A stretch of 64,000 bases of DNA from Chloroflexota bacterium (lineage in GTDB: Bacteria > Chloroflexota > Anaerolineae > DTLA01), in NCBI GenBank assembly GCA_014874485.1, contig JADBJK010000024.1, positions 124,001 through 188,000 on the forward strand, read 5' to 3'. The position numbers were made by a program, and so were the translations under genes. A model generated the notes under the pieces. That model worked only from the letters and a program-made list of their open reading frames with translations, did not search any database and was not told the DNA's origin. Shown piece after piece: positions 1-64,000 of this stretch (positions are counted from its first letter, which is position 1; each line of letters starts with the position of its first letter).

Positions 1-2
1 AC

Positions 3-686
3 TCGCCGATGGCCCGGCCCCGCATGAGCGCGACTTCGCTGGCCACCGCCCTGCGACTGCAGGAGGGCTGGGACACCATCGTGCACATGACCGTGCGCGA
101 CCGGAACCGCATCGCTGTGGAGGCAGATATCCTCGGTGCCCAGGCCGCGGGCATTCGCAATCACCTGGCCGTGTCCGGCGACCCCATCGCGTTCTCCGAC
201 CGAAAGCCCGTCAAGGCTGTCCGAGACCTGTCCGTGTTTGACCTGATACGGCTCTGCGCCAGCCTCGGGCAGGTCGTGGGTGCGGTCTTTGACCCGACTC
301 CCGCCGCGCGAGACACCGAACTGAGGAAACTTGAGCGCAAGATTCAGGCGGGAGCCCGTTTCGTCATCACGCAGCCCATCTACGACGAGGCCATCGTCCA
401 CGCGGTGCGAACCCAGACCAGCCCCCTCGGCATACCGATCCTCATGGGGGTCTTGCCCTTGTACTCCGCGAAGCACGCGGAGTATCTACACCGCAACGTG
501 CCAGGCATCCAGATTCCTGAGTCGCTGCGGCAACTCATGGCCCAGAGCGACAATGCCGTGCTGCAAGGGATCGCCATCGCCCGCGCACTTCGCAAGGCAG
601 CGAAGGACGCGGGCTTCCAGGGAATCTGCCTCATGCCGCCGTTCGGGCACTATGAACTCGCAGGGCCTATTCTGATAGACGCGTAG
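3..686 (+). CDS. Methylenetetrahydrofolate reductase-family protein, 5' truncated by window edge
   Basis: The frame is open to the first base of the window, so the ATG at 9 is internal and the gene starts upstream. The visible 226 residues match the C-terminal part of the MetF/MTHFR TIM barrel. They show RPRMSA and HMTVRDRN near the start, a G-I-R-N...SGDP flavin/substrate loop around residues 48-60, and the ITQPIYD motif around residue 120. The family reduces 5,10-methylene-THF to 5-methyl-THF, feeding methionine synthesis or the Wood-Ljungdahl methyl branch. A fused homocysteine methyltransferase domain, as in some MTHFR-like proteins, cannot be excluded because the N-terminus is missing. 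Confidence 0.85.
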   Translation, partial: SPMARPRMSATSLATALRLQEGWDTIVHMTVRDRNRIAVEADILGAQAAGIRNHLAVSGDPIAFSDRKPVKAVRDLSVFDLIRLCASLGQVVGAVFDPTPAARDTELRKLERKIQAGARFVITQPIYDEAIVHAVRTQTSPLGIPILMGVLPLYSAKHAEYLHRNVPGIQIPESLRQLMAQSDNAVLQGIAIARALRKAAKDAGFQGICLMPPFGHYELAGPILIDA

Positions 687-775
687 TTCCACAACGCCAC
701 AAACTGGGGCGTGGCTCCCGTATCTCCACGCGCTTTCGCAAGTTTGGCAAAGAGTAGCAGGGTACTATTTTCCTA

Positions 776-804
776 TTGAAGCGCCGCGCCCGGACGGATA
801 TACT
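776..804 (+). promoter_or_regulatory. Sigma-70-type promoter for the exported repeat protein
   Basis: TTGAAG (776-781), a 17-base spacer and TATACT (799-804). The implied transcript starts near 811, about 60 bases before the start codon at 872. The 185-base gap from the previous gene holds nothing else I recognise. Confidence 0.6.
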
Positions 805-871
805 GGTGTTGAATCTGGCGAAGTGCAGGCCGTGATTGCCTGCCCGACATCATGTGCTGAGGAGCCCGGTT

Positions 872-3319
872 ATGACAGACCAGAAGAAACGCAGAATCGG
901 ATTTGTGCTTGCGCTTTTCCTGCTGTTGTCTATCGCATTGCCCGCGGCAGCAGATCAGCCCCCACGCATTCCATCCGCATTCTATGGCACCGTGAAACTG
1001 AACGGCGCTAACGTGCCCAACGGTACCCTGGTTTCTGCGTGGATCAACGGGGTGAAATACGCCGAGACGACAACCTTCATGACCATGATCAATTCGCAGC
1101 AGGTGTCCGTCTATACGATCACGGTGCCCGGCGACGACCCGTCCACGTCTGGCGTTGAGGGCGGCAACGAGGGCGACACGGTCGTTTTCAGAGTCGGCAC
1201 CGACCTCGCCGACCAAACAGGCACGTGGCACGAGGGCACAGATGTGCGGGTGGATCTCACCGTTACGATCAACTACCCGCCCTCGGCGGTCTCCGTCAGC
1301 CCCTCGCAAAGCAACACCATGCCGCTCTTCTTCAACCCGTTCGTAACGGTTTACGAAGACGCCAACGGCTGGGACGACTTGCGCCAAGTGTACTTGATGT
1401 GGAACACAAGCCCAACCGACAACATCCAGCGGTTCCGGTACGATGTTCTGGAGCAGAAACTGTACATTCCCAACGACACAAACGACGGCTGGATCGGAGG
1501 GTTCGCGCCTGGGACGAACGTCCAACTGAGCAACACCAACGTTACCCTGGACGTATCCCGAACGCAGGTGGTTACCACCACAACCCAACTGCAGGTTACG
1601 TGGTACATATCCGAGAAGCAACCCATGACCTCGGTAAACTGGAATTTGTACCTCAAGGCTATTGACTCGGCCTCGCAGTCCACAGGCTGGGTGAGCCGTG
1701 GAACCCGACGCGTCAACATGTTCCCGAACGTGGGAGGCCTCACGCCGGCATCAGGGACGGTGCCTGTGGGAACCCCGCAGACCTTCACCATGACCTACTC
1801 CGACGAAGATGGCACGGGCACCCTTACCATGGCATTCATCAGAGTTACCATGCAGACGCCGCCGTACACAGAGCAATTCCGCGCCTGCTACAGGACTGCG
1901 ACCAATGATGTGCTTGTTTACACCGGCAGCCAGTGGCTCGGCCCGTTGCCAATGGGCCAGCCCGGCACCCTTGAGACGGCGTACGTCCGCATAAACCTGG
2001 GGGCATCTTCGGTCTCCGTGGACGCAACTAGCAAGGTGCTAACCGTCAACTGGAACCTCACGTTCAAGTCCGGCAGCGAGGGGGCGAAGGACATCTGGGG
2101 ATACATCTACGACAATCAGAACTGGCAAGAAGGCTTCGTTCTGGTGGGGCAGTGGGTGGTCGGTTCCGGCAGCGCAGTGGCCGCAGAACGCAACGGCGTG
2201 CCACCCGCGTCCAACGTCGTCATTCCGCCGGGCGCTGGCCCTGATTTCACGCCCGTCCTGTACTCCACAGACGTCTATGACGGCCAGCAGTCCGAAGATA
2301 TCGGTGCTGCGTACGGGCATCACGCGATTGACAACAATGTGGTGCCGCCCGATGACACGCAGACGCCTGAAGCCGAACCCTTGTTGAAGATCCGCCCCAG
2401 GCAACTGCCATTGCCCAACGCCATGCCGCAGATCGGCATCGTGAGCCCGGCCGAATCCTCCAGGCAGCCAGGGTGGGGTCGGAACTTCCGCATCCAGATC
2501 ATTGATGCGTCGGGCTATGCCCACGTGTCCCAGGTGTACGTACTGTTCACCCTGGATGGCTCCACGCGAAACGCCATCTACGTGCGCTATGACCAGGATA
2601 CCAACCGCGTCTGGCTGCGCGATTCCGACGACACAGTCTGGTTGGGCGGGTATACCCTGGGTTCCACCGTCAAGATCTCCAACAAGAATGGCTCTGTGGA
2701 TGTAGCCAAGAGCCGCATCTCGGCCTACTCCAAGTATCTGAACCTGTACCTGGAGATCATCGGCAAGGAGACGGGGCAACCCCAGCGCTACCGTATCTTT
2801 GTTGCGGCAACAGACGACAGCGGGAACGATACCGGCTGGGTGGAGAAGGGTTGGCGCATGATTGACCACTGGCCCGGTGCAGGCGGTGTTACGCCATCCG
2901 CCAACATTCAGAAGGTCGGCACCACTTACCATTACACGACGACCTTCACCGAACCACAGTCGTGGCAGGGGTTCAAGTACATCTTCGTGAATATCGCATC
3001 CGCCCCTGGCACCACCAGCAAGTCCCTATACGCAGCCTACATTATTGACACGAACCAGATCAAGATCTTGAACGACTCCGGCTCCTGGATTGGCCCCATC
3101 ACTCCTGGTGCGGCGCAGGACCTGCAGAACTCGTGGGTCATCCTGCACGGGGCGGGCACGTCGGTAACGAAAACAGGAGACATGCTGACCATCACCTGGA
3201 GCCTTGAATTCAAGTCAACCTTGGCCGGCACGACGAAAAACGTCTACCTGTACGCACAGGACAAACTGGACTGGATTGACTCCTGGCGATACGCCGGATA
3301 CATCCAGATCATCCCGTAG
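872..3319 (+). CDS. Large exported protein with alternating beta-sandwich repeats
   Basis: The start is the ATG at 872, preceded by GAGGAG (859-864); the in-frame ATG at 836 lacks a ribosome-binding site. The 815-residue product has a basic N-terminus and a hydrophobic signal peptide ending near Ala-Ala-Ala-Asp (about residue 28). After a short N-terminal domain come four all-beta modules in an A-B-A'-B' pattern. The A modules end in STGWVSRGTRRV / DTGWVEKGWRMI. The B modules carry W-(L/I)-G-P...PG...T(V/I)xWxLxFKS and Y-(I/L)-Y-(D/A)-(N/Q). A proline-rich linker (about residues 460-530) separates the two halves. No catalytic motif is visible. Probably a cell-surface or secreted binding protein; function unknown. 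Confidence 0.8.
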   Translation: MTDQKKRRIGFVLALFLLLSIALPAAADQPPRIPSAFYGTVKLNGANVPNGTLVSAWINGVKYAETTTFMTMINSQQVSVYTITVPGDDPSTSGVEGGNEGDTVVFRVGTDLADQTGTWHEGTDVRVDLTVTINYPPSAVSVSPSQSNTMPLFFNPFVTVYEDANGWDDLRQVYLMWNTSPTDNIQRFRYDVLEQKLYIPNDTNDGWIGGFAPGTNVQLSNTNVTLDVSRTQVVTTTTQLQVTWYISEKQPMTSVNWNLYLKAIDSASQSTGWVSRGTRRVNMFPNVGGLTPASGTVPVGTPQTFTMTYSDEDGTGTLTMAFIRVTMQTPPYTEQFRACYRTATNDVLVYTGSQWLGPLPMGQPGTLETAYVRINLGASSVSVDATSKVLTVNWNLTFKSGSEGAKDIWGYIYDNQNWQEGFVLVGQWVVGSGSAVAAERNGVPPASNVVIPPGAGPDFTPVLYSTDVYDGQQSEDIGAAYGHHAIDNNVVPPDDTQTPEAEPLLKIRPRQLPLPNAMPQIGIVSPAESSRQPGWGRNFRIQIIDASGYAHVSQVYVLFTLDGSTRNAIYVRYDQDTNRVWLRDSDDTVWLGGYTLGSTVKISNKNGSVDVAKSRISAYSKYLNLYLEIIGKETGQPQRYRIFVAATDDSGNDTGWVEKGWRMIDHWPGAGGVTPSANIQKVGTTYHYTTTFTEPQSWQGFKYIFVNIASAPGTTSKSLYAAYIIDTNQIKILNDSGSWIGPITPGAAQDLQNSWVILHGAGTSVTKTGDMLTITWSLEFKSTLAGTTKNVYLYAQDKLDWIDSWRYAGYIQIIP

Positions 3320-3337
3320 GCTCCACAGCCTCAAGAC

Positions 3338-3370
3338 CCAAGGGCCAGGCGCGTGATGCCTGGCCCTTGG
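3338..3370. terminator. Bidirectional terminator between convergent genes
   Basis: Perfect 13-bp inverted repeat (3338-3350 and 3358-3370) around a 7-base loop, starting CCAAGGGCCAGGC. It lies between the stop of the exported protein (3319) and the stop of the DUF512 gene (3396). There is no long T run, so efficiency is uncertain. Confidence 0.75.
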
Positions 3371-3395
3371 CATTTCCATACCCAGCGCAGACGCC

Positions 3396-4709
3396 CTAGC
3401 CGTGCCTACTCATTTCTCCGAGCAGGTTGCTCACCGAATCCGCAAACACCACCCGCGCGCCCAGCGCCTCCTCTAGCCATTGGGGCGAGCGATCATCCAG
3501 GGTCAACTCGCCCTCGTGGTCAAGCATGGCCCTGGGCAGCACCACCCAATCGCCCGACGCCCGGCCCCTCAGCGCGTCCACCACGTCGCCCGCGGTCAGC
3601 AGCCCCGCGACCGTAACCGTCTCCCCGAAGAACCGATTGTCCACCGGCACCACATCCACGCCGACGCCCCGCTCGCGCCCCAGCCACGCGGCCACCTGCT
3701 GGAGCACCGGCGCGAACAACACGCCCGTTACCCACGTCATGCGCTGCGGGATGGGAACCTCGCCCCGAGCCAGCCTGCGCCGAACCTTCGCCCAGTCGTC
3801 TAGGAAGACTCTCACCAACCCCACGCCGTTCTCAATCTGGGGAAAGCCATCATACTCCGATGCGCGAGGTACGCTTGCGCCGGCCAGCAAGTAGAACTCG
3901 TCCGAAGGGTACACAAAACTGACGCCGAACTCACTTCTGAACCTATCTCGCCAGGGCGCAACCTGCGCAAGCAGCGCCTTTGCCTCGCCGGCTGTGTAGC
4001 GGCGTATCGGCGCGCGCTGAAACCGCGTCAGGCCCACCGGCACCAGCGAAACCGAAGCCACCGATGGATACAGAGCGGACAGGTCGGCGACCGTCTGCTC
4101 CAGGACTCGCCCGTCATTCGCGCCAGGCACCAGCACGACTTGCGTGTGGACTTCCACCCCCAAATCGGCGAGGCGCTCCAACTGTTCGCGGATGTCGGGG
4201 ATCGTGGCCTTGCCGAGGAGACGGGCGCGCGTGGCGGGGTCCGTCGCGTGGACGGAGACATAGAGCGGGCTGAGCCCCTGCGTCTCAATCCGCTCCCAGT
4301 CGGTCTCGGTGAGATTGGTCAGGGTAACGAAACTGCCGGTGAGGAAGGACAAACGATAGTCATCGTCCCGCACGTACAGGCTTCGCCGCAAGCCCCTGGG
4401 CATCTGCGCCACGAAGCAGAACTCACACCGGTTGCGGCACACGCGGATGCCATCAAACAGCAGCGATTCAAACTCCAGGCCCAATTCCTCGCCGTAAGCG
4501 CGTGCACCCCGGACCGTTCGCACCTGCCCGCCACGCTCAAACGTGAGTTCCAGTTCCTCATCCGAGGAGTAGAACTGCACGTCAATCACATCGCGCACGG
4601 GCATCCCGTTGATCGCGAGCAAACAATCGCCGGGCGCCAAACCCATACGCCCGGCAACGCTATCCCGCTGAACACCGACGATGCGGCCGCAAACTGTGCG
4701 TGTGCTCAT
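3396..4709 (-). CDS. DUF512 radical SAM / PDZ-like Fe-S protein
   Basis: 437 residues. An N-terminal PDZ-like domain (about 1-65, with GLAPGDCLLAINGMPVRD) is followed by a radical SAM-like core. The core has a cysteine cluster C-R-N-R-C-E-F-C-F-V (about residues 90-100), the CxxxCxxC pattern that binds a 4Fe-4S cluster and SAM. The C-terminal half is the DUF512 region (SVSLVPVGLT, YPSDEFYLLAG, ENGVGLVR). This combination is widespread in cyanobacteria and Firmicutes, often near cell-envelope or ribosome-assembly genes; its reaction is not known to me. The ATG overlaps the plsC stop (ATGA, 4706-4709), so it is translationally coupled to plsC and belongs to the rluB-cmk-plsC run. Confidence 0.88.
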   Translation of the reverse strand: MSTRTVCGRIVGVQRDSVAGRMGLAPGDCLLAINGMPVRDVIDVQFYSSDEELELTFERGGQVRTVRGARAYGEELGLEFESLLFDGIRVCRNRCEFCFVAQMPRGLRRSLYVRDDDYRLSFLTGSFVTLTNLTETDWERIETQGLSPLYVSVHATDPATRARLLGKATIPDIREQLERLADLGVEVHTQVVLVPGANDGRVLEQTVADLSALYPSVASVSLVPVGLTRFQRAPIRRYTAGEAKALLAQVAPWRDRFRSEFGVSFVYPSDEFYLLAGASVPRASEYDGFPQIENGVGLVRVFLDDWAKVRRRLARGEVPIPQRMTWVTGVLFAPVLQQVAAWLGRERGVGVDVVPVDNRFFGETVTVAGLLTAGDVVDALRGRASGDWVVLPRAMLDHEGELTLDDRSPQWLEEALGARVVFADSVSNLLGEMSRHG

Positions 4710-5413
4710 GCCGCTGTGTGCTGCCTCAATTCGTCCTGCTCGGCTTCGTCGTAACGGATGTAGCGCGTGGTGGCCTCGTCCAAGTTGCTGTAGAAGCCGC
4801 GGTACTTCTCCGGGAGCATCGCCGCAAGGATGTACATCGCCTCGGTCGTCATCTGGCGGATTGCGTCGCGGTCTATTCTGCCCGATGCCTCGTAATCAAA
4901 ACGGAACGGTTTGCCCACCCTCATGTGCAACCCTGCCCGCTTCAGGCGCAGCAGGCTGGGGATCACCTGCTCCTGCCCCCAGATGGCCACCGGCACGATG
5001 GGGGATTTCGTGCGGACAGCGAGGAGCGCCATGCCGTCTTTCGCCTTGCTCAGCCCGCGCCCCCTGCTTCGTGTCCCTTCGGGGGAGATGAGCAGCACAC
5101 GCTCGCTTTCCAACACCCAGGTCGCCCTCGTCAGCGCGCGGCGGTCCACTTCGCCACGATTCACCGGAAACGCGCCGTAGAGACGCATAAAAGGCCCCAG
5201 CAGCCATGAGCGCAGGTTCTCCACCTTGGTGAGCACTTCCACCTCTCGGGGCCAGAAGGCCGCAGCAAGCGGAGCGTCAAGGAAATTGACGTGGTTGAAC
5301 ATCAGAATCTGGCGGCCGTGGAGCGGAACATTCTCAAGCCCCTGCACATCCAGCCGCGTCAGGAGCCGGAAAGCCAGCCGGAGCAACCAGTTCAGCGCAC
5401 GTCTAGTCCACAT
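4706..5413 (-). CDS. plsC: 1-acyl-sn-glycerol-3-phosphate acyltransferase (PlsC family)
   Basis: 235 residues, the usual length for this family. It transfers an acyl chain to lysophosphatidic acid to make phosphatidic acid at the inner face of the membrane. The catalytic HX4D box is HVNFLD (about residues 41-46). Block II is GAFPVNRGEVD, block III is the phosphate-binding PEGTRSR (about 110-116), and block IV is IVPVAIWG. A hydrophobic N-terminal segment probably associates with the membrane. Its start lies 11 bases inside the end of cmk and its stop overlaps the DUF512 start, so the three are read as one operon. The order cmk-plsC is common in bacteria. Confidence 0.93.
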   Translation of the reverse strand: MWTRRALNWLLRLAFRLLTRLDVQGLENVPLHGRQILMFNHVNFLDAPLAAAFWPREVEVLTKVENLRSWLLGPFMRLYGAFPVNRGEVDRRALTRATWVLESERVLLISPEGTRSRGRGLSKAKDGMALLAVRTKSPIVPVAIWGQEQVIPSLLRLKRAGLHMRVGKPFRFDYEASGRIDRDAIRQMTTEAMYILAAMLPEKYRGFYSNLDEATTRYIRYDEAEQDELRQHTAA

Positions 5414-6113
5414 CTCGCTCGTTCTCCCAGCAATCGCATCCTTTCACCAGGTCCAGCACCCGCTCCAGAACTTCTTCAACGGACAGGTTGGTGGTGTCCA
5501 GGTAGATGGCATCATTGGCCTTGCTCAGCGGAGCAATGGGCCGCTCGCTATCGTACTTGTCGCGGCGAATGATGGCGGCAAGCACATCCTCATACTTCGG
5601 GTTCGCCCCGCGGGCGCGCAGTTCCAGCATCCGCCGCCGGGCGCGCTCCTCAGGCGTGGCGTCCATGAATATCTTCAGGTCCGCCTCCGGCAAGACCACG
5701 GTGCCGATGTCGCGGCCCACCATGACAATGTCGCCCTGCCGGCCGATGCGACGCTGCTGCGCGGTCAGAGCAGCCCGCACGCCGGGGTACGCCGACACCG
5801 GCGACACCGCGGCATCCACTTCGGGGCTGCGAATCTCCCACGTGATGTCCTCGCCGTCGGCGCGAATGGTGTACTGGCGACCATCGTCCACATGAGGCCG
5901 CTCAACGGTGATAACCACGTTCTCCGCGAGCCGCGTGATTGCCTCCTCGTCCGATATGGCAACCCCCCGCGCCAGCGCCACCCAGGTAACGGCTCGGTAC
6001 ATGATGCCGGTATCAAAAAAGATGTACCCCAAACGCTGGGCCAGCAACCCTCCAATCGTGCTCTTGCCCGAAGCAGATGTGCCATCAATCGCAATGATAG
6101 ACGGTGTAGACAC
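5403..6113 (-). CDS. cmk: Cytidylate kinase
   Basis: Phosphorylates CMP and dCMP with ATP. The GTG at 6113 is preferred because GGGGAG lies five bases upstream, giving 236 residues; a GTG at 6131 would add six. The P-loop GTSASGKST is at about residues 10-18. FFDTGIMYRAVT is the CMP-binding segment. GRDIGTVVLPEADLKIFMDA and the lid ERARRR are typical of Cmk. The insert of 40 residues between the core and the (V)GRDIGT motif is the NMP-binding domain that separates Cmk from other NMP kinases. It sits between rluB (27 bases upstream) and plsC (overlap). Confidence 0.95.
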   Translation of the reverse strand: MSTPSIIAIDGTSASGKSTIGGLLAQRLGYIFFDTGIMYRAVTWVALARGVAISDEEAITRLAENVVITVERPHVDDGRQYTIRADGEDITWEIRSPEVDAAVSPVSAYPGVRAALTAQQRRIGRQGDIVMVGRDIGTVVLPEADLKIFMDATPEERARRRMLELRARGANPKYEDVLAAIIRRDKYDSERPIAPLSKANDAIYLDTTNLSVEEVLERVLDLVKGCDCWENERDVD

Positions 6114-6140
6114 GTTCACTCCCCATAACACGGATTTCGT

Positions 6141-6935
6141 TCAAACGCTACGGTTCCCCTGGCCGCGCTTGCGCTTGGGCTGGGCTGCGGCCTGGCGGCT
6201 CTTCTCCTGGGGGCCCTCGGCGCTGGCGGCCTTCCGAAGCGCGGCCACTTCCTTCGGGGTCAGCGGCCGCCACTCACCGGGCACGAGCCTGCCCAGCCGA
6301 ACAGGCCCGATGCGCACGCGGACAAGTGCCCGCACCGGATGGCCCAGCGCCGCCGCGATGCGCCGTATCTGGCGCTTCTTGCCCTCCTGCATGATTACCT
6401 GCAGCCAGGTGTCGCTGCCCTCGGATTTCAGGATTTTGACCTGCGCCGGGCGCGTCTTCACGCCATCCAGCACGATACCCCGCGACCATGCCCGGATGAC
6501 GTCCTCCGTCGGGCGGCCCGCGACGCGCACGCGGTACTCGCGCTCATGCCCGTAGCGCGGGTGCAAGAGCCGATTGGCCAGATCACCGTCGTTCGTCAGC
6601 AGAACGAGGCCCTCACTGGTCAGGTCCAGTCTTCCGACGGCAAAGAGATGCCCTTCGTGGGGCACCAGGTCCAGCACCGTCTTGCGGCCGCGGGCGTCCT
6701 CGGTGTCGGACAGCACGCCACGTGGCTTGTTGAGCGCCAGATACACGAATTGGTCGGGCAATTTCACCCGCTCGCCGTCCACGGTGATCACCTGGCGGTC
6801 CGGGTCGGCCTTCTGGCCGAGCACAGCCACCATCCCGTCCACGCGAACACGGCCTGCGGTGATGAGTTCCTCGCAGCCGCGCCGCGAGCCGTATCCCGCC
6901 CGCGCCAGTATCTTCTGAATGCGCTCCTGAGCCAT
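6141..6935 (-). CDS. Pseudouridine synthase, RsuA/RluB family
   Basis: 264 residues. The start is the ATG at 6935, where an S4 RNA-binding domain begins (ERIQKILARAGYGSRRGCEELI...GRVRVDG). The catalytic domain shows GRLDLTSEGLVLLTNDGDLA, in which the Asp of GRLD is the catalytic residue, then REYRVRV and EGKKRQIRRI. It isomerises a uridine in rRNA; the family resemblance is closest to RluB (23S, helix 89 region), but RsuA cannot be excluded. A basic C-terminal tail ends KRKRGQGN. First gene of the rluB-cmk-plsC-DUF512 operon, transcribed from the promoter at 6972-7000. Confidence 0.92.
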   Translation of the reverse strand: MAQERIQKILARAGYGSRRGCEELITAGRVRVDGMVAVLGQKADPDRQVITVDGERVKLPDQFVYLALNKPRGVLSDTEDARGRKTVLDLVPHEGHLFAVGRLDLTSEGLVLLTNDGDLANRLLHPRYGHEREYRVRVAGRPTEDVIRAWSRGIVLDGVKTRPAQVKILKSEGSDTWLQVIMQEGKKRQIRRIAAALGHPVRALVRVRIGPVRLGRLVPGEWRPLTPKEVAALRKAASAEGPQEKSRQAAAQPKRKRGQGNRSV

Positions 6936-6971
6936 GTGAGTCAATTCCGCCAGAGGCCAAAGTCTGCGCCC

Positions 6972-7000
6972 ATTGTAGCCAACCATGGCAGTATGGTCAA
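6972..7000 (-). promoter_or_regulatory. Promoter of the rluB-cmk-plsC operon
   Basis: Minus-strand TTGACC (7000-6995), 17-base spacer, TACAAT (6977-6972). It stands 36 bases before the rluB start codon and is divergent from the DHH gene promoter at 7041. Confidence 0.7.
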
Positions 7001-7040
7001 TTCCTCACCCCGACAGCGATTGCCGCAGCACCATTTGGCT

Positions 7041-7069
7041 TTGACGACACCCTCACAACCCGGTACAAT
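7041..7069 (+). promoter_or_regulatory. Promoter of the DHH phosphoesterase gene
   Basis: TTGACG (7041-7046), 17-base spacer, TACAAT (7064-7069). The start codon at 7102 is 32 bases downstream and has a GGAGAGCGAGAG ribosome-binding region. Confidence 0.7.
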
Positions 7070-7101
7070 TCGGTGGCAAACACCCGTCGGAGAGCGAGAG
7101 A

Positions 7102-8145
7102 ATGCACAGGCAGGTTCCCAACCGACAGGCCTTGCGCTATATCACCGTCCGCCGCCGCGTGGAGCGACTCCTGAGCCTGCTGCGGAACCACCGGGATGTG
7201 GTCATCCTGACCCACAACGACCCGGATCCGGATAGCATCTCCTCCGCGTGGGGACTTTCGTGGCTTCTGGAGTCCACCCTCCAGACGCGCTCTAGCATCC
7301 TGTACGGCGGCATGATCGGGCGCGCCGAAAACCGCGCCATGGTGGAACTCCTCCGCATCCCCCTCAAGCGGGCTACTCCCGCTGACCTGGAGACCGGGAA
7401 GCCAATCCTCCTTGTGGACACCCAGCCGTGGATCGGGAACAATCTCCTGCCCGCAGGGGTAACCCCGCTGGCGGCGATTGACCATCACCCGCCCCACACC
7501 AACAACGCCGTTGTGCCGTTCCGCGACATTCAACCCCGCTTCGGGGCAACGGCCACCATCATCACCCGATACCTGTGGGCGATGGCCGTGGAACCGCCTC
7601 CGCCCCTTGCAACCGCCCTGTTCTACGGAATCAAGACCGATACGCTGGGGCTGAGCCGCGAGGCGAGCCGCGCGGACGCCCTGGCCTACCTGTACTTGCA
7701 CGAGCGCGCCGACCTGCCCGTACTCGGCGCGATAGAGCGCGCCCAGTTGCCCCCCGACTACTTCGTGGTCATGGGCCGGGCGTTGCGGCGGGCGCGGCTT
7801 TACGGCAACGCCGTCGTAACCATGCTGGGAACGGTCGGGCATCCTGACATGGCCGCGGAGGTGGCCGACCTTCTGGCGCGTTTGCAAGGAGCCGAGTGGG
7901 CGCTGAGCATCGCCGTGTTCGGGGACGAGGTGATTCTTTCGCTGCGCACAACCGACCCGGAACTGAACGCGGGGCAGGTTATCCAGCGCCTGGTCGCAGG
8001 AAGCGGCAGCGCGGGCGGCCACGGCACAGCCGCAGGCGGCCGCATCCGCTTCAGCGGCAGCCCTGCATCTGCCCAGAAGCGCATCGCCCAGCGATTTGTG
8101 AAGATTATGGGGTTCTCACCATCAGACGCCAAACCCCTCATCTGA
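7102..8145 (+). CDS. DHH-family phosphoesterase (NrnA/RecJ-like)
   Basis: 347 residues with the DHH-DHHA1 layout. Metal-binding motifs are THNDPDPDSIS (about 33-43), LLVDTQ (about 104-109) and IDHHPPH (about 125-131, the DHH triad). The C-terminal DHHA1 domain ends in the glycine-rich GGHGTAAGGR substrate loop. Relatives hydrolyse short oligoribonucleotides, pAp or cyclic dinucleotide products. The sequence does not decide which, though the soluble two-domain layout without PAS/GGDEF fits NrnA better than GdpP. Divergent from rluB, upstream of amaP. Confidence 0.87.
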   Translation: MHRQVPNRQALRYITVRRRVERLLSLLRNHRDVVILTHNDPDPDSISSAWGLSWLLESTLQTRSSILYGGMIGRAENRAMVELLRIPLKRATPADLETGKPILLVDTQPWIGNNLLPAGVTPLAAIDHHPPHTNNAVVPFRDIQPRFGATATIITRYLWAMAVEPPPPLATALFYGIKTDTLGLSREASRADALAYLYLHERADLPVLGAIERAQLPPDYFVVMGRALRRARLYGNAVVTMLGTVGHPDMAAEVADLLARLQGAEWALSIAVFGDEVILSLRTTDPELNAGQVIQRLVAGSGSAGGHGTAAGGRIRFSGSPASAQKRIAQRFVKIMGFSPSDAKPLI

Positions 8146-8161
8146 GAGCGTGCTGCCGCGA

Positions 8162-8189
8162 TTGACAGCCACGGCCACGAAGGTATAAT
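8162..8189 (+). promoter_or_regulatory. Promoter of the AmaP-like gene, inside an inverted repeat
   Basis: TTGACA (8162-8167), 16-base spacer, TATAAT (8184-8189), a near-consensus pair. It is bracketed by the 8-bp inverted repeat AGCGTGCT (8148-8155) / AGCACGCT (8197-8204), which could be a regulator site or a weak stem. The start codon at 8228 follows a GGGAGG box. Confidence 0.75.
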
Positions 8190-8227
8190 GGCGTCTGGAG
8201 CACGCTATCAAAAGCGGGAGGATTGCG

Positions 8228-8872
8228 ATGAACATTTTCAACCGCGTGGTTGTGGTACTACTGCTGGTCGCGCTCGTCCTCATCAGCGCGGCTGTCATCG
8301 TACTGCCCAAGCAGGCGATCACCGTCGCGAGCGAGTTCGTGGCGGCGCTGGACACCTACGTCTCCACATTCCAAGGCTGGGTGTTCATGACCATCGCGCT
8401 TCTGGCCCTCATGGCCCTGTGCGTCGTCCTGCTGTACCTGGAACTGCGACGCGTGCCGTCCAAGACCGTGCGCGTGGAGAAGATCAGCGGCGGCGAGGCG
8501 CGCGTGGCCGTGGAGTCCGTCGCCCATCGCCTCCAGTACAACCTGGATCAACTCCCGCAGGTTCTCTCGGTGAAACCGCACGTATCGGCCAGAGGCAAGC
8601 GCGTGGACATCACGCTGGACATTGAGACCACGCAGGACGTGAACATCCCTGCCAAGACCGAGGAGATGAGCCAGATCACGCGTTCGGTCATTGAGGAGCA
8701 GATGGGGCTGAAACTCGGCAAGATGATCGTGTCGGTGCGCCACACGCCCGTGCCGTCGCTGGAGCGGAGAAGGACGGTTGCCGCCCCACCGGCGCCCGAA
8801 GTCGCGCCCGAATCGCCGGTCCCATCGGGCCAAGAAGCGCCGCCGCCAGAGCCAGGGCAGCCCGAGGCCTAG
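8228..8872 (+). CDS. amaP: Alkaline shock response membrane anchor (AmaP)-like protein
   Basis: 214 residues. Two transmembrane helices (about 5-27 and 50-75) are followed by a cytoplasmic alpha/beta domain with VRVEKISGGEARVAVESV and VKPHVSARGKRVDITLDI. This domain resembles the Asp23/Gls24-like part of AmaP, which tethers Asp23 to the membrane in Firmicutes. The C-terminal 40 residues are Pro/Glu-rich and probably disordered. No Asp23 gene is adjacent, so the partner would have to be elsewhere or the protein works alone. The start has an ideal GGGAGGATTGCG ribosome-binding site and its own promoter. Confidence 0.8.
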   Translation: MNIFNRVVVVLLLVALVLISAAVIVLPKQAITVASEFVAALDTYVSTFQGWVFMTIALLALMALCVVLLYLELRRVPSKTVRVEKISGGEARVAVESVAHRLQYNLDQLPQVLSVKPHVSARGKRVDITLDIETTQDVNIPAKTEEMSQITRSVIEEQMGLKLGKMIVSVRHTPVPSLERRRTVAAPPAPEVAPESPVPSGQEAPPPEPGQPEA

Positions 8873-8893
8873 CACCTGACCACGGAGAAGATG

Positions 8894-8941
8894 GGCCGCT
8901 GCTATTGCGAGCGAAGCATCTCGGTTGAGGTGGCGAAGCAT
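8894..8941. repeat. Short remnant of the dispersed palindromic repeat
   Basis: Contains TATTGCGAGCGAAGCATCTC and GGTTGAGGTGGCGAAGCA, recognisable pieces of the repeat family found at 14.48, 31.04 and 51.7 kb. It separates the amaP stop from the convergent lipoprotein gene. Confidence 0.5.
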
Positions 8942-9495
8942 TAGCGGCCGATGCGGCCACTGGCGCGCAGGTAGCCGTCGCCGACCTCCAGCGACTCCAG
9001 TCGCACGTAGGGGCCTGTGTCCAGGATGGTCTCGGTGATCACGCGGCTCGCCAGGTTCTTGACCCAGCGGGGGAGCGCGGTTCGGCCCACACAAGCCTGC
9101 TCCACCGAGACCTGCAGGGTTTCGTCGCGGAGCCAGACGCGCGCATGCACCTGCACGCGAACAGGTACGATGAGAACGCGGGTAATCGCACCGCTGAAGT
9201 GCACGCGGTCTTGTGAAAACCAGACGACCGCATCCTTGATGGGGATGCCCGACCATCGGGCCGCGGAGTACGCAATCCAGGACGTCAGTTCCTGCGCGGT
9301 TGTCTGCAGGACGAACCGACCCGTTTGGCCCTGCAGGTAAGGCTGCAGCCGCCCGTCCAGCGACTGCGCCAGTTCCTCGGAATAGGGAATCTGGGGCGGT
9401 GTGCCGCACGCGCCAGACGCACCACCCTGGGGCTTGCAGGCGACTGCGGCGACGGACAGGAAGATCAGCGCCAGCCACAAGAACCGTTTTCGCAT
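8941..9495 (-). CDS. Small predicted lipoprotein, function unknown
   Basis: Start taken at the ATG 9495 (GGAG upstream) because it begins a lipoprotein signal peptide: MRKR, a hydrophobic stretch, then AAVAC with the lipobox cysteine at residue 20. The mature domain (about 165 residues) has an alternating hydrophobic pattern with VHFSGAITRVLIVPVRVQVHARVW and ends in a motif on dilated beta strands (VRLESLEVGDGYLRASG). I recognise no family with certainty; it resembles LmeA/DUF2993-type lipid- or membrane-associated beta proteins in length and in the ending pattern. Divergent from scpB, 52 bases away. Confidence 0.65.
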   Translation of the reverse strand: MRKRFLWLALIFLSVAAVACKPQGGASGACGTPPQIPYSEELAQSLDGRLQPYLQGQTGRFVLQTTAQELTSWIAYSAARWSGIPIKDAVVWFSQDRVHFSGAITRVLIVPVRVQVHARVWLRDETLQVSVEQACVGRTALPRWVKNLASRVITETILDTGPYVRLESLEVGDGYLRASGRIGR

Positions 9496-9547
9496 TGCGA
9501 CTCGCTCCACGAGGACCGGTTTTACATCATACCACGGAGGCAACACG

Positions 9548-10135
9548 CTGACAAGCGAACACGCTCCCGCAACGGAAAACAGCACACGCAACCTGCCTGC
9601 GCTGGTGGAGAGCCTGCTATTTGTGGCCGACCGCCCAACGCCGCTGGAAGTGCTCGCACAGGTCCTGGAAACAAGCCTGGAGGCCGTAGAGGAAGCCCTG
9701 AAGGCCCTGGACGGCCAACTGGCCGAGCGCGGCCTGCGACTTCAGCGCAAGGGCACGCAGGTTCAACTGGTTACCATGCCCGAGGCGGCCCCGTACATCC
9801 AGCGGTTTTTGGGCCTGGAACTGAGCGGAAGGCTCACGCAGCCCGCGCTGGAAACCCTGGCCATCATCGCCTACCGCCAGCCCATCACGCGGGCCGCGCT
9901 AGAAGCCATTCGCGGCGTCAACTGCGACGGTGTCCTGCGAACGCTGGTGTCCAGGGGGCTGGTGGAGGAAGTGGGCAGGCTGGAACAGGTCGGCAGGCCG
10001 ATTCTCTATGGCACGACCTTTGAATTCCTCCAGTACTTCGGCCTGAAATCGCTTGACGACCTGCCGCCCCTTGACCTGCCCGAGGCAAGCCCCGAGGAGG
10101 CCCAGGGCAGCGATACCCCGACAGACGCGCCTTGA
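9548..10135 (+). CDS. scpB: Segregation and condensation protein B, apparent CTG start
   Basis: ScpB is the winged-helix partner of ScpA and Smc in the bacterial condensin complex. The product has the tandem winged-helix signature ALVESLLFVADRPTP, the GRLTQPALETLAIIAYRQPITRA block, and RGLVEEVGRLEQVGRP-LYGTT. The reading frame has no ATG or GTG close to the expected N-terminus. The best start is CTG at 9548, seven bases after a perfect GGAGG (9536-9540), giving 195 residues. The only upstream ATG (9401) would run antisense through the lipoprotein gene. scpA is not in the window, so the usual scpA-scpB pair is split. Confidence 0.9.
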   Translation: MTSEHAPATENSTRNLPALVESLLFVADRPTPLEVLAQVLETSLEAVEEALKALDGQLAERGLRLQRKGTQVQLVTMPEAAPYIQRFLGLELSGRLTQPALETLAIIAYRQPITRAALEAIRGVNCDGVLRTLVSRGLVEEVGRLEQVGRPILYGTTFEFLQYFGLKSLDDLPPLDLPEASPEEAQGSDTPTDAP

Positions 10136-10145
10136 GGCAGCCTTG

Positions 10146-10183
10146 CCGGAGGGGGACGCCCATGACGGCATATCCCCCTCCGG
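10146..10183. terminator. Terminator between convergent scpB and MMPL genes
   Basis: Perfect 11-bp inverted repeat CCGGAGGGGGA (10146-10156) / TCCCCCTCCGG (10173-10183) with a 16-base loop. It lies between the two stop codons and could act in either direction. Confidence 0.7.
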
Positions 10184-10194
10184 GCAACGGGCCT

Positions 10195-13100
10195 CTACCG
10201 TTTGGAAGGCCACCAGTTGCGTTCCCGCAGCAAGCGCGCGATCCCCGGCACCAGGATACCGCGAATCACAAATGTGTCCAGGAGCACGCCGAAGGCGACG
10301 CTGGCGCCGACCTGGAACAGCATCGTCATCGGCGAGAGCATCATCGTGGCGAACGTGCCCGCCAGCACGATGCCGCACGACGTGATGATCGCGCCGGTCC
10401 GCGACGTGGCTGCCACCAGGCCTTCCACGAACTCAGCGGATGCGGTCTCCTCGCGCACGCGGGACATGAGGAAGATGTTGTAGTCGGCCCCAAGCGCCAC
10501 GAGGAGCACCAGCACAATGGTGGGGATCAGCAGGTTCACCCCCTCCTGCCCCATGAGCATCTGGAACACGAATACGGTCAGGCCCAGCGTGGATCCGTAA
10601 CTCAACAGCACGGTCAGCACCAGGTAGGTCGGCGCCACGACTGAACGCAGCAGCGCGATCATGACCACGAACACGCCGATGGCGATCAGCACCAGCACCT
10701 TGATGAAGTCTTCGTTGGAGACCTGCCGAATGTCGGCAAAGGCGACTGAACTACCTGTTATGTAAACTTCGCTCCCCGTGCCCTCCACGGCCTGGCCGAC
10801 CGCCTTGCGGACTCTCTGGCTGAGATCCAGCGCTGCGTTGGAATACGGCTCCGGCTCCAGGATGACATACAGCCGCGTCGCCGTCCTATCCTCGGACACG
10901 AAGGCCTTCTCCAGGGCCTGGGCCGCAGGAATCGCTGCGAACAGGGCCTTCGGGTACAGATACGCCTTCTTGCCCTCAAATCCGCGCCGCAGTGCATCCA
11001 GGTTGGACGCCAGCGACTTCACGGTGGCCGCAAGCGCCGTTACGTCTTCCCCAGCCGCGCCGGACAGCCCCGCGGCCACATACCGTGCGTCGGGCGCTTT
11101 GGCCTCAAATGCCCCACGGAGTTCCAGCAGCGACAGCCCGAACTCCTCCACCTTGCCTGCCAGATCCGCCGGGCGCATCAGGCCACCGGGCAAATTCTTC
11201 GGCACGAAACTGGCCTTCGGGTCGCGCGACGCGAAGGAGCCCGCGAGCGTCCGCATCGCTTCGGCCATGCCCGTTACCTCGGCCTTGAGCGCTGACAGGG
11301 CGGCCGGCAAGTCGCTCAGGGCAACCTGTCCGCCCTTCAGTTTGGCCGCAGCCTGCGCCATCTGGGCGAGATGCTCCCCTGCTGCCGCGAAGGCGGGCTC
11401 GCCCACAACCCAAGGATACCGCTCGGCCAACTCGCCCATGTAACTCTGGAGCGCCGTCAACTGAGACGCGGTGTCCACCTGCATTAGCGAAGCCGGGTTG
11501 TCCAACTGCTTGGCAAGCGCGTCCAGGCTGTCCGCGATGATGCCCAACTGCCCGGACACCAGCAGCCCCCTTTGCGCCTGCGCCCACGCAGCGGAAATCT
11601 CGTCCAGGGCCGCCAGCGCCTTCGCATAACTCGCCTCGCCCTTGACGAACGGGTATGCATCGCCCAGCCCGGCCAGATACTGCTTGAGCGTCTGCAGCGT
11701 GCTCGCGTACTGGGCGAGCGACTCGGGCGCCGCCGTCAGCATAGGGCTGCGCAACCCCGTCGCGAGCATCCCCACCTGCTCCGCGATGGTCTCCAGTTGG
11801 CCGGTTACCCGCATCTTCTGCTCCAAGCGGGCGAGTTGATTCTGCAGGGCTTTGGCGCTCGCCACCGCATCGGTGTACGCGGGCTGGGCTTTCACGTCGG
11901 GATAGGTTTCCCCGAGTTGCTGCAAATAGGCATTCATGGCAGCGACAAGCGTAGCCGGGTCAGCGCCGCCCGCACCGGAGCCCTGCCCGCCGGCAAACGC
12001 AGTGGCAGCGTTGCGCAGTCCGTCGGCCAGCAGCGTCAACTGCGCGTCCACCGTGAACGGCACCGCCTGGCCGGTCTCGCCCGTCGGTGTCAGCAGGCTC
12101 CGGACCCGCAACACACCCGGTATCTTCTGCACCTCCTGCACCACGGCATCCAGCGTCGCCAACTCGTCTGTTACGTCTCCATCCTTCGCCAAGAGCATCA
12201 CGTGCGTTGGGAAAATCTCCCCGGGGTCAAAGTGCCCTTTCAGCGTCTCAAACCCCTTTGCCGAATCCAGGTCCTTCGGCACGTCGGCCAGGATGTCAAA
12301 ACTGCGGACCATCTTCGGCAGCGCCGCGTAGGGCACGAGCAGGCACACGATCACGAGCGGGACAACCCATGCCGCATTCCGGCTCACGTTGTGCGCCAAG
12401 CCGTGCCAGAACCCGCGCTCGGGGTGTTCCGCCTCGTTGGCGAAGGGCCAGAACAGCCGCGTGCCCATCACCGAGAGCAGCGCAGGCGTCAGGGTCAGCC
12501 CCGCGAGGAGCGTGATGAAAATGCACACGGCGAGGCCCGTCCCCAGCGTGCGGGACATGCCGAAACTCGCCACGTTCAGGAACAGGAACGCCAGGATAAC
12601 CACCGTCGCGCTGGCCGCGATGACCGCGCCGATCTTCTCCATGGTCCGCACGCCGGCCTCAAAGCGCGTGCCCTGCCGATGGAGTTCCTCGCGGAAACGG
12701 GACACGATGAACAGGCAGTAGTCCGTGCCCACGCCGAAGATGACGACGACCGCGAATATGTCCATCTGCGTGCTCATCTTGACTCCGGCCTGGGCCAGAA
12801 AACCCAGCACCCCCGTGGAAACGAGGTAGGCCGCGCCGATGGTCGCCAGCGGCACCAGCGCCGCTACAGGCGAGCGGTAGATCACCAGCAGGATGATCAC
12901 CACCAGCGCGATGGTCGCCCAGGTCGTTCGGTCAAGGCTGCGCTTCACCGTCTCCAGCGTGTCGCGGGCCACCGACGCCGAGCCGGCCGTGTACACCTCC
13001 AGCCCCGCCGGCTTGCCCTTCAGGTACGCGCGAATCCGATCCACCGCCTCGTGGGTCGGCGCTGCGGAGACCGCCGTGGTAAACTCCACGGTCATCAGCA

Positions 13101-13485
13101 TCGCCGTGCCGTCGGCGCTCTTGAGCATCGGCTCCAGTTCCGGGTTGGAGAAAACCGAAATCACCCTGAACACTTCGCTCGGCGCGTTCGGCGACTGCAG
13201 CCACTGCTCCACCTCGCGCGCGTATGCCATATCCCCATCCGTGAGGCCGCTGGAGCGGAAGAATACGATGGTGTCGCCGATGGCCGAATCCTTCGGGAAC
13301 TTCTCGGCAATCAACTTCCCGGCCTTCACCGAGGGCGCGCCCGATGGGAGAAAAGACTCCTGGTCCGTGATGCCGACTTTCTCAAGCGGCGGCGCGAAGG
13401 CCACCATCAGGACTGCCAACACCACCCAGGCCAGGATGACCACCCACCGCTTCTGAAAGGAGAACGCTGCCAACTTTCGGTACAT
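10195..13485 (-). CDS. MMPL/RND-superfamily exporter
   Basis: 1096 residues with the duplicated MMPL layout. One transmembrane helix lies near the N-terminus, followed by a porter domain and five helices (about 185-345) with GVGTDYCLF and ASFGMSRTLGTGLA. A very long Ala-rich extracytoplasmic loop (about 410-860, probably helical) leads to a second set of helices holding ALGADYNIFLMSRVREE, the Asp-Tyr pair that relays protons in MmpL3-like pumps. It exports lipids or hydrophobic compounds driven by the proton gradient; the substrate is not evident. The start has GGGAGGTGGGAAG. The tetR gene ends 16 bases upstream on the same strand, so the pair forms a regulator-exporter operon. Confidence 0.9.
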   Translation of the reverse strand: MYRKLAAFSFQKRWVVILAWVVLAVLMVAFAPPLEKVGITDQESFLPSGAPSVKAGKLIAEKFPKDSAIGDTIVFFRSSGLTDGDMAYAREVEQWLQSPNAPSEVFRVISVFSNPELEPMLKSADGTAMLMTVEFTTAVSAAPTHEAVDRIRAYLKGKPAGLEVYTAGSASVARDTLETVKRSLDRTTWATIALVVIILLVIYRSPVAALVPLATIGAAYLVSTGVLGFLAQAGVKMSTQMDIFAVVVIFGVGTDYCLFIVSRFREELHRQGTRFEAGVRTMEKIGAVIAASATVVILAFLFLNVASFGMSRTLGTGLAVCIFITLLAGLTLTPALLSVMGTRLFWPFANEAEHPERGFWHGLAHNVSRNAAWVVPLVIVCLLVPYAALPKMVRSFDILADVPKDLDSAKGFETLKGHFDPGEIFPTHVMLLAKDGDVTDELATLDAVVQEVQKIPGVLRVRSLLTPTGETGQAVPFTVDAQLTLLADGLRNAATAFAGGQGSGAGGADPATLVAAMNAYLQQLGETYPDVKAQPAYTDAVASAKALQNQLARLEQKMRVTGQLETIAEQVGMLATGLRSPMLTAAPESLAQYASTLQTLKQYLAGLGDAYPFVKGEASYAKALAALDEISAAWAQAQRGLLVSGQLGIIADSLDALAKQLDNPASLMQVDTASQLTALQSYMGELAERYPWVVGEPAFAAAGEHLAQMAQAAAKLKGGQVALSDLPAALSALKAEVTGMAEAMRTLAGSFASRDPKASFVPKNLPGGLMRPADLAGKVEEFGLSLLELRGAFEAKAPDARYVAAGLSGAAGEDVTALAATVKSLASNLDALRRGFEGKKAYLYPKALFAAIPAAQALEKAFVSEDRTATRLYVILEPEPYSNAALDLSQRVRKAVGQAVEGTGSEVYITGSSVAFADIRQVSNEDFIKVLVLIAIGVFVVMIALLRSVVAPTYLVLTVLLSYGSTLGLTVFVFQMLMGQEGVNLLIPTIVLVLLVALGADYNIFLMSRVREETASAEFVEGLVAATSRTGAIITSCGIVLAGTFATMMLSPMTMLFQVGASVAFGVLLDTFVIRGILVPGIARLLRERNWWPSKR

Positions 13486-13501
13486 CTTCCCACCTCCCTT
13501 G

Positions 13502-14080
13502 TTATCGCGGGATGAGCCCGTTCAAGGCCATGTCCACTGTGTGTGCGATGTCCTCCTCCCCTATCGGGAGATCAGGCCGCAGCAACGTACGGGTTACGAA
13601 GACGTTCATCATGCCGGCCAAGGACAGCGCGGCCCGCATGGCGTCCACCGGCCGGAATTCCCCTTTTGCGATGCCTTCCTGAATCAGGGCGATAAACGGT
13701 CGTAGCACATCCTCGCTGCGCTTGCTGGCGACGCCGGGCAACTCGCTCTCAATCGCACCGATGTCGCGCAGGAGCAACTGGATGAGCGAGAGGCGGTGCT
13801 GAAGGGCCTCCAGGTAACACCGCACAAGCCGAGACAGGCGCTCGGCTGCCGTGCCCGGGCCGGAGCCGGCCTCATCCAAGGCGAGCACCAGCCGCTCCAG
13901 TTCGCGGTCCACCACTTCCAGGTACAGGTGCTTCTTGTCGCGGAAGTAGTGATAGATGGCGGGCTTGGTGATGCCACACGCGGCGGCAATCTCGCGCATG
14001 GAGATAGACCGGTACCCATGCGCAGCGAAGAGTTCGCCGGCCTTTTGGAGGATGCGTACCTTCGTACTCTCCATCGCCAC
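13502..14080 (-). CDS. TetR-family transcriptional repressor of the MMPL exporter
   Basis: 192 residues. The N-terminal helix-turn-helix is typical of TetR: RILQKAGELFAAHGYRSISMREIAAACGITKPAIYHYFRDKKHLY (residues about 8-52; key residues G22, T38, Y43). The C-terminal helical domain binds the inducer and is not conserved enough to name a ligand. It is cotranscribed with the exporter, and a palindromic operator lies just inside the transcript at 14098-14111. This predicts autorepression and relief when a substrate of the pump is present. Confidence 0.92.
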   Translation of the reverse strand: MAMESTKVRILQKAGELFAAHGYRSISMREIAAACGITKPAIYHYFRDKKHLYLEVVDRELERLVLALDEAGSGPGTAAERLSRLVRCYLEALQHRLSLIQLLLRDIGAIESELPGVASKRSEDVLRPFIALIQEGIAKGEFRPVDAMRAALSLAGMMNVFVTRTLLRPDLPIGEEDIAHTVDMALNGLIPR

Positions 14081-14097
14081 CTTGTGCTCCCTGGCGT

Positions 14098-14111
14098 TTA
14101 CCGACCGGTAA
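14098..14111. promoter_or_regulatory. Probable TetR operator
   Basis: TTACCG-AC-CGGTAA, a perfect 6-bp inverted repeat with a 2-bp centre, within TTTACCGACCGGTAAGTAAG. It lies between the promoter (-10 at 14125-14130) and the tetR start (14080), the usual position for TetR autorepression. Confidence 0.7.
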
Positions 14112-14124
14112 GTAAGGCCCCCAT

Positions 14125-14153
14125 ATTCTAGCCCGACGGCCCGCAGCCGTCAA
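14125..14153 (-). promoter_or_regulatory. Promoter of the tetR-MMPL operon
   Basis: Minus-strand TTGACG (14153-14148), 17-base spacer, TAGAAT (14130-14125). Transcription would begin near 14118, so the palindrome at 14098-14111 sits at about +7 to +20. Confidence 0.7.
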
Positions 14154-14168
14154 ATCGGCACTCACCGC

Positions 14169-14434
14169 GGGGTGCATTTCAGTCTGGGGGCAAGGCTGCT
14201 GCAATGGGCACGTCGGAGCAGGGCGTGAGCCGCTCCCCACCAACGAAATCCTCTTTCGCTGCCCGACTTACAGCGAAGGGCTGCTTGACCTCACCTAACC
14301 CCTCCCACACCCTCCCCTTTCCTCTCCGCGGGCGGAGAGGAAAGGGGAGGGCCGGGGTGGGGATAGGTGAGGTAGGTTCTGCGCGACAACCTAATGACAT
14401 TCGGTCGTTTTCGCCCCAAAATGGAAATGCGCCC
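14169..14434. repeat. Palindromic intergenic element, copy A
   Basis: Non-coding element whose other copy is at 44131-44327. The ends are imperfect inverted repeats (GTGCATTTCAGTCTGG at 14172; CCCCAAAATGGAAATGC at the right end). The core, 14289-14372, is an 84-bp palindrome with perfect 20-bp arms around CCGCGGGCGG and imperfect outer arms ending CCTCACCTA / TAGGTGAGG. Copy A carries about 65 bases between GGCTGCTGCA and GCTGCTTGACC that copy B lacks. No coding capacity. MITE-like in form, but no target duplication is evident. Confidence 0.8.
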
Positions 14435-14477
14435 CGCCGCGCATGTAATTGCCGGTTTCGGTCTGGGGTTTGTTGGT

Positions 14478-14640
14478 CATTGTCATTGCGAGGGCGCGGA
14501 GCGCCCGAAGCCCGTAGGGACAATTCATGAATTGTCCCTACTGAGGCGCGAAGCGCCGAAGAATCTCGTCAACCGAGATGCTTCGCTCAGCATGACAGAT
14601 GGAGTGCGAAATCGCTTCGCCTCGCTTGCAATGACAGAAC
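14478..14640. repeat. Dispersed palindromic repeat (TCATTGCGAGG... family)
   Basis: Begins TCATTGTCATTGCGAGG and ends with GCTTGCAATGACAG, so the ends are inverted. It contains a perfect 28-bp palindrome (14514-14541) centred on ATTCATGAAT and the segments GAGGCGCGAAGCGCCGAAG and AACCGAGATGCTTCGCTCAG. The same units, partly in reverse order, are at 31039-31233 and 51706-52132. Together with the element at 14169 it fills the 680-base gap before the MTA phosphorylase gene. Confidence 0.8.
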
Positions 14641-14701
14641 CAGACGGTGTGCATACGATTTGTCAACAGAAGATGGAACCGAGTCCAATTGCCGCCGAGA
14701 G

Positions 14702-14730
14702 TTGGCAAGACGCGCAAGGACGTATATAAT
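14702..14730 (+). promoter_or_regulatory. Promoter of the MTA phosphorylase gene
   Basis: TTGGCA (14702-14707), 17-base spacer, TATAAT (14725-14730). Transcript start about 14737, followed by AGGAGG (14748-14753) and the ATG at 14761. Confidence 0.8.
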
Positions 14731-14760
14731 GCCCTCGTCATCACGTCAGGAGGCAAGCGT

Positions 14761-15624
14761 ATGGAGCCGGTACTCGTTGGCGTCATCGGTGGAAGCGGTG
14801 TCTATGAGATGGAGGGGTTGACCCACGTGGAGGAAATCCGCGTCAAGACCCCGTTTGGCGACCCCAGCGATGCCATCATCGTGGGCACGCTGGAGGGAGT
14901 GCGCGTGGCCTTCCTGCCCCGCCACGGGCGCGGCCACTACATCTCCCCCACGGAGTTGCCCGCACGGGCGAACATCTACGCCCTCAAGAGCCTGGGAGTC
15001 CAGCGCATCATCGCCATCAGCGCCTGCGGGAGCATGAGAGAGGAAATCGCCCCGCTCCACATCGTCATCCCAGACCAAATCTTTGACCGAACCAAGGCGC
15101 GGCCCAGCACATTCTTCGGCGAAGGGGTGGTTGTCCACATCAGTTTCGCCGAGCCATTCTGCCCCGACATGCGGCAGAAACTCTACGTCGCCGCGCAGAA
15201 AGCAGGGGCAACCGTCCACAAAGACGGGACGATGGTGGTCATGGAGGGGCCGCAGTTCTCTACCAAGGCCGAGTCGCGCATCTACCGCTCGTGGGGCGTG
15301 GACGTCATCGGCATGACGGCGCTCCCCGAAGCCAAACTGGCGCGCGAGGCCGAAATCTGCTACGCCACGCTCGCGCTCGTTACCGATTATGACGTGTGGC
15401 ACGAGTCCGAGGAGCCCGTTACGGTGGAGATGATCGTGCAGAACCTGCAACGGAACGTGGAAATGGCCAAGAAGATCATCCGACTGGCCGTCCCCACGCT
15501 GGGCAAGCCGGAGACCTGCCCCTGCCCTCACGCGCTGGAGAATGCCATCATCACCAATCCGGCCAAGATTCCGCCGGCGACCCGCCAGAAACTCGCCCTC
15601 CTGCTGGACAAATACCTCAAGTAG
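14761..15624 (+). CDS. mtnP: S-methyl-5'-thioadenosine phosphorylase
   Basis: 287 residues; ATG 14761 has AGGAGG seven bases upstream and begins the conserved fold (VLVGVIGGSGVYEMEGL). Other marks are the LPRHGRGHYISPTELPARANIYALK block, SACGSMRE, and the MTAP active-site segment TMVVMEGPQFSTKAES. VTDYDVWHE carries the Asp that contacts the purine base. The enzyme cleaves MTA with phosphate to adenine and 5-methylthioribose-1-phosphate in methionine salvage. The convergent neighbour is an MTA/SAH deaminase fusion, so two alternative routes for MTA sit side by side. Confidence 0.93.
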   Translation: MEPVLVGVIGGSGVYEMEGLTHVEEIRVKTPFGDPSDAIIVGTLEGVRVAFLPRHGRGHYISPTELPARANIYALKSLGVQRIIAISACGSMREEIAPLHIVIPDQIFDRTKARPSTFFGEGVVVHISFAEPFCPDMRQKLYVAAQKAGATVHKDGTMVVMEGPQFSTKAESRIYRSWGVDVIGMTALPEAKLAREAEICYATLALVTDYDVWHESEEPVTVEMIVQNLQRNVEMAKKIIRLAVPTLGKPETCPCPHALENAIITNPAKIPPATRQKLALLLDKYLK

Positions 15625-15650
15625 CGCCGCGTCGGCCATACTTGCACAAC

Positions 15651-15680
15651 AAAAGGCCCTTCCTCTGGGAAGGGCCTTTT
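15651..15680. terminator. Strong bidirectional terminator
   Basis: AAAAGGCCCTTCC (15651-15663) / GGAAGGGCCTTTT (15668-15680), a perfect 13-bp stem with a 4-base loop. It has A and T runs on both sides, so it serves mtnP on the plus strand and the deaminase operon on the minus strand. Confidence 0.92.
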
Positions 15681-15714
15681 CATTCCGGCCGTTGCGAATC
15701 CGGCCCGTGCAGAA

Positions 15715-17676
15715 TCAGAAGTCCACGTACTCCTTCCGCACGATCTGCTCGGATGAAACCCCCATGATCTCCAGCATCTCGCCGATGAGTCCCGCCTTCG
15801 CCAGCGCGTCCTTCGCCGACCACGTGCGGCTCTTGATCTCCAGGAAGAGGTCATCGTAGGCGGGTCGGAAGAGACGATCTGCGTTGACCTCAAAGTCCAC
15901 GCCTTTGTATTGGACGCGCCAGCGGCGTCGTTCCTTGTTCACCTCCTTGATGCGGTCGGGCTGGAAGTACTCCCTGTAGAAACGCAGCGAACGGTCGGCC
16001 ACGGCGCTGAACCGCGAGCGCGACAGGATGACCGAGTTCTCATAGACGCGCTCCACGGTCGGCCCGCGCAGCGTCAGCCCATAGCGCGGCACCAGCGAGC
16101 CATCGGGCTGGATCACGTTATCCTCGCGATACCGCACGTGCCCTTTGTCGGGGTCATCAAACAGGAAGTAGGTATCGTACTGGCGGCGCACGCTTTCGCG
16201 TATCACGTTGACGTCCTTGTGGCCCAGCAGATGGCGCAGCGCGCGTTCGTCGGGCAGGCGCACCTTCACCTGCACCTCAAAGGTCTCCTGCTGCTCCACG
16301 CCGCCGATGCCCACGATCTTGTCCACCAGGTTTTCCTCGCGGGCTGCCAGGAATCGGTCAATGCGGCTGGCCATGGCCTCGGCGTCGGACTGCACGGCAG
16401 GCACATCTATGGTCAGCAACTCGCGGTCGCGCATCAGGAAGCGCCCCGCCACGGCCACATCGCGCACGTCGGCGCTCTTGGCCGCGTACACCAGTTGCGA
16501 GTACACATTGTTGTCCGACAGCGCAAACTTGGGCGTCTCGTGCACGGTGTCCAGGTTCACGACGATAATGTCCGCCCACTTCCCCGGTTCCAGCGACCCA
16601 ATCTCCCCGTCCAGGTACAGGGTGCGCGCGCCCTCCAGCGTCGCCATCTCCACCGCCACCCGCGCGGGCAGCGCCGTCGGATCGCCGGAGACGCCCTTGG
16701 GGAGCAGCGCCGCCAGCCGCATCTCCTCAAACATGTCCAGGTCGTTGTTGCTGGCGCATCCGTCCGTGCCCAGGCCCACGTTGACGCCGCTCCCGCGCAG
16801 CGCCATAACCCGCGCGATGCCGCTGGCCAATTTCAGGTTGCTCGTCGGGTTGTGCGCCACGCCAATGTGCCGCTCGGCCAGCAGGCGCATCTCGGCGTCG
16901 GTGAGGTGAACGCCGTGGGCAACCAGCATCTTACCCACGAGAAGTCCCTGCTTCTGCATCCACACGACCGGCGGCTCGCCCAGTTTCTCCACCAGTTCGC
17001 GCACTTCCAGGTCGGTCTCGGCGATATGAATCAACTGGGGGACATCGTACTTCAGGCCCAGCATGGACGTGGCGTGCAGAATCTCCGGCGTGCAGAGGTA
17101 TATGGAGTGCGGCCCGAACGCAGGGGTGATCAGCGGGTGATGCTGCCACTTCTCCACAAACCGCTGAGCGTAGTCCAGGCTCTCATCGTAACTCTCGGCG
17201 TCGGGAGTGGGAATCTTCATGATGGTCTCGGCGCAAACGCCCCGCAACCCGACCTGGGCCACCGTCTCGGCGACCGTGTCCTCGTAGTAGTACATGTCGG
17301 CCAGGCAGGTAACGCCGGAGCGGATGAGTTCCGCACACGAGAGCAGCGTGCCCACGCGGCAGAAGCGCTCGTCGGTGAACTCGCGTTCCACCGGCAGCAT
17401 GTACCCGTACAGCCACACGTCCAGGCGCAAGTCATCCACCAAGCCGCGCAGCAGGCTCATGGGCAGGTGCGTGTGCGTATTCACCAGGCCGGGCATGACG
17501 ACGCACCCGCCGCAGTCCCGAACCTCCCGCGCAGACCAGTGGGCGCGGACATCCTCCAACTTCCCCACGGCCACAATCCGACCGTCGCGCACGGCCACCG
17601 CTCCGTCCCGAACAATCTGCCGCCGGGCGTCCATCGTAACGACGACGCCACCGGCAAATAGGATATCCGCGTCCAT
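15715..17676 (-). CDS. MTA/SAH deaminase-like amidohydrolase fused to a CYTH-like domain
   Basis: 653 residues from ATG 17676 (GGAGAGGGTG upstream). Residues 1 to about 440 form a metal-dependent amidohydrolase of the MtaD/SsnA/TrzN group: GLVNTHTHLPMSLLRG (HxH), HIAET, MLVAHGVHL, AHNPTSNLKLASG and GLGTDGCASNN, with all metal ligands present. Relatives deaminate MTA, SAH or 5'-deoxyadenosine. Residues about 455-653 are a second domain beginning FEVQVKVRL, with RYRED, LRGP, KERRRWRVQY and LFLEIKSRTW. The run of alternating charged residues and the late EIK box resemble CYTH/triphosphate-tunnel proteins, but the first motif is ExQxK, not ExExK. Last gene of the mob/moe operon, and convergent with mtnP. 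Confidence 0.82.
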   Translation of the reverse strand: MDADILFAGGVVVTMDARRQIVRDGAVAVRDGRIVAVGKLEDVRAHWSAREVRDCGGCVVMPGLVNTHTHLPMSLLRGLVDDLRLDVWLYGYMLPVEREFTDERFCRVGTLLSCAELIRSGVTCLADMYYYEDTVAETVAQVGLRGVCAETIMKIPTPDAESYDESLDYAQRFVEKWQHHPLITPAFGPHSIYLCTPEILHATSMLGLKYDVPQLIHIAETDLEVRELVEKLGEPPVVWMQKQGLLVGKMLVAHGVHLTDAEMRLLAERHIGVAHNPTSNLKLASGIARVMALRGSGVNVGLGTDGCASNNDLDMFEEMRLAALLPKGVSGDPTALPARVAVEMATLEGARTLYLDGEIGSLEPGKWADIIVVNLDTVHETPKFALSDNNVYSQLVYAAKSADVRDVAVAGRFLMRDRELLTIDVPAVQSDAEAMASRIDRFLAAREENLVDKIVGIGGVEQQETFEVQVKVRLPDERALRHLLGHKDVNVIRESVRRQYDTYFLFDDPDKGHVRYREDNVIQPDGSLVPRYGLTLRGPTVERVYENSVILSRSRFSAVADRSLRFYREYFQPDRIKEVNKERRRWRVQYKGVDFEVNADRLFRPAYDDLFLEIKSRTWSAKDALAKAGLIGEMLEIMGVSSEQIVRKEYVDF

Positions 17677-17726
17677 CACCCTCTCCGTGTCAATGGAATG
17701 CAGGCACCGGAACCTAGACCAGCGCC

Positions 17727-17945
17727 CTAGAACGGCTCATCGTCCCAGTCCTCGTCTTCCTCTTCCTCCTCCTCCCACTCGTCCAAGTCCTCATCGTCTA
17801 GAGGGACTTCCAGATCCTCGTCCTCGTCCAGGATTTCCTCCGCCGTCTCGCACGCACCGTCATGATCCAGGTCAATCTCGGTCGCGCTGCACGTACCCCG
17901 TTCGTTGAAGGTGCACCGTTTGTTCAGGCATCGCACTCTCGTCAT
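17727..17945 (-). CDS. Small acidic protein with a four-Cys N-terminal domain (DUF1540-like)
   Basis: 72 residues with an excellent GGGAGGTG ribosome-binding site. The first 35 residues, with C6, C11, C19 and C32 and the pattern VRC...RC.....GTCSATEI, resemble DUF1540 domains, thought to bind a metal. Residues 37-72 are almost entirely Asp and Glu with a few Trp and Pro. It lies between mobB and the deaminase fusion, all on the minus strand with gaps of 26 and 50 bases. The function is unknown; the acidic tail could bind metal or mimic nucleic acid. Confidence 0.75.
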   Translation of the reverse strand: MTRVRCLNKRCTFNERGTCSATEIDLDHDGACETAEEILDEDEDLEVPLDDEDLDEWEEEEEEDEDWDDEPF

Positions 17946-17971
17946 GTAACACCTCCCTCAGCAATTCTGCC

Positions 17972-18466
17972 TCACTCCCGGAGGTAAAGCCGCTCAAGGA
18001 GATTCACAATTCCCTCCGCGTCGTCCAGGTCAAACTGCGGCACCCGCACATCGTGCTTCTGATCGGTGGCCAGGGCGATCAGTTCGTCCTCCGAACACAG
18101 GAGTCCGGTGCCCCTGGCCGCGCGGGAAACCTCAATTTTGGGCTTGTCGCCTCGCTTGTACCCTTCGGTCAGCACGATGTCCACGTCGGGAAGGGTAGCC
18201 ACGATTTCGTCCAGCGTCAACTCGCGGTCCAGGCGGCGTATCACGGCCAGCCGGTCGGGCGAAGACACGACCACGCAGTCGCTGCCGGCCTCGGCGTGTT
18301 TCCACGAATCCTTCCCGGGCGTGTCCATCTGGAAGCCGTGCACGTCGTGCTTGATGGTCGCCACACGATAACCCCGCCGCTTGAGTTCGCGGATCAACTT
18401 CACCATCAGCGTGGTCTTGCCCACATTGGAAAAACCTACAACCGAGATGACGGGCGGCTTGGCCAC
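17972..18466 (-). CDS. mobB: Molybdopterin-guanine dinucleotide biosynthesis adaptor MobB
   Basis: 164 residues from a GTG at 18466 preceded by GGAGGAGGAG that sits inside the end of moeA. P-loop GFSNVGKTTL (about 11-20), then TIKHDVHGFQMDTPGKDSWKHAEAGSD, the MobB signature, and VLTEGYKRGDKPKIEV. MobB binds GTP and assists MobA in adding GMP to molybdenum cofactor. Starts 2 bases after the moeA stop, so it is translationally coupled. Confidence 0.93.
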   Translation of the reverse strand: MAKPPVISVVGFSNVGKTTLMVKLIRELKRRGYRVATIKHDVHGFQMDTPGKDSWKHAEAGSDCVVVSSPDRLAVIRRLDRELTLDEIVATLPDVDIVLTEGYKRGDKPKIEVSRAARGTGLLCSEDELIALATDQKHDVRVPQFDLDDAEGIVNLLERLYLRE

Positions 18467-18468
18467 GG

Positions 18469-19722
18469 CTACTCCTCCTCCGGCCAGTCCAGCATCTCCA
18501 CGTCCACCTCCTCGCCGGCGCGGAGCACCTTCGTCCCCTCCGGGATGATGGCAAGACCGTTGGCCTTCACCATAGACGTAAGGATGCCAGACCCCTGGTC
18601 GCCCGTCAAACGCGCGTAGTACGTGTTGCCGACTCGCTCTACGATGGTCCGCTTGAACTCGCGGCGGTCGCCACCCTTCACGTCCTCGCGCAGAATCGCG
18701 CGGATCACCGGCTTGCGCAATTTGCGCTTGCCCTGCATCTTGAGAATCGCGGGCCGCGCGAACCGCTCAAACGACACCATAGACGAGACCGGGTTCCCCG
18801 GAAAGCCAATGAGGGGGATGCCCTGAATGAAACCGAATGCAAGCGGCTTGCCCGGCTTCATCCGCACCTGCCAGAAATCCATCTGCCCCAGCGAGTTCAG
18901 CACGTCCTTGACGACATCGTACTCGCCCACCGACACGCCCGCCGACGTCAGAATCAGGTCCACCTTCAACTCCACCGCCTGCCGGAGTTTCGCCGTCAGG
19001 TCTTCCACCGTGTCGCGGGCGATGCCCAGTGGGATGGGGATGCCCCCGTACTTCTGCACCAGTGCGGCGTTGGTATAGGCATTGGAGTTGCGAATCTTGC
19101 CCGGCGTCAGCGGCTCGTTCGGCTCCACCAGTTCGTCGCCGGTCGCAAGCACGGCCACCCGAGGCCGCCGATAGGCCAGAAACTCCACGCGCCCCACCGA
19201 CGCCAGGACGCCCAACTCCGCGGGGCGCAACTCCGTCCCGGCGGCGAGCACCCTCTCGCCAGCGCGGATGTCCTCGCCCGCCTCCCGCACGTTCTCGTTC
19301 ACCTCAACCGGAACGTAAATCGCCACTTCGTCCGTGTGCGCGGTCCCGGTCATGCGCGCATTGCCCCCGCCCTCGGACGTGTTCTCAAACCGCACGACGG
19401 CGTCCGCGCCGGGCGGCATGGGAGCGCCCGTCATGATGCGGATGGCCATCCCCGGCTCCACCGCCTGGTCGGGCGCACTGCCGGCGGCCAGCGTCCCCTT
19501 CACCTTCAGTCGCACGGGGTTCTCGCGTGTCGCGCCCGCCGTGTCCGCTGCGCGCACCGCATAGCCATCCATGGCCGAATTGGGGAACGGCGGGATGTTG
19601 ACATCGGCGTACACGTCCTCGGCCAGCACCCTGCCCAGGCCCTCCCACAATGAGACCTTCTCCGCCTCCAGGGGATGAAAGACCTGCATAATCCGTTCAT
19701 AGGCTTCTTCAACCGTAATCAT
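18469..19722 (-). CDS. moeA: Molybdopterin molybdenumtransferase MoeA
   Basis: 417 residues from ATG 19722. MoeA inserts molybdate into adenylated molybdopterin. All blocks are present: PPFPNSAMDGYAV near residue 45, the GAMPPGADAVVRFE-type segment (TGAPMPPGADAV), GDELVEP, and in the third domain TSAGVSVGEYDVVKD and the substrate loop MKPGKPLAFG, IGFPGNPVSS. The C-terminal beta domain holds RREFKRTIVE. It is upstream of mobB and 34 bases downstream of the Mop-type oxidoreductase, its likely client. Confidence 0.95.
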   Translation of the reverse strand: MITVEEAYERIMQVFHPLEAEKVSLWEGLGRVLAEDVYADVNIPPFPNSAMDGYAVRAADTAGATRENPVRLKVKGTLAAGSAPDQAVEPGMAIRIMTGAPMPPGADAVVRFENTSEGGGNARMTGTAHTDEVAIYVPVEVNENVREAGEDIRAGERVLAAGTELRPAELGVLASVGRVEFLAYRRPRVAVLATGDELVEPNEPLTPGKIRNSNAYTNAALVQKYGGIPIPLGIARDTVEDLTAKLRQAVELKVDLILTSAGVSVGEYDVVKDVLNSLGQMDFWQVRMKPGKPLAFGFIQGIPLIGFPGNPVSSMVSFERFARPAILKMQGKRKLRKPVIRAILREDVKGGDRREFKRTIVERVGNTYYARLTGDQGSGILTSMVKANGLAIIPEGTKVLRAGEEVDVEMLDWPEEE

Positions 19723-19756
19723 CGTCCTTGCTCCCAAGATCGTATGAGTGTAAGAA

Positions 19757-22516
19757 TCACCCGCCCCACCTCGCGCGAATCGCCTCGCGCAGGTGCTCCT
19801 TGCGAATCGGGATGCGGGTCAGCCGAACGCCGGTCGCATCGTAGATGGCATTGACAATCGCCGGCACCGTCGCAATGGAAGGGATTTCGCCCACGCCCTT
19901 CGCGCCGAACGGGCCTTCCGACGCGGGCGATTCCACCAGAATCGGGATAATCTCGGGCACATCGGCGACCGTTGGGATTTTGTATTTCGCCAGCGAGTCC
20001 GACACAATCCGGCCGTCCTGTAGCACCAACTCCTCTTTCAACGCCAGGCCAACGCCCATCACCACGCCGCCCTCAATCTGGCCCTCCACCGCCCTGGGGT
20101 TGATGGCCTTGCCCACGTCATGGGCGGCGGCGATCCGCAGCACGCGAACGTCGCCTGTCTCCAAGTCCACCTCCACCTCGGCCACCTGGGTGGCATACCC
20201 GTAGGCGAAGTGTACGTCGCCCTCCTGGCCCAGCGGCACCGTCCGCGGGGGCGTGTACACGCGCCGCACCACAGGACGGCGGCCCTCCCTGCGCGCCGCC
20301 TCGGCCAGCGCCCGCAGGCTGACGCGGCCCTTGCCGCTGACCACATGCCCATCCACAAACTCCACGGCTTCCGGCGACGAGTCCAGCATCTCCGCAGCCG
20401 TCTGGGCGAGCATCGCCTTCAGGTCCAGGGCGGCAAGGCGCACCGCGTTGCCTGTGATGAACGTCTGGCGGGATGCTGTCGTTGCGCCCCCGTCCGGCGT
20501 GAGGCTCGTATCGCCGACCACGAGGCGGATGTCCTCGGCTTGCACTCCCATGACCTCGCCGACAATCTGAGAGGCCACGCCCACGAGTCCCTGGCCCACC
20601 TCCGCCGCGCCGATTCGCACCTCCACTGCGCCGTCCTCGCAGAGTTCCACTTCCGCGCCGGCCGAGTCGGCCACACCGCCACCCAGCCCCACGTTCTTGA
20701 ACGCGCACGCCATCCCCCAGCCGCGCACTTTGCGCCCTTGCTGACCGCCCCGCTCCCATGTCCGGCGAGCGTCGCCCAGCGCCTGCGCTTCGGGGATGGC
20801 CGCCACCGCGCGCTCTATCGTGTCGGGAAGGCCCACGCTCTCGCGCAGCAGTTGCCCCGCGGCCGTTACCGCGCCCACGCGCAGCGCGTTGCGCCTGCGA
20901 ATCTCCAGCGGCGAGATGCCAAGCCGCTCGGCCAGGATGTCCATCTGGCACTCGGCGGCGAAATGGGCTTGCGTCGCCCCGAACCCACGGAACGCACCGG
21001 CAGGCGGGTTGTTGGTGTACACCGTGTACGAGATGATGTCCACGTTCGGAATCTCGTATGGGCCGGACACGTGGGTAGCAGCCCGCTTGATGACATGGGG
21101 ACCCAACGATGCATAGGCCCCCGTGTCGCCCCAGATGCGCGCTTTCATCCCCAGCAAGCGCCCATCCGCCCCCGCGGCCGTCTTCAGCCAGATGCGCGTC
21201 GCATGGCGCTTCGGGTGTACCCGAATGGATTCCCGCCGCGACAGCGTCAACTTCACCGGTCTGCCCGTGGCCTGCGCCAGCAGCGCCGCGTGAATCTGCG
21301 TGCTAATGTCTTCCTTGCCGCCGAATGCCCCGCCGACCACCGTCTGGATGATGCGCACCTTCTCCACAGGCAGATTCAGCGAGGCCGCCACCTGCGCCTG
21401 GTCCGAGAAGGGAATCTGCGAACCCACATAGACCGTTATTTCGCCGTCCTCGCCGGGCACGGCGACCGATGTTTCGGGTTCCAGAAACGCGTGCTCGTTG
21501 AACGGCGTCTCATAGACCTGCTCAACGACCACAGCGGCATTGCGGAAGGCTTCTTCCACATCCCCCCGCAGGACCTTCGCCTCCGAGACGAGGTTGCCGC
21601 TGTCGTGAACCCTGGGCGCGCCCTCCTCAAGCGCCGCCACCGGGTCTGTAACCACCGGCAGCGGCTCGTACTCCACGTGGATGCGCTCCAGAGCCGCGCG
21701 CGCGATTTCCGGCGTCTCTGCGGCCACGGCGGCGATGGCGTCGCCCACGTAGCGCACCTTGTCCCACGCGAACACCGGCCAGTCCTCCACAACCAGGCCG
21801 TGCGTCTTGCGCCCGGGCACGTCTTCCGCAGTCAGGACTGCGTGCACGCCCTCCATGGCCCGCGCGTCGCTCACGTCCACTCGGACTAGCCGCGCGTGGG
21901 GGTACTCGCTCCGCAGCACCGCGCCGTACAGCATCCCGTCAAAGAACAGGTCGGCGGCGTACTGCGCCTTGCCGGTGGCCTTGGCGACCGCGTCCGGCCG
22001 CGCCACCGATCTGCCCACGCCGGCGCCTATGGTTTCCGTCGGGGATTCGCGCCCCGCCATCAGGTCGGCCGCCAGTTCCACGGCCTGGATGATCTTCACG
22101 TAGCCCGTGCAGCGGCACAGGTTCACCTTCAGCGCATCCGCGATCTCCTCGCGCGTCGGGCGCGGGTTGTCGTCCAGCAGAGCCTTCGCCGCCATGATCA
22201 TGCCGGGCGTGCAGAACCCGCACTGAATCGCGCCCGTGGCCACAAACGCCTGCTGGACAGGGTGCAGATGCCCTTGCGCTGCCAGCCCCTCAATCGTCCA
22301 GACGCTGCGCCCATCCAACCGCGCAGCGCGGGTGATGCAGGCGCGACGGGCCTTGCCGTCCACGATCACCGTGCAGGCTCCGCAGTGGCCCTCGCCGCAG
22401 CCGTTCTTCGTGCCGGTCAGGTGCAGGCGTTCGCGGAGCACGTCCAGCAAGGACTCCTTCTCGCCCACCTCCAGCACGCGCCAGTCGCCATTGACTTGCA
22501 ATCTCACGGTCGGCAT
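19757..22516 (-). CDS. Aldehyde oxidoreductase / xanthine dehydrogenase-family Mo enzyme (one-chain, no FAD domain)
   Basis: 919 residues, close to the roughly 907 of Desulfovibrio Mop. Residues 1-75 are a plant-type 2Fe-2S domain ([11 protein letters not shown]). Residues 76-155 are the helical 2Fe-2S domain ([16 protein letters not shown]). The rest is the molybdopterin domain: [28 protein letters not shown] and the catalytic Glu in [10 protein letters not shown]. There is no FAD subunit nearby, so electrons probably leave through the clusters to ferredoxin or a separate partner. The neighbourhood (mobA, moeA, mobB) argues for a molybdopterin cytosine/guanine dinucleotide enzyme made locally. 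Substrate unknown: aldehyde, purine or other N-heterocycle. Confidence 0.9.
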
Positions 22517-22532
22517 GATTCAGACTCCTGTT

Positions 22533-22952
22533 CTACTCCTCCACGATGCGGAAGGACGTCGTGATCTTCGCCACCTTGTTCATCATCGCCGCCGCCGAGC
22601 AGTACTTCTCCTCCGAAAGCGCGATGGCCTGTTCCACGGCCTTCTCGGACACACCCCTGCCGTACACGACGTACTCCACGTGGATGTCGGTGTACACGTT
22701 GGGCGGCTCCTCGCGCTGCTCGCCGTGCACGTTCACCTCCACGCCGTGGAACGGCTGGCGCTTCTTGCCGAGGATGTTGACCACATCCATGGCCGTGCAC
22801 CCTGCCAGCCCCACGAGGAGGAGTTCCATGGGGCTTGGGCCGGTGTTTCGGCCTCCGGGCGCGGGCGCGTCCAGCACAATGGCGTGGCCCGAACCCGTCT
22901 CGCCGACGAATTGCATCTCGCTTACCCAACGAACTTTCGCCTGCTTTGCCAT
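22533..22952 (-). CDS. OsmC-family protein
   Basis: 139 residues. Fold marks: VRWVSEMQFVGETGSGHAIVLD, GPSPMELLLVGLAGCTAMDV with the conserved Cys, and a second conserved Cys in EKYCSAAAMM. The two cysteines are the peroxidatic/resolving pair in OsmC/Ohr enzymes that reduce organic hydroperoxides. The YhfA-like subgroup is not functionally defined. It lies between mobA and the oxidoreductase with spacings of 12 and 16 bases, so it belongs to the Mo operon, possibly protecting the cofactor or enzyme from oxidants. Confidence 0.9.
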   Translation of the reverse strand: MAKQAKVRWVSEMQFVGETGSGHAIVLDAPAPGGRNTGPSPMELLLVGLAGCTAMDVVNILGKKRQPFHGVEVNVHGEQREEPPNVYTDIHVEYVVYGRGVSEKAVEQAIALSEEKYCSAAAMMNKVAKITTSFRIVEE

Positions 22953-22964
22953 GATGGTCTCCCT

Positions 22965-23570
22965 CTACGCTTGTGTTTTCTGCGCCTCAAGGATGGCCTG
23001 CATCCGAGCCAAATCCTCGGGTACATTGAGATTGAAGAACGAATGCAAGTTGGGGTCAAGAATCCGGATTTCATCTTCGCGGACATCGCGGACGCGCACC
23101 TGCGCCAGGAACGAGATAATTCGCCGCTCGCCCGCGTCCAGGGCAGCCTTGATGGCGGGCGCACACGCCTTGCCGTACACCGCGTGCAGAGGCTCTGGCT
23201 CGCCGCGCACATAGGGCATGACCACGTCGTACCCGGGCGCGAGGAGAACCATATAGCGGATGAGGTTCAAGTCCAGGAACGGCATGTCGCAGGCCGCGCA
23301 GAACACATAGGGATGGCGGCAAGCCTCCACCGCCGTGTACACGCCACCCAGCGCGCCCGCACCCTGCACCCGGTCTTCAACCAAACGCGCCCGCACGCCC
23401 TCAAAGCGCCCCAGGTTGTTGCCCACGATGAGCACGTCATTGGATATCTTGCTCAGGCGGTCCACAACGCGCTGAATGAGCATCTGGCCGTCCACTTGTA
23501 ACAGCGCCTTGTCCTTGCCGAAGCGAGAACTGGTCCCGCCGGCAAGCACGGCGCACGATACCTCTCGCAT
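22965..23570 (-). CDS. mobA: Molybdenum cofactor guanylyltransferase MobA
   Basis: 201 residues from ATG 23570 (GAGGTGGAT upstream). The N-terminal nucleotide-binding motif AVLAGGTSSRFGKDKALL is diagnostic. FCAACDMPFLDLNLI carries the metal-binding Asp, and PEPLHAVYGKAC is the substrate loop. Transfers GMP from GTP to the cofactor. First gene of the minus-strand Mo operon; the divergent THEP1 gene starts 113 bases away. Confidence 0.93.
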   Translation of the reverse strand: MREVSCAVLAGGTSSRFGKDKALLQVDGQMLIQRVVDRLSKISNDVLIVGNNLGRFEGVRARLVEDRVQGAGALGGVYTAVEACRHPYVFCAACDMPFLDLNLIRYMVLLAPGYDVVMPYVRGEPEPLHAVYGKACAPAIKAALDAGERRIISFLAQVRVRDVREDEIRILDPNLHSFFNLNVPEDLARMQAILEAQKTQA

Positions 23571-23610
23571 ATCCACCTCGTCGGCCTTGACAACATCGGT
23601 GAGCACAGGC

Positions 23611-23639
23611 AGTATACTTTAGGCGCGAATGACGCGCAA
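23611..23639 (-). promoter_or_regulatory. Likely promoter of the Mo operon
   Basis: Minus-strand TTGCGC (23639-23634), 17-base spacer, TATACT (23616-23611). The -10 region is the palindrome AGTATACT. A plus-strand TTGACA at 23587 could pair with it only with a 20-base spacer, so the minus assignment is better. Confidence 0.45.
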
Positions 23640-23682
23640 ACCGCGCCGTCGCGCACAGACAGCAAACCTCAGGGAGAGACAA

Positions 23683-24231
23683 ATGGGGGAACTCGTCCTG
23701 CTCACTGGCTTGCCCGGCTCGGGCAAGACCACCGTCATTGAGCGCACGCTAGAACTCCTGGCAGACCTAAAGCCGGGCGGGTTCATCACGCGGGAAATTC
23801 GCGGCCCCGCGGGTCAGCGCCTGGGGTTTGAAATCCGCACCCTGGACGGGGAGAGCGCCGTCCTGGCCCATGTCCGCATACAGTCGCCCCACTGCGTCGG
23901 CAAGTACGGCGTGGACATCCGCGCCCTGGAACAGACCGGCGTGGCCGCGATTCGCCGCGCCGTTCAGGATGCGGACTTTGTGGTCGTGGACGAAATCGGA
24001 AAGATGGAACTCCTGTCGCCCGCGTTCCGCGAAGCCATCCACGCCGCCATCCGCTCGCCCAAGCCTGTGCTGGCCACCATCATGCTGAGAAGCCACCCCT
24101 TCGCCGACGTGCTGAAACAGATGCCCGGCGCCGAAATGAGACTCGTTACGCCCCAATCCCGCGACGCGCTTCCGGCGTGGGCCGCCGAGCACATTCGCCG
24201 CGCCCTATCCGCAGAGGATACCCCACGCTAA
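23683..24231 (+). CDS. Nucleoside-triphosphatase THEP1 family
   Basis: 182 residues from ATG 23683 (GGGAGAGACAA upstream). P-loop LLTGLPGSGKTTVI (about 6-19) and Walker B VVVDEIGKMELLS (about 100-112), the DEIGKME box being specific to THEP1 (Aquifex/Thermotoga type and human NTPCR). The segment GGFITREIR...GFEIRTLDG is also conserved. Hydrolyses ATP, GTP and other NTPs; its biological role is unsettled. Divergent from mobA, convergent with the sulfite-oxidase-fold gene. Confidence 0.92.
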   Translation: MGELVLLTGLPGSGKTTVIERTLELLADLKPGGFITREIRGPAGQRLGFEIRTLDGESAVLAHVRIQSPHCVGKYGVDIRALEQTGVAAIRRAVQDADFVVVDEIGKMELLSPAFREAIHAAIRSPKPVLATIMLRSHPFADVLKQMPGAEMRLVTPQSRDALPAWAAEHIRRALSAEDTPR

Positions 24232-24250
24232 CCCACGACAGGTGGCATCC

Positions 24251-24814
24251 TCAGGCGTACCGCTCCTCCTTCCACGGGTCGGCGCTGTTGTTGTACCCGT
24301 ACTGCTCCCAGAAGCCCAGCCGATCCTGGGCCATGAACTCCACGCCGCGCACCCACTTCGCGCTCTTCCAAAAGTAGCGCTTGGGTACCACCGCCCGCAG
24401 CGGGAATCCGTGCTCCGGCGTCAGCGGCTTGTCGTCGTACTTCCACGCCAGGAGCACGTCATCGTCCATGACCACATCCAGCGGCAGGTTCGCCGTGAAC
24501 CCGTACTCGCAGTGGAACATGACGTACCGGGCCTCCGGCTTGGGAACCACCAGCGCCGCCAGGTCGCGGAACAAGACGCCTTCCCACACGGTGTCCAGTT
24601 TGCTCCAGCCGGTAACGCAGTGAATGTCGGCCACGATGCGTGTGGTGGGCAGCGCCGTGAATTCCTCATAGCGGAAGACCCGCTCGTGCTCCACCAGACC
24701 GAACACGCGCAGCGTCCACGTGGCAGGGTCAAAGCGCGGCACCTGCCCGTAGTGCAGCACGGGGAACCGGTCGGTCAGCCTCTGTCCAGGTGGTACGCGG
24801 TTTTGCGTCGGCAT
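24251..24814 (-). CDS. Cytoplasmic sulfite-oxidase-fold molybdopterin protein
   Basis: 187 residues. ATG 24814 is preferred because GGAGG lies five bases upstream; the ATG at 24826 contains that box. The sulfite oxidase Mo-binding fold is shown by [33 protein letters not shown] (Cys 66, the Mo ligand), [37 protein letters not shown] and WEQYGYNN. No signal peptide or dimerisation domain is present, unlike MsrP/YedY, so the protein should be cytoplasmic. Substrate unknown. Lies in the Mo-cofactor neighbourhood and is preceded by the cyclase gene 20 bases upstream. Confidence 0.87.
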
Positions 24815-24834
24815 AGACACCTCCAAAGGGGTGA

Positions 24835-25467
24835 TTATCTATCTTCTGCAACGAGCACGGCACGGGCCGGCGCGCCGTCGCTGCCCAGTACCTTCAGCGG
24901 CAGGCAGTACAGACTGTACCACCCGCTGCTCACCTCCGACAGGTTGAGCCCTTCCAGCACGACCACGCCTGCGGCCAGCAAGACTTCGTGGGTGGAGCCA
25001 TCGCCTGTGAACGCCTCCACCGACAGGTAGTCCACCCCCACCAAGCGGATGCCCCGCTCCACAACCCAGCGGGCCGCGTCCGGCGTCAGATGGGCGAAGT
25101 CGGGGAAGAACTCAGGCCGATCCCACAGCGCAGAATTGGGCGTCTTCAGCAGGAGCCGCTCTGTGCCCGTGGGCACGCCGACCCGCGCGAGGTCGTGCGC
25201 GGTGATCGGGCCGGCCGTCTCCACCTGCGCCACCCACGCCGGCCCGATGAGCGCATCCAACGAGAGAGTATCCACGCCCGCTGCGCCCGCGATGAAGTGG
25301 CACGGGGCATCCACATGCGTCCCCGTGTGCAGGCCCAGGTGCGCAGCCGACACGTTAGCGCGGCTGCCGTCCGCCTGGCTGCGAACCGTCTCCACGACCA
25401 CGTCCGCATCACCGGGCCACACGACCATGCCCGAACGGATCGGCACGGACACGTCATAGATTCGCAC
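24835..25467 (-). CDS. Cyclase-family (kynurenine formamidase-like) metal hydrolase
   Basis: 210 residues from a GTG at 25467 with GGAGG six bases upstream. The metal site HxGTHVDAPxH is visible as [12 protein letters not shown] (about residues 47-58). [17 protein letters not shown] at the N-terminus and [11 protein letters not shown]...[19 protein letters not shown] are typical of the cyclase/arylformamidase fold. Members hydrolyse N-formylkynurenine, isatin and other amides; the substrate is not fixed by sequence. Its start lies 14 bases inside the end of the upstream GAF gene, so the two are coupled. Confidence 0.88.
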
Positions 25468-25939
25468 GGGAGCCCTCCTTGGCGCACCCCGGCTTCGCCA
25501 GGATGGCCACCAACAGGTGCGCGACTTCTTCCAACTGCTCGCGGTCGGACTCGTCAAACGCCGCCTCATCGTCGCTGTCTATGTCAATCTCGCCGTACAC
25601 GCAGTCGCCGTCCAGAATCGGCACGACGATTTCCGAGCGCGTCTCCAGGCTGCACGCGATGTAGCGCGGATCCTGGCGCACATCGGGCACGTTGACCGTC
25701 TCCTTGGTGCGTGCAGCCAGCCCGCAGATTCCCTCGCCGATGGGGATGCGCGTGTGAATCGTGGGCTTGCCGCGGTAGGGGCCGAGCACCAGCACATCGC
25801 CGACCAGCAGGTAGATGCCCACCCAGTGGTACTTGGGATTGGCAGCGTGCAGCGCGGCCACGACCTCATCCAGAATCCGGTCGCGGTTCCAGCCCTCGCG
25901 AATCCCTCGGTAGATGGCCTCTATAGCAGACTTGTTCAT
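25454..25939 (-). CDS. GAF-domain free methionine-(R)-sulfoxide reductase-like protein
   Basis: 161 residues, one GAF domain. The fRMsr cysteines are placed as in the enzyme: GEGICG (C72), RYIAC (C96) and a third at C113, with SEIVVPI and GEIDIDSD. The family reduces free L-methionine-(R)-sulfoxide with thioredoxin. The C-terminus adds a short Cys-containing tail. Overlaps the cyclase by 14 bases and has its own promoter (25975-26003). Confidence 0.8.
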   Translation of the reverse strand: MNKSAIEAIYRGIREGWNRDRILDEVVAALHAANPKYHWVGIYLLVGDVLVLGPYRGKPTIHTRIPIGEGICGLAARTKETVNVPDVRQDPRYIACSLETRSEIVVPILDGDCVYGEIDIDSDDEAAFDESDREQLEEVAHLLVAILAKPGCAKEGSRANL

Positions 25940-25974
25940 CGGAGCGTCCCCCTATACCAGAATTTCCCGCCCTT

Positions 25975-26003
25975 CTTGTACCACGTCGGGCAAATCGTGT
26001 CAA
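25975..26003 (-). promoter_or_regulatory. Promoter of the GAF-cyclase genes
   Basis: Minus-strand TTGACA (26003-25998), 17-base spacer, TACAAG (25980-25975). Lies immediately after the terminator of the upstream Dsr-like operon. Confidence 0.65.
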
Positions 26004-26018
26004 AGCCTCGCATACAAA

Positions 26019-26052
26019 AACGTGCGGCCCCCCATTCGGAAGGCCGCACGTT
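26019..26052 (-). terminator. Rho-independent terminator of the DsrE2-TusA-DsrMK operon
   Basis: 11-bp perfect stem AACGTGCGGCC (26019-26029) / GGCCGCACGTT (26042-26052) with a 12-base loop. On the minus strand the stem is followed by TTTTTG, a proper U tract. It starts 21 bases after the dsrK-like stop. Confidence 0.9.
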
Positions 26053-26072
26053 CGGATGCCAGCGTCGCCAGG

Positions 26073-27362
26073 CTACTTCTTACCGTTATTGGGCACGATG
26101 GCGTTGGCGACCAACTCGGCCATGCCCATGACACGCACGTTCAGGCCGTAGTGCTCGTTGATCTCGCCCAACTGGTGTCGGCAGTTGTCGCACGAGGCGA
26201 CCACCGCCTCGGCACCGGTCGCGCGGATTTGGTCCGCTTTGGGTTTGCCTGCCTCCAGGCGGATGTCCTGCCATTCGGGGATGGCCACCAGGCCGCCCCC
26301 GCCGCCGCAACAGTAGTTGCGCTCGCGGTTCGGCGTCATCTCCCGGAAGTCCTCCACGCAGGCCGCCAGGATGCGCCGCGGCTCGTCAAACAGGCCGCTG
26401 TTGCGCCCCAGGTTGCACGAATCGTGGTAGGTAACCGAGAAGGGGTTGCGCGACTTATCCACCTGGATGCGCCCCGTCTGGATGTACTCGTCCATCACTT
26501 CCAGGATGCTGCGCACGCGGAAGTTCCACGGCTGATCCTTGAACCACTTGGGCGCTTCCCACCGCGACACGGCGTAGGCGTGGCCGCACTCGGTGATGAT
26601 GATTTCCTGAACCTTCAGCCGTTCGGCTTCGCGGATGATGCGTTCGGTGATGCGCTTGGAGCGCACCGGATCGTTCAGGAAGATGCCGTAGTTGGCAGCC
26701 TCAAACATGCTCAGCGTCCAGGACTCGCCCGCGTGGTAGAAAATCTCGGCCGCGGGCATGATGGTGTGCGCACCCGAAAGCGGCACGTACAGGAAGCGCG
26801 CCCCTTCCACCCCAACGGGAATCCGCGCCTCGGGGTCGCCCACTTTCTTCTGCAACTCCGCTTCCAGTTCCTTGATCTGCTCCAGGTAAAAGTCCTTGAA
26901 GAACTCCAGGTTCTCCTCGCGCGCGATGGCCGCATCCGCGAGTTGCACCAGGATTTCCGGAGCCTTGCCGACGGCGGTGAGGACTCCCCGCGCCGTCGCA
27001 AGGACCAGCGGCGTGTCCACGCCCAGCGGGCAGTTCACCACGCACCGCTGGCACATGGAGCAGTTGCGGAAGGCGGCTTCCACCCACTTGTCCAGGTCTT
27101 CCTCGGTCAGTTCCTTCGCCCCGGTCCACCACGGGAAGATGCGGCGCAGCCAGTCGTGCTCGCCCTTGACCACACGGCGGACCTGCTCGGCCTTGGCCAC
27201 CGGGCTGATGTTGGGATCGCGCGTCGCCACGAAGTAGTGGCACTGATCCACGCACAGCCCACAGTGCACGCACAGATTAGAGGCCGCCACGGCCAGGGTG
27301 CGGCTGAATCGCTTCTCCAGTTCTTCCTTCGCCTGTTCAACGACAGTCTTCTGCTCTTCCAT
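26073..27362 (-). CDS. DsrK/HdrD-like Fe-S protein with CCG domain
   Basis: 429 residues, cytoplasmic. Two 4Fe-4S motifs lie near the N-terminus: C31-V-H-C34-G-L-C37-V-D-Q-C41 and C101-S-M-C104-Q-R-C107-V-V-N-C111-P. The C-terminal half holds one full CCG motif (YHDSCNLGR, then NYCCGGGG, then SCDNCRHQ), which binds the noncubane 4Fe-4S cluster used to cleave disulfides in HdrB/HdrD and DsrK. A single complete CCG motif and adjacent NarI-like membrane subunit match the DsrK/HmeD arrangement. Starts 4 bases after the dsrM-like stop. Expected role: thiol-disulfide or sulfur-carrier trisulfide redox chemistry coupled to membrane quinone. The disulfide substrate is unknown. Confidence 0.88.
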   Translation of the reverse strand: MEEQKTVVEQAKEELEKRFSRTLAVAASNLCVHCGLCVDQCHYFVATRDPNISPVAKAEQVRRVVKGEHDWLRRIFPWWTGAKELTEEDLDKWVEAAFRNCSMCQRCVVNCPLGVDTPLVLATARGVLTAVGKAPEILVQLADAAIAREENLEFFKDFYLEQIKELEAELQKKVGDPEARIPVGVEGARFLYVPLSGAHTIMPAAEIFYHAGESWTLSMFEAANYGIFLNDPVRSKRITERIIREAERLKVQEIIITECGHAYAVSRWEAPKWFKDQPWNFRVRSILEVMDEYIQTGRIQVDKSRNPFSVTYHDSCNLGRNSGLFDEPRRILAACVEDFREMTPNRERNYCCGGGGGLVAIPEWQDIRLEAGKPKADQIRATGAEAVVASCDNCRHQLGEINEHYGLNVRVMGMAELVANAIVPNNGKK

Positions 27363-27365
27363 GGG

Positions 27366-28013
27366 TTACGCCCTCTTCCCTGCAATGATGCCGCGTCGCC
27401 CGTAGCGCAGGCCGAAGAACACGCGCGCGAAGAACCAGTACACGTAGTGAGAAATCTTGCTGAACGGCACGTAGAACAGGAAGGCCGCCGTGATGAGGAA
27501 GTAGGCGATCATCCAGCCCCTGGCTTCCGTAATCAGCGCCATCGCCGTGAAGAAGAAGAACACCTCCACCGCAGCGAGCGAGAAGTAGTCGTCCGGCGTG
27601 CTCACGACCCGCAGTTCGGGAGCGATGATGCGCCGCGCCAGTTTGATGGCGCCCACGATGAACCCACCGATGACAAGCGCCGCCATGGTCAGGCTCACGG
27701 GCCGGGTCATGATGGCAGGCCAGAACGGGATGGTGAACGTGCCCAGGATCGCAGCGCCGGCCCCCAGGTGGTACAGCGCGAACTCCACCCACCGCCCCAG
27801 GTGTTGCGTCGTGCTGCTCATGGACCAGGGGAAGAACAGCCAGGCGAAGGAGTACACCACGCCCAGTTCCTCGCTCCCCCGCCGAGGCCCCATCTCCCTC
27901 GGCCAGGGCAGTTTCATCAACTGGTACACCTTCAGCGCGTACAGCAGCGCGAACACCGAAAGGGCGATGATCTGCAAGTCAAACTTCACGAACTCAAGAA
28001 ACCGGTCCTCCAT
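27366..28013 (-). CDS. DsrM/HdrE-like (NarI-fold) membrane cytochrome subunit
   Basis: 215 residues with five or six hydrophobic helices. Histidines placed within or next to helices (TTQHLGRWVEFALYHLGAGAA and SKISHYVYWFF) are candidate heme b ligands, as in NarI, DsrM and HdrE. The family passes electrons between menaquinone and the Fe-S partner. It lies between tusA (12-base gap) and the dsrK-like gene (3-base gap), and this pairing is the basis of the call, because sequence conservation in the family is low. Confidence 0.8.
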   Translation of the reverse strand: MEDRFLEFVKFDLQIIALSVFALLYALKVYQLMKLPWPREMGPRRGSEELGVVYSFAWLFFPWSMSSTTQHLGRWVEFALYHLGAGAAILGTFTIPFWPAIMTRPVSLTMAALVIGGFIVGAIKLARRIIAPELRVVSTPDDYFSLAAVEVFFFFTAMALITEARGWMIAYFLITAAFLFYVPFSKISHYVYWFFARVFFGLRYGRRGIIAGKRA

Positions 28014-28025
28014 GTACGCCCCTCG

Positions 28026-28268
28026 CTACTTGAGCCGCTTGACCCAGAAACGGATGACCTTCCCTTCTTTCTCCACCTTGAGCATCTCGTTGCCGGTGCT
28101 CTTGGCCCAGGCGGGGATGTCCGCCATGACGCCGGGATCCGTCGCCGTGGCCTCAATGACACCGCCCACGGGCACGTTCTTGATGGCCTGGCTGATTTTG
28201 ACCACGGGCAGCGGGCACATCAGCCCCTGCAGATTCAGTTCCAAATCGGCCTTGATCGTTTCAGACAT
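28026..28268 (-). CDS. tusA: TusA-family sulfur carrier protein
   Basis: 80 residues from ATG 28268 (AAGGAGACACTCC upstream). The sulfur-relay CPxP motif is C18-P-L-P in LNLQGLMCPLPVVKISQAI; Cys18 would carry a persulfide. VGGVIEATATDPGVMADIPAWAKSTGNE is the second conserved block. TusA relays sulfur to DsrE-type proteins or to cofactor and tRNA thiolation. Here the next upstream gene is dsrE2, 25 bases away, and the next downstream genes are the DsrMK-like pair. Confidence 0.93.
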   Translation of the reverse strand: MSETIKADLELNLQGLMCPLPVVKISQAIKNVPVGGVIEATATDPGVMADIPAWAKSTGNEMLKVEKEGKVIRFWVKRLK

Positions 28269-28293
28269 TGGAGTGTCTCCTTCCTTGTGAGAT

Positions 28294-28773
28294 TTAGATA
28301 AACAGGTTGATCTGTGAATCGCCAGCCTCGCCGATGAACGCCGCGACCCCCACGACATCTGCGACTTCGTCAATGAGATCTTCGCGCGAAATCTCCATGA
28401 CATCCATGCTCATCTGGCAGGCCAGCAGTTTGACGCCCAGGTCAATGGCGGTCTGGCGCAACTGAGCAAGCGGGGTTACGCCCTTGTCGCTCATCATCTT
28501 CTTGAACATCCAGCGCCCGATGCCGCCGAAGTTGAAGCGCGACGGGCCGATGCGGTCAATGCCGCCGCGGTTCATAATGCCCAGCATCTTGCCGAAGAAC
28601 CCCTTGCCGGTGCGGTTGCCCTTCTGGATGGCCTTGAGGCCCCAGAAGGTGAAGAACATCGTGGTCTCGTAGCCCATGGCCGCCGCGCCGGTGGCGATGA
28701 TGAACGCCGCCATCACCTTGTCCATGTCGCCGCTGAAGACAACCATTGACGCCTTCTTCTTTTCCTCGCTCAT
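28294..28773 (-). CDS. DsrE2-like sulfurtransferase
   Basis: 159 residues, DsrE/DsrF/YchN superfamily in the DsrE2/peroxiredoxin-like branch (DUF1641-type neighbours absent). MVVFSGDMDKVMAAFIIATGAAAMGYETTMFFTFWGL is the N-terminal Rossmann-like half. GVKLLACQMSMDVM contains the conserved Cys119, which takes up persulfide sulfur. The internal amphipathic helix region (FFTFWGLKAI, RWMFKKMM) may contact the membrane. Good ribosome-binding site GGAGGAGG. DsrE2 and TusA are known partners in sulfur oxidisers. Confidence 0.88.
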   Translation of the reverse strand: MSEEKKKASMVVFSGDMDKVMAAFIIATGAAAMGYETTMFFTFWGLKAIQKGNRTGKGFFGKMLGIMNRGGIDRIGPSRFNFGGIGRWMFKKMMSDKGVTPLAQLRQTAIDLGVKLLACQMSMDVMEISREDLIDEVADVVGVAAFIGEAGDSQINLFI

Positions 28774-28805
28774 TGGAATCCTCCTCCTGTTGTGAATTGT
28801 GTGGA

Positions 28806-29561
28806 CTAAACCCGGGTCATTTCCGCTATGCGCTCCAAGCGGCCCAGCAGCGCGAGCCGCTCATCGCCGATTTCGGCCAGCGTAACCGACATTCGCTGAA
28901 CCAGGCGGGCCACCCGCGAGACCTCCGAGGGGCCCAGTGCCCGCACGGCGGCCCGACGCGCCATGAGGTCCTCCGCATCCAGGCCCAGTGCTGCGGCCAG
29001 GGGGCGCACGTCTGGGATTCCGCCCTCGCCCGCGCCGTTCGCCTCGGCGAACTGGCAGGCCGAGAAGACCGCCACGGGACTCCCGCCCGCTCGCACCAGA
29101 ACGCTGACGCAGCGCAGGCCGGCATGGCATGGCCGCACCACGGGTGAGGAAGCACCGGCACCCGCCCGCCAGGTCTCCGCGCAGCGTCTGCGCCCTTCCG
29201 CGGTGGATAGAACGGCATCGCAAAACGCGCACGGGTGGCTGGCGCGCGTTAGGGGATTGCCGGCAAGGTCGGTGGTTACCGCTGCGATGTCCAGGGCTTC
29301 CGCGAAGACATCCTGCACATTCTGGACACACCGAAGAGGCAGGGGCACGGATTCAGCGGGGGCGGGAGCGGCCGTTTCATCCGCCAGCGCGAGGGCGTCG
29401 CGCTGGGCTTCCAGCCACTCCTCAATTTCGCGGCGGGAGAACCGCCACTGGCCGCCCACCTTGAACCCGGGCAGGCGGCCCTGTTCCAGCATGCGGTAGA
29501 TGGTGATGCGATCCACCTTGAGGAGATTCTGAAGTTCGCGCGTTGTCAGCAGTTCGCTCAC
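28806..29561 (-). CDS. Excisionase-type HTH regulator with PocR sensory domain
   Basis: 251 residues from GTG 29561. N-terminal MerR/excisionase-like winged helix (LLTTRELQNLLKVDRITIYRMLEQGRLPGFKVGGQWRFSRREIEEWL, about residues 5-52) fused to a PocR domain (about 80-190). The PocR part shows SHPCAFCDAVLSTAEGRRRC...PCHAGLRCVSVLV: four Cys and a His spaced as in PocR-type sensors that bind a small molecule or metal/Fe-S. Such proteins often control neighbouring metabolic genes. It is the first gene of the sulfur operon, ending 32 bases before dsrE2, so it probably senses a sulfur or redox signal and regulates its own operon. Confidence 0.85.
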   Translation of the reverse strand: MSELLTTRELQNLLKVDRITIYRMLEQGRLPGFKVGGQWRFSRREIEEWLEAQRDALALADETAAPAPAESVPLPLRCVQNVQDVFAEALDIAAVTTDLAGNPLTRASHPCAFCDAVLSTAEGRRRCAETWRAGAGASSPVVRPCHAGLRCVSVLVRAGGSPVAVFSACQFAEANGAGEGGIPDVRPLAAALGLDAEDLMARRAAVRALGPSEVSRVARLVQRMSVTLAEIGDERLALLGRLERIAEMTRV

Positions 29562-29608
29562 AGTCAGCCCTGACCCGATTCCGGTATGCTCGTTCGCCCA
29601 GCGTGTGC

Positions 29609-29637
29609 ATTCTAGCACAAAGGCGCAGGGTTGTCAA
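29609..29637 (-). promoter_or_regulatory. Promoter of the PocR-DsrE2-TusA-DsrMK operon
   Basis: Minus-strand TTGACA (29637-29632), 17-base spacer, TAGAAT (29614-29609). The leader is about 41 bases. The sequence GGTCAGGGCTGAC lies just upstream of the start codon (29574-29562), and a similar CAGGGCTGACCC occurs at 29687-29698 beyond the promoter. The two may be half of an operator pair. The region upstream of the -35 is AT-rich, unlike its surroundings. Confidence 0.75.
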
Positions 29638-29700
29638 ATTGGAGATATTGCAAATTATAACAAATTATCACAAAGAGCGATCGGGCCAGGGCTGACCCGT

Positions 29701-30867
29701 TTACCGCTGGTGAATCTCGCTCTGCACCTCCAGTCCCCGCAGACGTGCCTCGGCCACGATTGCGTCGCCGGGAGCCGCGCGCTCCACGGGAATCGCGCCC
29801 CTCGGGACGACACCCCGCGCCGCGAGAATGGCCATGATGGACGCGTGCCAGCCTGTCAGGCGCTCCATCGCCCGGAACCCCGTCGTTTCGTCATACCGAT
29901 CTACCAGGGACACGACGGCCTCGGCAGGCGAACCTGCCTTGATGCCCTTGCACCGCACGTAGATAATGCAGATGTCCCTGGCTTCAGGGTCTGTGATCTT
30001 TGGCTCCAGCAGCGCATGGAAAACCTCGCGCGGAACCACCGTAACCTCGCCCACGCGAATCGGCTCCAAGTCCAGCAGGCCCAGTTGGGCGTAGGCCTGC
30101 ATCAGTGCCCAGTGGCCCGGATACCGCAGCGTCTTGTTCTCCAACGTCCGCAGTTTGCCCTCAAATGTCCAGGCCATTGTGGAAAGCCCGCCCGTCGTAA
30201 CCGCTGCCTCCAGCGTGCCCACGCCGGGAATGTCAAGTTCCTCCACCTCGGACAGGCCGGGCACTTCCGCCACATGCCCATTGCGCAGAAAGTGCGCGTT
30301 GCCAGCGTATTCGTTCGTAAGCCCCCCGATGTTGAACGTCAGCACGTAGTTCCAGGGTGGCACGGGGTGCAGCGGCAAGCCGCCGTCGTAGATGTACAAA
30401 TCCTGCGGCTCATCCAAGAGCGACATGGCATACACGCCCAGCGACACGTTCAGCCCAGGCCCCATCCCGCAGTCCGGGACGATGGACACCCCGGCGCGTC
30501 GCGCGTCCTCGTCCAGCGCCAACTGGGACAGGGTAACCCCCGTGTTCCCCCCAAGGTCGCACAGGTGAAACCCCTCCCGAATCGCCAGGCGGGTCAGGCC
30601 CAGGTTGTAGCGGTACGGCACGGCGCTTACGGCGGCGTCCACCCCCGACACGACGCGACCAAGCCGCTCTGGCTGCGCCACGTCGCCCTGAACGCCCACC
30701 GCCACGTCCCTGCCGACCAGCCGGTTCACCCGGTTCGCGCCCGCATCGGCTGCCTCCGCGCACGCATCCACCAGCAACACCTGCCCGGCGTCGCCGAACC
30801 GCGCCAAGTCGTAGGCGGCGGCCACGCCCTGGCGCCCAGCCCCCAACACCGCGTACCGAAACGCCAT
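29701..30867 (-). CDS. Saccharopine dehydrogenase-family protein, lysine 6-dehydrogenase-like
   Basis: 388 residues from ATG 30867 (GAGGAGGTGCAGG upstream). N-terminal Rossmann motif YAVLGAGRQGVAAAYDL (about 4-20), then HLCDLGGN, VSIVPDCGMGPGLN, and GGLPLHPVPPWNY, in the order seen in Geobacillus lysine 6-dehydrogenase. That enzyme makes 1-piperideine-6-carboxylate from lysine with NAD. The C-terminal half (TTGGLSTMAWTFEGKLRTLENKTLRYPGH) matches the same family. Saccharopine reductase remains possible. It stands alone, with repeats upstream and the sulfur operon downstream. Confidence 0.82.
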   Translation of the reverse strand: MAFRYAVLGAGRQGVAAAYDLARFGDAGQVLLVDACAEAADAGANRVNRLVGRDVAVGVQGDVAQPERLGRVVSGVDAAVSAVPYRYNLGLTRLAIREGFHLCDLGGNTGVTLSQLALDEDARRAGVSIVPDCGMGPGLNVSLGVYAMSLLDEPQDLYIYDGGLPLHPVPPWNYVLTFNIGGLTNEYAGNAHFLRNGHVAEVPGLSEVEELDIPGVGTLEAAVTTGGLSTMAWTFEGKLRTLENKTLRYPGHWALMQAYAQLGLLDLEPIRVGEVTVVPREVFHALLEPKITDPEARDICIIYVRCKGIKAGSPAEAVVSLVDRYDETTGFRAMERLTGWHASIMAILAARGVVPRGAIPVERAAPGDAIVAEARLRGLEVQSEIHQR

Positions 30868-30896
30868 CCTGCACCTCCTCGGTAAGATTTGCGCAC

Positions 30897-30926
30897 GAGA
30901 TACCACAACAATCCCCCATTTGTCAA
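30897..30926 (-). promoter_or_regulatory. Possible promoter of the lysine-dehydrogenase-like gene
   Basis: Minus-strand TTGACA (30926-30921), 18-base spacer, TATCTC (30902-30897). The -10 is poor, so confidence is low. Confidence 0.35.
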
Positions 30927-31035
30927 CAAGCCCCGCCACCTGCCATGGCGAGCGAAGCATCCCGCCGCGCTTGCGCCCGCAACCGGCATACGCTACAATG
31001 TCCCCTGGTACTTGACCACAGAGGAAAATTGTCTG

Positions 31036-31233
31036 TTGTCATTGCGAGCGAAGCGAAGCAATCTCGTTTGGCGGGATTCTTCGCGGCTTCGCCGCTCAGA
31101 ATGACAGTTCGCGGTGTCATTGCGAGCGAAGCGAAGCATCTCGGTTGACGAGATTCTTCGGCGCTTCGCGCCTCAGTAGGGACAATTCATGAATTGTCCC
31201 TACGGGCTTCGGGCGCTCCGCGCCCTCGCAATG
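31036..31233. repeat. Dispersed palindromic repeat, two adjoining units
   Basis: Two units each beginning GTCATTGCGAGCGAAGCGAAGC. The second (from about 31117) is essentially the reverse complement of the 14478-14600 element and holds the same perfect 28-bp palindrome at 31176-31203. The 466-base gap between the lysine-dehydrogenase-like gene and the next gene holds only this repeat and short flanks. Confidence 0.8.
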
Positions 31234-31333
31234 ACGCACCTTCAAGGTGGCAGAATAGCAGTGCGACGCAGGCGCTCTGCGCGCCGTCTGAATCGGGCAG
31301 CCGACCCGACCATCCTCGGCTAGGGAGAGAACC

Positions 31334-33484
31334 ATGTACCGCGACAACCGAAAAATGGGCCTGGACGTGAATCGCCCCATCAATCCGGTTACAGGGGACC
31401 TCTCGCCAACGGTCTCCGACTCGCGCCTGCCCGCGTGGGTCGGAGCCAAGTGGGTGCGCGTGAACTTCATCCTCGGCCCCTGGTCATCCCCGACCGACTC
31501 CACAAAGTACGCCGGGCGCACCTGGCTGGAGACCTACGACCACATCGTGGACCGTTACCTCGCCCAGGGCCTGCGCATCTATGCCCTCATCGGCGCGGAA
31601 GCGGTGCGCAACCCCGCCGCCGACGCCAATGCTTTCCGCAGCGCCGCGCCCAGCAGCGCCGCCGAATCCTGGCTGGACGAGTACGTTACCAACTTCGGCC
31701 TCATCGCCGAGCATTTCCGAGGCCGCATCTACGTCTACGAGTCCTTCAACGAGCCCAACGACTGGCACCGAGTGCCCGGCGGGCCTGCCTGGACCCAGGC
31801 GTGGATTCACCCCTACTGGTTCGCCCGCATGCTGCAGGAAATCTACGACGAGGTCAAGGTGCGCCGTGGTCTTGACGTTACGCTGGTGTCCGGCCCCCTC
31901 CTCACCCACGACGCCGACACGGGCGCTCAGTACCTGGCCGACACCTACACCCAGGGCATCAACGCCTTGCAGTGGGAACTCCTACGCCTCAATCACGGCC
32001 GCTACCCGCTGGACGGCATCGGGTTCCATCTTTATGTCAAGCAAGATTGCCAGGCAACGCCCGATTCCATCCGCGCGTCCGTGGCCACGCGCGTGCAAAC
32101 CCTGTGGGACACGGCCTTCGCCTTTGAGGGCGAGGTGCTGGAGGAGAAGGGCCTGTACATCTCCGAAATGGGATGGCAGTCGCTCTCCTGCGGCCAGGAG
32201 TTCCAGGCGGCCAGCCTTCGCGCCGCGTACGAAACCCTGATTCCCGACTGGCGAGTCCGGGCCGCCATCTGGTTCTGCCTCCAGGACTTCGGCCCGGATA
32301 ACACCTGGGGCCTCTACAACGCCGGCGACCTCAACACGGAAAACCGGAAGAAGGCATACGACGCGTACAAAGACCTCGCCTCCAGCAAAGCGCCGCAGGT
32401 CCTCACGTTTGAGATTCCGTCGGTGCAGCAGGTTCTGGCGGCCCAGGGCGTCCCACAGTCCGAACTGCCATCCCTCCTGTCGCTGGTGCAGGAGCAGATC
32501 GGCCCGCCTGACCAACTCGTGCCGGGCAAGTACCAGATCACCTTCAAGCCGCCGCTCAAGTACACGAATCAGCAGATCATCAACGCGTTCTGGAAGGCGG
32601 GCAACAAATCGTGGACCCTGCTCATCAAGGCGGGGCTGAACCTCAACGACCTCGTTGCAGACCGCGATGGCCCGTACACCGGCCCGGCCATAGACAAACT
32701 GCCCAACCTGACCGACGCGGAGAAACGTCTGGTCAAGGCGGCGCTCCCAACCGAACCCACCCCCGCCGAACTGGAACTGTGGGGCAAGGGGATGTACATC
32801 TGGCAGGTGGATCAATGCGACGGCGGCGACACCGAGCGCATCGTGAACCGCGCTCTGGACGTGGGGCTGGACTTCGTGCTCATCAAGATCGCCGATGGCA
32901 CCAACCCGTACAACGGCGACATCACCGCCCTGGTCAACCGCCTGCGCGAGGTGGGGGTCGCCGTGTGGGGCTGGCAGTACACCTACGGCGACAAGCCCGA
33001 GGACGAGGCCCGGTACGCTGCCCAGCGGCTGCAGAAATTCGGCCTGGCCGGGTTCGTCATAGATGCGGAGACGGAATACGAGGGCAAGCCCGACCGCGCC
33101 ACCCGCTACGCGCGCACCCTGCGGGGGCTGTTGCCCGGGGTCCCCATCGCCCTGAGTTCCTTCTACTGGCCGGAAATGCATCCCACCTTCCCGTGGCGCG
33201 AGTTTCTCGTCCACTGCGACCTGAACATGCCCCAGGTGTACTGGTACAAGAAGGACCCCGTGGAGGCGCTCCGCATCAGCCTGACGCAGCACATTCGCTT
33301 CGGGCGGCCGCTGCTGCCCGTGGGCGCGTGCTACGAGATGGTGCCGGGCAAGCGCCCCACCCAGCAGGACCTGTCGCGCTTCCTAGCCGAGGTGGAGACT
33401 CGCGGCCTGCTGGGGGCGTGCTTCTGGTCCTGGCAGCACACGGACGAGGATCAGTGGGAAGCCATCAAAGACTATCCCTGGTAG
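31334..33484 (+). CDS. Large protein with two TIM-barrel-like halves (clan GH-A-like plus second barrel)
   Basis: 716 residues, GGGAGAGAACC before the ATG. The N-terminal half (about 1-350) looks like a clan GH-A glycosidase: the acid/base Glu sits in YESFNEPND (about residue 140) and the nucleophile in LYISEMGW (about residue 278). Residues about 355-470 are a linker domain. From GMYIWQVDQCDGGD (about 490) a second domain follows with VGLDFVLIKIADG, VWGWQYTYGD, FVIDAETEYEG and FWSWQHTDEDQW, like GH25/DUF1906-type barrels. No signal peptide or membrane helix is visible, odd for a glycosidase. It may be cytoplasmic, leave by lysis, or use a non-classical route. The crp-like gene follows after 7 bases. 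Confidence 0.7.
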   Translation: MYRDNRKMGLDVNRPINPVTGDLSPTVSDSRLPAWVGAKWVRVNFILGPWSSPTDSTKYAGRTWLETYDHIVDRYLAQGLRIYALIGAEAVRNPAADANAFRSAAPSSAAESWLDEYVTNFGLIAEHFRGRIYVYESFNEPNDWHRVPGGPAWTQAWIHPYWFARMLQEIYDEVKVRRGLDVTLVSGPLLTHDADTGAQYLADTYTQGINALQWELLRLNHGRYPLDGIGFHLYVKQDCQATPDSIRASVATRVQTLWDTAFAFEGEVLEEKGLYISEMGWQSLSCGQEFQAASLRAAYETLIPDWRVRAAIWFCLQDFGPDNTWGLYNAGDLNTENRKKAYDAYKDLASSKAPQVLTFEIPSVQQVLAAQGVPQSELPSLLSLVQEQIGPPDQLVPGKYQITFKPPLKYTNQQIINAFWKAGNKSWTLLIKAGLNLNDLVADRDGPYTGPAIDKLPNLTDAEKRLVKAALPTEPTPAELELWGKGMYIWQVDQCDGGDTERIVNRALDVGLDFVLIKIADGTNPYNGDITALVNRLREVGVAVWGWQYTYGDKPEDEARYAAQRLQKFGLAGFVIDAETEYEGKPDRATRYARTLRGLLPGVPIALSSFYWPEMHPTFPWREFLVHCDLNMPQVYWYKKDPVEALRISLTQHIRFGRPLLPVGACYEMVPGKRPTQQDLSRFLAEVETRGLLGACFWSWQHTDEDQWEAIKDYPW

Positions 33485-33491
33485 CGGAAAC

Positions 33492-34157
33492 GTGAAGGCG
33501 AACTTGACCATCACCGAACTGCTGAGCAATCACCCGTTCTTCCGGGGCATGGATCGCGCCACGCTGGAGCAAATCGCGTGCTATTTCCGCGCGCGGACGT
33601 ACCACCGCGGCGAGATCATCCTGCTGGAGGGCGACTGCGACTGTGGCGTGTACTTCGTCCAGCGGGGCGTCGTGAAGATTTTGCGCTCGTCCGAGGACGG
33701 GCGCACGCAGACGCTGACGTTGGTCGGGCCGGGGCACTCGTTCAACGAGGTGCCGGCCGTGGATGGCGGCCCGAACCCCGCCTCGGCAGAAGCCATGACG
33801 GAATGCACCGTGTACTCGGTCTCCCGCGCGGATTTCTCCCGCCTCCTGGACCGCTACCCGCAGATCAGCAGGGCGATGCTCGTTGTGTTCGCGGCGCGCC
33901 TGCGCCAGTTGGTGGAACTGGCCTCCGACCTGACGCTGCGCACCGTGCCCCAGCGACTCGCCAAGTTGTTGCTGGAGCAAGCCCACATCGCCGGCCAGTT
34001 GACCCAGCACGAAATGGCCGAGCGGCTTGGCACCGTGCGGGAGGTCATCGGGCGGTCGCTGCGCGCGCTTGCGGACGAAGGGCTGCTCCGCGTGGAGGGA
34101 CACCGCATCGTCATCACCGACCCGGAGGGCCTCAGGAGGAAAGCCGGCCTGGAGTGA
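33492..34157 (+). CDS. Crp/Fnr-family transcriptional regulator
   Basis: 221 residues from GTG 33492. Cyclic-nucleotide-binding-type domain (residues about 10-125: YHRGEIILLEGDCDCGVYFVQRGVVKI...GPGHSFNEV) joined by a long helix to a winged helix (about 150-215: LTQHEMAERLGTVREVIGRSLRALADEGLLRVEGHRIVI). The N-terminal Cys cluster of Fnr is absent, so a 4Fe-4S oxygen sensor is unlikely. The paired Cys in DCDCG could bind metal. Follows the double-barrel gene by 7 bases, so coexpression is likely. Confidence 0.9.
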   Translation: MKANLTITELLSNHPFFRGMDRATLEQIACYFRARTYHRGEIILLEGDCDCGVYFVQRGVVKILRSSEDGRTQTLTLVGPGHSFNEVPAVDGGPNPASAEAMTECTVYSVSRADFSRLLDRYPQISRAMLVVFAARLRQLVELASDLTLRTVPQRLAKLLLEQAHIAGQLTQHEMAERLGTVREVIGRSLRALADEGLLRVEGHRIVITDPEGLRRKAGLE

Positions 34158-34236
34158 GACCTAAATCACATACGCCCTGCTCCTTCCGTGCTATAGTGAT
34201 GCTAGAAGAAGCACACGCGCATGGAAGGAGAGCGAC

Positions 34237-34494
34237 ATGTTGAACAAATTCTGCCCAGGCAGCATGGGATTGAAGCAACCCACGCCGGAAGAAATCACGT
34301 GCGCAGGATGCGGGCGCGTTCTTGAAATCTGGAGCGACGAGATGAAGGTGCGGTGTCGCGCCTGTGGGACGGTTACCACCCGCGACCTTCCGCCGTCGTG
34401 CGTGGAGTGGTGCCCCGCGGCGCTGGAGTGCGTGGGGCCTGAACTCTATGCTAAGGTTACGGGCAAACAGCCCACCCTGAAGAAAGCATCGTGA
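34237..34494 (+). CDS. Small cysteine-rich (zinc-ribbon-like) protein
   Basis: 85 residues with a strong AAGGAGAGCGAC ribosome-binding site. Cys pairs in ITCAGCGRVLEIWSDEMKVRCRACG form a Cys4 zinc ribbon (about 22-43). Three further cysteines follow (SCVEWCPAALEC), then a Lys-rich end. The last ATGA-like overlap is with the ferredoxin gene (GTGA, 34491-34494). Function unknown; pairing with a ferredoxin and the Crp-family regulator upstream suggests a redox role. Confidence 0.75.
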   Translation: MLNKFCPGSMGLKQPTPEEITCAGCGRVLEIWSDEMKVRCRACGTVTTRDLPPSCVEWCPAALECVGPELYAKVTGKQPTLKKAS

Positions 34495-34727
34495 GAGGCA
34501 AGGCAAACGTGGAAGAACCGGTGCGTCCCATCATCATCGCCGAACTCTGCACGTCCTGCGGGGCGTGTGTGGAGGTCTGCCCCCATCACGCCCTCTCGCT
34601 GGTGGCGGGCGTCCCCGTGCTGGACACCTCCATTGAGTGCGAGTACTGCGGCAACTGCGAGGAGGTCTGCCCCACCGAGGCCATCCGCCGCCCGTTCCTG
34701 GTCGTGTTCAGCCAGCCTGCCGCATAG
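34491..34727 (+). CDS. 4Fe-4S dicluster ferredoxin-like protein
   Basis: 78 residues from GTG 34491, overlapping the previous stop by four bases. Two CxxCxxCxxxCP motifs: C-T-S-C-G-A-C-V-E-V-C-P and C-E-Y-C-G-N-C-E-E-V-C-P, with isoleucine-rich beta strands between. A soluble 2[4Fe-4S] electron carrier. The tail VVFSQPAA is longer than in typical short ferredoxins. Translationally coupled to the Cys-rich protein, probably its partner. Confidence 0.9.
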   Translation: MRGKANVEEPVRPIIIAELCTSCGACVEVCPHHALSLVAGVPVLDTSIECEYCGNCEEVCPTEAIRRPFLVVFSQPAA

Positions 34728-34869
34728 CGCACCGAAGCGGCCATCGCCCCGCGCCCTCGCCCAGGCGCACGCGGAGCCCGTCTAGTCTGCGATTCCACCT
34801 GCCTGGGCCACGCCATTCGTGCCCCTGTGTCATCCGCCATGAAGCGGCAAGGAATCCCGCCCCGCGCGC

Positions 34870-34898
34870 TTGCGAAATCGCCCTCCGTGTTGCATAAT
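34870..34898 (+). promoter_or_regulatory. Promoter of the LuxR-Kelch gene
   Basis: TTGCGA (34870-34875), 17-base spacer, CATAAT (34893-34898). The start codon at 34928 follows TTGGAGCCGACCGA. Confidence 0.55.
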
Positions 34899-34927
34899 GA
34901 GCGCAGCGTCGTATTGGAGCCGACCGA

Positions 34928-36259
34928 ATGGCATCGCAAAACCATGAGGAACTCAGCGAGCGCGAACTGGAACTCCTGCGCCTTGTCGCACGGGGCGCCA
35001 CGAATCAGCAGATCGCGCGCGAATTGACCATCAGCGTCAACACGGTCAAGGTGCACCTGCGCAACATCTTCGCCAAACTGGGCGTTGAGTCGCGCACCGA
35101 GGCGACGATGGTGGCCGTGCAGCGGGGACTGATTCGTGTGGAGACTCCCGCGCCCGAGGAGCCTGCCCCCGCCGCGTCGGTGCTCACGTGGCCGCCGCTG
35201 CCACGGCCTGCGGCTTCCTGGCAGCGCGTGTACCTCATCCTTGCGGCTGCGGCGGCTGTGGTCCTGGTCGCGTTGAGCCTGGCGGGGCCGCATTCCCAGG
35301 CCGGCCGCGCTGCCGACCCCTTCCTGGACACCGGCGCCGCCGCGCCTGCGCTACCGCCGCAACTCCCATCCCGCTGGGCCGCCCGCGCCCCGATGCCCAC
35401 CGCGCGCGCCCGACTGGCCGTTGTCGCCACGTCGGACGGCATCTTCGCCATCGGCGGCGTCGCCAACGGCCAGGTTACCGGCGCCGTGGAGCAGTACCTG
35501 CCCACCGAGGACCGCTGGGTTACCCACCCGCCCAAGCCCACCCCCGCCGCCAACATCGGAGCCATCGCTCTCGGCGGGCGTATCTATGTGCCCGGAGGCC
35601 ACGACGCCCAGGGCCGTGTGCTGAACGTCCTGGAAATCTACGACCCGGCCGGCCAGCAGTGGACGCAGGGGCCGCCCCTGCCCGCGCCGCGTTCGGCCTA
35701 CGCCCTGGCGGAGGTTGGCGGGCGCATCTACCTGTTCGGCGGCTGGGACGGGCGCAAGTACGTGGACACCGTACTGGAGTTCTCGCCCGACACCGGAACG
35801 TGGAATGTGCGCACGCCCATGCCCGAGGCGCTGGGCTTCCAAGCCGCCGCGGTGCTCGGTGGCCGCGTCTTCCTCATCGGCGGGTACGACGGGAACCGCG
35901 AGGTCGCGTCGTGCTACGAATACACGCCTGACCTGGAGGGCAGCGGCACCTCACCGTGGCAGCCATGCCCACCCCTCAGCATCCCGCGCGGGGGAGCAGC
36001 CGCTGCCAACGTGGGCAACAGCATCTACGTCGTGGGCGGCGGGTGGAAGGGGTTCGTGGCGTACAACGAGCGCTACGAGCCGCAGGGCAACATCTGGGTG
36101 CGCTTCCCCACGCCTATCGTCGGCCAGTGGAGGAATCTCGGCCTCGCTGCCTTTCAGACGCGCCTCTACGCCATCGGCGGATGGAGCGGCGAGGCGCTGA
36201 ACGCCAACAGCGAGTACCAAGCCCTCTTCCGGGTTGTGATGCCGCGCACCGTCCGCTAA
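34928..36259 (+). CDS. Membrane-anchored LuxR-type HTH protein with extracytoplasmic Kelch propeller
   Basis: 443 residues. Residues 8-68 form a LuxR/FixJ helix-turn-helix (LSERELELLRLVARGATNQQIARELTISVNTVKVHLRNIFAKLGV). A Pro/Ala linker follows, then one transmembrane helix (about 98-121, YLILAAAAAVVLVALSLAG). The remaining 300 residues hold six Kelch motifs (FAIGGV, IYVPGGHD, IYLFGGWDG, VFLIGGYDG, IYVVGGGW, LYAIGGWSG), enough for a six-bladed beta-propeller outside the cell. This is a one-component ToxR/CadC-like layout: external ligand domain, membrane helix, internal DNA-binding domain. The target and ligand are unknown. Convergent with the recombinase-like gene with one base between stops. 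Confidence 0.82.
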   Translation: MASQNHEELSERELELLRLVARGATNQQIARELTISVNTVKVHLRNIFAKLGVESRTEATMVAVQRGLIRVETPAPEEPAPAASVLTWPPLPRPAASWQRVYLILAAAAAVVLVALSLAGPHSQAGRAADPFLDTGAAAPALPPQLPSRWAARAPMPTARARLAVVATSDGIFAIGGVANGQVTGAVEQYLPTEDRWVTHPPKPTPAANIGAIALGGRIYVPGGHDAQGRVLNVLEIYDPAGQQWTQGPPLPAPRSAYALAEVGGRIYLFGGWDGRKYVDTVLEFSPDTGTWNVRTPMPEALGFQAAAVLGGRVFLIGGYDGNREVASCYEYTPDLEGSGTSPWQPCPPLSIPRGGAAAANVGNSIYVVGGGWKGFVAYNERYEPQGNIWVRFPTPIVGQWRNLGLAAFQTRLYAIGGWSGEALNANSEYQALFRVVMPRTVR

Positions 36260-36260
36260 C

Positions 36261-37163
36261 CTACAGCGGCGACTCCAACAACTGCTTCAGTTTCGGGAGC
36301 GTGCCCTCCCAACTCATCTTGGACAGCCCCAGTTTCAGCCGCAGGTGCTCGGGGTCCATGCCGTCCCGCAAATCCCGCAGCGCCGACGTCATCCGCAGCA
36401 TCTCAAACGATAGGGCCTCCAGCCCCGCCATCTTCGCCAAATCCGTGAGCACGTACTCCAAGTTGCGCGCCGTGCACGGGAACAGCATCTCCTTCGGCTG
36501 GTACTGCTGGCGATACTCGCGCAGGGCCGCGACGGTGTCGGGGCGCAACGCCAGCCGCCGCTCCTTGTACCGGGCGTACCGCGCATCGGTGGCCCGGACG
36601 TGGAGCGTCGCCCGCGCGGGGTCGGCGATGGACAGGTCTTCCAGGCGGATGTTCATGCATTCGCCTTTCTTGATGCCAGTGTCCAGCAGAAGCCGCACCA
36701 GCAGATACGGGCGAGCGTCGGGCTTCTCTGCCGTCCGCAGCGACTGCGCCACGGCCAGCACGCTTTCCACCTGCGCATCCGACAGCACCAGCGGCAGAGG
36801 CGTGGACACGGGCCGATGGGCAATCGTCGCAGCAGGGTCCACGGCAATCACGCCATTCTCCGCCAGCCATCGGAAGAACACCTTCAGCGTGGTCAGTCTG
36901 CGGGCGAACGACTTGGGAGTGCAGGGCTTTCCCCGCTCCCGCTGCAAATACGTCAGGAAGCGGTTGAGGTCGTCGGTGGAAATCTGCGAGACCCGCACAC
37001 CTGCGCCGAGGTAGTCCGCGAGGATTCGCAAATCGCCCAGGAATGACTTGATGGTGTTCTCGGCGAATCCTTTACGCTCCATGTGGCGGCGAAACGGCTC
37101 AAACGATTCGCCCAGAGTCGGCGCGGTGCCGCTCCCCCACAAAGGCAACTGCTGCTCGTACAT
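36261..37163 (-). CDS. Tyrosine recombinase-like protein lacking catalytic residues
   Basis: 300 residues from ATG 37163. The SAM-like core-binding domain (about 16-105: SFEPFRRHMERKGFAENTIKSFLGDLRILADYL) and catalytic-fold domain are both present. The family signature GLRxSE is GIKKGE (Arg to Lys). The HxLRHT box is EMLRMT (both His lost, Arg kept). The GHSS position is GLSK, and no Tyr follows in the last helix, where LKQLLESPL ends the protein. So the fold is kept but strand exchange chemistry is unlikely. Long and intact, with good codon use, so not obviously a decaying gene. No attachment sites are visible around it. Confidence 0.85.
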   Translation of the reverse strand: MYEQQLPLWGSGTAPTLGESFEPFRRHMERKGFAENTIKSFLGDLRILADYLGAGVRVSQISTDDLNRFLTYLQRERGKPCTPKSFARRLTTLKVFFRWLAENGVIAVDPAATIAHRPVSTPLPLVLSDAQVESVLAVAQSLRTAEKPDARPYLLVRLLLDTGIKKGECMNIRLEDLSIADPARATLHVRATDARYARYKERRLALRPDTVAALREYRQQYQPKEMLFPCTARNLEYVLTDLAKMAGLEALSFEMLRMTSALRDLRDGMDPEHLRLKLGLSKMSWEGTLPKLKQLLESPL

Positions 37164-37212
37164 GGACTCGTTTTCCCTCCCGTGCAATGGGCTTCGCACT
37201 CACGTGGACAGC

Positions 37213-37241
37213 ATTGTAGCAGACCCAGCCGCAACCGTCCA
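37213..37241 (-). promoter_or_regulatory. Possible promoter of the recombinase-like gene
   Basis: Minus-strand TGGACG (37241-37236), 17-base spacer, TACAAT (37218-37213). Confidence 0.5.
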
Positions 37242-37265
37242 CTGCCAGCCCGATGGTCCGAAGCA

Positions 37266-38243
37266 TCACCGCGCTGCCACCAGGGGCAGCCAGATACGCC
37301 GCATGAACGGCCGCGGCTGAATTGGCGGCGGCACGGGCGTTGCGGTGGGCGAGTCGGTCGGCGTCGCCGTCGCGGTCAGCGTTCGGGTTGGGGTAGGCAT
37401 CAGCGTGGGCGTCGCCGTCGCGCTCGGCGTGGGCGTGAGGGTGGCTGTCGCTGTGGGAGTCCGCGTCGGCGTGGGGCTCGGCGTGCCTGTGGCCGTCGCT
37501 GTCGCAGTCCATGTCTTTGTCGGCGTCAGCGTCGGCGTCCGCGTGGGAGTGCCCGTCGGCGTTGCCGTTGCGGTGGGCGTTCGCGTGGGCGTCGGCGTGG
37601 AAGTGGCAGGCACGGGCGTCTGCCACGAGTGGCTGGCGAAGTCCTGCGTCCAGTAGTGATAGTACGGCCCAAACGTATCGCCCGCGTCGTACACGTATCC
37701 GACGCCGATATGCTGATAGTATGGGCTGAGAATGTTGGCCCGATGCCCAGCGCTGCTCATCCAGGCGGCGACGACTTCCTCGGGCGAGGAATACCCCGCC
37801 GCGATGTTCTCGCCGCACGCCCAGATGGGAGAGTATCCCGCCGCTGCCATGCGGCCACAGGCAGAAGAGCCATCGGAACCCGTGTGGCTGAAGAAGTCGT
37901 GCTCGGCCATGTCGCGGCTGTGGGCCAGCGCGGCGGCGTTCAGCGCCGGGTCGCTGACAAGAGGAGGCAGGCCGACTTTCGCGCGCTCCTGGTTGGTCAG
38001 TTCAATCACGCGCTCGGCGAACGTCGCCGCGGAGGCATCGGGGCTGATGTTCCCGCCGGGCGCAGCGCGCAGCAAGAGGCCGTCGCTCGCTATGGCCATA
38101 GCGCCAGATTCAACCGGCGGCGCGCCTGCTGCCACCGCGACAGCAGCGGTCGCCACAATGACAATCAGCATGACAATCAGCAGCCCGCGCAGGAGGCCTG
38201 CGCTTTCCGGGCCGCGAACCCGTAACCCGCTCACGGCAATCAC
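37266..38243 (-). CDS. Exported CAP/SCP-domain protein with Thr-Pro linker and LPLV tail
   Basis: 325 residues from GTG 38243; no clear ribosome-binding site, so the exact start is uncertain. A hydrophobic segment (about 20-40, [20 protein letters not shown]) is a signal peptide or anchor. Residues about 75-205 are a CAP (SCP/PR1/YkwD) domain: [74 protein letters not shown]. The conserved His/Glu residues are kept. About 95 residues of Thr-Pro-rich linker follow. The last ten residues read [12 protein letters not shown], a tail shared with two other exported proteins here. Likely secreted or surface-attached; role unknown. Confidence 0.87.
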
Positions 38244-38376
38244 CGTTGGTCTGGATAGAATGCGCCGACGGTCATAGGTCGGCGCGGGCTAGTATGCCAC
38301 CCGTCAAGCGTTCCGCCAAATCTGCAGTCGCCGCCAGTCGGCCCCAGCCGTGGCGCAGTCGCGGCACGAGCGCGAA

Positions 38377-38405
38377 TTGACAGCCCGCCCAAAGTCGGGT
38401 ACCCT
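38377..38405 (+). promoter_or_regulatory. Promoter of the Ser/Thr kinase gene
   Basis: TTGACA (38377-38382), 17-base spacer, TACCCT (38400-38405). Start codon at 38437. Confidence 0.6.
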
Positions 38406-38436
38406 ACACCCTAGAGGCGCTTTCGGGGGGAAAGCC

Positions 38437-39423
38437 ATGGTGCAGTCGGTTTCGCCAGGGACCATGCTCGGCAACCGATACAAGGTCCTGGAACTCATCG
38501 CCCAGGGCGGCATGGGCGCGGTGTACAAGTGCAGCGACACCCGCCTGGCCGGCCGCCTCTGCGCCGTGAAAGAAACGCGGATTGACCCCACGCTATCCCC
38601 CACGCAACTGAAACAGATGCAGGAGCAGTTCAAGCGCGAAGCGACCACGCTGGCAACCCTGGACCACCCGAACCTCCCGAAGGTCTCCGACTACTTCTCC
38701 GGCGGTGGGCGGCACTATCTCGTCATGGACTACGTGGCGGGCGAGGATTTGCTCTCCTTGCTCAAGAGCCGCCCCGCAGGTCAGCCCGGCCTCCCTGTGG
38801 AGCAAGTGCTGGCGTGGGCAGATCAACTGTGCGCCGCCCTGCACTATCTCCACACCCAGGACCCGCCCATCCTGCACCGCGACATCAAGCCGGCCAACAT
38901 CAAACTGGCGGATTCGGGCCTTGTCAAGTTGGTGGACTTCGGGCTGGTGAAGTGGATGGCCCCCGACGACAATTCCACCATCACGGTCATTCAGGGGTTG
39001 GGGACGCTGGCGTACACGCCGCTGGAGCAATACGGGGGCGATACCGGCCACACCGACCCGCGCACGGATATCTATGCCCTCGGCGCGACCCTGTACCACC
39101 TGCTCACGGGTCAGCCGCCCGTGTCGGCCAAGGAGCGATTCCTCAGGCCCGACCGCTTCGTGCCGCCCCAGCAGATCGTGCCCGATCTTCCGACCCATGT
39201 CGCGGAGGCCATCCTGCGAGCGATGGCCATGCACCCGCAGGACCGCCCGTCCAGCGTCCAGGAGTTCCGGGCCATGCTCCACGGCGAGGATGTCCCTGCG
39301 TCAACCGGCGCAGGCGGGGCCGTCCAAGCAACATGGGCGAGCCTGCTCCGCCAGGACCTGCCGCTGGTCATCCTGGCTGGGCTACTGCTCCTGGCGTCGC
39401 TGTTGGTGTCCCTGGGGTTGTGA
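38437..39423 (+). CDS. Hanks-type serine/threonine protein kinase, tail-anchored
   Basis: 328 residues from ATG 38437. Catalytic elements: glycine loop IAQGGMGAVYK, the ATP Lys in CAVKE, catalytic loop HRDIKPANIK, DFG at VDFGLVKW, and the activation/P+1 segment GTLAYTPLEQYGG; PKN/Stk type. Ends in one hydrophobic helix (LPLVILAGLLLLASLLVSLGL), so it is membrane-bound with the kinase domain inside and almost no external part. No PASTA domains. Convergent with the GH3 gene, sharing 42 bases at their 3' ends (39382-39423). Confidence 0.92.
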   Translation: MVQSVSPGTMLGNRYKVLELIAQGGMGAVYKCSDTRLAGRLCAVKETRIDPTLSPTQLKQMQEQFKREATTLATLDHPNLPKVSDYFSGGGRHYLVMDYVAGEDLLSLLKSRPAGQPGLPVEQVLAWADQLCAALHYLHTQDPPILHRDIKPANIKLADSGLVKLVDFGLVKWMAPDDNSTITVIQGLGTLAYTPLEQYGGDTGHTDPRTDIYALGATLYHLLTGQPPVSAKERFLRPDRFVPPQQIVPDLPTHVAEAILRAMAMHPQDRPSSVQEFRAMLHGEDVPASTGAGGAVQATWASLLRQDLPLVILAGLLLLASLLVSLGL

Positions 39424-42255
39424 AGCAGCGCCGCCAGTGATGCGCCTGAGGGAGCGCGCGGCCCGCGCGATTGCCCGCGGCCAAGCCCAGCCCACGAGCC
39501 CCGTGAGGGTGCACAGCAGGTACGAGAGGATCGCAGGCTGCCAGCGCCAGGGAATGGTCTTCTGCACACCCTCCAGCAGGACCGTGCGCCCCAGAGCCAG
39601 CCCTAGCAGCCCGTAGGCCAGATATCCCACCAGCCCCGCGCAGAATGCGAACAGCGCCGTCTCGGCCGCAAGGGACTTGCCCGCCCGCGGATAGGCCAGC
39701 GCCCCCAGCGCCGTGGACAGCCCGAGCACGCCCGCGACGCTCAGCACAAAAGCCCCGAAATCCAGCGGCCGCGAAGGCGCAAGGGGTGGGGCGCTCTCCC
39801 CCGGGAAGACCGCCGCGGGCGTGGGTTGTGGCGTGGCCGTCGGCGCTGGCGTGGGCACCGTGGTGGAAATCACCGCCGGTTGATCGCCGCGCACCGTAAC
39901 CACCAACTTGGCCGAGCGCACCGCCTGGCCCGCTGCCACGCTAACCTCCACCGTACCCAGGCGCTCCAACCTCAGCCGCACGGTGGCCTTGCCGTTCGTC
40001 GTAGCGCCCACCTCTTGCCAAGCCAGGCGCGACTCCACATCGGAGAACAGGAACGTAACAGGAGTTCCATCGGGGACGATGTTCCCATTCCGATCCACAA
40101 TCGCGCCCGTGGTGAGCACGAGTTCATCGCCCAGGCCCAGGCTCACCTCGCCGCCTGCCTCCCCTGCCTCGCCAACGGGTTCCAGGTATAGCATCTGCTC
40201 CGGAGCCGGTTGCAACCGCTCGGCGAGCCGATACTGCACGGCGGGGACAGAGACGGGCGGCTTGCCCGCGGGCGCGATTTCACCGAACAGTGCCCGCAGC
40301 CCCGCCTCAATTGCAGGCTCCGCGGGGCTGTACAGGGCGTAGTAGGCGCTCACCTTCGCCACGTCGGTGGAATCCAGGTAGTAGGGCGCGCCCAGGGCGA
40401 ACACCACAACCCGCTTGTCGCGCAGCAGCGATGGCTTCTCCCGCAGCAACGTCGTGAGCGGGTGCGCGGCACTCCCGCCGAATGTCTGGCCGCCCTCCAT
40501 CAGGAACAGCACCCAGTCCGCCTCGCCCAGCGCCTCTTGCAGGCGCGTGGCTTCTTCCGCCGCGCTGCCCGCCAGCAACCCCGCCAGGTCGGCAACCGTG
40601 AAGGTTTGCACGCGGGCCATATCCACATGACCGCTGCCCTCCTGCCCATAGAGGCGCTGGAGCAAGCGCAGCGTGGTGCCCGGCATCGGCTGCTGGACCG
40701 GCTCGCAGGCCGCGCATGGCGCAAACGCAGCCACATCCTCCACGATGACCAGGCGGTCGGCAACCGACGGCGGGGCTGGCACCTTCGCCGCCAGTTCCTC
40801 CGGGCGCGGGTACAGCAACGTTACAGCACGGCCCGCGATCTCCGACACTTCCTGCACCCGATCTTCATCACCCTGAGGCAAGGGGACGTCCGGCGCTACC
40901 GCATCCAACGAGAAGCGCGAATACAACCTCAACTTCGCCGCCAGAATCCGCCGCACGCTGGCATCCACCCGGCTCCGGAACGCCGCGTCCGACTGGTACT
41001 TCGCCTGGAAGAAATCCAGCGTCTCGCGCACACCGGCGAAATGCCCCGCCCAGTCGTCCGCCTTTGGCCCGACCGAATCCAGCATGAGCACGTCGTTGCC
41101 GGCCAGGAACGCGTCATACGCCGCCCGCTTCGCCTGGAACCCCTCGGACTTCGGGTCGTAGTACTGCCGGACCGAGCGCGCTCCCAGAGAATCGCTCACC
41201 AGCAAGCCCCCCGCCTCGCGCCACGGTGCCACCTGCGGCAGCGACAGGAAGTAGTAGAGCGCCTGCGGGTCCAGGCTCGTCGGGCGCACCATCAGGGTAC
41301 CTGCGCTGATGCTGTGGAACTGGATATGCGTCGTCAAGATGCCGTCCACGGCGTCATCGGCTTCAGGCGACTCCTGACGCACAAGTGCGGTGAAAGGGAA
41401 GAGGTCAGAGGCCAGGCGGTTTTCCAGCGAGTCCTGGACAACGGGGATCTCACCGTACACATCCCTGTCGGCTGCGCCCAGTCCGGGGAAATGTGTGGCG
41501 ATGCTCAAGACGTGGCCTTCGGAGCCGCCGTGCACCCCGCGCACGTAAGCCCTGCCCAGCCGCGCGACCCAATACGGCGACTCGCCGAAGGTGTTCACGC
41601 CCAAGTCGCCTGCCAGCCCCGCCCGCGCCGGGCTGGCCACATCCAGCGCAGGCCCCAGCAACACATTGACGCCCAGGGCGCGAAGTTGGCGACCCGCCAG
41701 TTGCCCTGCCTTTTCGGCGGCATTCTCATTCCATGTAGCGCCCAAGGCCATGGGACTCAACGGAGGGGCGAATCCAACCCCGGTGCCAACGAGGCTCAAG
41801 TCCGAAGCGTCAACGGCGACGAAAAGCGGGATGGCGATGTGCTCTGCGGCGGCGGGTATGGGGGTTGCCCCCTCGGCGGTGGAAGGAGTCGCCGTGGGCG
41901 TCGCCTCAGCCACGCTCGGGGCCATGCCCGACAGGGCAGCGGTTTGGACAGCGATGACAAACTCGCGCAGGGCTGACGCACTCTCCGGCGACGAGGGCAT
42001 GTTGCCATTCCGCGCGACCAGCACCACGCCACCGATGCGGTAATCCTGCACCAAATCCAGAATCTCGGCCTGGTGGTCGGGCGAAAATCCCACCAGAAAT
42101 AACTGTCCCACCCGCTCGGCCGGCGTCATGCGAGCCAGGAGCGAATCCACGTCGGCAGCCGGCCCCTGTCCGGCGACCAACGCCGGCAAGGCCGTGCCCA
42201 CAAGCGCCAGGCACACCGCGATGGCAAGCGCAAGGCTGCGGGTTCTGCAGCGCAT
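39382..42255 (-). CDS. Glycoside hydrolase family 3-like membrane protein
   Basis: 957 residues. Signal peptide (residues 1-28). The GH3 barrel (about 35-460) shows MTPAERVGQLFLVGF, LGVNVLLGPALDVAS, SIATHFPGLGAADRDVYGEIPV and the presumed nucleophile Asp in GGLLVSDSLGARSV. The family NagZ branch normally has an Asp-x-His dyad after the HFPG block; here the segment reads DRDVYGE, so that His is not evident. A second domain (about 480-680) is GH3-C-like. An Ig-like domain (about 710-800) follows, with a Pro/Thr linker, and three transmembrane helices (about 840-940). An envelope enzyme or a receptor derived from one. Own promoter at 42282-42310. Confidence 0.82.
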   Translation of the reverse strand: MRCRTRSLALAIAVCLALVGTALPALVAGQGPAADVDSLLARMTPAERVGQLFLVGFSPDHQAEILDLVQDYRIGGVVLVARNGNMPSSPESASALREFVIAVQTAALSGMAPSVAEATPTATPSTAEGATPIPAAAEHIAIPLFVAVDASDLSLVGTGVGFAPPLSPMALGATWNENAAEKAGQLAGRQLRALGVNVLLGPALDVASPARAGLAGDLGVNTFGESPYWVARLGRAYVRGVHGGSEGHVLSIATHFPGLGAADRDVYGEIPVVQDSLENRLASDLFPFTALVRQESPEADDAVDGILTTHIQFHSISAGTLMVRPTSLDPQALYYFLSLPQVAPWREAGGLLVSDSLGARSVRQYYDPKSEGFQAKRAAYDAFLAGNDVLMLDSVGPKADDWAGHFAGVRETLDFFQAKYQSDAAFRSRVDASVRRILAAKLRLYSRFSLDAVAPDVPLPQGDEDRVQEVSEIAGRAVTLLYPRPEELAAKVPAPPSVADRLVIVEDVAAFAPCAACEPVQQPMPGTTLRLLQRLYGQEGSGHVDMARVQTFTVADLAGLLAGSAAEEATRLQEALGEADWVLFLMEGGQTFGGSAAHPLTTLLREKPSLLRDKRVVVFALGAPYYLDSTDVAKVSAYYALYSPAEPAIEAGLRALFGEIAPAGKPPVSVPAVQYRLAERLQPAPEQMLYLEPVGEAGEAGGEVSLGLGDELVLTTGAIVDRNGNIVPDGTPVTFLFSDVESRLAWQEVGATTNGKATVRLRLERLGTVEVSVAAGQAVRSAKLVVTVRGDQPAVISTTVPTPAPTATPQPTPAAVFPGESAPPLAPSRPLDFGAFVLSVAGVLGLSTALGALAYPRAGKSLAAETALFAFCAGLVGYLAYGLLGLALGRTVLLEGVQKTIPWRWQPAILSYLLCTLTGLVGWAWPRAIARAARSLRRITGGAASQPQGHQQRRQEQ

Positions 42256-42281
42256 GATTCTCGCACCCTCCTTCGCGGGTG

Positions 42282-42310
42282 AGTATACCCGACGATGCCC
42301 GCTCGGTCAA
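42282..42310 (-). promoter_or_regulatory. Promoter of the GH3 gene
   Basis: Minus-strand TTGACC (42310-42305), 17-base spacer, TATACT (42287-42282). It sits after the terminator at 42340-42367, so the GH3 gene does not depend on the upstream consensus promoter at 42503-42531. Confidence 0.75.
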
Positions 42311-42339
42311 CCGGTGCGACACACCAATGCCCAAAAACG

Positions 42340-42367
42340 AAGGGCGGGGCCGCGTAGCCCCGCCCTT
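42340..42367 (-). terminator. Terminator with T tract (minus strand)
   Basis: 11-bp stem AAGGGCGGGGC (42340-42350) / GCCCCGCCCTT (42357-42367), 6-base loop. On the minus strand it is followed by CGTTTTTGG. It ends the small RNA unit and also the MFS transcript. Confidence 0.88.
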
Positions 42368-42431
42368 TGCGCAAAAGGAGGTAGGAGGAGAGATGAAAAC
42401 GGCCACTGGCGCCGCCTTCACGCAAAAAGAA

Positions 42432-42457
42432 CCGTTGCCCACCCGACGGAGCAACGG
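42432..42457 (-). terminator. Weaker hairpin with T tract (minus strand)
   Basis: CCGTTGC / GCAACGG 7-bp stem (42432-42438, 42451-42457), 12-base loop. On the minus strand it is followed by TTCTTTTTG. May be an internal or first terminator of the small RNA. Confidence 0.5.
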
Positions 42458-42502
42458 CAACAAACCCCGGCCCACGTCTTCGTGGCCCATTCTACTTTGT
42501 GT

Positions 42503-42531
42503 ATTATATCACGATCTGGTCCGGTTGTCAA
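42503..42531 (-). promoter_or_regulatory. Perfect consensus promoter of the small RNA unit
   Basis: Minus-strand TTGACA (42531-42526), exactly 17 bases, TATAAT (42508-42503). The best promoter in the window. The next start codon on this strand is 248 bases away and has its own promoter. Confidence 0.9.
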
Positions 42532-42563
42532 ATCCGCTTGGCGGGCGAGAACGTGTCCGGCGG

Positions 42564-44015
42564 CTAACCGGCTCGTTGCCCGCGCTCACGGCCCCTGCGC
42601 GCCGCCCGCCGAACTCGCGCCACCCACGCCCCCGCGGCCCGACGCCCCTCGCGCAGCGCCGCCCGCACCGACGCGCCGCCTGGCTCGTGTACCCACGACA
42701 GTGGAATCTGGGCGCTCCACCGCATGAGGCCGCCTAGCCCGAACAGCACCTGCTCAGGCTCCAGGTGCAGCCCCAGCAGAACCAGTTTGGGCGGAAGGAA
42801 GGCCCCCGACGCCAGCAAGGTCAGCATCATCGCAAAGCCGGAGACTGCACCGAAGATGCCGGAATACATCTGTCGGCGACCCTCTGGCGCGATGGACAGC
42901 ACGAAGTTGGACGCAACAACCCCCGCGCCCGCCCACATGACCCCCGACGTGGCCGCCTCTATGTACAGAAACCCGTGGTTCGCAGGCGTGGCAAACAGCC
43001 ACACCAGCGGGTTGATGCCGCCCATCACGATGGCAATGCGCATCGCCGCCTTGTTGCCGAAACGGTCAATGAACGAGCCCCACGGCCGCAGGGACACCAG
43101 CGCCGCCAGCGTCTGAATCATGCCATAAACCTGGATGGAGATGAGGGACATCCCCAGTTTCTTGATCATGAACGCGCCCCAGAAGGGCCCGCCGATGCCC
43201 ACGGCCAGCATCCACCAGGCCCCGTACAGCAGCAACTTGCAGAAGTTGCTGTCGCGGAACGAGTCGGCAACAGCGTCGCGGAACCGCTCCTGCTCCACGG
43301 CCTTGGGGCGTTCGGGTTGGAGCATCAGAATCCGCGCGCCGACCAGGCCAACCGCCGCCGCAATTGCCATCACCGCGACGAACGCATGGGGCAGATGGGC
43401 GGGCGACAACCACGGGGCATTGCCCAGCGCCGCCGCAACCGCCCGCGCGAATCCGGTGCGCTCCGCGTCAAACGGGTCAAGGAACGCGCTGAACACGTAC
43501 CCCGTTACCAACCCGACCAGCATGAGGTATTGCGAGCGAACGGCGAAGAAGCGCCCGCGCTTCTCCAGGGGAATCAGGTCCGAAATCCAGCCCACCCAGA
43601 TGTTCCCGCCAATCGCCTGCAACGACGTGGCGACGAGAAACAGGCCGAGAAATGCCCACATCGCCATCTGCGACGGCAGGAGGAAGGGCAGCAGGCCATA
43701 CAGGAACGCAACGGCGCGCCCCCATGAGATCAACGCGACCACCATGCGCTTGCGCGAAGTCATGGTGCGGGTGATCGCCGCGCCCAGGGGTTGGAAGACC
43801 TGCGAGACCTGCCCGATCGCCGAGAGGACGCCGAATTGCAGCGGCGTCGCCCCCAGCATCACGGCGAACTTGGTCAGGAACACGCTGCCAGGCGCGGCGA
43901 GCGTGGCGTACACCTGCCAGAACATGCCTTCAATGGTGGAAATCTTGATGACGCGATGGATGTCGGTTCTGTCGTCCATGTATGTCTGTCCGGTCGGGTT
44001 TCTCCACAGGCGCAT
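42564..44015 (-). CDS. Major facilitator superfamily transporter
   Basis: 483 residues from ATG 44015 (GGGAG eight bases upstream); an ATG at 43979 is less well supported. About twelve hydrophobic helices with the MFS inter-helix basic motif after helices 2-3 (TRTMTSRKRMVVAL) and again in the second half (FIDRFGNKAAMR). Loop VGWISDLIPLEKRGRFFAVR is typical of sugar/drug-type MFS proteins in Chloroflexota and Thermotogota. A basic tail of about 40 residues (RAALREGRRAAGAWVARVRRAARRGRERG) is cytoplasmic. The substrate is unknown. Ends in the terminators upstream of the small RNA. Confidence 0.87.
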   Translation of the reverse strand: MRLWRNPTGQTYMDDRTDIHRVIKISTIEGMFWQVYATLAAPGSVFLTKFAVMLGATPLQFGVLSAIGQVSQVFQPLGAAITRTMTSRKRMVVALISWGRAVAFLYGLLPFLLPSQMAMWAFLGLFLVATSLQAIGGNIWVGWISDLIPLEKRGRFFAVRSQYLMLVGLVTGYVFSAFLDPFDAERTGFARAVAAALGNAPWLSPAHLPHAFVAVMAIAAAVGLVGARILMLQPERPKAVEQERFRDAVADSFRDSNFCKLLLYGAWWMLAVGIGGPFWGAFMIKKLGMSLISIQVYGMIQTLAALVSLRPWGSFIDRFGNKAAMRIAIVMGGINPLVWLFATPANHGFLYIEAATSGVMWAGAGVVASNFVLSIAPEGRRQMYSGIFGAVSGFAMMLTLLASGAFLPPKLVLLGLHLEPEQVLFGLGGLMRWSAQIPLSWVHEPGGASVRAALREGRRAAGAWVARVRRAARRGRERGQRAG

Positions 44016-44130
44016 CAGTGTACTCCCATCCGCATCGGCGCGCAAAACCGGCCCATCTGGGGCCAATCACCGCACGCAACGCCCCTGGCATCATCCAGTG
44101 CGACGCTCTCGGAGGTGGTCGCACGTGATG

Positions 44131-44327
44131 GGGTGCATTTCAGTTTGGCGGCAAGGCTGCTGCAGGGCGATAGGTCTGCTTGACCTCACCTATCCCCACC
44201 CCGGCCCTCCCCTTTCCTCTCCGCGGGCGGAGAGGAAAGGGGAGGGTGTGGGAGGGGTTAGGTGAGGCAGATTCCGCTCGCCAACCTAACGATATTCGGT
44301 CATTCCGCCCCAAAATTGAAATGCGCT
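44131..44327. repeat. Palindromic intergenic element, copy B
   Basis: Second copy of the element at 14169-14434. The outer flanks are in the same orientation (GGGGTGCATTTCAG at the left, CCCCAAAATTGAAATGC at the right). The 84-bp core (44184-44267) has its outer arms exchanged: the left arm equals the reverse complement of copy A's right arm, and the right arm that of copy A's left arm. The central CCGCGGGCGG keeps its direction. It occupies much of the gap between the MFS and metalloprotease genes. Confidence 0.8.
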
Positions 44328-44344
44328 CCTTGATGAGCGACGGG

Positions 44345-44373
44345 TTGACGCAGGCGCGATTCCCTCGTACAAT
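44345..44373 (+). promoter_or_regulatory. Promoter of the metalloprotease gene
   Basis: TTGACG (44345-44350), 17-base spacer, TACAAT (44368-44373), 27 bases before the TTG start at 44401. Lies directly after the palindromic element. Confidence 0.7.
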
Positions 44374-44400
44374 ACGGCCAGCGTTCCCGGGAGGACTCGC

Positions 44401-46107
44401 TTGTTCAGAAATGTCGCCTTGCGAATAGGAGCCTTGTTCGTCATCCTGGCCGCCCTGGGAACGGTCTCCGCAGCCGACCCGCGCCCGCCCCTTCGGCGTC
44501 CCGCCCCATCCTACTGGGACCAGATTCAAGACGCGGTACAGGCCGGTACAATCTCCGCCGATGAGGCCCTCCTCTACAGCGTTACCGCCCTGTTCGCCCC
44601 GGAGCGGCTACCTCGCTCCTTCGCCCTGGGCCAGCGTGGCAAGTGCGGCACGCCCGTGCTGGTGGAGGCCGAGGCACGCTGGCCCACGCTGCCCGGCTGG
44701 GTGCGCGATGCGCTTGCCCAGTGGCCCGTGGCCGCGGGCGCACGCCGACTGACCCCAGCCGACACGCGCCCATCCCTCAGCGGACCCGAGCAGACCCTGA
44801 CGACCGCCCATTTCGTCCTGCACTACACCCTGTCGGGCGCCGACGCGGTGGATGCGACCGACGCCAACGCCAACGGCGTCCCCGACTACGTGGATTCCGT
44901 CGCCCAGGCCATGGAGCGTTCGCGCCTGGTGCAAGTGGAGACGCTGGGCTGGCTGGAACCCCCGTCCGACGAGAACACGGACCCCGGCTCGCCGCTGTAC
45001 GATGTCTATGTCGCCTATCTGTCCGTGTACGGGCTCACGTTCCCCGAAGCCATCAAGGGCGACAATGAGCATTCGCCGGGCCGCGTGGAGCCTTTCGCAC
45101 GCACCAGTTACATTGCGCTGCACAATCGGCTCTCGCTGCCCGTGTTGCAGGTAACGGCGGCGCACGAGTACCAGCATGCCATCCAGTTCGGCTACAACGC
45201 CGCGGCAGAGGGATTTGACGCCCGACGGTGGCTGATGGAGGGCACGGCCACCTGGATGGAGGACCAGGTTTACGACCACATAGACGACAATGTGGGCTAT
45301 CTGCCCCGGCTCTTCGCGGCCCCTGACCGCTCGCTGGCCGACCCGCAGAATCACTACGCCTCGTGGCTTCTCTTCCAGTACCTTGAGGAGCACGCCGGGG
45401 GTACCGAGGTCATGCGCGAGATGTGGGAGCGTGGCGTGCCTTTGCAGGGCGATTTCTCCACGACCGTCATCCGGGCCACGCTGGCATCGCGGGGGCGAGA
45501 CTTCGGCAGCACGTTCGTGTCGTTCTGCGACGCGAACCTGCTGCTCATGCCCTGCGAACTGGCCCCCGGCCCGTTCTGCTACGACGAGGCGCTCCTGTAC
45601 CGCGACGAAGCCGGGCGAGCGGTGGTAGAAGGGACCATCACCGTCGCGAACGGGGAGAAGGCCTATATCCCGCCCGACGGCGTGCAGCCGCTCGCCTGCG
45701 ATGGCATCCGGGTCATCGCGCAGAGCGGCCAGGTTGCCGCCAGCGGCTACTGCGGAGCGCCCGCAACGACGCTCGCCGCGGCGTGGCTGGGCACAAACGG
45801 CTCCACCACCGACGCCGTCCCCGTGCCGATGGAAAGCAACCCGCCTCCGCCCCAGGCTGCCGTGAACCCCGGCCTGTACGACACCCTGTACCTCATCGTC
45901 GCCAACGTGAGCGACCCCGCGGACACGGCGCTTGTCTGGGCTCCTTACGGCCTCATCCTCGTCGGAGCCGACGCCGCCACCCCCACACCTACAGGGACAC
46001 CCACAGCGACGCCATCGCCAACCCCGACCCCGACGCCATCGCCCACGCCAACCGCCACGCCCTCCGCGGCCAGGCGCATTTGGCTGCCCGTTGTCGCCGC
46101 CGAGTAG
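44401..46107 (+). CDS. Exported zinc metalloprotease, MXAN_6640 type, with LPVV tail
   Basis: 568 residues from a TTG at 44401; GGGAGG lies six bases upstream. Signal peptide about 1-24 (ALRIGALFVILAALGTVSAAD). The peptidase core is HEYQHAIQFGY (HExxH at about residue 254), followed by RRWLMEGTATWMED with the third-ligand Glu about 25 residues on, and NHYASWLLFQYLEEH. This is the pattern of the MXAN_6640 family of putative metalloproteases. A beta-rich C-terminal domain is followed by a 30-residue Thr-Pro linker and the ending AARRIWLPVVAAE, closely resembling the CAP protein's tail. Cell-surface or secreted; substrate unknown. Confidence 0.87.
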   Translation: MFRNVALRIGALFVILAALGTVSAADPRPPLRRPAPSYWDQIQDAVQAGTISADEALLYSVTALFAPERLPRSFALGQRGKCGTPVLVEAEARWPTLPGWVRDALAQWPVAAGARRLTPADTRPSLSGPEQTLTTAHFVLHYTLSGADAVDATDANANGVPDYVDSVAQAMERSRLVQVETLGWLEPPSDENTDPGSPLYDVYVAYLSVYGLTFPEAIKGDNEHSPGRVEPFARTSYIALHNRLSLPVLQVTAAHEYQHAIQFGYNAAAEGFDARRWLMEGTATWMEDQVYDHIDDNVGYLPRLFAAPDRSLADPQNHYASWLLFQYLEEHAGGTEVMREMWERGVPLQGDFSTTVIRATLASRGRDFGSTFVSFCDANLLLMPCELAPGPFCYDEALLYRDEAGRAVVEGTITVANGEKAYIPPDGVQPLACDGIRVIAQSGQVAASGYCGAPATTLAAAWLGTNGSTTDAVPVPMESNPPPPQAAVNPGLYDTLYLIVANVSDPADTALVWAPYGLILVGADAATPTPTGTPTATPSPTPTPTPSPTPTATPSAARRIWLPVVAAE

Positions 46108-46114
46108 GCGCGGC

Positions 46115-46693
46115 CTACCTCTTCGGGAACTCCTTGCTCCACACCTGCCCGCGCCAGTGGATTTCGGCCCGCGCGATCCACTGTCCCGGCGCGTAGGTCA
46201 GGGCGCGGAAGACGGCCTCCTTCTTCTCGCCGGGTTTCAGCGGGCGTAGATCATCGGCGCTGTAGTACCAGGTGATGACAGGTCGCTCGCCTTCTCCGTC
46301 GGTGAGGTAGAACACCGGCAGGACATCGCCAGGCAGAGTCTGCGAAGAGGTGTTCTGTATCGTTACGCGGATGTTGAAACTCCGGTCGTGGTAGGCCGGG
46401 TCGGCGGGGTACTTGTCAGGGTTCGCCAGGTACTCGCCTTCGTACCACCACTCGCCCCACGTGATGCGCAGGTCGCTGGGGAGCGCCGTGGGTTCGGGTG
46501 TGCTCGCAGGCGTCGGAGAACCGGCAGCCGGGGTCGGGCGGGTCGCCGGCGGGCGCGTAGCCGTCGGCATCGGAGACGCCGCAGACGTTCCCACGGTCGT
46601 GGGAGATGCTTGTGGAGACCGCCCACCGCAACCGCTCGCCGCAACGGCCACAAGCAACACAAGGATCAGGCCGATGATCGCGTGCGTCCTCAT
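46115..46693 (-). CDS. Predicted lipoprotein with beta-sandwich domain
   Basis: 192 residues from ATG 46693 (GGAGGAGCA upstream). Lipoprotein signal: hydrophobic run then VAASGC with the lipobox Cys at about residue 22. A Pro/Thr-rich linker (about 25-70) leads to a domain of about 115 residues (LRITWGEWWYEGEYL, FNIRVTIQNTSSQTLPGDVLPVFYLTDGEG) that looks like a carbohydrate- or protein-binding beta sandwich (DUF4352-like). No enzyme motif. Convergent with the protease gene, 7 bases between stops. Confidence 0.8.
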   Translation of the reverse strand: MRTHAIIGLILVLLVAVAASGCGGRSPQASPTTVGTSAASPMPTATRPPATRPTPAAGSPTPASTPEPTALPSDLRITWGEWWYEGEYLANPDKYPADPAYHDRSFNIRVTIQNTSSQTLPGDVLPVFYLTDGEGERPVITWYYSADDLRPLKPGEKKEAVFRALTYAPGQWIARAEIHWRGQVWSKEFPKR

Positions 46694-46717
46694 TGCTCCT
46701 CCATGCCACGAATCTTG

Positions 46718-48394
46718 TCAACGGCGTCCCGCGCGCCACGATGCGTACACGAGCCACAGCCCAAAGGCCATGGCCGACACTGCGCCGATAATGCTTGCCA
46801 CGCCCGCCCATATGGGGGGTTGCCCCCGCAGGGCCACCGCGCCGAGAATGGCCGATGCCACAACCAGCGCGCCGACGATCACACTCACCGACAGGCGCGT
46901 CATGGTGCGGTCCGCCCGCTGCAGAGCATCCCGCACGTCATCCAGCCGCACGCCCAGGCGCAAGTCCCCGCGCTCAAGCCGATCCAGCATCCGCGGCAGG
47001 TGCGCGGGGATGTAGAGCAGCAGTTCCAGCCACTCCTGAAGTCCCGACGTGGCGCGATTGAAGACAGCCGTCGGCGACACGAGCCGCGCCGCCAGATCCC
47101 GCACGTAGGGCCTGGCGACGACCAGGATGCTGAAGTCCGGCGCCAACTTCGCGCCCAGACCCTCCATCATGACGAGCGCCTTCGCCAGCAGCCAGTACTC
47201 GGACGGCAACCGCACCCGATGGCGGAACACCATCGGCAGGATGTCGTCCCAGAGTTCAGACGCGCGAATCTCCCCCAGACGGATGTCCTGATACTTCTGG
47301 ACAAGGCGATCCAGATCGCGCTGCAATGCGCCGCGATTCACCCCATACCCGACCGCTTCCATGCGAATCAACTCGTCCACCACCGCTTCTGTGTCGCGGC
47401 GGACTGCGGCGACGAACAAGCGTGCCAGGCGAATCTGGTCGGCTGGGTTGATGTACCCCACCATCCCGAAGTCCATCGCGCCGATGGCGCCTCCCTCAAG
47501 GACGAAGTAGTTCCCCGGGTGCGGATCGGCATGGAAGCAGCCCAGATCAAACACCTCGCGGATGACGATGCGGGCCGCTTCCTCGGCCAGCGCCTGCCGA
47601 TCCACGCCTGCGCGATCCAGGGCGTCCAAGTCGTCTATGCGGATGCCCCGCAGCCGCTCCAGCGTGAGCACCCGACGGGTCGTATAGGCCCAGAACACCT
47701 TCGGAATGTACACCGCGGGGTCGTCGGCGAAATAGGCCCGAAACCGCTCTGCGTTGCGCCCCTCGCGCACGTAGTCCAACTCGGCGCGCAGGGTATAGGC
47801 GAAGTCGTCGGCGATGGCCGGGAAGTCGTAAATCTGTCCCCAGCGGGTGCGCTCGCGGGCAAGGGCAGCCAATTCGCCCAGGATGTCCAGGTCCGCCGCG
47901 ATGGTGTCCTCTATCCCCGGCCGCTGCACCTTCACGACCACCTCCTCGCCCGAATGCAGGACGGCGGCATGAACCTGCCCCAGCGAAGCGGCCGCTATGG
48001 GCTCCTCGTCAAAACTGCGAAAAATCTCCCCAATCGGGGCGCCGAGTTCGCGCTCCAGGCAGGCCCTCACGGCGTCCCACGGCGCGGGCGGGACGGCATC
48101 CTGCAACTTCGCCAGTTCCGACAGCAGCGCCGGCGGGATCAGGTCGGGCCGCGTGCTGACAATCTGGCCCAGTTTCACGAACGTGGGCCCCAATTCCTCA
48201 ATGGCCTGGCGGACCCGTGCTTCGGTGCTGACCCGGTCCAAGGCGGCGCGCTCGGTGGCGAGCCGCAGAGGCCACGGCGCATAGCCGGCAACGCCCAACT
48301 GCTCCACGACATTCAGGAACCCGTGCCGCACCAGAATGCGCACGATTTCCCTGTAGCGGCCCAGGTTGCGGTAATGCCGGCGAAACTCAAACAT
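46718..48394 (-). CDS. ABC1/UbiB-family atypical kinase
   Basis: 558 residues from ATG 48394; a GTG at 48403 overlaps the patatin stop and is possible. UbiB marks: LGPTFVKLGQIVSTRPDLIP (KxGQ motif), AAASLGQVHAAVL (the Ala-rich loop that replaces the Gly-rich loop), VVVKVQRPG, ELDYVREGRNAERF, FHADPHPGNYF and AMDFGMVG. Two hydrophobic helices at the C-terminus (about 500-550) anchor it in the membrane. UbiB proteins support ubiquinone/menaquinone or other lipid metabolism as ATPases. The patatin gene directly upstream suggests a lipid role. Confidence 0.92.
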   Translation of the reverse strand: MFEFRRHYRNLGRYREIVRILVRHGFLNVVEQLGVAGYAPWPLRLATERAALDRVSTEARVRQAIEELGPTFVKLGQIVSTRPDLIPPALLSELAKLQDAVPPAPWDAVRACLERELGAPIGEIFRSFDEEPIAAASLGQVHAAVLHSGEEVVVKVQRPGIEDTIAADLDILGELAALARERTRWGQIYDFPAIADDFAYTLRAELDYVREGRNAERFRAYFADDPAVYIPKVFWAYTTRRVLTLERLRGIRIDDLDALDRAGVDRQALAEEAARIVIREVFDLGCFHADPHPGNYFVLEGGAIGAMDFGMVGYINPADQIRLARLFVAAVRRDTEAVVDELIRMEAVGYGVNRGALQRDLDRLVQKYQDIRLGEIRASELWDDILPMVFRHRVRLPSEYWLLAKALVMMEGLGAKLAPDFSILVVARPYVRDLAARLVSPTAVFNRATSGLQEWLELLLYIPAHLPRMLDRLERGDLRLGVRLDDVRDALQRADRTMTRLSVSVIVGALVVASAILGAVALRGQPPIWAGVASIIGAVSAMAFGLWLVYASWRAGRR

Positions 48395-48399
48395 GCGCC

Positions 48400-49233
48400 T
48401 CACCCTTCAAAGATGCGACGCAGGGCTTCCTCGTGCTGCTGCACGGCCTCTTCCCCAGCCGCGATGCATTCCGGTATGCGCGTGAACCCGGTGAACGTGC
48501 CGACGTTGGCAGGCACCGCCGGACGGATGAGCACGTCGGCCGGGAACTGTTGCAGGCGCAAATCCGTCAGCGTCGCCATAATGAGGTCAAATCCTCGCTG
48601 CATGAGGGCCATCAGTCGCGGCGCAGGGACCAGCGACGTCCCGTCGTCGCTGTTCTCGCTGCCGACGCAGGGCGCGCTGCGAGGACACACGTCCACGGCC
48701 ACGACCCGTTCCGCGCCCATCTCTCTGGCCAGCGCCACGGGCAGGTTGTCCGACGCGCCTCCGTCCACCAGCGTGCGCCCGCCGATTTCCACCGGCGCGA
48801 AGACGCCCGGGAATGCCATCGTCGCCCGCACCGCCAGGGCCACGTCGCCCTCGCGCAAGGGCACCTGCTCACCCGTATCGCAATCCACCGCCATCAGGCC
48901 CAGGGGCAACGGCAACTCGTGGAACCGCGCGCGCCGCAACTTTGTGCGAAAGTACTGTAGGAGCCGGTCGCCCGCGATGAGGCCGGTAGCGGTGGGCTTG
49001 CGGTCCAGAAGCCGCGCCAGGTAGCGCAGGCTGGTCAGCGCCAGGGCCTCCTGCTCCATCTCAGCGACCGTCATACCCGAAGCGTAGGCCGCGGCGACGA
49101 TGCCCCCCATGCTGGTCCCCGTCAGCAAGTCGGGACGCCACCCCCGCGCCTCCAGGGCTTTGAGCACGCCGATGTGGGCGAAGCCGCGCACTCCGCCGCC
49201 CGAAAGGGTCAACGCAATTGGGCCTGGCTTCAT
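48400..49233 (-). CDS. Patatin-like phospholipase
   Basis: 277 residues from ATG 49233 (GGGAGCGACAATC upstream). The patatin fold: oxyanion LTLSGGGVRGFAHIGVLKAL (about 8-27), nucleophile Ser in GTSMGG (about 38-43), block III ATMAFPGVFAPVEI, and the catalytic Asp in LVDGGASDNLPV. NTE/RssA type, likely acting on membrane phospholipids or lysophospholipids. It ends 3 bases before the UbiB-type gene, so the two are a short lipid-related operon. Confidence 0.92.
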   Translation of the reverse strand: MKPGPIALTLSGGGVRGFAHIGVLKALEARGWRPDLLTGTSMGGIVAAAYASGMTVAEMEQEALALTSLRYLARLLDRKPTATGLIAGDRLLQYFRTKLRRARFHELPLPLGLMAVDCDTGEQVPLREGDVALAVRATMAFPGVFAPVEIGGRTLVDGGASDNLPVALAREMGAERVVAVDVCPRSAPCVGSENSDDGTSLVPAPRLMALMQRGFDLIMATLTDLRLQQFPADVLIRPAVPANVGTFTGFTRIPECIAAGEEAVQQHEEALRRIFEG

Positions 49234-49409
49234 GATTGTCGCTCCCGCAGGTGGTATCAAAACGCGAGTTGCGCCCCCACTATACCGCCAACGGGCTTCC
49301 GCGTCAAGGCGCTGCACGCCCGCGCGCCGTTCGCGCCACAGGGTTCGGCCAGGGAGTTGTCGCGCCGGGCGAAGCGTAGCATGTCGTCAAGGCGCGGGTG
49401 CCGCCCGAT

Positions 49410-49437
49410 TTGACATTTTGCCGATAATCCGTACAAT
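49410..49437 (+). promoter_or_regulatory. Promoter of the EF-G2-like gene
   Basis: TTGACA (49410-49415), 16-base spacer, TACAAT (49432-49437). Transcript start about 49444, leaving a leader of about 105 bases. Confidence 0.75.
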
Positions 49438-49473
49438 ACGCGTGCAAAACTGAATAGTATGCTGTTGCAATGA

Positions 49474-49520
49474 AAAGGCAGTAGCAAATCTGTATCGCTT
49501 GGCGCTACTGCCTTTGTTTT
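49474..49520 (+). promoter_or_regulatory. Attenuator-like hairpin in the EF-G2 leader
   Basis: 12-bp stem AAAGGCAGTAGC (49474-49485) / GCTACTGCCTTT (49504-49515) with an 18-base loop, followed by GTTTTG. It lies between the promoter and the ATG at 49549. Two tiny ORFs overlap by ATGA in front of it: Met-Leu-Leu-Gln (49459-49473) and Met-Lys-Arg-Gln (49470-49484). The stem could end transcription early or respond to ribosome position. Confidence 0.65.
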
Positions 49521-49548
49521 GCGCTCTGAACGAGGTGAAAAGTATCCC

Positions 49549-51609
49549 ATGGCTGAACTCAACCGAATCCGAAACATCGGCATCATCGCCCACATTGACG
49601 CGGGCAAGACGACAACCACGGAGCGAATCCTGTACCACACCGGCCAGACCTATCGCCTGGGCAGCGTGGACGAGGGCACGACCGTTACCGACTTCCTGCC
49701 GCAGGAACGCGAGCGGGGCATCACCATCCAGTCCGCTGCCGTTACCTGCAACTGGCAGGGGCACCAAATCAACATCATTGACACCCCCGGCCACATTGAC
49801 TTCACAGCCGAGGTGCAGCGGTCGCTGCGCGTCCTGGACGGCGGCGTCGTGGTCTTTGACGGCGTGGCCGGCGTGGAGCCCCAGTCCGAAACCGTCTGGC
49901 GGCAGGCCGACCGATTCGGCGTGCCCCGCATCGGCTTCGTGAACAAGATGGACCGCACCGGGGCCAATTTCGCGCGCGTGCTGGACATGGTGCGCCGCCG
50001 CCTGTCGTGCAACCCCGTCGCCGTGCAGATGCCCATCGGCTCCGAGGCATCGTTTGAGGGCATCGTGGACCTGCTCGCCATGAAGGCCATCCGCTTTGAC
50101 GAGGACGGCCAGCCCGTGGACGGCCCCATCCCGCCCGCGCTTGAACCGGAAGCCGCCGCGTGGCGCGAGCGCATGATTGAGCAACTGGCCGACGTGGACG
50201 ACGCCATCGCCGAGCAGTACTTGGAAGGGCACGACCTGGACGCGGCGACCCTGTCGGCGGCCCTGCGCACCGCCACATTGTCGGGCAAGGCCATCCCGTT
50301 CCTGTGCGGCAGCGCGGCCAGGAACAAGGGCATCCAGCCCCTGCTGGACGCCGTCATCGCCTACCTGCCGTCGCCATCGGACATGCAGGCCATTGAGGGC
50401 ACATCACCGGAGACCGACGAGATGGTGACCTGCCGTCCCAGCCCCGACGAACCCACCGCGGCCCTGGCGTTCAAAATCATGACGGACCCCTACATGGGGC
50501 GGCTGGTCTTCGTCCGCGTGTACTCCGGCAGCATCCGCAAGGGCGAGACGTACTACAACCCCATCGCGGGGCAGAAGGAGCGCGTGGGGCGGCTGGTCCG
50601 CATGCACGCCGACCGCCGCGAGGAGGTGGACATCATCTCCACCGGCGACATCGGCGCCATCCTAGGCTTCAAAGCGGCCACTACCGGCGACACCCTGTGC
50701 GATCCCGCTAGGCCGGTCGTCCTGGAGAAGATCGCCTTCCCGACGCCCGTCATCTCCATCGCCATCGCCCCTGCGTCGCGGGCCGACGAGGCGAAACTGG
50801 GCGTGGCGCTGGCCCGCCTGGCCGACGAAGACCCCACCATTCACCTGCGCCAGGACGAACGCACCGGCGAGACCATCCTGTCGGGCATGGGCGAACTGCA
50901 CCTGGACGTGTTCGTGGACAGGCTGCGGCGCGAGTTCAACGTCCGCGCCAACGTCAGCGAGCCGCGCGTGGCCTACTGCGAGACCATCACCAAGCCGGTA
51001 ACCACAGAGTACCGCCTGGTGCGTCAGACCGGCGGGCATGGGCAATTCGCCCACGTCATCCTGGAGATGGAACCCCTGCCCCCCGGCACGGGCTACCAGT
51101 TTGAGGACAAATTGCGGGGCACATCCATCCCGCGCAAGTTCGTCCCGGCCATTGAGGCGGGCATCCGCGACGGGATGGAGCGCGGCGTCCTGGCCCAGAA
51201 CCCGATGGTGGACATCAAGATTACGCTGGTGGACGGCAACTACCACGAGGTGGATTCCTCGGACATGGCTTTCCGCACGGCGGCTTCCATCGCCGTTCGC
51301 GAGGGTGCCCGCAAGGCCGGGCCGGTTCTGCTGGAACCCATCATGAAACTGGAAGTGGTAACGCCCGAGGAGTACACCGGCGACGTCATCGGCGACCTGA
51401 ACATGCGCCGCGGCAACCTGGTCCGCATGGAACCGCAGGACGGCGCCCACATCATAGAGGCGCACGTGCCGCTGGCCAACCTGTTCGGCTACGCCACCAT
51501 CCTGCGCTCCAAGACGCAGGGGCGCGGCGTGTTCACCATGGAGTTCCACCACTACGCCCAGGTGGCGCCCGAAATCGCCCGCGCCATCATAGAGCGCGCC
51601 GCCGCGTAG
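49549..51609 (+). CDS. Elongation factor G-like GTPase, EF-G2 type
   Basis: 686 residues from ATG 49549 (GAGGTGAAAAGTATCCC). All five EF-G domains are present. G1 AHIDAGKTTTTE, switch I DFLPQERERGITIQ, G3 DTPGHIDF, G4 NKMD, domain IV tip GHGQFAHV and DVIGDLNMRRG. The switch I text TVTDFLPQERERGITIQSAAVT and LGSVDEGTTVTDF resemble mitochondrial EF-G2 (GFM2) and bacterial EF-G2 more than canonical FusA. It stands alone, away from rpsL-rpsG-tuf. It may act in ribosome recycling or as a conditional EF-G. Preceded by the attenuator-like leader. Confidence 0.85.
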   Translation: MAELNRIRNIGIIAHIDAGKTTTTERILYHTGQTYRLGSVDEGTTVTDFLPQERERGITIQSAAVTCNWQGHQINIIDTPGHIDFTAEVQRSLRVLDGGVVVFDGVAGVEPQSETVWRQADRFGVPRIGFVNKMDRTGANFARVLDMVRRRLSCNPVAVQMPIGSEASFEGIVDLLAMKAIRFDEDGQPVDGPIPPALEPEAAAWRERMIEQLADVDDAIAEQYLEGHDLDAATLSAALRTATLSGKAIPFLCGSAARNKGIQPLLDAVIAYLPSPSDMQAIEGTSPETDEMVTCRPSPDEPTAALAFKIMTDPYMGRLVFVRVYSGSIRKGETYYNPIAGQKERVGRLVRMHADRREEVDIISTGDIGAILGFKAATTGDTLCDPARPVVLEKIAFPTPVISIAIAPASRADEAKLGVALARLADEDPTIHLRQDERTGETILSGMGELHLDVFVDRLRREFNVRANVSEPRVAYCETITKPVTTEYRLVRQTGGHGQFAHVILEMEPLPPGTGYQFEDKLRGTSIPRKFVPAIEAGIRDGMERGVLAQNPMVDIKITLVDGNYHEVDSSDMAFRTAASIAVREGARKAGPVLLEPIMKLEVVTPEEYTGDVIGDLNMRRGNLVRMEPQDGAHIIEAHVPLANLFGYATILRSKTQGRGVFTMEFHHYAQVAPEIARAIIERAAA

Positions 51610-51620
51610 TTCCAACGCAG

Positions 51621-51659
51621 ACAAGACGGGAGACCCGTCGCGGGCCTCCCGTCTTTTGT
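51621..51659. terminator. Terminator of the EF-G2-like gene
   Basis: 10-bp stem AAGACGGGAG (51623-51632) / CTCCCGTCTT (51646-51655), followed by TTGTC; the outer ACA/TGT extends the stem slightly. Lies 12 bases after the stop. Confidence 0.85.
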
Positions 51660-51705
51660 CGCCTGCCGTCCTCGTACTCTACCACGCGGATTCTTGATAG
51701 TTTAT

Positions 51706-52132
51706 CATTGCGAGGGCGCGCAGCGCCCGAAACAATCCCAGCAGGCTGTCATTCTGAGGCGCGAAGCGCCGAAGAATCTCGCCAACCGAGATGCTTCGCT
51801 TCGCTCGCAATGACAGGTAGAGTTTGTCATTGCGAGGGCGCGCAGCGCCCGAAGCAATCTCCGAGCGTGGGATTGCTTCGCTTCGCTCGCAATGACAGGT
51901 AGAGTTTGTCATTGCGAGGGCGCGCAGCGCCCGAAGCAATCTCCGAGCGTGGGATTGCTTCGCTTCGCTCGCAATGACAGGTAGAGTTTGTCATTGCGAG
52001 GGCGCGCAGCGCCCGAAGCAATCCCAGCAGACTGTCATTCTGAGGCGCGAAGAATCTCGTCAACCGAGATGCTTCGCTCCGCTCAGCATGACAACCGGAG
52101 CGTGGGATTGCTTCGCTTCGCTCGCGATGACA
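51706..52132. repeat. Tandem array of dispersed palindromic repeats
   Basis: About four units, each starting TCATTGCGAGGGCGCGCAGC and ending with TTCGCTCGCAATGACAGG. Two consecutive units, 51826-51907 and 51908-51989, are identical 82-base copies. The first (51706-51825) and last (51990-52132) contain the extra GAGGCGCGAAG...AACCGAGATGCTTCG module known from 14.5 and 31.1 kb. No open reading frame of credible type. It fills the 550-base gap between the EF-G2-like gene and the ammonia-lyase gene. Confidence 0.85.
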
Positions 52133-52159
52133 ACACGCAATTCTCTCTATGGTCAACTG

Positions 52160-53683
52160 CTACCCGAGACTCCCCACGACGGCCTCAACCTCGCGCAGAA
52201 TCTCGCAAGACTTCACCAGTTCCTTCATCGTGTTGTGATCCGGGTACAGCGGCCGGTCCACGTCCAGGAAAGCCACGTGGCGGCGGATGACCTCTTTGGC
52301 CTTCGCCACGCCATGGCCCACCTTGTGGGTGCGGAAGTCCAGCGCCTGCGCCGCAGCCATGAACTCAATCCCCAGGACACCGTAAGCATTGTCCAGAATC
52401 TGCATGTTCTTGATGGCTGTATTCATGCCCATGGAGACGAAGTCTTCCTGGTCGGCGGCAGCGGGTATGGACTGAATAGACGCAGGCATGGACAGGATGC
52501 GCTGCTCCACAATCTGCATGTCCGCCGTGTACTGGCTCAGCATCAGGCCGGAGAACATCCCTGCGCCTTTCGTGAGGAACGCAGGCAGGCCCACGCTGAG
52601 CGCCGGGTTGTTCAGGCGGTTCAGTCTCCGCTCCGACAGGACGGACACCATCGTGATGGCGGCCCCGGCCATGTCCATCGGCAGCGACACCGGCGACCCC
52701 TGGAAGTTGGCGCCCGACAGTTGCAGCCGCTCCTCCGGGAAGAAAATGGGATTGTCCGCCACGCCGTTCAGTTCAATCTCCACCTGCGAGCGTGCCCAGG
52801 CCAGCGCATCGTGCGCCGCGCCGATGACCTGGGGCGTGGAGCGCATGGAGTAGGCGTCCTGCACCTTCACCTTCAGGCGGCCCTCGGCCAAGTCACCGCC
52901 CGCCATCAGCATACGGATGGCCCTGGCGCTGCGGATCGCGCCGGGGAAGCCCCGCGCCTCGTGAATCTTGGGGTGATACGGCTTCATGTTCGCCAGCAGC
53001 GCCTCCAGCGACATGGCCGCGGCGATCTCCGCCTGCTTCAGCCAGTTGTTGGCGTCGTACAGGAACAGGGCGCTCATGGCCGTCAGCACGTTGGAGCCGT
53101 TGATGGCGGCCAAACCATCCCGCGCCTGGAGGCCCGGAATGGGAATCCCGGCCCGCTCCATCGCCTCACGTCCGGACAGGAGTTCGCCCTTGTAGTACGC
53201 CTGCCCCTCGCCCAGCAGCAGGAGCGCAATCTGCGACATGGGCGCCAAATCTCCGCACGCGCCCACCGACCCCTTCTGGCAGACGTAGGGCGTAACGCCC
53301 TTGTTGAGCATCTCCACCAGCGTCAGGGTGATCTCCGGGCGGCAGCCGGAGTTGCCGTGCGCGTGCACGTTGATGCGGCTCGCCATGGCCCCGCGCACGT
53401 GCTCAATCGGCATGGGGTCGCCGATGCCCGCCGCGTGGTTGTAGATGAGGTACCGCTGGAAATCCTTGACCTGCTCGTCGGTGAGGACGATTTCCGAGAA
53501 CTCGCCGATGCCGGTGTTGACGCCGTACATGATCTCGTGCGCCTGTATCTTCTCCTCCAGCATGGCGCGGCAAGCCTTGATCTTCTCCAGCGAATCGGGG
53601 TGCAGTTCCACGCGCTCGCCATGGCGGGCAATCCGAACGAGGGCATCCACCGTCAGGTTCGTGCCATCCAATACGACCGTCAT
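52160..53683 (-). CDS. Aromatic amino acid/histidine ammonia-lyase family with Ala-Cys-Gly MIO triad
   Basis: 507 residues, the normal HAL length. Ribosome-binding GGAGGCGTTTTC. YGVNTGIG carries Tyr53. The MIO-forming triad is normally Ala-Ser-Gly; here it is A142-C143-G144 in GSVGACGDLAP, read from TGC in the DNA. NGSN, the active-site Arg in FQGSP context, VEQR, and QEDFVSMG follow. In histidine ammonia-lyase the last motif is usually QEDHVSMG, so the His to Phe change argues against plain HutH and for an aromatic amino acid lyase or aminomutase. No hut genes are nearby. Product: urocanate, cinnamate/coumarate or a beta-amino acid, undetermined. Confidence 0.85.
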   Translation of the reverse strand: MTVVLDGTNLTVDALVRIARHGERVELHPDSLEKIKACRAMLEEKIQAHEIMYGVNTGIGEFSEIVLTDEQVKDFQRYLIYNHAAGIGDPMPIEHVRGAMASRINVHAHGNSGCRPEITLTLVEMLNKGVTPYVCQKGSVGACGDLAPMSQIALLLLGEGQAYYKGELLSGREAMERAGIPIPGLQARDGLAAINGSNVLTAMSALFLYDANNWLKQAEIAAAMSLEALLANMKPYHPKIHEARGFPGAIRSARAIRMLMAGGDLAEGRLKVKVQDAYSMRSTPQVIGAAHDALAWARSQVEIELNGVADNPIFFPEERLQLSGANFQGSPVSLPMDMAGAAITMVSVLSERRLNRLNNPALSVGLPAFLTKGAGMFSGLMLSQYTADMQIVEQRILSMPASIQSIPAAADQEDFVSMGMNTAIKNMQILDNAYGVLGIEFMAAAQALDFRTHKVGHGVAKAKEVIRRHVAFLDVDRPLYPDHNTMKELVKSCEILREVEAVVGSLG

Positions 53684-53781
53684 GAAAACGCCTCCTCAAG
53701 GTCTTGGGATAGAAGGGAACGCAAGATTTCAGGACAAGGTGCTGCAAACCGAGCGGAATCCGGGGGAACGTTCATTACCGG
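53680..53781 (-). CDS. Possible small leader ORF before the ammonia-lyase gene
   Basis: A 33-residue frame beginning at TTG near 53781, eight bases after GAGGAGGTG, and stopping in the ATGA that overlaps the lyase start (53680-53683). It would read Met-Pro-Val-Met-Asn-Val-Pro and end in EEAFS. The strong ribosome-binding site and coupling overlap suggest translation, but the product has no family match I recognise, and chance is possible. Confidence 0.3.
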   Translation of the reverse strand, partial: PVMNVPPDSARFAAPCPEILRSLLSQDLEEAFS

Positions 53782-53835
53782 CAAATACTTCACCTCCTCG
53801 TAAAGTATCCGCGCCAGCAGGGCGTCTGTAGCCCC

Positions 53836-53865
53836 ATTGTACCGCCGCAGGCCGCATCTTGCCAA
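53836..53865 (-). promoter_or_regulatory. Promoter of the ammonia-lyase gene
   Basis: Minus-strand TTGGCA (53865-53860), 18-base spacer, TACAAT (53841-53836). Transcript start about 53829, leader about 145 bases including the small frame. Confidence 0.6.
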
Positions 53866-53966
53866 ACCCGACACTTCGGTTTCCCAGTCCGCCGGTAACG
53901 CGGTCATCCCAAGCGGCCAAGTCGTGAAGCATGACAACGGGTTGCACAGGCCACCTCGCCGCACGA

Positions 53967-53996
53967 TTGGCCTTATCCGGCCAACTCCTCTATAAT
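53967..53996 (+). promoter_or_regulatory. Promoter of the transketolase gene
   Basis: TTGGCC (53967-53972), 18-base spacer, TATAAT (53991-53996). The start codon at 54043 follows AAGGAGGTG. The 95 bases between this and the lyase promoter show nothing else. Confidence 0.65.
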
Positions 53997-54042
53997 GTCG
54001 GCGCATGCCCATGAACCACAGAGCGGCAAGGAGGTGCCGAAC

Positions 54043-56106
54043 ATGCCAAGCCAGAATCTCCTAGACCAGCAGTGCATCAACACTATCCGCTTCCTCTCGG
54101 CAGACGCCGTGCAAAAGGCCAATTCGGGCCACCCGGGCGCTCCCATGGGCGCTGCGCCGATGGCTTACGTCCTGTGGGATCGCTTCCTGAAGCACAACCC
54201 GCGCAACCCCCACTGGCCCGACCGCGACCGTTTCGTGCTCTCCGCAGGCCATGCGTCCATGCTGCTCTACTCGCTGCTCCACCTGACGGGCTACGACCTG
54301 TCGCTGGACGACACCCTTAACTTCCGGCAGTGGGGCAGCAGGACGCCCGGCCACCCGGAATACGGCCATGCCCCGGGCGTGGAGGCGACCACCGGCCCCC
54401 TGGGCCAGGGCATCAGCCACGCGGTGGGGATGGCCATCGCCGAGGCGCACATCGCGGCGCGGTTCAACCGGCCTGGCTACCGCATCGTGGATCACCACAC
54501 CTACGTCCTGGCCAGCGATGGCGACCTGATGGAAGGCGTGGCGTCCGAAGGGTGCTCGCTGGCGGGACACCTACGCCTGGGCAAACTCATCGTGCTGTAC
54601 GACGCTAACCGCATCTCGCTGGCCGGTTCCACCGCCCTCACGTTCACCGAAGACGTCGCCAAACGCTTCCGCGCCTACGGCTGGCACGTCCAGCGCGTGG
54701 ACGACGGCAACGACCTCGCCGCGATAGAGGCGGCCATCCGAAGGGCCAAGGCGCAGCGCGCCCGCCCGTCGCTCATCCTCGTGCGGACGATTCTCGGCTA
54801 CGGTGCGCCGAACAAGCAGAACACGTTTGAGGCCCACGGCTCGCCCCTTGGCGCCGAAGAACTCCGCGCCGCAAAGGAAGCCCTCGGCTGGCCCACGGAG
54901 CCGTTCCACATCCCTGCCGAAGCCCTGGCGCATCTGCGCGCCGCCGTCGCGCGAGGGCAAGAGGCCGAAGCCCGCTGGCAAGCCCTGTTCGCCCGCTACG
55001 CAAGGCAGTACCCCGCGCTCGCCGCCGAGTTCCAGCGGCGCATGGCAGGCGACCTGCCCGACGGATGGGACGCGGCCCTGCCCACATTCCCGACGGACGC
55101 CAAGGGCCTGCCCACGCGCAAGGCATCGGAAACCGTGCTGCAGCGCCTGGCCGCCGCCGTGCCTGAACTCATGGGCGGCTCCGCCGACCTGAACCCGTCC
55201 ACGTTCACGTGGCTCAAGGGACAGGGCGACTTCCAAAGCCCGCGACACCATCCCGAAGACCGCCAGGGTTCGGTGGGCGGCGAATGGGGATACGGCGGCC
55301 GCAACATCCACTTCGGCGTCCGCGAGCACGCCATGGGGGCCATCGCCAACGGCATGGCGCTCCACGGCGGCATCATCCCCTACACGGCCACCTTCGCAGT
55401 CTTCGCCGACTACATGCGCCCGCCCATCCGCCTGGCTGCCCTGATGGGCATCCGCGTCGTGTACGTGTTCACCCACGACAGCATCGCCCTCGGCGAGGAT
55501 GGCCCCACCCACCAGCCCGTGGAGCAAATCATGAACCTGCGGTGCGTGCCCAACCTCACGGTCATCCGCCCGGCCGATGCAGCGGAGACGGCGGAGGCAT
55601 GGCGGGCGGCGCTCCGCAACACGTGCGGCCCCACGGCGCTGCTCCTGACGCGGCAAAATGTGCCCACGCTGGACCGCTCGGTCCTGTCGTCCGCCGAGGG
55701 CCTGCGGCGCGGGGCCTACGCCCTGTGGCAATCCGGCGACGGAACCCCCGACGTCATCCTCATCGGGACAGGCTCCGAGGTACATGTCGCCCTGGCTGCC
55801 GCGCGGCAACTGGCCGGCGAAGGCGTCAATGCAAGGGTCGTGTCCATGCCCTCGTGGGAGTTGTTTGAGCAGCAGCCGCAGGAGTACAGGGAATCCGTCC
55901 TGCCACCCGCCGTACGCGCGCGGGTCGCCGTGGAAGCGGGCACGCCGCTGGGCTGGGAGCGCTACGCCGGCGCGGATGGTGCCATCGTCGGCCTCGCGCG
56001 GTTCGGGGCCAGCGCGCCCGGCCCCGTCGTGTACGCGAATCTCGGGTTCACGCCCGAAAACGTGGCCGAGAAGGCCCGCCAGGCGCTGAAGCGGGTTCGC
56101 GCCTGA
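54043..56106 (+). CDS. tkt: Transketolase
   Basis: 687 residues from ATG 54043 with AAGGAGGTG upstream. Thiamine-diphosphate enzyme of the non-oxidative pentose phosphate pathway. N-terminal domain: [36 protein letters not shown], and the metal/ThDP motif [14 protein letters not shown]...[15 protein letters not shown]. Middle domain: [33 protein letters not shown] (catalytic Glu), [19 protein letters not shown]. Full length and complete, no odd features. Own promoter; convergent with the EamA transporter. Confidence 0.96.
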
Positions 56107-56142
56107 CCGCTTTGCGACTTATGTCAACTGCCCGCGCAGGCA

Positions 56143-57054
56143 TTAGCGTGCGGCCAGCACCGCCGCACACAGGATGATCACACCGCCGACCGCCTGCCAC
56201 AGCCCGATGCCCTGCCCAAGGAACAGCGCCGACATCACGATCACGCTGACAGGCTCCACGAGCAGGAGCACGCTTGCCTTGGCCGCCTCGGTGCGGTGCA
56301 GGCCCGCGTACATCAGGCTGTAGGGAATCGCCGTCCCGAAGATGGCGATGCCGAGGAAGTCGCCGAGCGTGCGCAGTGTAACGGTCTGCGGCAGGCCGAG
56401 GAACACCTCTCCACCCCAGTTTGCCGCCTTCATCGCCAGGCCTGCCAGGCAAAGCCAACCCAATCCGAAGACGAACGACCACATCGTGAGCGCCAGGGGG
56501 CGGATTCCCTCGCGCACGCTGCCGCGCCGGCCCAGGACCACCACGCCCGCGTACACGATGCTGTTGCCCAGCGCGAAGAAGTCGCCCGGCTGGATTTGCC
56601 CCAGGCTGCGAATCGCCCAGAACTCCACCATGACCGCCGCGCCCACGACGCCCGCCGCAATGCCCAGCCATCTCCGCCACGTCAACCGCTCGCCCAGCGC
56701 CCGCACGCCCAACAGCGCCACGAAGACGGGGTAGAGGTACACGAGCAGAATCGCCTTGGCCGGTGGCGTGCCCAGCGAAATGGAGAGCACGTAGGTGGTG
56801 AAGGCCGACACCATCAGGAAGCCGTTGAAGGCGACGAACGCCCATTGGCGAAGCGAAACAGGCCGGACGTTTCCGGGCGAGATGCGGAGCAGGATGAAAG
56901 CGAACACCGCGATGGAGACCACGAGGCGCACCGCCACCTGAAGCCATACGCCCACGCCCGCCCGGCTCAGCCACGTAACAAACAGGGGAAGCGCCCCAAA
57001 GGAGATGCCCGATAGAACTGTGAGGACCGTCCCGGACCATTCGCGTCGTGCCAT
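56143..57054 (-). CDS. EamA/DMT-family transporter
   Basis: 303 residues from ATG 57054 (GGGAG upstream). About ten transmembrane helices in two EamA repeats: SGISFGALPLFVTWLSRAG...LGERLTWRRWLGIAAGVVGAAVMV in the first half, and FGTAIPYSLMYAGLHRTEAAKASVLLLVEPVSVIVMSALFLGQGIGLWQAVGGVIILCAAVL in the second. Family members export amino acids, nucleotides or other small metabolites; nothing here fixes the substrate. Own promoter at 57103-57131. Confidence 0.9.
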   Translation of the reverse strand: MARREWSGTVLTVLSGISFGALPLFVTWLSRAGVGVWLQVAVRLVVSIAVFAFILLRISPGNVRPVSLRQWAFVAFNGFLMVSAFTTYVLSISLGTPPAKAILLVYLYPVFVALLGVRALGERLTWRRWLGIAAGVVGAAVMVEFWAIRSLGQIQPGDFFALGNSIVYAGVVVLGRRGSVREGIRPLALTMWSFVFGLGWLCLAGLAMKAANWGGEVFLGLPQTVTLRTLGDFLGIAIFGTAIPYSLMYAGLHRTEAAKASVLLLVEPVSVIVMSALFLGQGIGLWQAVGGVIILCAAVLAAR

Positions 57055-57102
57055 GTTGTGCTCCCGTTGTACTCGCGCAGAGTCGTCTTGGACAACCGGC
57101 CG

Positions 57103-57131
57103 ATTGTAATCCGTCGCGGCCCCTGGGACAA
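57103..57131 (-). promoter_or_regulatory. Promoter of the EamA gene
   Basis: Minus-strand TTGTCC (57131-57126), 17-base spacer, TACAAT (57108-57103). Confidence 0.6.
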
Positions 57132-57166
57132 ATGGAGACCCGCCGCCCGGGCACGTGCAGCCCGAC

Positions 57167-57195
57167 TTGACAACCCACTGCACCTACTGTAAGAT
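57167..57195 (+). promoter_or_regulatory. Promoter of the YadA-like/S74 surface protein
   Basis: TTGACA (57167-57172), 17-base spacer, TAAGAT (57190-57195). The leader to the ATG at 57352 is about 150 bases, long for this window. Confidence 0.65.
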
Positions 57196-57351
57196 TCTCG
57201 TAGTGGACCACTCGTCAAGGTGAGCAGACGAGAACGTGTTCCATTCGCACACATTCTTCACCACCCTTCCCTCTCTCGCCGCCGGGATAGCCTAGCACGC
57301 TCACCTCCAGGTTCATCTGTCTCGCCATGCCGAGACGAGGAGGGTTTTCCC

Positions 57352-60216
57352 ATGAGAACACGACTCTCTATTCTGCTTCCCTTGCTTCTGACCTTGGCTT
57401 TACTCACCTTCGGCCTGGCCGCTGCTCAGGGGCCAAGGTCCCAGGCCACAATCGGCACCTCCTTCGCCTATCAAGGCCGCTTGAACGCAGGCGGCAGCCC
57501 GGCGGAAGGCATCTACGACTTCAAATTCACACTCTACGATGATGCCTCGGGCGGGACTCAGGTTGGCAGCACCGTGGTCAAAGATGACGTGGGTTTGAGC
57601 CGTGGCTTGTTCGCCGTGGAACTGGATTTCGGCGATGTCTTTCGGGGACAGGCCGTGTGGCTGGAGGTCGCCGTGAAAGGGCCAGGCGATGCCGCTTTCA
57701 CCACCTTGGCCCCACGCCAGGCCCTACTCCCCACGCCCTACGCGCTCTATGCAACCCGCGCTGCAGATGCGGCCACCGCCGGTGAACTCACGACGGAGGT
57801 CGGCGGCATACGGCTGCAACCGGGAGGGGCGTACACTGGCGGCCCCAACGTCATCGGCGGCTTCGCCATGAACAGCGCAGCCTCAGGCGCATACGGCGCA
57901 ACCATCAGCGGCGGAGGCGGACAGTTGAAACTGCCGCCCGATGTCGGGTACTGGATCAACACTGCCGGTAACTACGCCGCCGTCGGGGGCGGGTCCGACA
58001 ACCACGCGACGGGCGAGAACTCCACAGTGAGCGGCGGAATCCACAATACGGCCAGCGAGTTCTGGACCACAGTCGGCGGCGGCTTCGGCAACTCGGCCAC
58101 GAATTCAGGCGCCACGGTCGCTGGTGGAGGCAACAATGCAGCGGGAGGCGGCGATGCCTTCGTGGGCGGAGGCTCCGGCAACACTGCCAGCCAATGGTGG
58201 GCGACGGTGGCCGGCGGCGAAAAGAACCTGGCGGCCGCCAACCATGCCACGGTGGGCGGCGGCCAGTCCAACACCGCCAGCGGCGAGGTAGCAACGGTGC
58301 CCGGAGGCGCAGGGAACACCGCGCAGGGCGCATACTCCCTCGCAGCGGGGCACAACGCGCGGGCGCTGCACGACGGGGCCTTCGTATGGGCGGATTCCGG
58401 TGGTGACACGTTCTCCTCAAGCGCGGCAGACCAGTTCATGGTTCGCGCGGGCGGCGGCATCACTGTTACGGCTACAGGAGGAGCGCTGCGGCTGGAGCCG
58501 ACCCATGACAGCGATGGTTACCTCCGCACCTACGGCGCAGACATAGCGAACGTCATCGCGGGCTGCGAACAGAACTTCGCCGGAGAGGGCGTCGTCGGAG
58601 CCACAATCTCGGGGGGTGGCGCGCCTTGGCCTTTCTTTTACTTCCACCCCTTTGATGCCAAGCCTAACTTCATCACGGAGGATTTTGGCGCCATCGGGGG
58701 AGGGTTGTCCAACAGGGCTGAGGGATACGCTGCAACCGTGGGTGGAGGCGAAAACAACGCTGCCACAGGCGACTACTCCACCGTGGGAGGCGGAGGCGGA
58801 GCCATAGACACGCGTGGGGTTTTGAAAAGAGGGAATGTCGCCTCTGCCAGCGGTTCTACTGTGGGCGGCGGAATCGGCAATGAAACCGGTGGGGCGTCTG
58901 GCACGATTTCGGGCGGCACAGCGAACAGCGTCTCCGCTGCCTTCGGCACTATCGGAGGCGGAGGCGGAGAATGGGACGCTTCTGGGGCATCCACCACCGG
59001 CAACCGCGCTACCGATGAGTACGGTACCGTCGGCGGCGGCCACAACAACCAGGCAGGCGATGGAGCCGGCACCACGCAGGACAGGCCCTACGCAACCGTC
59101 GGGGGCGGCAACTCCAACACCGCCAGCGGCGAGACCGCCACGGTCGGCGGCGGCGAAGGAAACGTAGCCAGCGCCAGATTCACGACCGTGGGCGGCGGCA
59201 TAGGCAACACGGCCAGCTTCCAGTTCGCCACCATCGGCGGTGGCTGGAGCAACACCGCCAGCGGCGACGGCTCCACCGTGGCCGGGGGCGTCGGCAACAA
59301 CGTATCGGGGCTCAACGCCACCATCGCAGGGGGCAACGACAACCGAGCGGGCGGCCAGATCGCCAGCGTAGGCGGCGGGCGCAACAATAAAGCCTCGTCC
59401 TACGCCGCGACCGTCGGGGGCGGCGTCTCCAACGAGGCCACAGGCGAACGAAGCACGATAAGCGGCGGGGCCAGCAACAAAGCCACCGGCTACGCATCCA
59501 CCGTCGCGGGCGGAATGAACAACACCGCCAGCGCCATACGAAGCACCATCAGCGGCGGCGAAAGCAACACCGCCAGCGGCACCTACGCCACCATCCCCGG
59601 CGGGCACATGAACGTCGCGCAAGGGTCGTACAGCCTAGCGGTGGGCCGTCGCGCCAAGGCGCTGAGCACGGGCTGCTTCGTCTGGGGCGACTCCACCGAC
59701 GCGGACATCACCTGCAACACCACCAATGCCTGGGTCGCTCGCGCCACAGGCGGCGTTTACTTCTACACCAACGCCGCCCTCACCAGCGGCGTCCGCGTCC
59801 TGGCCGGCGCAAGCGCCTGGTCATCGGTGAGCGACCGCAAACTGAAGGAGAACTTCGCCATCGCCAACGCCCAAGACGTGCTGGACCGGCTCAGCAAGGT
59901 TCCCATCACCACATGGAACTACAAGGCCCAGGACGCCTCCATCCGCCACATGGGCCCTGTCGCGCAGGACTTCTACGCCGCGTTTGGTCTGGGCGAGGAC
60001 GAAAGGCTGATCAGCACCATTGACGCCGACGGCGTGGCGCTTGCCGCAATCCAGGGGCTGTATGAAATCTCCACGGGTCAGGCATCCCGCATCCAGCAGT
60101 TGGAAGCCGAGAATGCAGAACTGAAGCATCAGATGGAGGATCTCCAAACCCGCCTGGCGAACCTGGAAGCCTTGGTCGCACAGATGGCGCAGAGGGGCGC
60201 AGGAGGTGGACAATGA
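57352..60216 (+). CDS. Surface protein with about 30 YadA-like head repeats and a peptidase S74 chaperone domain
   Basis: 954 residues from ATG 57352 (GAGGAGGG upstream). Signal peptide about 1-25. An N-terminal beta domain (YQGRLNAGGSPAEGIYDFKFTLYDD) is followed by about 30 repeats of 13-16 residues of the form ATVGGGxxNxASG, as in the left-handed beta-roll of YadA/Hia heads. They fall into two blocks, each capped by a YSLA(A/V)G...FVWxDS module. The C-terminus is an intramolecular chaperone of the S74 family: SDRKLKENF supplies the Ser-Lys pair five residues apart, then DVLDRLSKVPITTWNYKAQD, MGPVAQDF and a coiled coil (QQLEAENAELKHQMEDLQTRL). The family trimerises and may cut itself off. 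The next gene overlaps by four bases. Confidence 0.88.
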   Translation: MRTRLSILLPLLLTLALLTFGLAAAQGPRSQATIGTSFAYQGRLNAGGSPAEGIYDFKFTLYDDASGGTQVGSTVVKDDVGLSRGLFAVELDFGDVFRGQAVWLEVAVKGPGDAAFTTLAPRQALLPTPYALYATRAADAATAGELTTEVGGIRLQPGGAYTGGPNVIGGFAMNSAASGAYGATISGGGGQLKLPPDVGYWINTAGNYAAVGGGSDNHATGENSTVSGGIHNTASEFWTTVGGGFGNSATNSGATVAGGGNNAAGGGDAFVGGGSGNTASQWWATVAGGEKNLAAANHATVGGGQSNTASGEVATVPGGAGNTAQGAYSLAAGHNARALHDGAFVWADSGGDTFSSSAADQFMVRAGGGITVTATGGALRLEPTHDSDGYLRTYGADIANVIAGCEQNFAGEGVVGATISGGGAPWPFFYFHPFDAKPNFITEDFGAIGGGLSNRAEGYAATVGGGENNAATGDYSTVGGGGGAIDTRGVLKRGNVASASGSTVGGGIGNETGGASGTISGGTANSVSAAFGTIGGGGGEWDASGASTTGNRATDEYGTVGGGHNNQAGDGAGTTQDRPYATVGGGNSNTASGETATVGGGEGNVASARFTTVGGGIGNTASFQFATIGGGWSNTASGDGSTVAGGVGNNVSGLNATIAGGNDNRAGGQIASVGGGRNNKASSYAATVGGGVSNEATGERSTISGGASNKATGYASTVAGGMNNTASAIRSTISGGESNTASGTYATIPGGHMNVAQGSYSLAVGRRAKALSTGCFVWGDSTDADITCNTTNAWVARATGGVYFYTNAALTSGVRVLAGASAWSSVSDRKLKENFAIANAQDVLDRLSKVPITTWNYKAQDASIRHMGPVAQDFYAAFGLGEDERLISTIDADGVALAAIQGLYEISTGQASRIQQLEAENAELKHQMEDLQTRLANLEALVAQMAQRGAGGGQ

Positions 60217-60488
60217 CAGCGACGCGACGCGCATGGGCGGTCCTCCTCGTGCAGCTGGCCGTGCTGGCCCTCACCGCCACGGCGCTGGCTGCGGGCCCGT
60301 ACGAACTGCTGTGGTATGCCGTCGGCGCCGGGGGCGTGCAATGCGAAGGCGGCCCCTATGCCCTTTCCGCGAGCATCAGCCAGGCCGCCGGAGAACCGAT
60401 GAGTGGAGGCGCCTACAGCCTCAGCAGTGGGTTCTGGAGTGGTGTTCCACCGGTTTACCTCCGGTACCTGCCGGTAATCTTCCGGTAG
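60213..60488 (+). CDS. Small exported protein with LPVI tail, partner of the S74 protein
   Basis: 91 residues, start overlapping the previous stop (ATGA, 60213-60216), so translationally coupled. Signal peptide about 1-26 (VLLVQLAVLALTATALAAG). The mature part has GGPYALSASISQAAGEPMSGGAYSLSSGFWSG, a motif seen in many exported proteins of Chloroflexota and other phyla. It ends VYLRYLPVIFR, the same kind of tail as the CAP protein and metalloprotease, though without a Thr-Pro linker. Probable surface partner or anchor of the upstream repeat protein. Confidence 0.75.
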   Translation: MTATRRAWAVLLVQLAVLALTATALAAGPYELLWYAVGAGGVQCEGGPYALSASISQAAGEPMSGGAYSLSSGFWSGVPPVYLRYLPVIFR

Positions 60489-60495
60489 GAAAACA

Positions 60496-60527
60496 GACCG
60501 AGGGCAGCGAGGACACTGCCCTCGGTC
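60496..60527. terminator. Terminator of the surface protein operon
   Basis: 12-bp perfect stem GACCGAGGGCAG (60496-60507) / CTGCCCTCGGTC (60516-60527), 8-base loop, between convergent genes. No T tract. Confidence 0.75.
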
Positions 60528-60570
60528 GTCCCGTGCGGGTACAAGGTAGCCGCGGAGGGCGACAGCGTGC

Positions 60571-61593
60571 CTATCGCCGCCAGATCAGGTGCACCCGATT
60601 GCCGGCGGGGTCCGTCTGCTTCAGGAAGACCGCCTTCAAGTCGGGGTAAATCTTGGGCGTCTCAAACTCAAAGCCCTTGGCCTGCAGTTCTGCCATGGCC
60701 GCCTCAAAGTCCGCCACCTCAATGGCCACATGGCTGCGGTCGGTGCCGCCCTCCTTGAGGACCTCAATGCGCCCGGGGCCCGGCCCCTGCAAGAAGAAAC
60801 TCACCGACCCCTCGCTCATGCGGAACCCGAACGTTTGGCTGTACCACTCGGCGATCTCCCGTCCTGTGGCCTCGCCGTAGGGGTACAGGCCCGGATGCTC
60901 CACGCCCAGGAACACGCTGCCCGCGCGCACCTCGCGTATCCACCCGATGACCTGCGAAGCCAGCCGCGAGATGGACGCCCAATCGCCCGCCCGCAGCCAT
61001 TCGGGGCGCAGCAAGTTGCCCCCGATGCCGACGGCTGCCACGCCCGCCTGAAACCAGGTGTGGATATTCTCGCGCGTGGCCTCCACCGCCGCGCCCGTCG
61101 GCATGATGCGCGACCACGGCGTGGGGCCGAGCAGCGCCTTCACGAAATCCGGCCCGCCCACCGACGCCGCCGGGAAAATCTTGCAGATTTCCACGCCCGC
61201 CTCTTCGGCCTCCGAGATTTCGCTGGCACTCCCGCACCCCGGCATGTAGGCAACCTTCCGCCGATTGCAGACGCGGGCCACTTCGGGGTTGAAGACCGAA
61301 CCCACGATGAAGTTCGCGCCGCTGGAGATGTACAGGGCCGCCGTCGCGGGATCCAGCACCGAACCCGCGCCCAGGATGACCGACGGGTCGGCTTCGGCGA
61401 AGTGCAGCACCAGGTCCGAGAAGACCCGATAGGCGTTGTCGCCGCGGTTCATGTACTCCACCACGCGCGCGCCACCCGCAGCGCAGGCTTCCACGATCTT
61501 CTTGGACGTCTCAAAATCGGGATGATAGAAGGTCGGCACCATGCCGATGCGCAGCGTTTCGTTCAGGACTTCCATCCGGCTAAAGCGAGCCAT
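60571..61593 (-). CDS. KDPG aldolase-family enzyme fused to a VOC (glyoxalase-like) domain
   Basis: 340 residues. Residues 1 to about 210 are the Eda TIM barrel: VVEYMNRGD (catalytic Glu), VILGAGSVLDPATAALYISSGANFIVGSVFNPEV, YMPGCGSASEISEAEEAGVEICKIFPAASVGGPDFVKAL with the Schiff-base Lys in CKIFPA, and MPTGAAVEATRENIHTWFQAGVAAVGIGG. From about residue 225 a VOC domain follows (FLGVEHPGLYP, WYSQTFGFRMSEGSVSFFLQGPGPGRIEVL, SHVAIEVADFEAAMAEL, VFLKQTDPAGNRVHLIW) with His/Glu in metal-ligand positions. The aldolase probably cleaves a 2-keto-3-deoxy sugar phosphate; the VOC half could epimerise or bind a substrate. Downstream of the EcfT gene by 9 bases, so perhaps cotranscribed. Confidence 0.88.
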   Translation of the reverse strand: MARFSRMEVLNETLRIGMVPTFYHPDFETSKKIVEACAAGGARVVEYMNRGDNAYRVFSDLVLHFAEADPSVILGAGSVLDPATAALYISSGANFIVGSVFNPEVARVCNRRKVAYMPGCGSASEISEAEEAGVEICKIFPAASVGGPDFVKALLGPTPWSRIMPTGAAVEATRENIHTWFQAGVAAVGIGGNLLRPEWLRAGDWASISRLASQVIGWIREVRAGSVFLGVEHPGLYPYGEATGREIAEWYSQTFGFRMSEGSVSFFLQGPGPGRIEVLKEGGTDRSHVAIEVADFEAAMAELQAKGFEFETPKIYPDLKAVFLKQTDPAGNRVHLIWRR

Positions 61594-61602
61594 GACTCCC
61601 TC

Positions 61603-62322
61603 CTAGGCAAGGATAAAGATAGCGGCCCCCGCTCCCGCGAGCGCGCACAGGAACACCACATCGGCCCGGCCCACTGCGACGGTGGCGTCGGTTCTGGCCT
61701 CCAGGTCAAAGGCGCGGGCCAGCGCGGATTTTACCACATCATCGCCATAGCGCAAGGCGTTGGCGATGACCGTAACCAGGAACAGCCGCATCGCCTGGAA
61801 CGGCCTGCGGAACCCCCCGCGCAATCGGATCGTGTGGTAGGCCGCCTCTACCGCGTCCCGGAGCACCGGCCCCAGGTTCAAGGCAACCCCCAGCGCGAAC
61901 CCCAGCCCGCGCAGGTTCACGGCGTCAAACAGTCGCACCATCTCCGTGATGGACAGCACGCCGAGACTGATGGCAAACGCCAGCATCAGAGCCACCGCGC
62001 GAACGGACATCCAGACGCCGATGAGAAACCCCTCGCGCGACAGGCGCAGGAACCCCCATTGCAGGTCTCGTTCCCCCAGGAGCAGGGCCGATAGCGCCAC
62101 AATGGAAGCCACCGTAATCCAGAAGCGCCCGCGCGTGAGAATCCGCAGCCCGCGCCCCCCGGACAAGGCCCCCACGCCGAGGACCGCAGCCAGCAGAAGC
62201 CCGGCACGGTCGTCCGGCAGCAACGCCACCAGCGCGAGACTCCACGCCAGAAACGCCAGGTAACTGACCGGGTTCAGGCGGAACCCACCCACCGCCATGG
62301 ACATGCGATTAGCCGCGTGCAA
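61603..62322 (-). CDS. ECF transporter transmembrane (T) component
   Basis: 239 residues with about five or six helices, CbiQ/EcfT family. The cytoplasmic coupling helices carry two Arg-containing motifs, (A)YHTIRLRGGF and ALARAFDLEAR, which dock on the ATPases. The start overlaps the end of the S component gene by 14 bases. The paired ATPase genes (EcfA) are not in the window, so a shared energising module elsewhere (group II ECF arrangement) is likely. Confidence 0.85.
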   Translation of the reverse strand: MHAANRMSMAVGGFRLNPVSYLAFLAWSLALVALLPDDRAGLLLAAVLGVGALSGGRGLRILTRGRFWITVASIVALSALLLGERDLQWGFLRLSREGFLIGVWMSVRAVALMLAFAISLGVLSITEMVRLFDAVNLRGLGFALGVALNLGPVLRDAVEAAYHTIRLRGGFRRPFQAMRLFLVTVIANALRYGDDVVKSALARAFDLEARTDATVAVGRADVVFLCALAGAGAAIFILA

Positions 62323-62920
62323 GGCGACGCCCCACGAGCCGTCCCAAATCCCAGCCGATCCACCCGGCCACCGCGCCGACCACGACGCGGAACAGGAACA
62401 GGATCACGATGATGGCGACGGCATAGGCCACGTCTATGCCCAGCACCTTGCTGCCTTCCTTCACCATTTGCGTATACACCTGCACGATGCTCTTCCCGTA
62501 CAGGAGGCGCATCATGATGAACTTGTGGAAGAAGTTCCAACTGACGGCCAAGGCGCCCGCCAGGATGTAGAGTCCCCTGGTCGGCACAGGCCGCAGCCAC
62601 AGCGCCAACTCCATGAGCACGACCTCCGCCAGGATGGCCACAATCGGGCCGACCACGACCCCGCCCAGGCTGAAGGCCTTCAGAATCGCGGTAACGACGC
62701 CGATGGCCAGCACCGCGCCCCGCTTGGGCACGAACCACCGCCCCACCAGCGCGATGATCGCCCCGATGCCCGCCATGATGAGCCCGACAACGAACGTATC
62801 GGCCAGCGGCGGGAACAGCACATGCAGATAGGAACCCAGCGTGATCTCAAGAATGCCCCACAGCGCACCAAATACGGCCACATAAATCCAATCGCGCACG
62901 GTCCATTTGGAGTTTCCCAT
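62309..62920 (-). CDS. ECF transporter substrate-specific (S) component, substrate unknown
   Basis: 203 residues from ATG 62920 (AGGAGGGTCAAC). Six hydrophobic helices with a start typical of S components (DWIYVAVFGALWGILEITLGSYLH) and an Ala/Gly-rich first helix. Cysteine-free. The final segment RVVVGAVAGWIGWDLGRLVGRRLARG is basic. The pocket does not resemble RibU, ThiT or BioY clearly. No riboswitch aligned to a vitamin is visible upstream: only 50 bases separate it from the MOT1-type gene, which may be cotranscribed and hint at molybdate-related or unrelated cargo. Confidence 0.75.
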   Translation of the reverse strand: MGNSKWTVRDWIYVAVFGALWGILEITLGSYLHVLFPPLADTFVVGLIMAGIGAIIALVGRWFVPKRGAVLAIGVVTAILKAFSLGGVVVGPIVAILAEVVLMELALWLRPVPTRGLYILAGALAVSWNFFHKFIMMRLLYGKSIVQVYTQMVKEGSKVLGIDVAYAVAIIVILFLFRVVVGAVAGWIGWDLGRLVGRRLARG

Positions 62921-62970
62921 GTTGACCCTCCTAAGTATGAGATGTTTCGTCGATACAGAACGACTCGCCA

Positions 62971-64000
62971 TCAAGAATTCGTGGGACGCAGTGCTAGCCC
63001 TCTCCAGACCTGCTCTAGCAGGATGCCGAGGCCAAACCCCAGCGCCAGGTTCTGCGTCGCGTATCCGACGGCCGCGATGGTCGCCACAATGCCCCATTCC
63101 CGCCAAGAACGCACGTCGCGCGCCAGCATACCGTGCTGGATGCCCACGAAGGCCAGCATCCCGCCCAGCACCGGATACGGAATGAGAGCCAGGATGGGCA
63201 ACACATTGCCGTCCACAAAGAGCGCCAGACCCAGACATGCGCTCCCCAGCAGGATGGGCGCCAGACCCGAACGCGCACCGAACTTGTAGTGCGCGGTGAG
63301 GCCACCGCAACCGTGGCAGACGGGAACACCGCCTACGAATGCCGCCAGCAACTGGAATCCCCCCATGGTCCTCAGCAGGTTGCGCGGCGTAACACGTGCG
63401 GCGCCGTCCCCAAAGTACTGCTTCGCCGTATCCACCGTGGCGAACACGGCATTGCCCAAAGTCAAGGGGATCTGGGGCAGGACTAGCAGGACGAGGGCGC
63501 TTCCCAGGTCCGACAGCCGAGGCAGCACGGGTTTCGGAAGGCTAATCCCCGCATGCAAGTCGCCGATGAGGCGTCCCAAGCTCCCACTGGCCGCGACGGC
63601 GACCAGCCCGAGCAGAATGGCAAAGACAGCCCCTGGCCATCGGTGCCGCCTCCACGCTGCCCAGGCCAGAATAAGCCCCACAACTCCTGCTAGAAGCCAT
63701 CCCAGAGGAATCGTGCACTCGGCCACGCGCAGCACGGCATCGGGGCCTCCCATCACAATCTGCGGACGCGAGACCAGTGCCAGCCCACTCCGAACGAGCA
63801 ACAGCCCCACGCCCACCTGGATGCCACGGATCACGGGGCGCGTGAACAGCCTCCCGATGTACACGTGCAGACCGGTGAATGCCAGCACCAGCAGCAGCAG
63901 CCCCATCCACCAACCCGCCGCCATCACAGCGCCCGCCCCCAGCCCTCGCGCGATGGCAATGGCAGCCACCGCCTTCAGCGGTTGCACCGGCAACGGAAGA
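62971..64000 (-). CDS. MOT1-type molybdate/sulfate transporter, 5' truncated by window edge
   Basis: The frame is open to the end of the window, so the protein starts beyond 64000. The first visible residues read LPLPVQPLKAVAAIAIA, matching the conserved PMPVQPMK box of MOT1 molybdate transporters. The second hallmark, PVCHGCGGLTAHYKFGARSG, is also present. Eight or more hydrophobic helices follow over about 343 visible residues. MOT1 proteins are high-affinity molybdate carriers in plants and are distributed in bacteria. Presence within the same window as mobA/mobB/moeA and two Mo-enzyme genes supports the molybdate assignment. Fifty bases upstream of the S component gene. Confidence 0.8.
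   Translation of the reverse strand, partial: LPLPVQPLKAVAAIAIARGLGAGAVMAAGWWMGLLLLVLAFTGLHVYIGRLFTRPVIRGIQVGVGLLLVRSGLALVSRPQIVMGGPDAVLRVAECTIPLGWLLAGVVGLILAWAAWRRHRWPGAVFAILLGLVAVAASGSLGRLIGDLHAGISLPKPVLPRLSDLGSALVLLVLPQIPLTLGNAVFATVDTAKQYFGDGAARVTPRNLLRTMGGFQLLAAFVGGVPVCHGCGGLTAHYKFGARSGLAPILLGSACLGLALFVDGNVLPILALIPYPVLGGMLAFVGIQHGMLARDVRSWREWGIVATIAAVGYATQNLALGFGLGILLEQVWRGLALRPTNS

Follow-up and report, generated by a model that had tools for sequence, protein, structure and literature searches.

An uncultured Chloroflexota bacterium of the Anaerolineae type carries five neighbouring genes that encode, in order, a PocR-type regulator, DsrE2, TusA, a membrane protein of predicted NarI fold (M) and a DsrK-like Fe-S protein (K). 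These genes reside in a 64,000-nucleotide stretch of DNA, which is called the window here, and their coordinates are collected in Table 1. The complete transcription unit proposed in a preliminary description of this DNA is confirmed, with all five genes and their control signals present, after small corrections to gene starts. The promoter is near-consensus, and three promoter-like sites of such quality were seen compared with 0.6 expected. The terminator is strong (RNA -36.5 kcal/mol, z -4.7) and unique within the window, where none is expected; it was overlooked by an automatic terminator scan because of its loop length. The regulator reading frame had been listed from position 29618, but this GTG falls within the promoter; translation more probably begins at the GTG at 29561. 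Similarly, the 125-amino-acid reading frame listed from position 28403 for TusA is over-extended, and translation is assigned to the ATG at 28268. The operon carries no dedicated sulfur importer and no rhodanese gene. The genome has one two-domain rhodanese gene elsewhere.

Table 1. Genes and control signals of the operon, with window coordinates.
Feature	Coordinates	Strand	Basis
Sigma-70-type promoter, TTGACA-17-TAGAAT, extended -10 TG	29609..29637	-	11/12 matches
Transcription regulator, HTH_17 (excisionase-like) DNA-binding domain and PocR sensory domain	28806..29561	-	Pfam
DsrE2-family sulfurtransferase, Cys119	28294..28773	-	PF13686, 173 bits
TusA sulfur carrier, CPLP, Cys18	28026..28268	-	PF01206, 75.9 bits
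M, short NarI-fold membrane subunit (M1 type), one heme-ligand pair, H82 and H189	27366..28013	-	Predicted fold
K, DsrK/HdrD-like Fe-S protein, two 4Fe-4S motifs and one CCG domain	26073..27362	-	Motifs, profiles, structure
Intrinsic terminator	26021..26050	-	Perfect 9-bp inverted repeat, then TTTTTG

The two sulfur-transfer proteins are as originally described. DsrE2 belongs to the Pfam DrsE_2 family and carries Cys119, and its closest solved structure is the putative sulfurtransferase DsrE (3pnx); its score with the NCBIfam equivalog NF047629 (88 bits) is below the cut-off of 210. TusA exceeds the PF01206 cut-off and has the cysteine of the CPxP motif, here CPLP.

Assignment of M relies on its predicted structure. 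Its sequence has no Pfam match and yields no match in a profile search against PDB sequences, and its closest NCBIfam models are HmcE and TmcC rather than DsrM. The structure prediction (pLDDT 88.9) finds NarI chains as its best Foldseek matches (E 1.4e-3; VIA Z 11.2-11.6), and the N-terminal part of EtfD also aligns (Z 10.7, rmsd 3.1). For a helical bundle, a Z of 11.6 is only moderate, yet NarI ranks first, and the NarI fold proposed earlier is confirmed at the level of a predicted model. The same cannot be said of the NarI/DsrM heme-ligand set. DsrM and NarI use four histidines for two b hemes, of which M1-type proteins keep two (present in 57 of 57 M sequences), whereas M2-type relatives retain all four. 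Having lost one heme-ligand pair, M1 may function unlike DsrM.

Domain searches established that K has the two 4Fe-4S motifs and single complete CCG domain that characterize DsrK, as had been claimed. The CCG domain cysteines are C316, C351, C352, C391 and C394, and C259 is an additional conserved cysteine. However, K scores 273 bits with the DsrK model NF045796, short of the curated cut-off of 400. Together with the shortness of M and its one heme-ligand pair, this makes the original label of a 'DsrM/DsrK pair' too strong. The solved structures closest to the K prediction are EtfD (9ojn) and HdrB.

When the grouping of K was checked, the K proteins formed one clade (SH-aLRT 98) apart from DsrC-linked DsrK, from Isp2 of [NiFe] hydrogenases and from other M-K pairs. 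Trees joining either M1-type or M2-type K alone to DsrK were rejected (p-AU 0.022 and 0.0375, respectively, for groups labelled post hoc, with the tree already known). The three K groups have 46 conserved residues in common, among them C259 in the ECGHA motif, and six CCG-domain residues are common to K and Isp2 but absent from DsrK. Residues 192-205 of K (Y192, G197, H199, P203) are constant within the clade and different in both DsrK and Isp2, and this segment is therefore a predicted docking site for TusA/DsrE2.

The last four genes are a conserved module across several phyla. DsrE2, TusA, M and K occur at 58 loci in the same order, on the same strand and with tight spacing (median gaps of 29, 7 and 0 bp), in Chloroflexota, Actinomycetota, Elusimicrobiota and one MAG labelled Deltaproteobacteria. 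Every predicted sulfur-transfer and Fe-S-ligand cysteine is conserved across the module, with C119 of DsrE2 and C18 of TusA each kept in all 58 operons. Distance matrices for the four proteins correlate within both groups (r 0.54-0.95), with none of 500 permutations as high, and this co-evolution signal partly reflects common ancestry. Cultured relatives include Thermoflexus and the Anaerosomatales. Anaerosoma is able to reduce S0, unlike Parvivirga (PMC9686372).

Regulation is the exception to this conservation. The regulator described here exceeds the Pfam cut-offs for both PF12728 (HTH_17, 61.8 bits) and PF10114 (PocR, 88 bits versus 23.9), but it is not a member of the PocR diol regulator equivalog NF047788 (24 bits, cut-off 500), and part of its PocR Cys/His set is usual for the family. 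An ArsR-type repressor is found in 53 of the 58 operons and a PocR type in only three. The proposal that the system has its own PocR sensor is thus not upheld, and PocR is rejected as a general, defining feature of the module. Cysteine is present in 36 of 38 aligned ArsR-type regulators, and Cys-bearing regulators of this type resemble persulfide-responsive repressors. PocR regulators also recur upstream of TusA-DsrE-hydrogenase clusters.

The absence of dsrAB and dsrC noted for the locus extends to the entire 95.7%-complete genome of the window, in which neither PF04358 nor PF01077 was found. Among operon genomes, DsrC exceeds its cut-off in three of 37 and is absent from 34, and a sulfite-reductase-fold (NIR_SIR) protein is present in four of 36 and absent from 32. 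None of the 58 operons is adjacent to dsrABC. Likewise, no sHdr genes were seen within the operon or among conserved neighbours, as judged from labels by reading rather than by HMM; HdrA-like neighbours occur at DsrE2 loci that lack an M-K pair of this type. The near-absence of DsrC and sulfite reductase, combined with the separate K clade, indicates that the module is neither a fragment of the Dsr pathway nor a curated DsrMK. These findings support the earlier suggestion of a minimal membrane-linked TusA/DsrE2-M-K system without DsrC.

Several known systems resemble this module in part. The DsrMK core of DsrMK(JOP), the DsrC-trisulfide reductase, likewise pairs a NarI-fold subunit with an Fe-S protein of two 4Fe-4S motifs and one CCG domain, but here TusA and DsrE2 replace DsrC/DsrAB as partner genes. 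Isp1/Isp2 of HydSL (group 1e type) [NiFe] hydrogenases are also a NarI-like and HdrD-like pair, whereas no hydrogenase is encoded in the operon. A NiFe-hydrogenase-family match was obtained in every genome tested, and such matches include complex-I-like relatives. The YTD cluster shares TusA and a DsrE-family protein, but was rejected as an assignment given that the operon lacks YeeE/YedE; the operon also has a single DsrE2 rather than the DsrEFH type II arrangement. The YeeE-type gene of the window's genome sits elsewhere, in a SelD cluster, and YeeE/YedE, present in 18 of 30 genomes, showed no clear association.

Clues to the direction of the chemistry come from the same class. There, fusion proteins combine the same TusA and DsrE2 domains with a rhodanese and an FAD pyridine-nucleotide-disulfide reductase, an architecture proposed as an S0 reductase in Pelobacter (PMC3543383). 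In these Pcar_0429-type fusions (pyridine-nucleotide-disulfide reductase/rhodanese/TusA/DsrE), TusA and then DsrE2 likewise deliver sulfur to a reductase, although theirs is an NAD(P)H/FAD enzyme and ours would be a quinone-linked membrane pair. Also in this class, PocR-TusA-DsrE-DsrE2-DsrE-GcvH-like genes lie upstream of hydS-isp1-isp2-hydL, and H2-dependent S0 reduction is the only major cellular role known for the Isp hydrogenase (PMC10892978). The six CCG-domain residues that K has in common with Isp2 are a further point on this side. This context favours reduction, a direction that the preliminary description had left open, without proving it.

We hypothesize that the module is a putative DsrC-independent, quinone-linked sulfane-sulfur (persulfide) reductase, to which we assign a probability of roughly 0.55. 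Judging from family chemistry and the conserved cysteines, Cys18 of TusA would be loaded with sulfane sulfur, whether its source is polysulfide, thiosulfate or thiol persulfides, and would exchange it with Cys119 of DsrE2. The carrier persulfide would then dock on K. By comparison with DsrMK, HdrD and EtfD, menaquinol would be oxidised at M, whose b-heme site would hand the electrons to the two 4Fe-4S clusters of K; the CCG-domain cluster would receive them last, cleaving the persulfide and releasing H2S. A CydB (quinol oxidase) gene in the window's genome implies a quinone pool. The PocR-type regulator is proposed to gate transcription in this operon, a task that would mostly fall to an ArsR-type regulator in the others. 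The module occurs in Thermoflexus species, of which T. hugenholtzii is described as a heterotroph lacking any complete sulfur-metabolism module (PMC8129789), and this counts against the persulfide reductase reading. The lack of a dedicated sulfur importer and of a rhodanese gene in the operon, and the missing heme-ligand pair of M1, also weigh against it.

DsrMK-like pairs operate in either direction depending on the organism, and DsrMK runs oxidatively in sulfur oxidisers. The same module might oxidise TusA/DsrE2 persulfides (possibly with a second thiol) at K and pass electrons to menaquinone, comparable with DsrMK/sHdr in those organisms. This seems unlikely to us: sulfur oxidisers are the organisms in which TusA and DsrE2 are best known (PMC10892978) and the window's genome has a cytochrome bd oxidase gene, but most genomes lack DsrAB, DsrC and sulfite reductase, leaving no known route for oxidised sulfur, and the relay fusions and neighbours in the class indicate reductases and H2-linked S0 reduction. 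Equally doubtful is a role in cytoplasmic redox homeostasis or detoxification, in which menaquinol serves to remove toxic sulfane sulfur or protein disulfides rather than to support respiration. Widespread ArsR-type control by Cys-bearing regulators and carriers that include heterotrophs without known sulfur respiration are consistent with this role, which is compatible with reductive chemistry and differs from persulfide reduction in purpose only; membrane coupling would be costly if detoxification were the sole purpose.

An EtfD-like role for M-K, in which electrons move between menaquinone and a soluble donor (ETF, for example) and the TusA/DsrE2 linkage is incidental, is very improbable. 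In its favour, M and K both match mycobacterial EtfD (9ojn), one of the nearest solved structures, in predicted fold. Against it, the operon has no ETF gene, and K homologues outside the 58 operons also repeatedly adjoin TusA/DsrE genes. Moreover, the same genome separately encodes a NarI-HdrD pair that has two CCG domains and adjoins genes for an acyl-CoA dehydrogenase and for ETF. EtfD/HdrDE-type proteins resemble M and K in fold, but EtfD is a fusion tied to ETF whereas M and K are two proteins linked to TusA/DsrE2, with one CCG domain.

The DsrE2-TusA-M-K order was not found described in the open-access PMC literature searched. Excerpts of Neukirchen et al. (PMC10504309) report basal Chloroflexi DsrM from organisms without DsrAB and do not name the operon. 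We give about even odds that Chloroflexota, Actinomycetota and other phyla harbour a widespread but overlooked quinol:persulfide oxidoreductase, respiratory or protective in function, formed by a separate branch of the DsrMK superfamily that takes persulfidated TusA/DsrE2 instead of DsrC as the substrate carrier. If the persulfide reductase reading is true, DsrMK-type chemistry would be separable from DsrC and sulfite reductase, and a compact sulfur-reducing module would be present in many genomes now classed as lacking dissimilatory sulfur metabolism. This module could bear on the origin of DsrMK, given the basal Chloroflexi DsrM in those excerpts, and would then also allow sulfane-sulfur cycling to be traced among uncultured Chloroflexota and Coriobacteriia, with the module as the marker.

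The operon in the window is a compact unit of five minus-strand genes (26073-29561), with a promoter (11/12 matches) on one side and a terminator (perfect stem) on the other. In Pfam and NCBIfam searches, four of the genes are assigned to an HTH_17/PocR regulator, a DrsE_2-family protein (DsrE2), TusA, and a DsrK/HdrD-like Fe-S protein (K) whose model is closest to EtfD among known structures and to HdrB among reductases. Downstream of the terminator (22533-25939) lie genes for a GAF protein resembling free-methionine-sulfoxide reductase, a cyclase, a sulfite-oxidase-type molybdoprotein, and MobA-like and OsmC-like proteins. Translations of the type 'SLRAKRSNL...ALRALAMT' recur at 31117-31521 and at L185:9092-9661 (another locus of this genome), pointing to an interspersed repeat family.

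To collect related loci, GTDB genomes were scanned with DsrE2 and a class-level search was run with K. Among the many loci returned, DsrE2, TusA, the membrane subunit (M) and K are consecutive on one strand in 58 distinct loci, with median intergenic gaps of 29, 7 and 0 bp, respectively. Carriers, assigned by record title or taxonomy, belong to Chloroflexota (Anaerolineae, Dehalococcoidia, Thermoflexia, Limnocylindria), Actinomycetota (Coriobacteriia, Actinomycetes) and Elusimicrobiota (one carrier), and include one MAG titled Deltaproteobacteria that taxonomy lookup places in Myxococcota. The module is scattered rather than universal, since a sampled phylum search with a threshold of 1e-110 matched the K profile in 15 of 350 genomes. 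No variation is seen across these loci at Cys119 of DsrE2, Cys18 of TusA, Cys259 of K, or His82 and His189 of M; the Fe-S cysteines of K are likewise constant except in three rows lacking C-terminal parts. The distances within DsrE2, TusA, M and K are strongly correlated with one another, partly through common descent. An ArsR-type gene lies directly upstream in 53/58 operons, with one Cys common to 36 of 38 aligned ArsR rows; the PocR type occupies this position in 3/58.

M yields no Pfam matches, and NarI is the top structural match to its confidently predicted structure (pLDDT 88.9). About half of the operons encode a longer form (M2) with four His residues spaced as expected for both heme-ligand pairs of NarI. 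The window type (M1) keeps only the pair that corresponds, by alignment, to NarI H56/H205. M1 is therefore predicted to hold one heme, and it has gained a conserved His71. Both types occur within the window's genus: two genomes carry M1-type operons (G000, the window's own, and G002), and a third (G001) has an M2-branch K at a contig edge.

We consider it probable (about 0.85) that these genes constitute a DsrC-independent sulfur-relay/quinone redox module. Of 37 operon genomes, 3 encode a DsrC that scores above its cut-off (the search covered 40, three of them, with loci L080, L083 and L145, having no M-K pair), and PF01077 was found in 4/36, two of which have a true dsrAB-dsrC-dsrMK locus elsewhere. 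Single absences are weak because most genomes are MAGs; the aggregate absence is not. In an unrooted 82-protein K tree, drawn by midpoint and containing long branches, operon K proteins group as a single clade (SH-aLRT 98) that excludes both DsrC-linked DsrK (SH-aLRT 100) and a further group holding all Isp2. Forcing M1-type or M2-type K alone to join DsrK was rejected (p-AU 0.022 and 0.0375, respectively). At L165:8828-9698, a DsrC-like gene directly precedes a DsrE2-like gene, in a genome with no PF01077 matches.

Other sulfur-relay and redox loci, with a candidate selenoprotein gene
Feature	Position	Strand	Basis
PocR-TusA-DsrE-DsrE2-DsrE-GcvH-like protein-HydS-Isp1-Isp2-HydL-LplA cluster	L170:3321-12962		HMM-confirmed
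Clusters of the same composition	L166, L169, L178, L179, L180		similarity and reading
Pyridine-nucleotide-disulfide reductase/rhodanese/TusA/DsrE2 fusions, 836-848 aa, same class	L202:2107-4617, L203:3194-5740		
NarI-like, two-CCG HdrD-like, GcvH-like and lipoate ligase genes; acyl-CoA dehydrogenase and ETF gene adjoin	L187 (G000:C22), 7771-14297		
Cysteine desulfurase-NifU-TusA-DsrE2-like cluster, window's genome	L183 (G000:C56), 7300-9966		
YeeE/YedE-TusA-cysteine desulfurase-like-SelD-like cluster	L185 (G000:C120), 4598-8611		
[NiFe] hydrogenase large subunit, two in-frame TGA at N-terminal CxxC (I*GV*TTVH)	G000:C93:38373-39911 = L198:8374-9912	minus	

The L170-type clusters combine an Isp-type [NiFe] hydrogenase with genes for a sulfur relay and for a protein that may bind lipoate. 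PocR regulators recur upstream of such clusters with their Cys/His positions largely kept, which suggests a sulfur-linked signal common to these regulators and that of the operon, with no particular ligand implied. The L187 genes may encode a lipoate- or ETF-linked quinone complex, and the SelD-like cluster, which has a CydB gene nearby, probably serves selenium metabolism. The hydrogenase with two TGA codons is a candidate double-selenocysteine (UxxU) enzyme; matches with two TGA also occur in G002, G009, G010, G216, G311 and G314. Another DsrE2-redox pairing is seen in Aminicenantes, Krumholzibacteria and others, where DsrE2 adjoins HdrA-like, MvhD-like and HdrC/NarI-fusion genes, labelled by reading (L077, L080, L081, L093, L101-L103, L133, L140, L145).

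We lean slightly toward a reductive direction on three indirect grounds of context: because some proteins of this class fuse TusA-DsrE2 domains to a rhodanese and an FAD disulfide reductase (precedent in PMC3543383), because TusA-DsrE clusters run into hydS-isp1-isp2-hydL, genes of a hydrogenase for which H2-dependent S0 reduction is the one major cellular role known (PMC10892978), and because a sulfite-forming enzyme is absent. With cofactors in their predicted sites, quinol would donate electrons, sulfur would pass between DsrE2 and TusA, docking would take place on K, and H2S would be the product.

No account of the DsrE2-TusA-M-K combination was found in the open-access papers searched, which does not prove that none exists. 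The component families are already known, and their conserved combination is a new variant. A role in detoxification or redox balancing is plausible, because Thermoflexus, a heterotrophic isolate group without known sulfur respiration, has the module.

Follow-up and report, generated by a model that had tools for sequence, protein, structure and literature searches.

Within a 64,000-nucleotide stretch of a Chloroflexota genome (hereafter, the window; contig JADBJK010000024.1), we identified what appears from its sequence to be a well-bounded, lineage-specific small RNA (sRNA) gene candidate on the minus strand, of a known functional kind and with no sequence relation to described families. The explanation that we favour, with somewhat better than even confidence, is a lineage-specific, independent sRNA that pairs with Shine-Dalgarno (SD) regions to lower translation; we infer its expression, the activity of its pyrimidine run and the pairing itself. 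Independent transcription would yield a non-coding RNA of ~165 nt, possibly accompanied by a shorter form ending at the second of its hairpins. The hairpins would leave a C/U-rich segment (UCUCUCCUCCUACCUCCUUUU) exposed and unpaired, and this segment could pair with purine-rich, GGAGG-type SD regions of one or more mRNAs, and such pairing would keep out the 16S rRNA tail and reduce translation.

Promoter, terminators and predicted fold

The boundaries of the unit (Table 1) are those proposed in an earlier, sequence-only reading of the window, and all of them were confirmed: the promoter hexamers and their spacing match the consensus at 12 of 12 positions, with transcription predicted to start near position 42496 of the minus strand; ~165 nt further on, the unit ends in a hairpin followed by T5; and the downstream GH3-family gene has a separate promoter beyond that terminator. 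Two promoters were detected in the stretch, compared with 0.1 expected from shuffled sequences, and the 3.74-Mb Anaerolineae-class metagenome-assembled genome (G000) contains 79 perfect (12/12) promoters versus none for the reversed pattern. Given this excess and the fact that two of the 79 precede a 16S rRNA gene, the promoter can be considered a genuine strong type in this genome. Terminator-like sites are not enriched in the stretch (2 versus 1.6 expected).

Table 1. Positions of the candidate sRNA, its parts and the adjoining GH3 gene in the window.
Feature	Position	Strand	Basis or details
Promoter	42503..42531	-	TTGACA 42531-42526, 17-nt spacer, TATAAT to 42503; extended -10 (TG-A-TATAAT)
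Predicted small RNA, about 165 nt	42332..42496	-	Expected start to terminator
Stem-loop 1 (SL1), GGgCCACG AAGA CGUGGgCC	42469..42488	-	Predicted fold
Stem-loop 2 (SL2) with T-rich tail TTCTTTTT, terminator-like	42424..42458 (hairpin 42458-42431)	-	Terminator scan
Stem-loop 3 (SL3), GUGAAGGCGGC / GCCGUUUUCAU	42393..42421	-	Predicted fold
Single-stranded pyrimidine run CUCUCCUCCUACCUCCUUUU with two CCUCC	42373..42392	-	Predicted fold and sequence
Stem-loop 4 (SL4) with T5, intrinsic terminator	42333..42367 (hairpin 42367-42340, then CGTTTTT)	-	Terminator scan
GH3 promoter, TTGACC-N17-TATACT	42282..42310	-	Promoter scan
GH3-family gene, downstream neighbour, not part of the RNA	39382..42255	-	PF00933, E 4.7e-30; ATG 42255

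The unit was compared across 396 genomes of the class, among which G001 and G002 belong to the same genus as the genome of the window and the others are class-level relatives. The ~165-nt RNA is predicted to fold into four hairpins with an energy of -79.4, versus -67.8 +/- 4.1 for shuffled sequences (z -2.8). Two pairs of SL1 are broken in G001, and the SL2 stem is retained in all three species of the genus, with one compatible change from U-G to C-G in G001. SL2 represents a second, internal terminator-like hairpin that the sequence-only reading had overlooked, and, being terminator-like, it allows for RNAs of ~75 as well as ~165 nt. The 12-bp stem of SL4 is nearly invariant among the three species. 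All pair changes across the three sequences are one-sided, with a few broken pairs and none changed on both sides, so that covariation neither supports nor refutes the structure.

In G001, the conserved block discussed below has its frames displaced by indels of 1 and 2 nt and, because neither strand keeps a frame intact from species to species, the unit is non-coding. An open reading frame (ORF) running from an ATG at 42490 (minus strand) through the RNA was rejected, its ATG being missing in G001 and its frame shifted. Its own promoter, an intrinsic terminator and the lack of a conserved ORF are features that the unit shares with trans-acting C/U-rich sRNAs. On the plus strand, the conserved block could also be taken for the beginning of a small protein gene, with its ribosome-binding site (RBS) and initiation codon (AAAAGGAGGTAGGAGGAGAGATGAAAACG). 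It does resemble an ideal SD followed by ATG and is identical in the three species, but the frame meets a stop after 22 codons in G001, continues without one beyond the promoter in the other two genomes (window and G002), and has accumulated many non-synonymous changes, with the peptide diverging in G002, and the promoter scan found no promoter on the plus strand; we therefore consider this reading highly improbable.

Conservation and genomic neighbourhood

In both congeners, the unit likewise stands in front of the GH3 gene. It is 78% identical to the window over 287 nt in G001 and 92% identical in G002, and its promoter is retained in both, with 12 of 12 positions matching in G002 and one change (TAGAAT) in G001. 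Positions 42368-42406, which cover the pyrimidine run, form a block of 39 nt that is identical in the three species except for one T inserted in G001. This block extends from the end of SL3 through the entire run into the bases immediately following on the terminator side, and is the second-longest identical run between the window and G001 (15.8 kb aligned, 80% identity); between the window and G002, the run is included in a 65-nt identical block (42353-42417).

In each congener, homology with the window reaches no further upstream than 5-6 nt beyond the -35 box (42536/42537). The upstream neighbour is an MFS gene (PF07690, stop at 42564) in the window and a flavodoxin/beta-lactamase-fold gene (flavodiiron/flavodoxin-type) in G001, whereas in G002 the unit is preceded by a contig end with unrelated sequence, and the MFS gene is located on another contig, likewise ending in unrelated sequence. 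Judging from these contig ends, it looks as though a mobile element has entered G002 immediately before the -35 box of the sRNA. There is no terminator between the MFS gene and the unit, so that MFS transcripts probably run into it, as would be the case if the unit did no more than provide the upstream gene with its 3' UTR and terminator, or were a non-functional spacer. We deem this decidedly unlikely: the sRNA promoter is conserved, and the unit stays in place when the upstream gene differs (G001) or is cut off by unrelated sequence (G002). The varying neighbour and the end of homology at the -35 box imply independence from the upstream gene and, with promoter, terminators and run all kept in the congeners, the proposal of a stand-alone non-coding unit is upheld.

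The GH3 gene adjoins the unit in all three species, and this association, together with the tandem pair of terminator-like hairpins, would be consistent with a 5' leader or attenuator, in which transcripts begun at the upstream promoter would reach the glycosidase gene by reading through one or two terminators that act conditionally. However, a separate GH3 promoter follows the terminator in each of the three species, its hexamers and spacing unchanged in G001 and G002, and GH3 homologues of other families that are not preceded by the unit often carry a promoter of the same type, TTGAC-N17-TATACT (read by eye). Moreover, SL4 is a nearly invariant terminator, and no strong fold competing with it was seen among the predicted folds. 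A leader function is thus unlikely.

Conservation in relatives, the absence of which the sequence-only reading had named as one refuting result, was found inside the genus; outside it, the unit is absent. Only the three congeners score 172-202 bits with a covariance model run over the 396 genomes; the next-best match has 42 bits, the alignments displayed cover little more than the terminator hairpin, and no comparable unit was detected in the other 393 genomes of the class. A 25-mer search of the 396 genomes allowing up to 3 mismatches (<=3) recovered the same three genomes and one stray site with 3 mismatches, and an exact 23-mer scan of one genome per species (about 85,000 species) yielded one contig, JARYMK010000199.1 of Anaerolineae bacterium A05DMB-I-30. 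Similarly, a related unit was found upstream of GH3 homologues in none of the 23 regions examined outside the genus. As far as the data show, the unit appears to be restricted to its genus. Rfam, including 6S, SRP, tmRNA and RNase P, gave no match in the window at the gathering threshold, in line with the earlier remark that no 6S, SRP or tmRNA signature is visible; under a permissive threshold, the best hit scored 20.2 bits (SorY) against a gathering threshold of 111, which assigns the unit to no family.

The G002 contig ends at the MFS/sRNA junction (L025:1-75, L059:1-54) have the motifs TGTCACTAA and CTGAACGAG in common. A dispersed palindromic repeat of ~90 bp, on both strands, lies at 44178-44268 of the window; G001 has many copies of it and G002 has some, and a further repeat stretch (51668-52000) has tens of partial copies across the G002 contigs.

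The pyrimidine run and its potential targets

The run described in the sequence-only reading, unpaired, containing two CCTCC copies and lying between two hairpins, was recovered: the copies are located at 42388-42384 and 42381-42377, between SL3 and SL4, and the run is mostly unpaired in the predicted ensembles of all three species, at an opening cost of 1.3-3.6 kcal/mol. In the ensemble of the window RNA, the ACCUCCUUU half of the run has a probability of only 42% of being unpaired. The sequence ACCUCCUUU (42382-42374) is identical to the 9-mer anti-SD core of the 16S rRNA of the same genome, the 3' end of which reads GGATCACCTCCTTTCT. There is one occurrence of ACCTCCTTT in the window, compared with 0.11 expected, whereas paired nearby CCTCC copies alone are not rare (4 places versus 1.5 expected). 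In a sample of 304 kb, GGAGG is over-represented at a distance of 5-8 nt ahead of ATG. By prediction, the RNA possesses the unpaired, SD-complementary motif typical of trans-acting C/U-rich sRNAs.

The run is predicted to pair at energies below -12 kcal/mol with 47% of predicted starts and 17% of sites in gene interiors; this is a weak statistic, because composition-shuffled runs reach 39% at starts, nearly equalling the real run, and because SD strength was among the grounds on which the starts had been selected. A search for extended complements yielded no start common to the three genomes, the counts being below or near those of a reversed-pattern control. A 19-nt perfect complement of the sRNA covers the RBS and start (AGGAGGAGAGATGAAAACG) of a BrxC/DUF6079-like gene (L021:1-2334, minus strand; E 0.025 for the whole query). 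It is present only in the genome of the window, among many possible sites, and we treat it as a lead, having not accepted this start as a dedicated target since it is unconserved. The SD of the GH3 gene itself was likewise dismissed as a conserved target: GGAGGG in the window corresponds to GGATGG and GGACGG in the relatives. The mostly unpaired run and its copy of the 16S anti-SD core make the anti-SD mode put forward in the sequence-only reading plausible, though the extended-complement search found no conserved target; we infer the step from SD complementarity to regulation.

The want of a conserved mRNA target in the extended-complement search of three genomes bears on a further possibility, namely, that the small RNA is real but its C/U-rich run is a protein site, for an RNA chaperone or a decoyed regulator, or has another purpose unrelated to the SD. 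The exact 39-nt conservation, which enters the adjoining stems and exceeds what SD pairing needs, fits this possibility as well, whereas the literal copy of the 16S anti-SD core and the largely unpaired state predicted for the run speak for pairing with the SD; we regard a protein site as possible, if rather less than probable. It is doubtful that a free RNA carrying the 16S anti-SD core would act as a general translation modulator in the genus, competing with ribosomes for strong SD sites instead of addressing a few specific mRNAs.

Relation to described RNAs and further short units

C/U-rich motifs of UCCC-type sRNAs block translation initiation by binding to the SD (PMC4132741). The C-rich/UCCC sRNAs of Firmicutes (LhrC in Listeria; RsaE, SprD and RNAIII in Staphylococcus; FsrA in Bacillus) resemble the candidate in being independent and in facing the SD with an unpaired C/U-rich motif, but they come from a different phylum, no sequence relationship was found (no Rfam match), and they expose UCCC in loops, whereas the run described here is CUCCUCC-UA-CCUCC. 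The Cuckoo RNAs, CcsR1-4, of Rhodobacter and other Alphaproteobacteria are stem-loop RNAs with an anti-SD motif, CCUCCUCCC. These stress-induced sRNAs are processed from the 3' UTR of ccaF1 (PMC8625941, PMC10253847). By contrast, the candidate is a single RNA with its own sigma-70-type promoter and terminator and with the motif between stems; the Cuckoo/CcsR arrangement, a processed 3'-UTR RNA downstream of a DUF1127 gene, is not seen, the upstream gene being of the MFS or flavodoxin/beta-lactamase-fold type. With the anti-SD tail of 16S rRNA, the candidate has ACCUCCUUU exactly in common, although it is non-ribosomal and its flanks are unrelated. No trans-acting sRNA described for Chloroflexota was found in the limited open-access literature. 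The candidate would show that SD-blocking sRNAs also arose in Chloroflexota, independently of the Firmicute and alphaproteobacterial families; its reach is narrow, because the unit is confined to one genus.

Strong promoters followed by short units were also encountered elsewhere. Promoter look-alikes at two loci of other families (L004 and L006) were not accepted as homologues, the sequence downstream of their strong promoters being unrelated. The latter locus (L006:283-390, G003) combines a near-identical strong promoter with a unit of ~70 nt that ends in a GC hairpin and T5, upstream of a gene resembling the cold-shock type, and is a candidate short RNA. In the genome of the window, a 16S rRNA gene is preceded by a tandem pair of perfect promoters (L101/L102, G000:C53:13829-14060), which are separated by a terminator-like hairpin. 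Another perfect promoter (L081, G000:C8:28841-28869, minus strand) is followed ~63 nt later by a terminator-like hairpin and then by an ORF with an SD, possibly representing a further short RNA or an attenuator.
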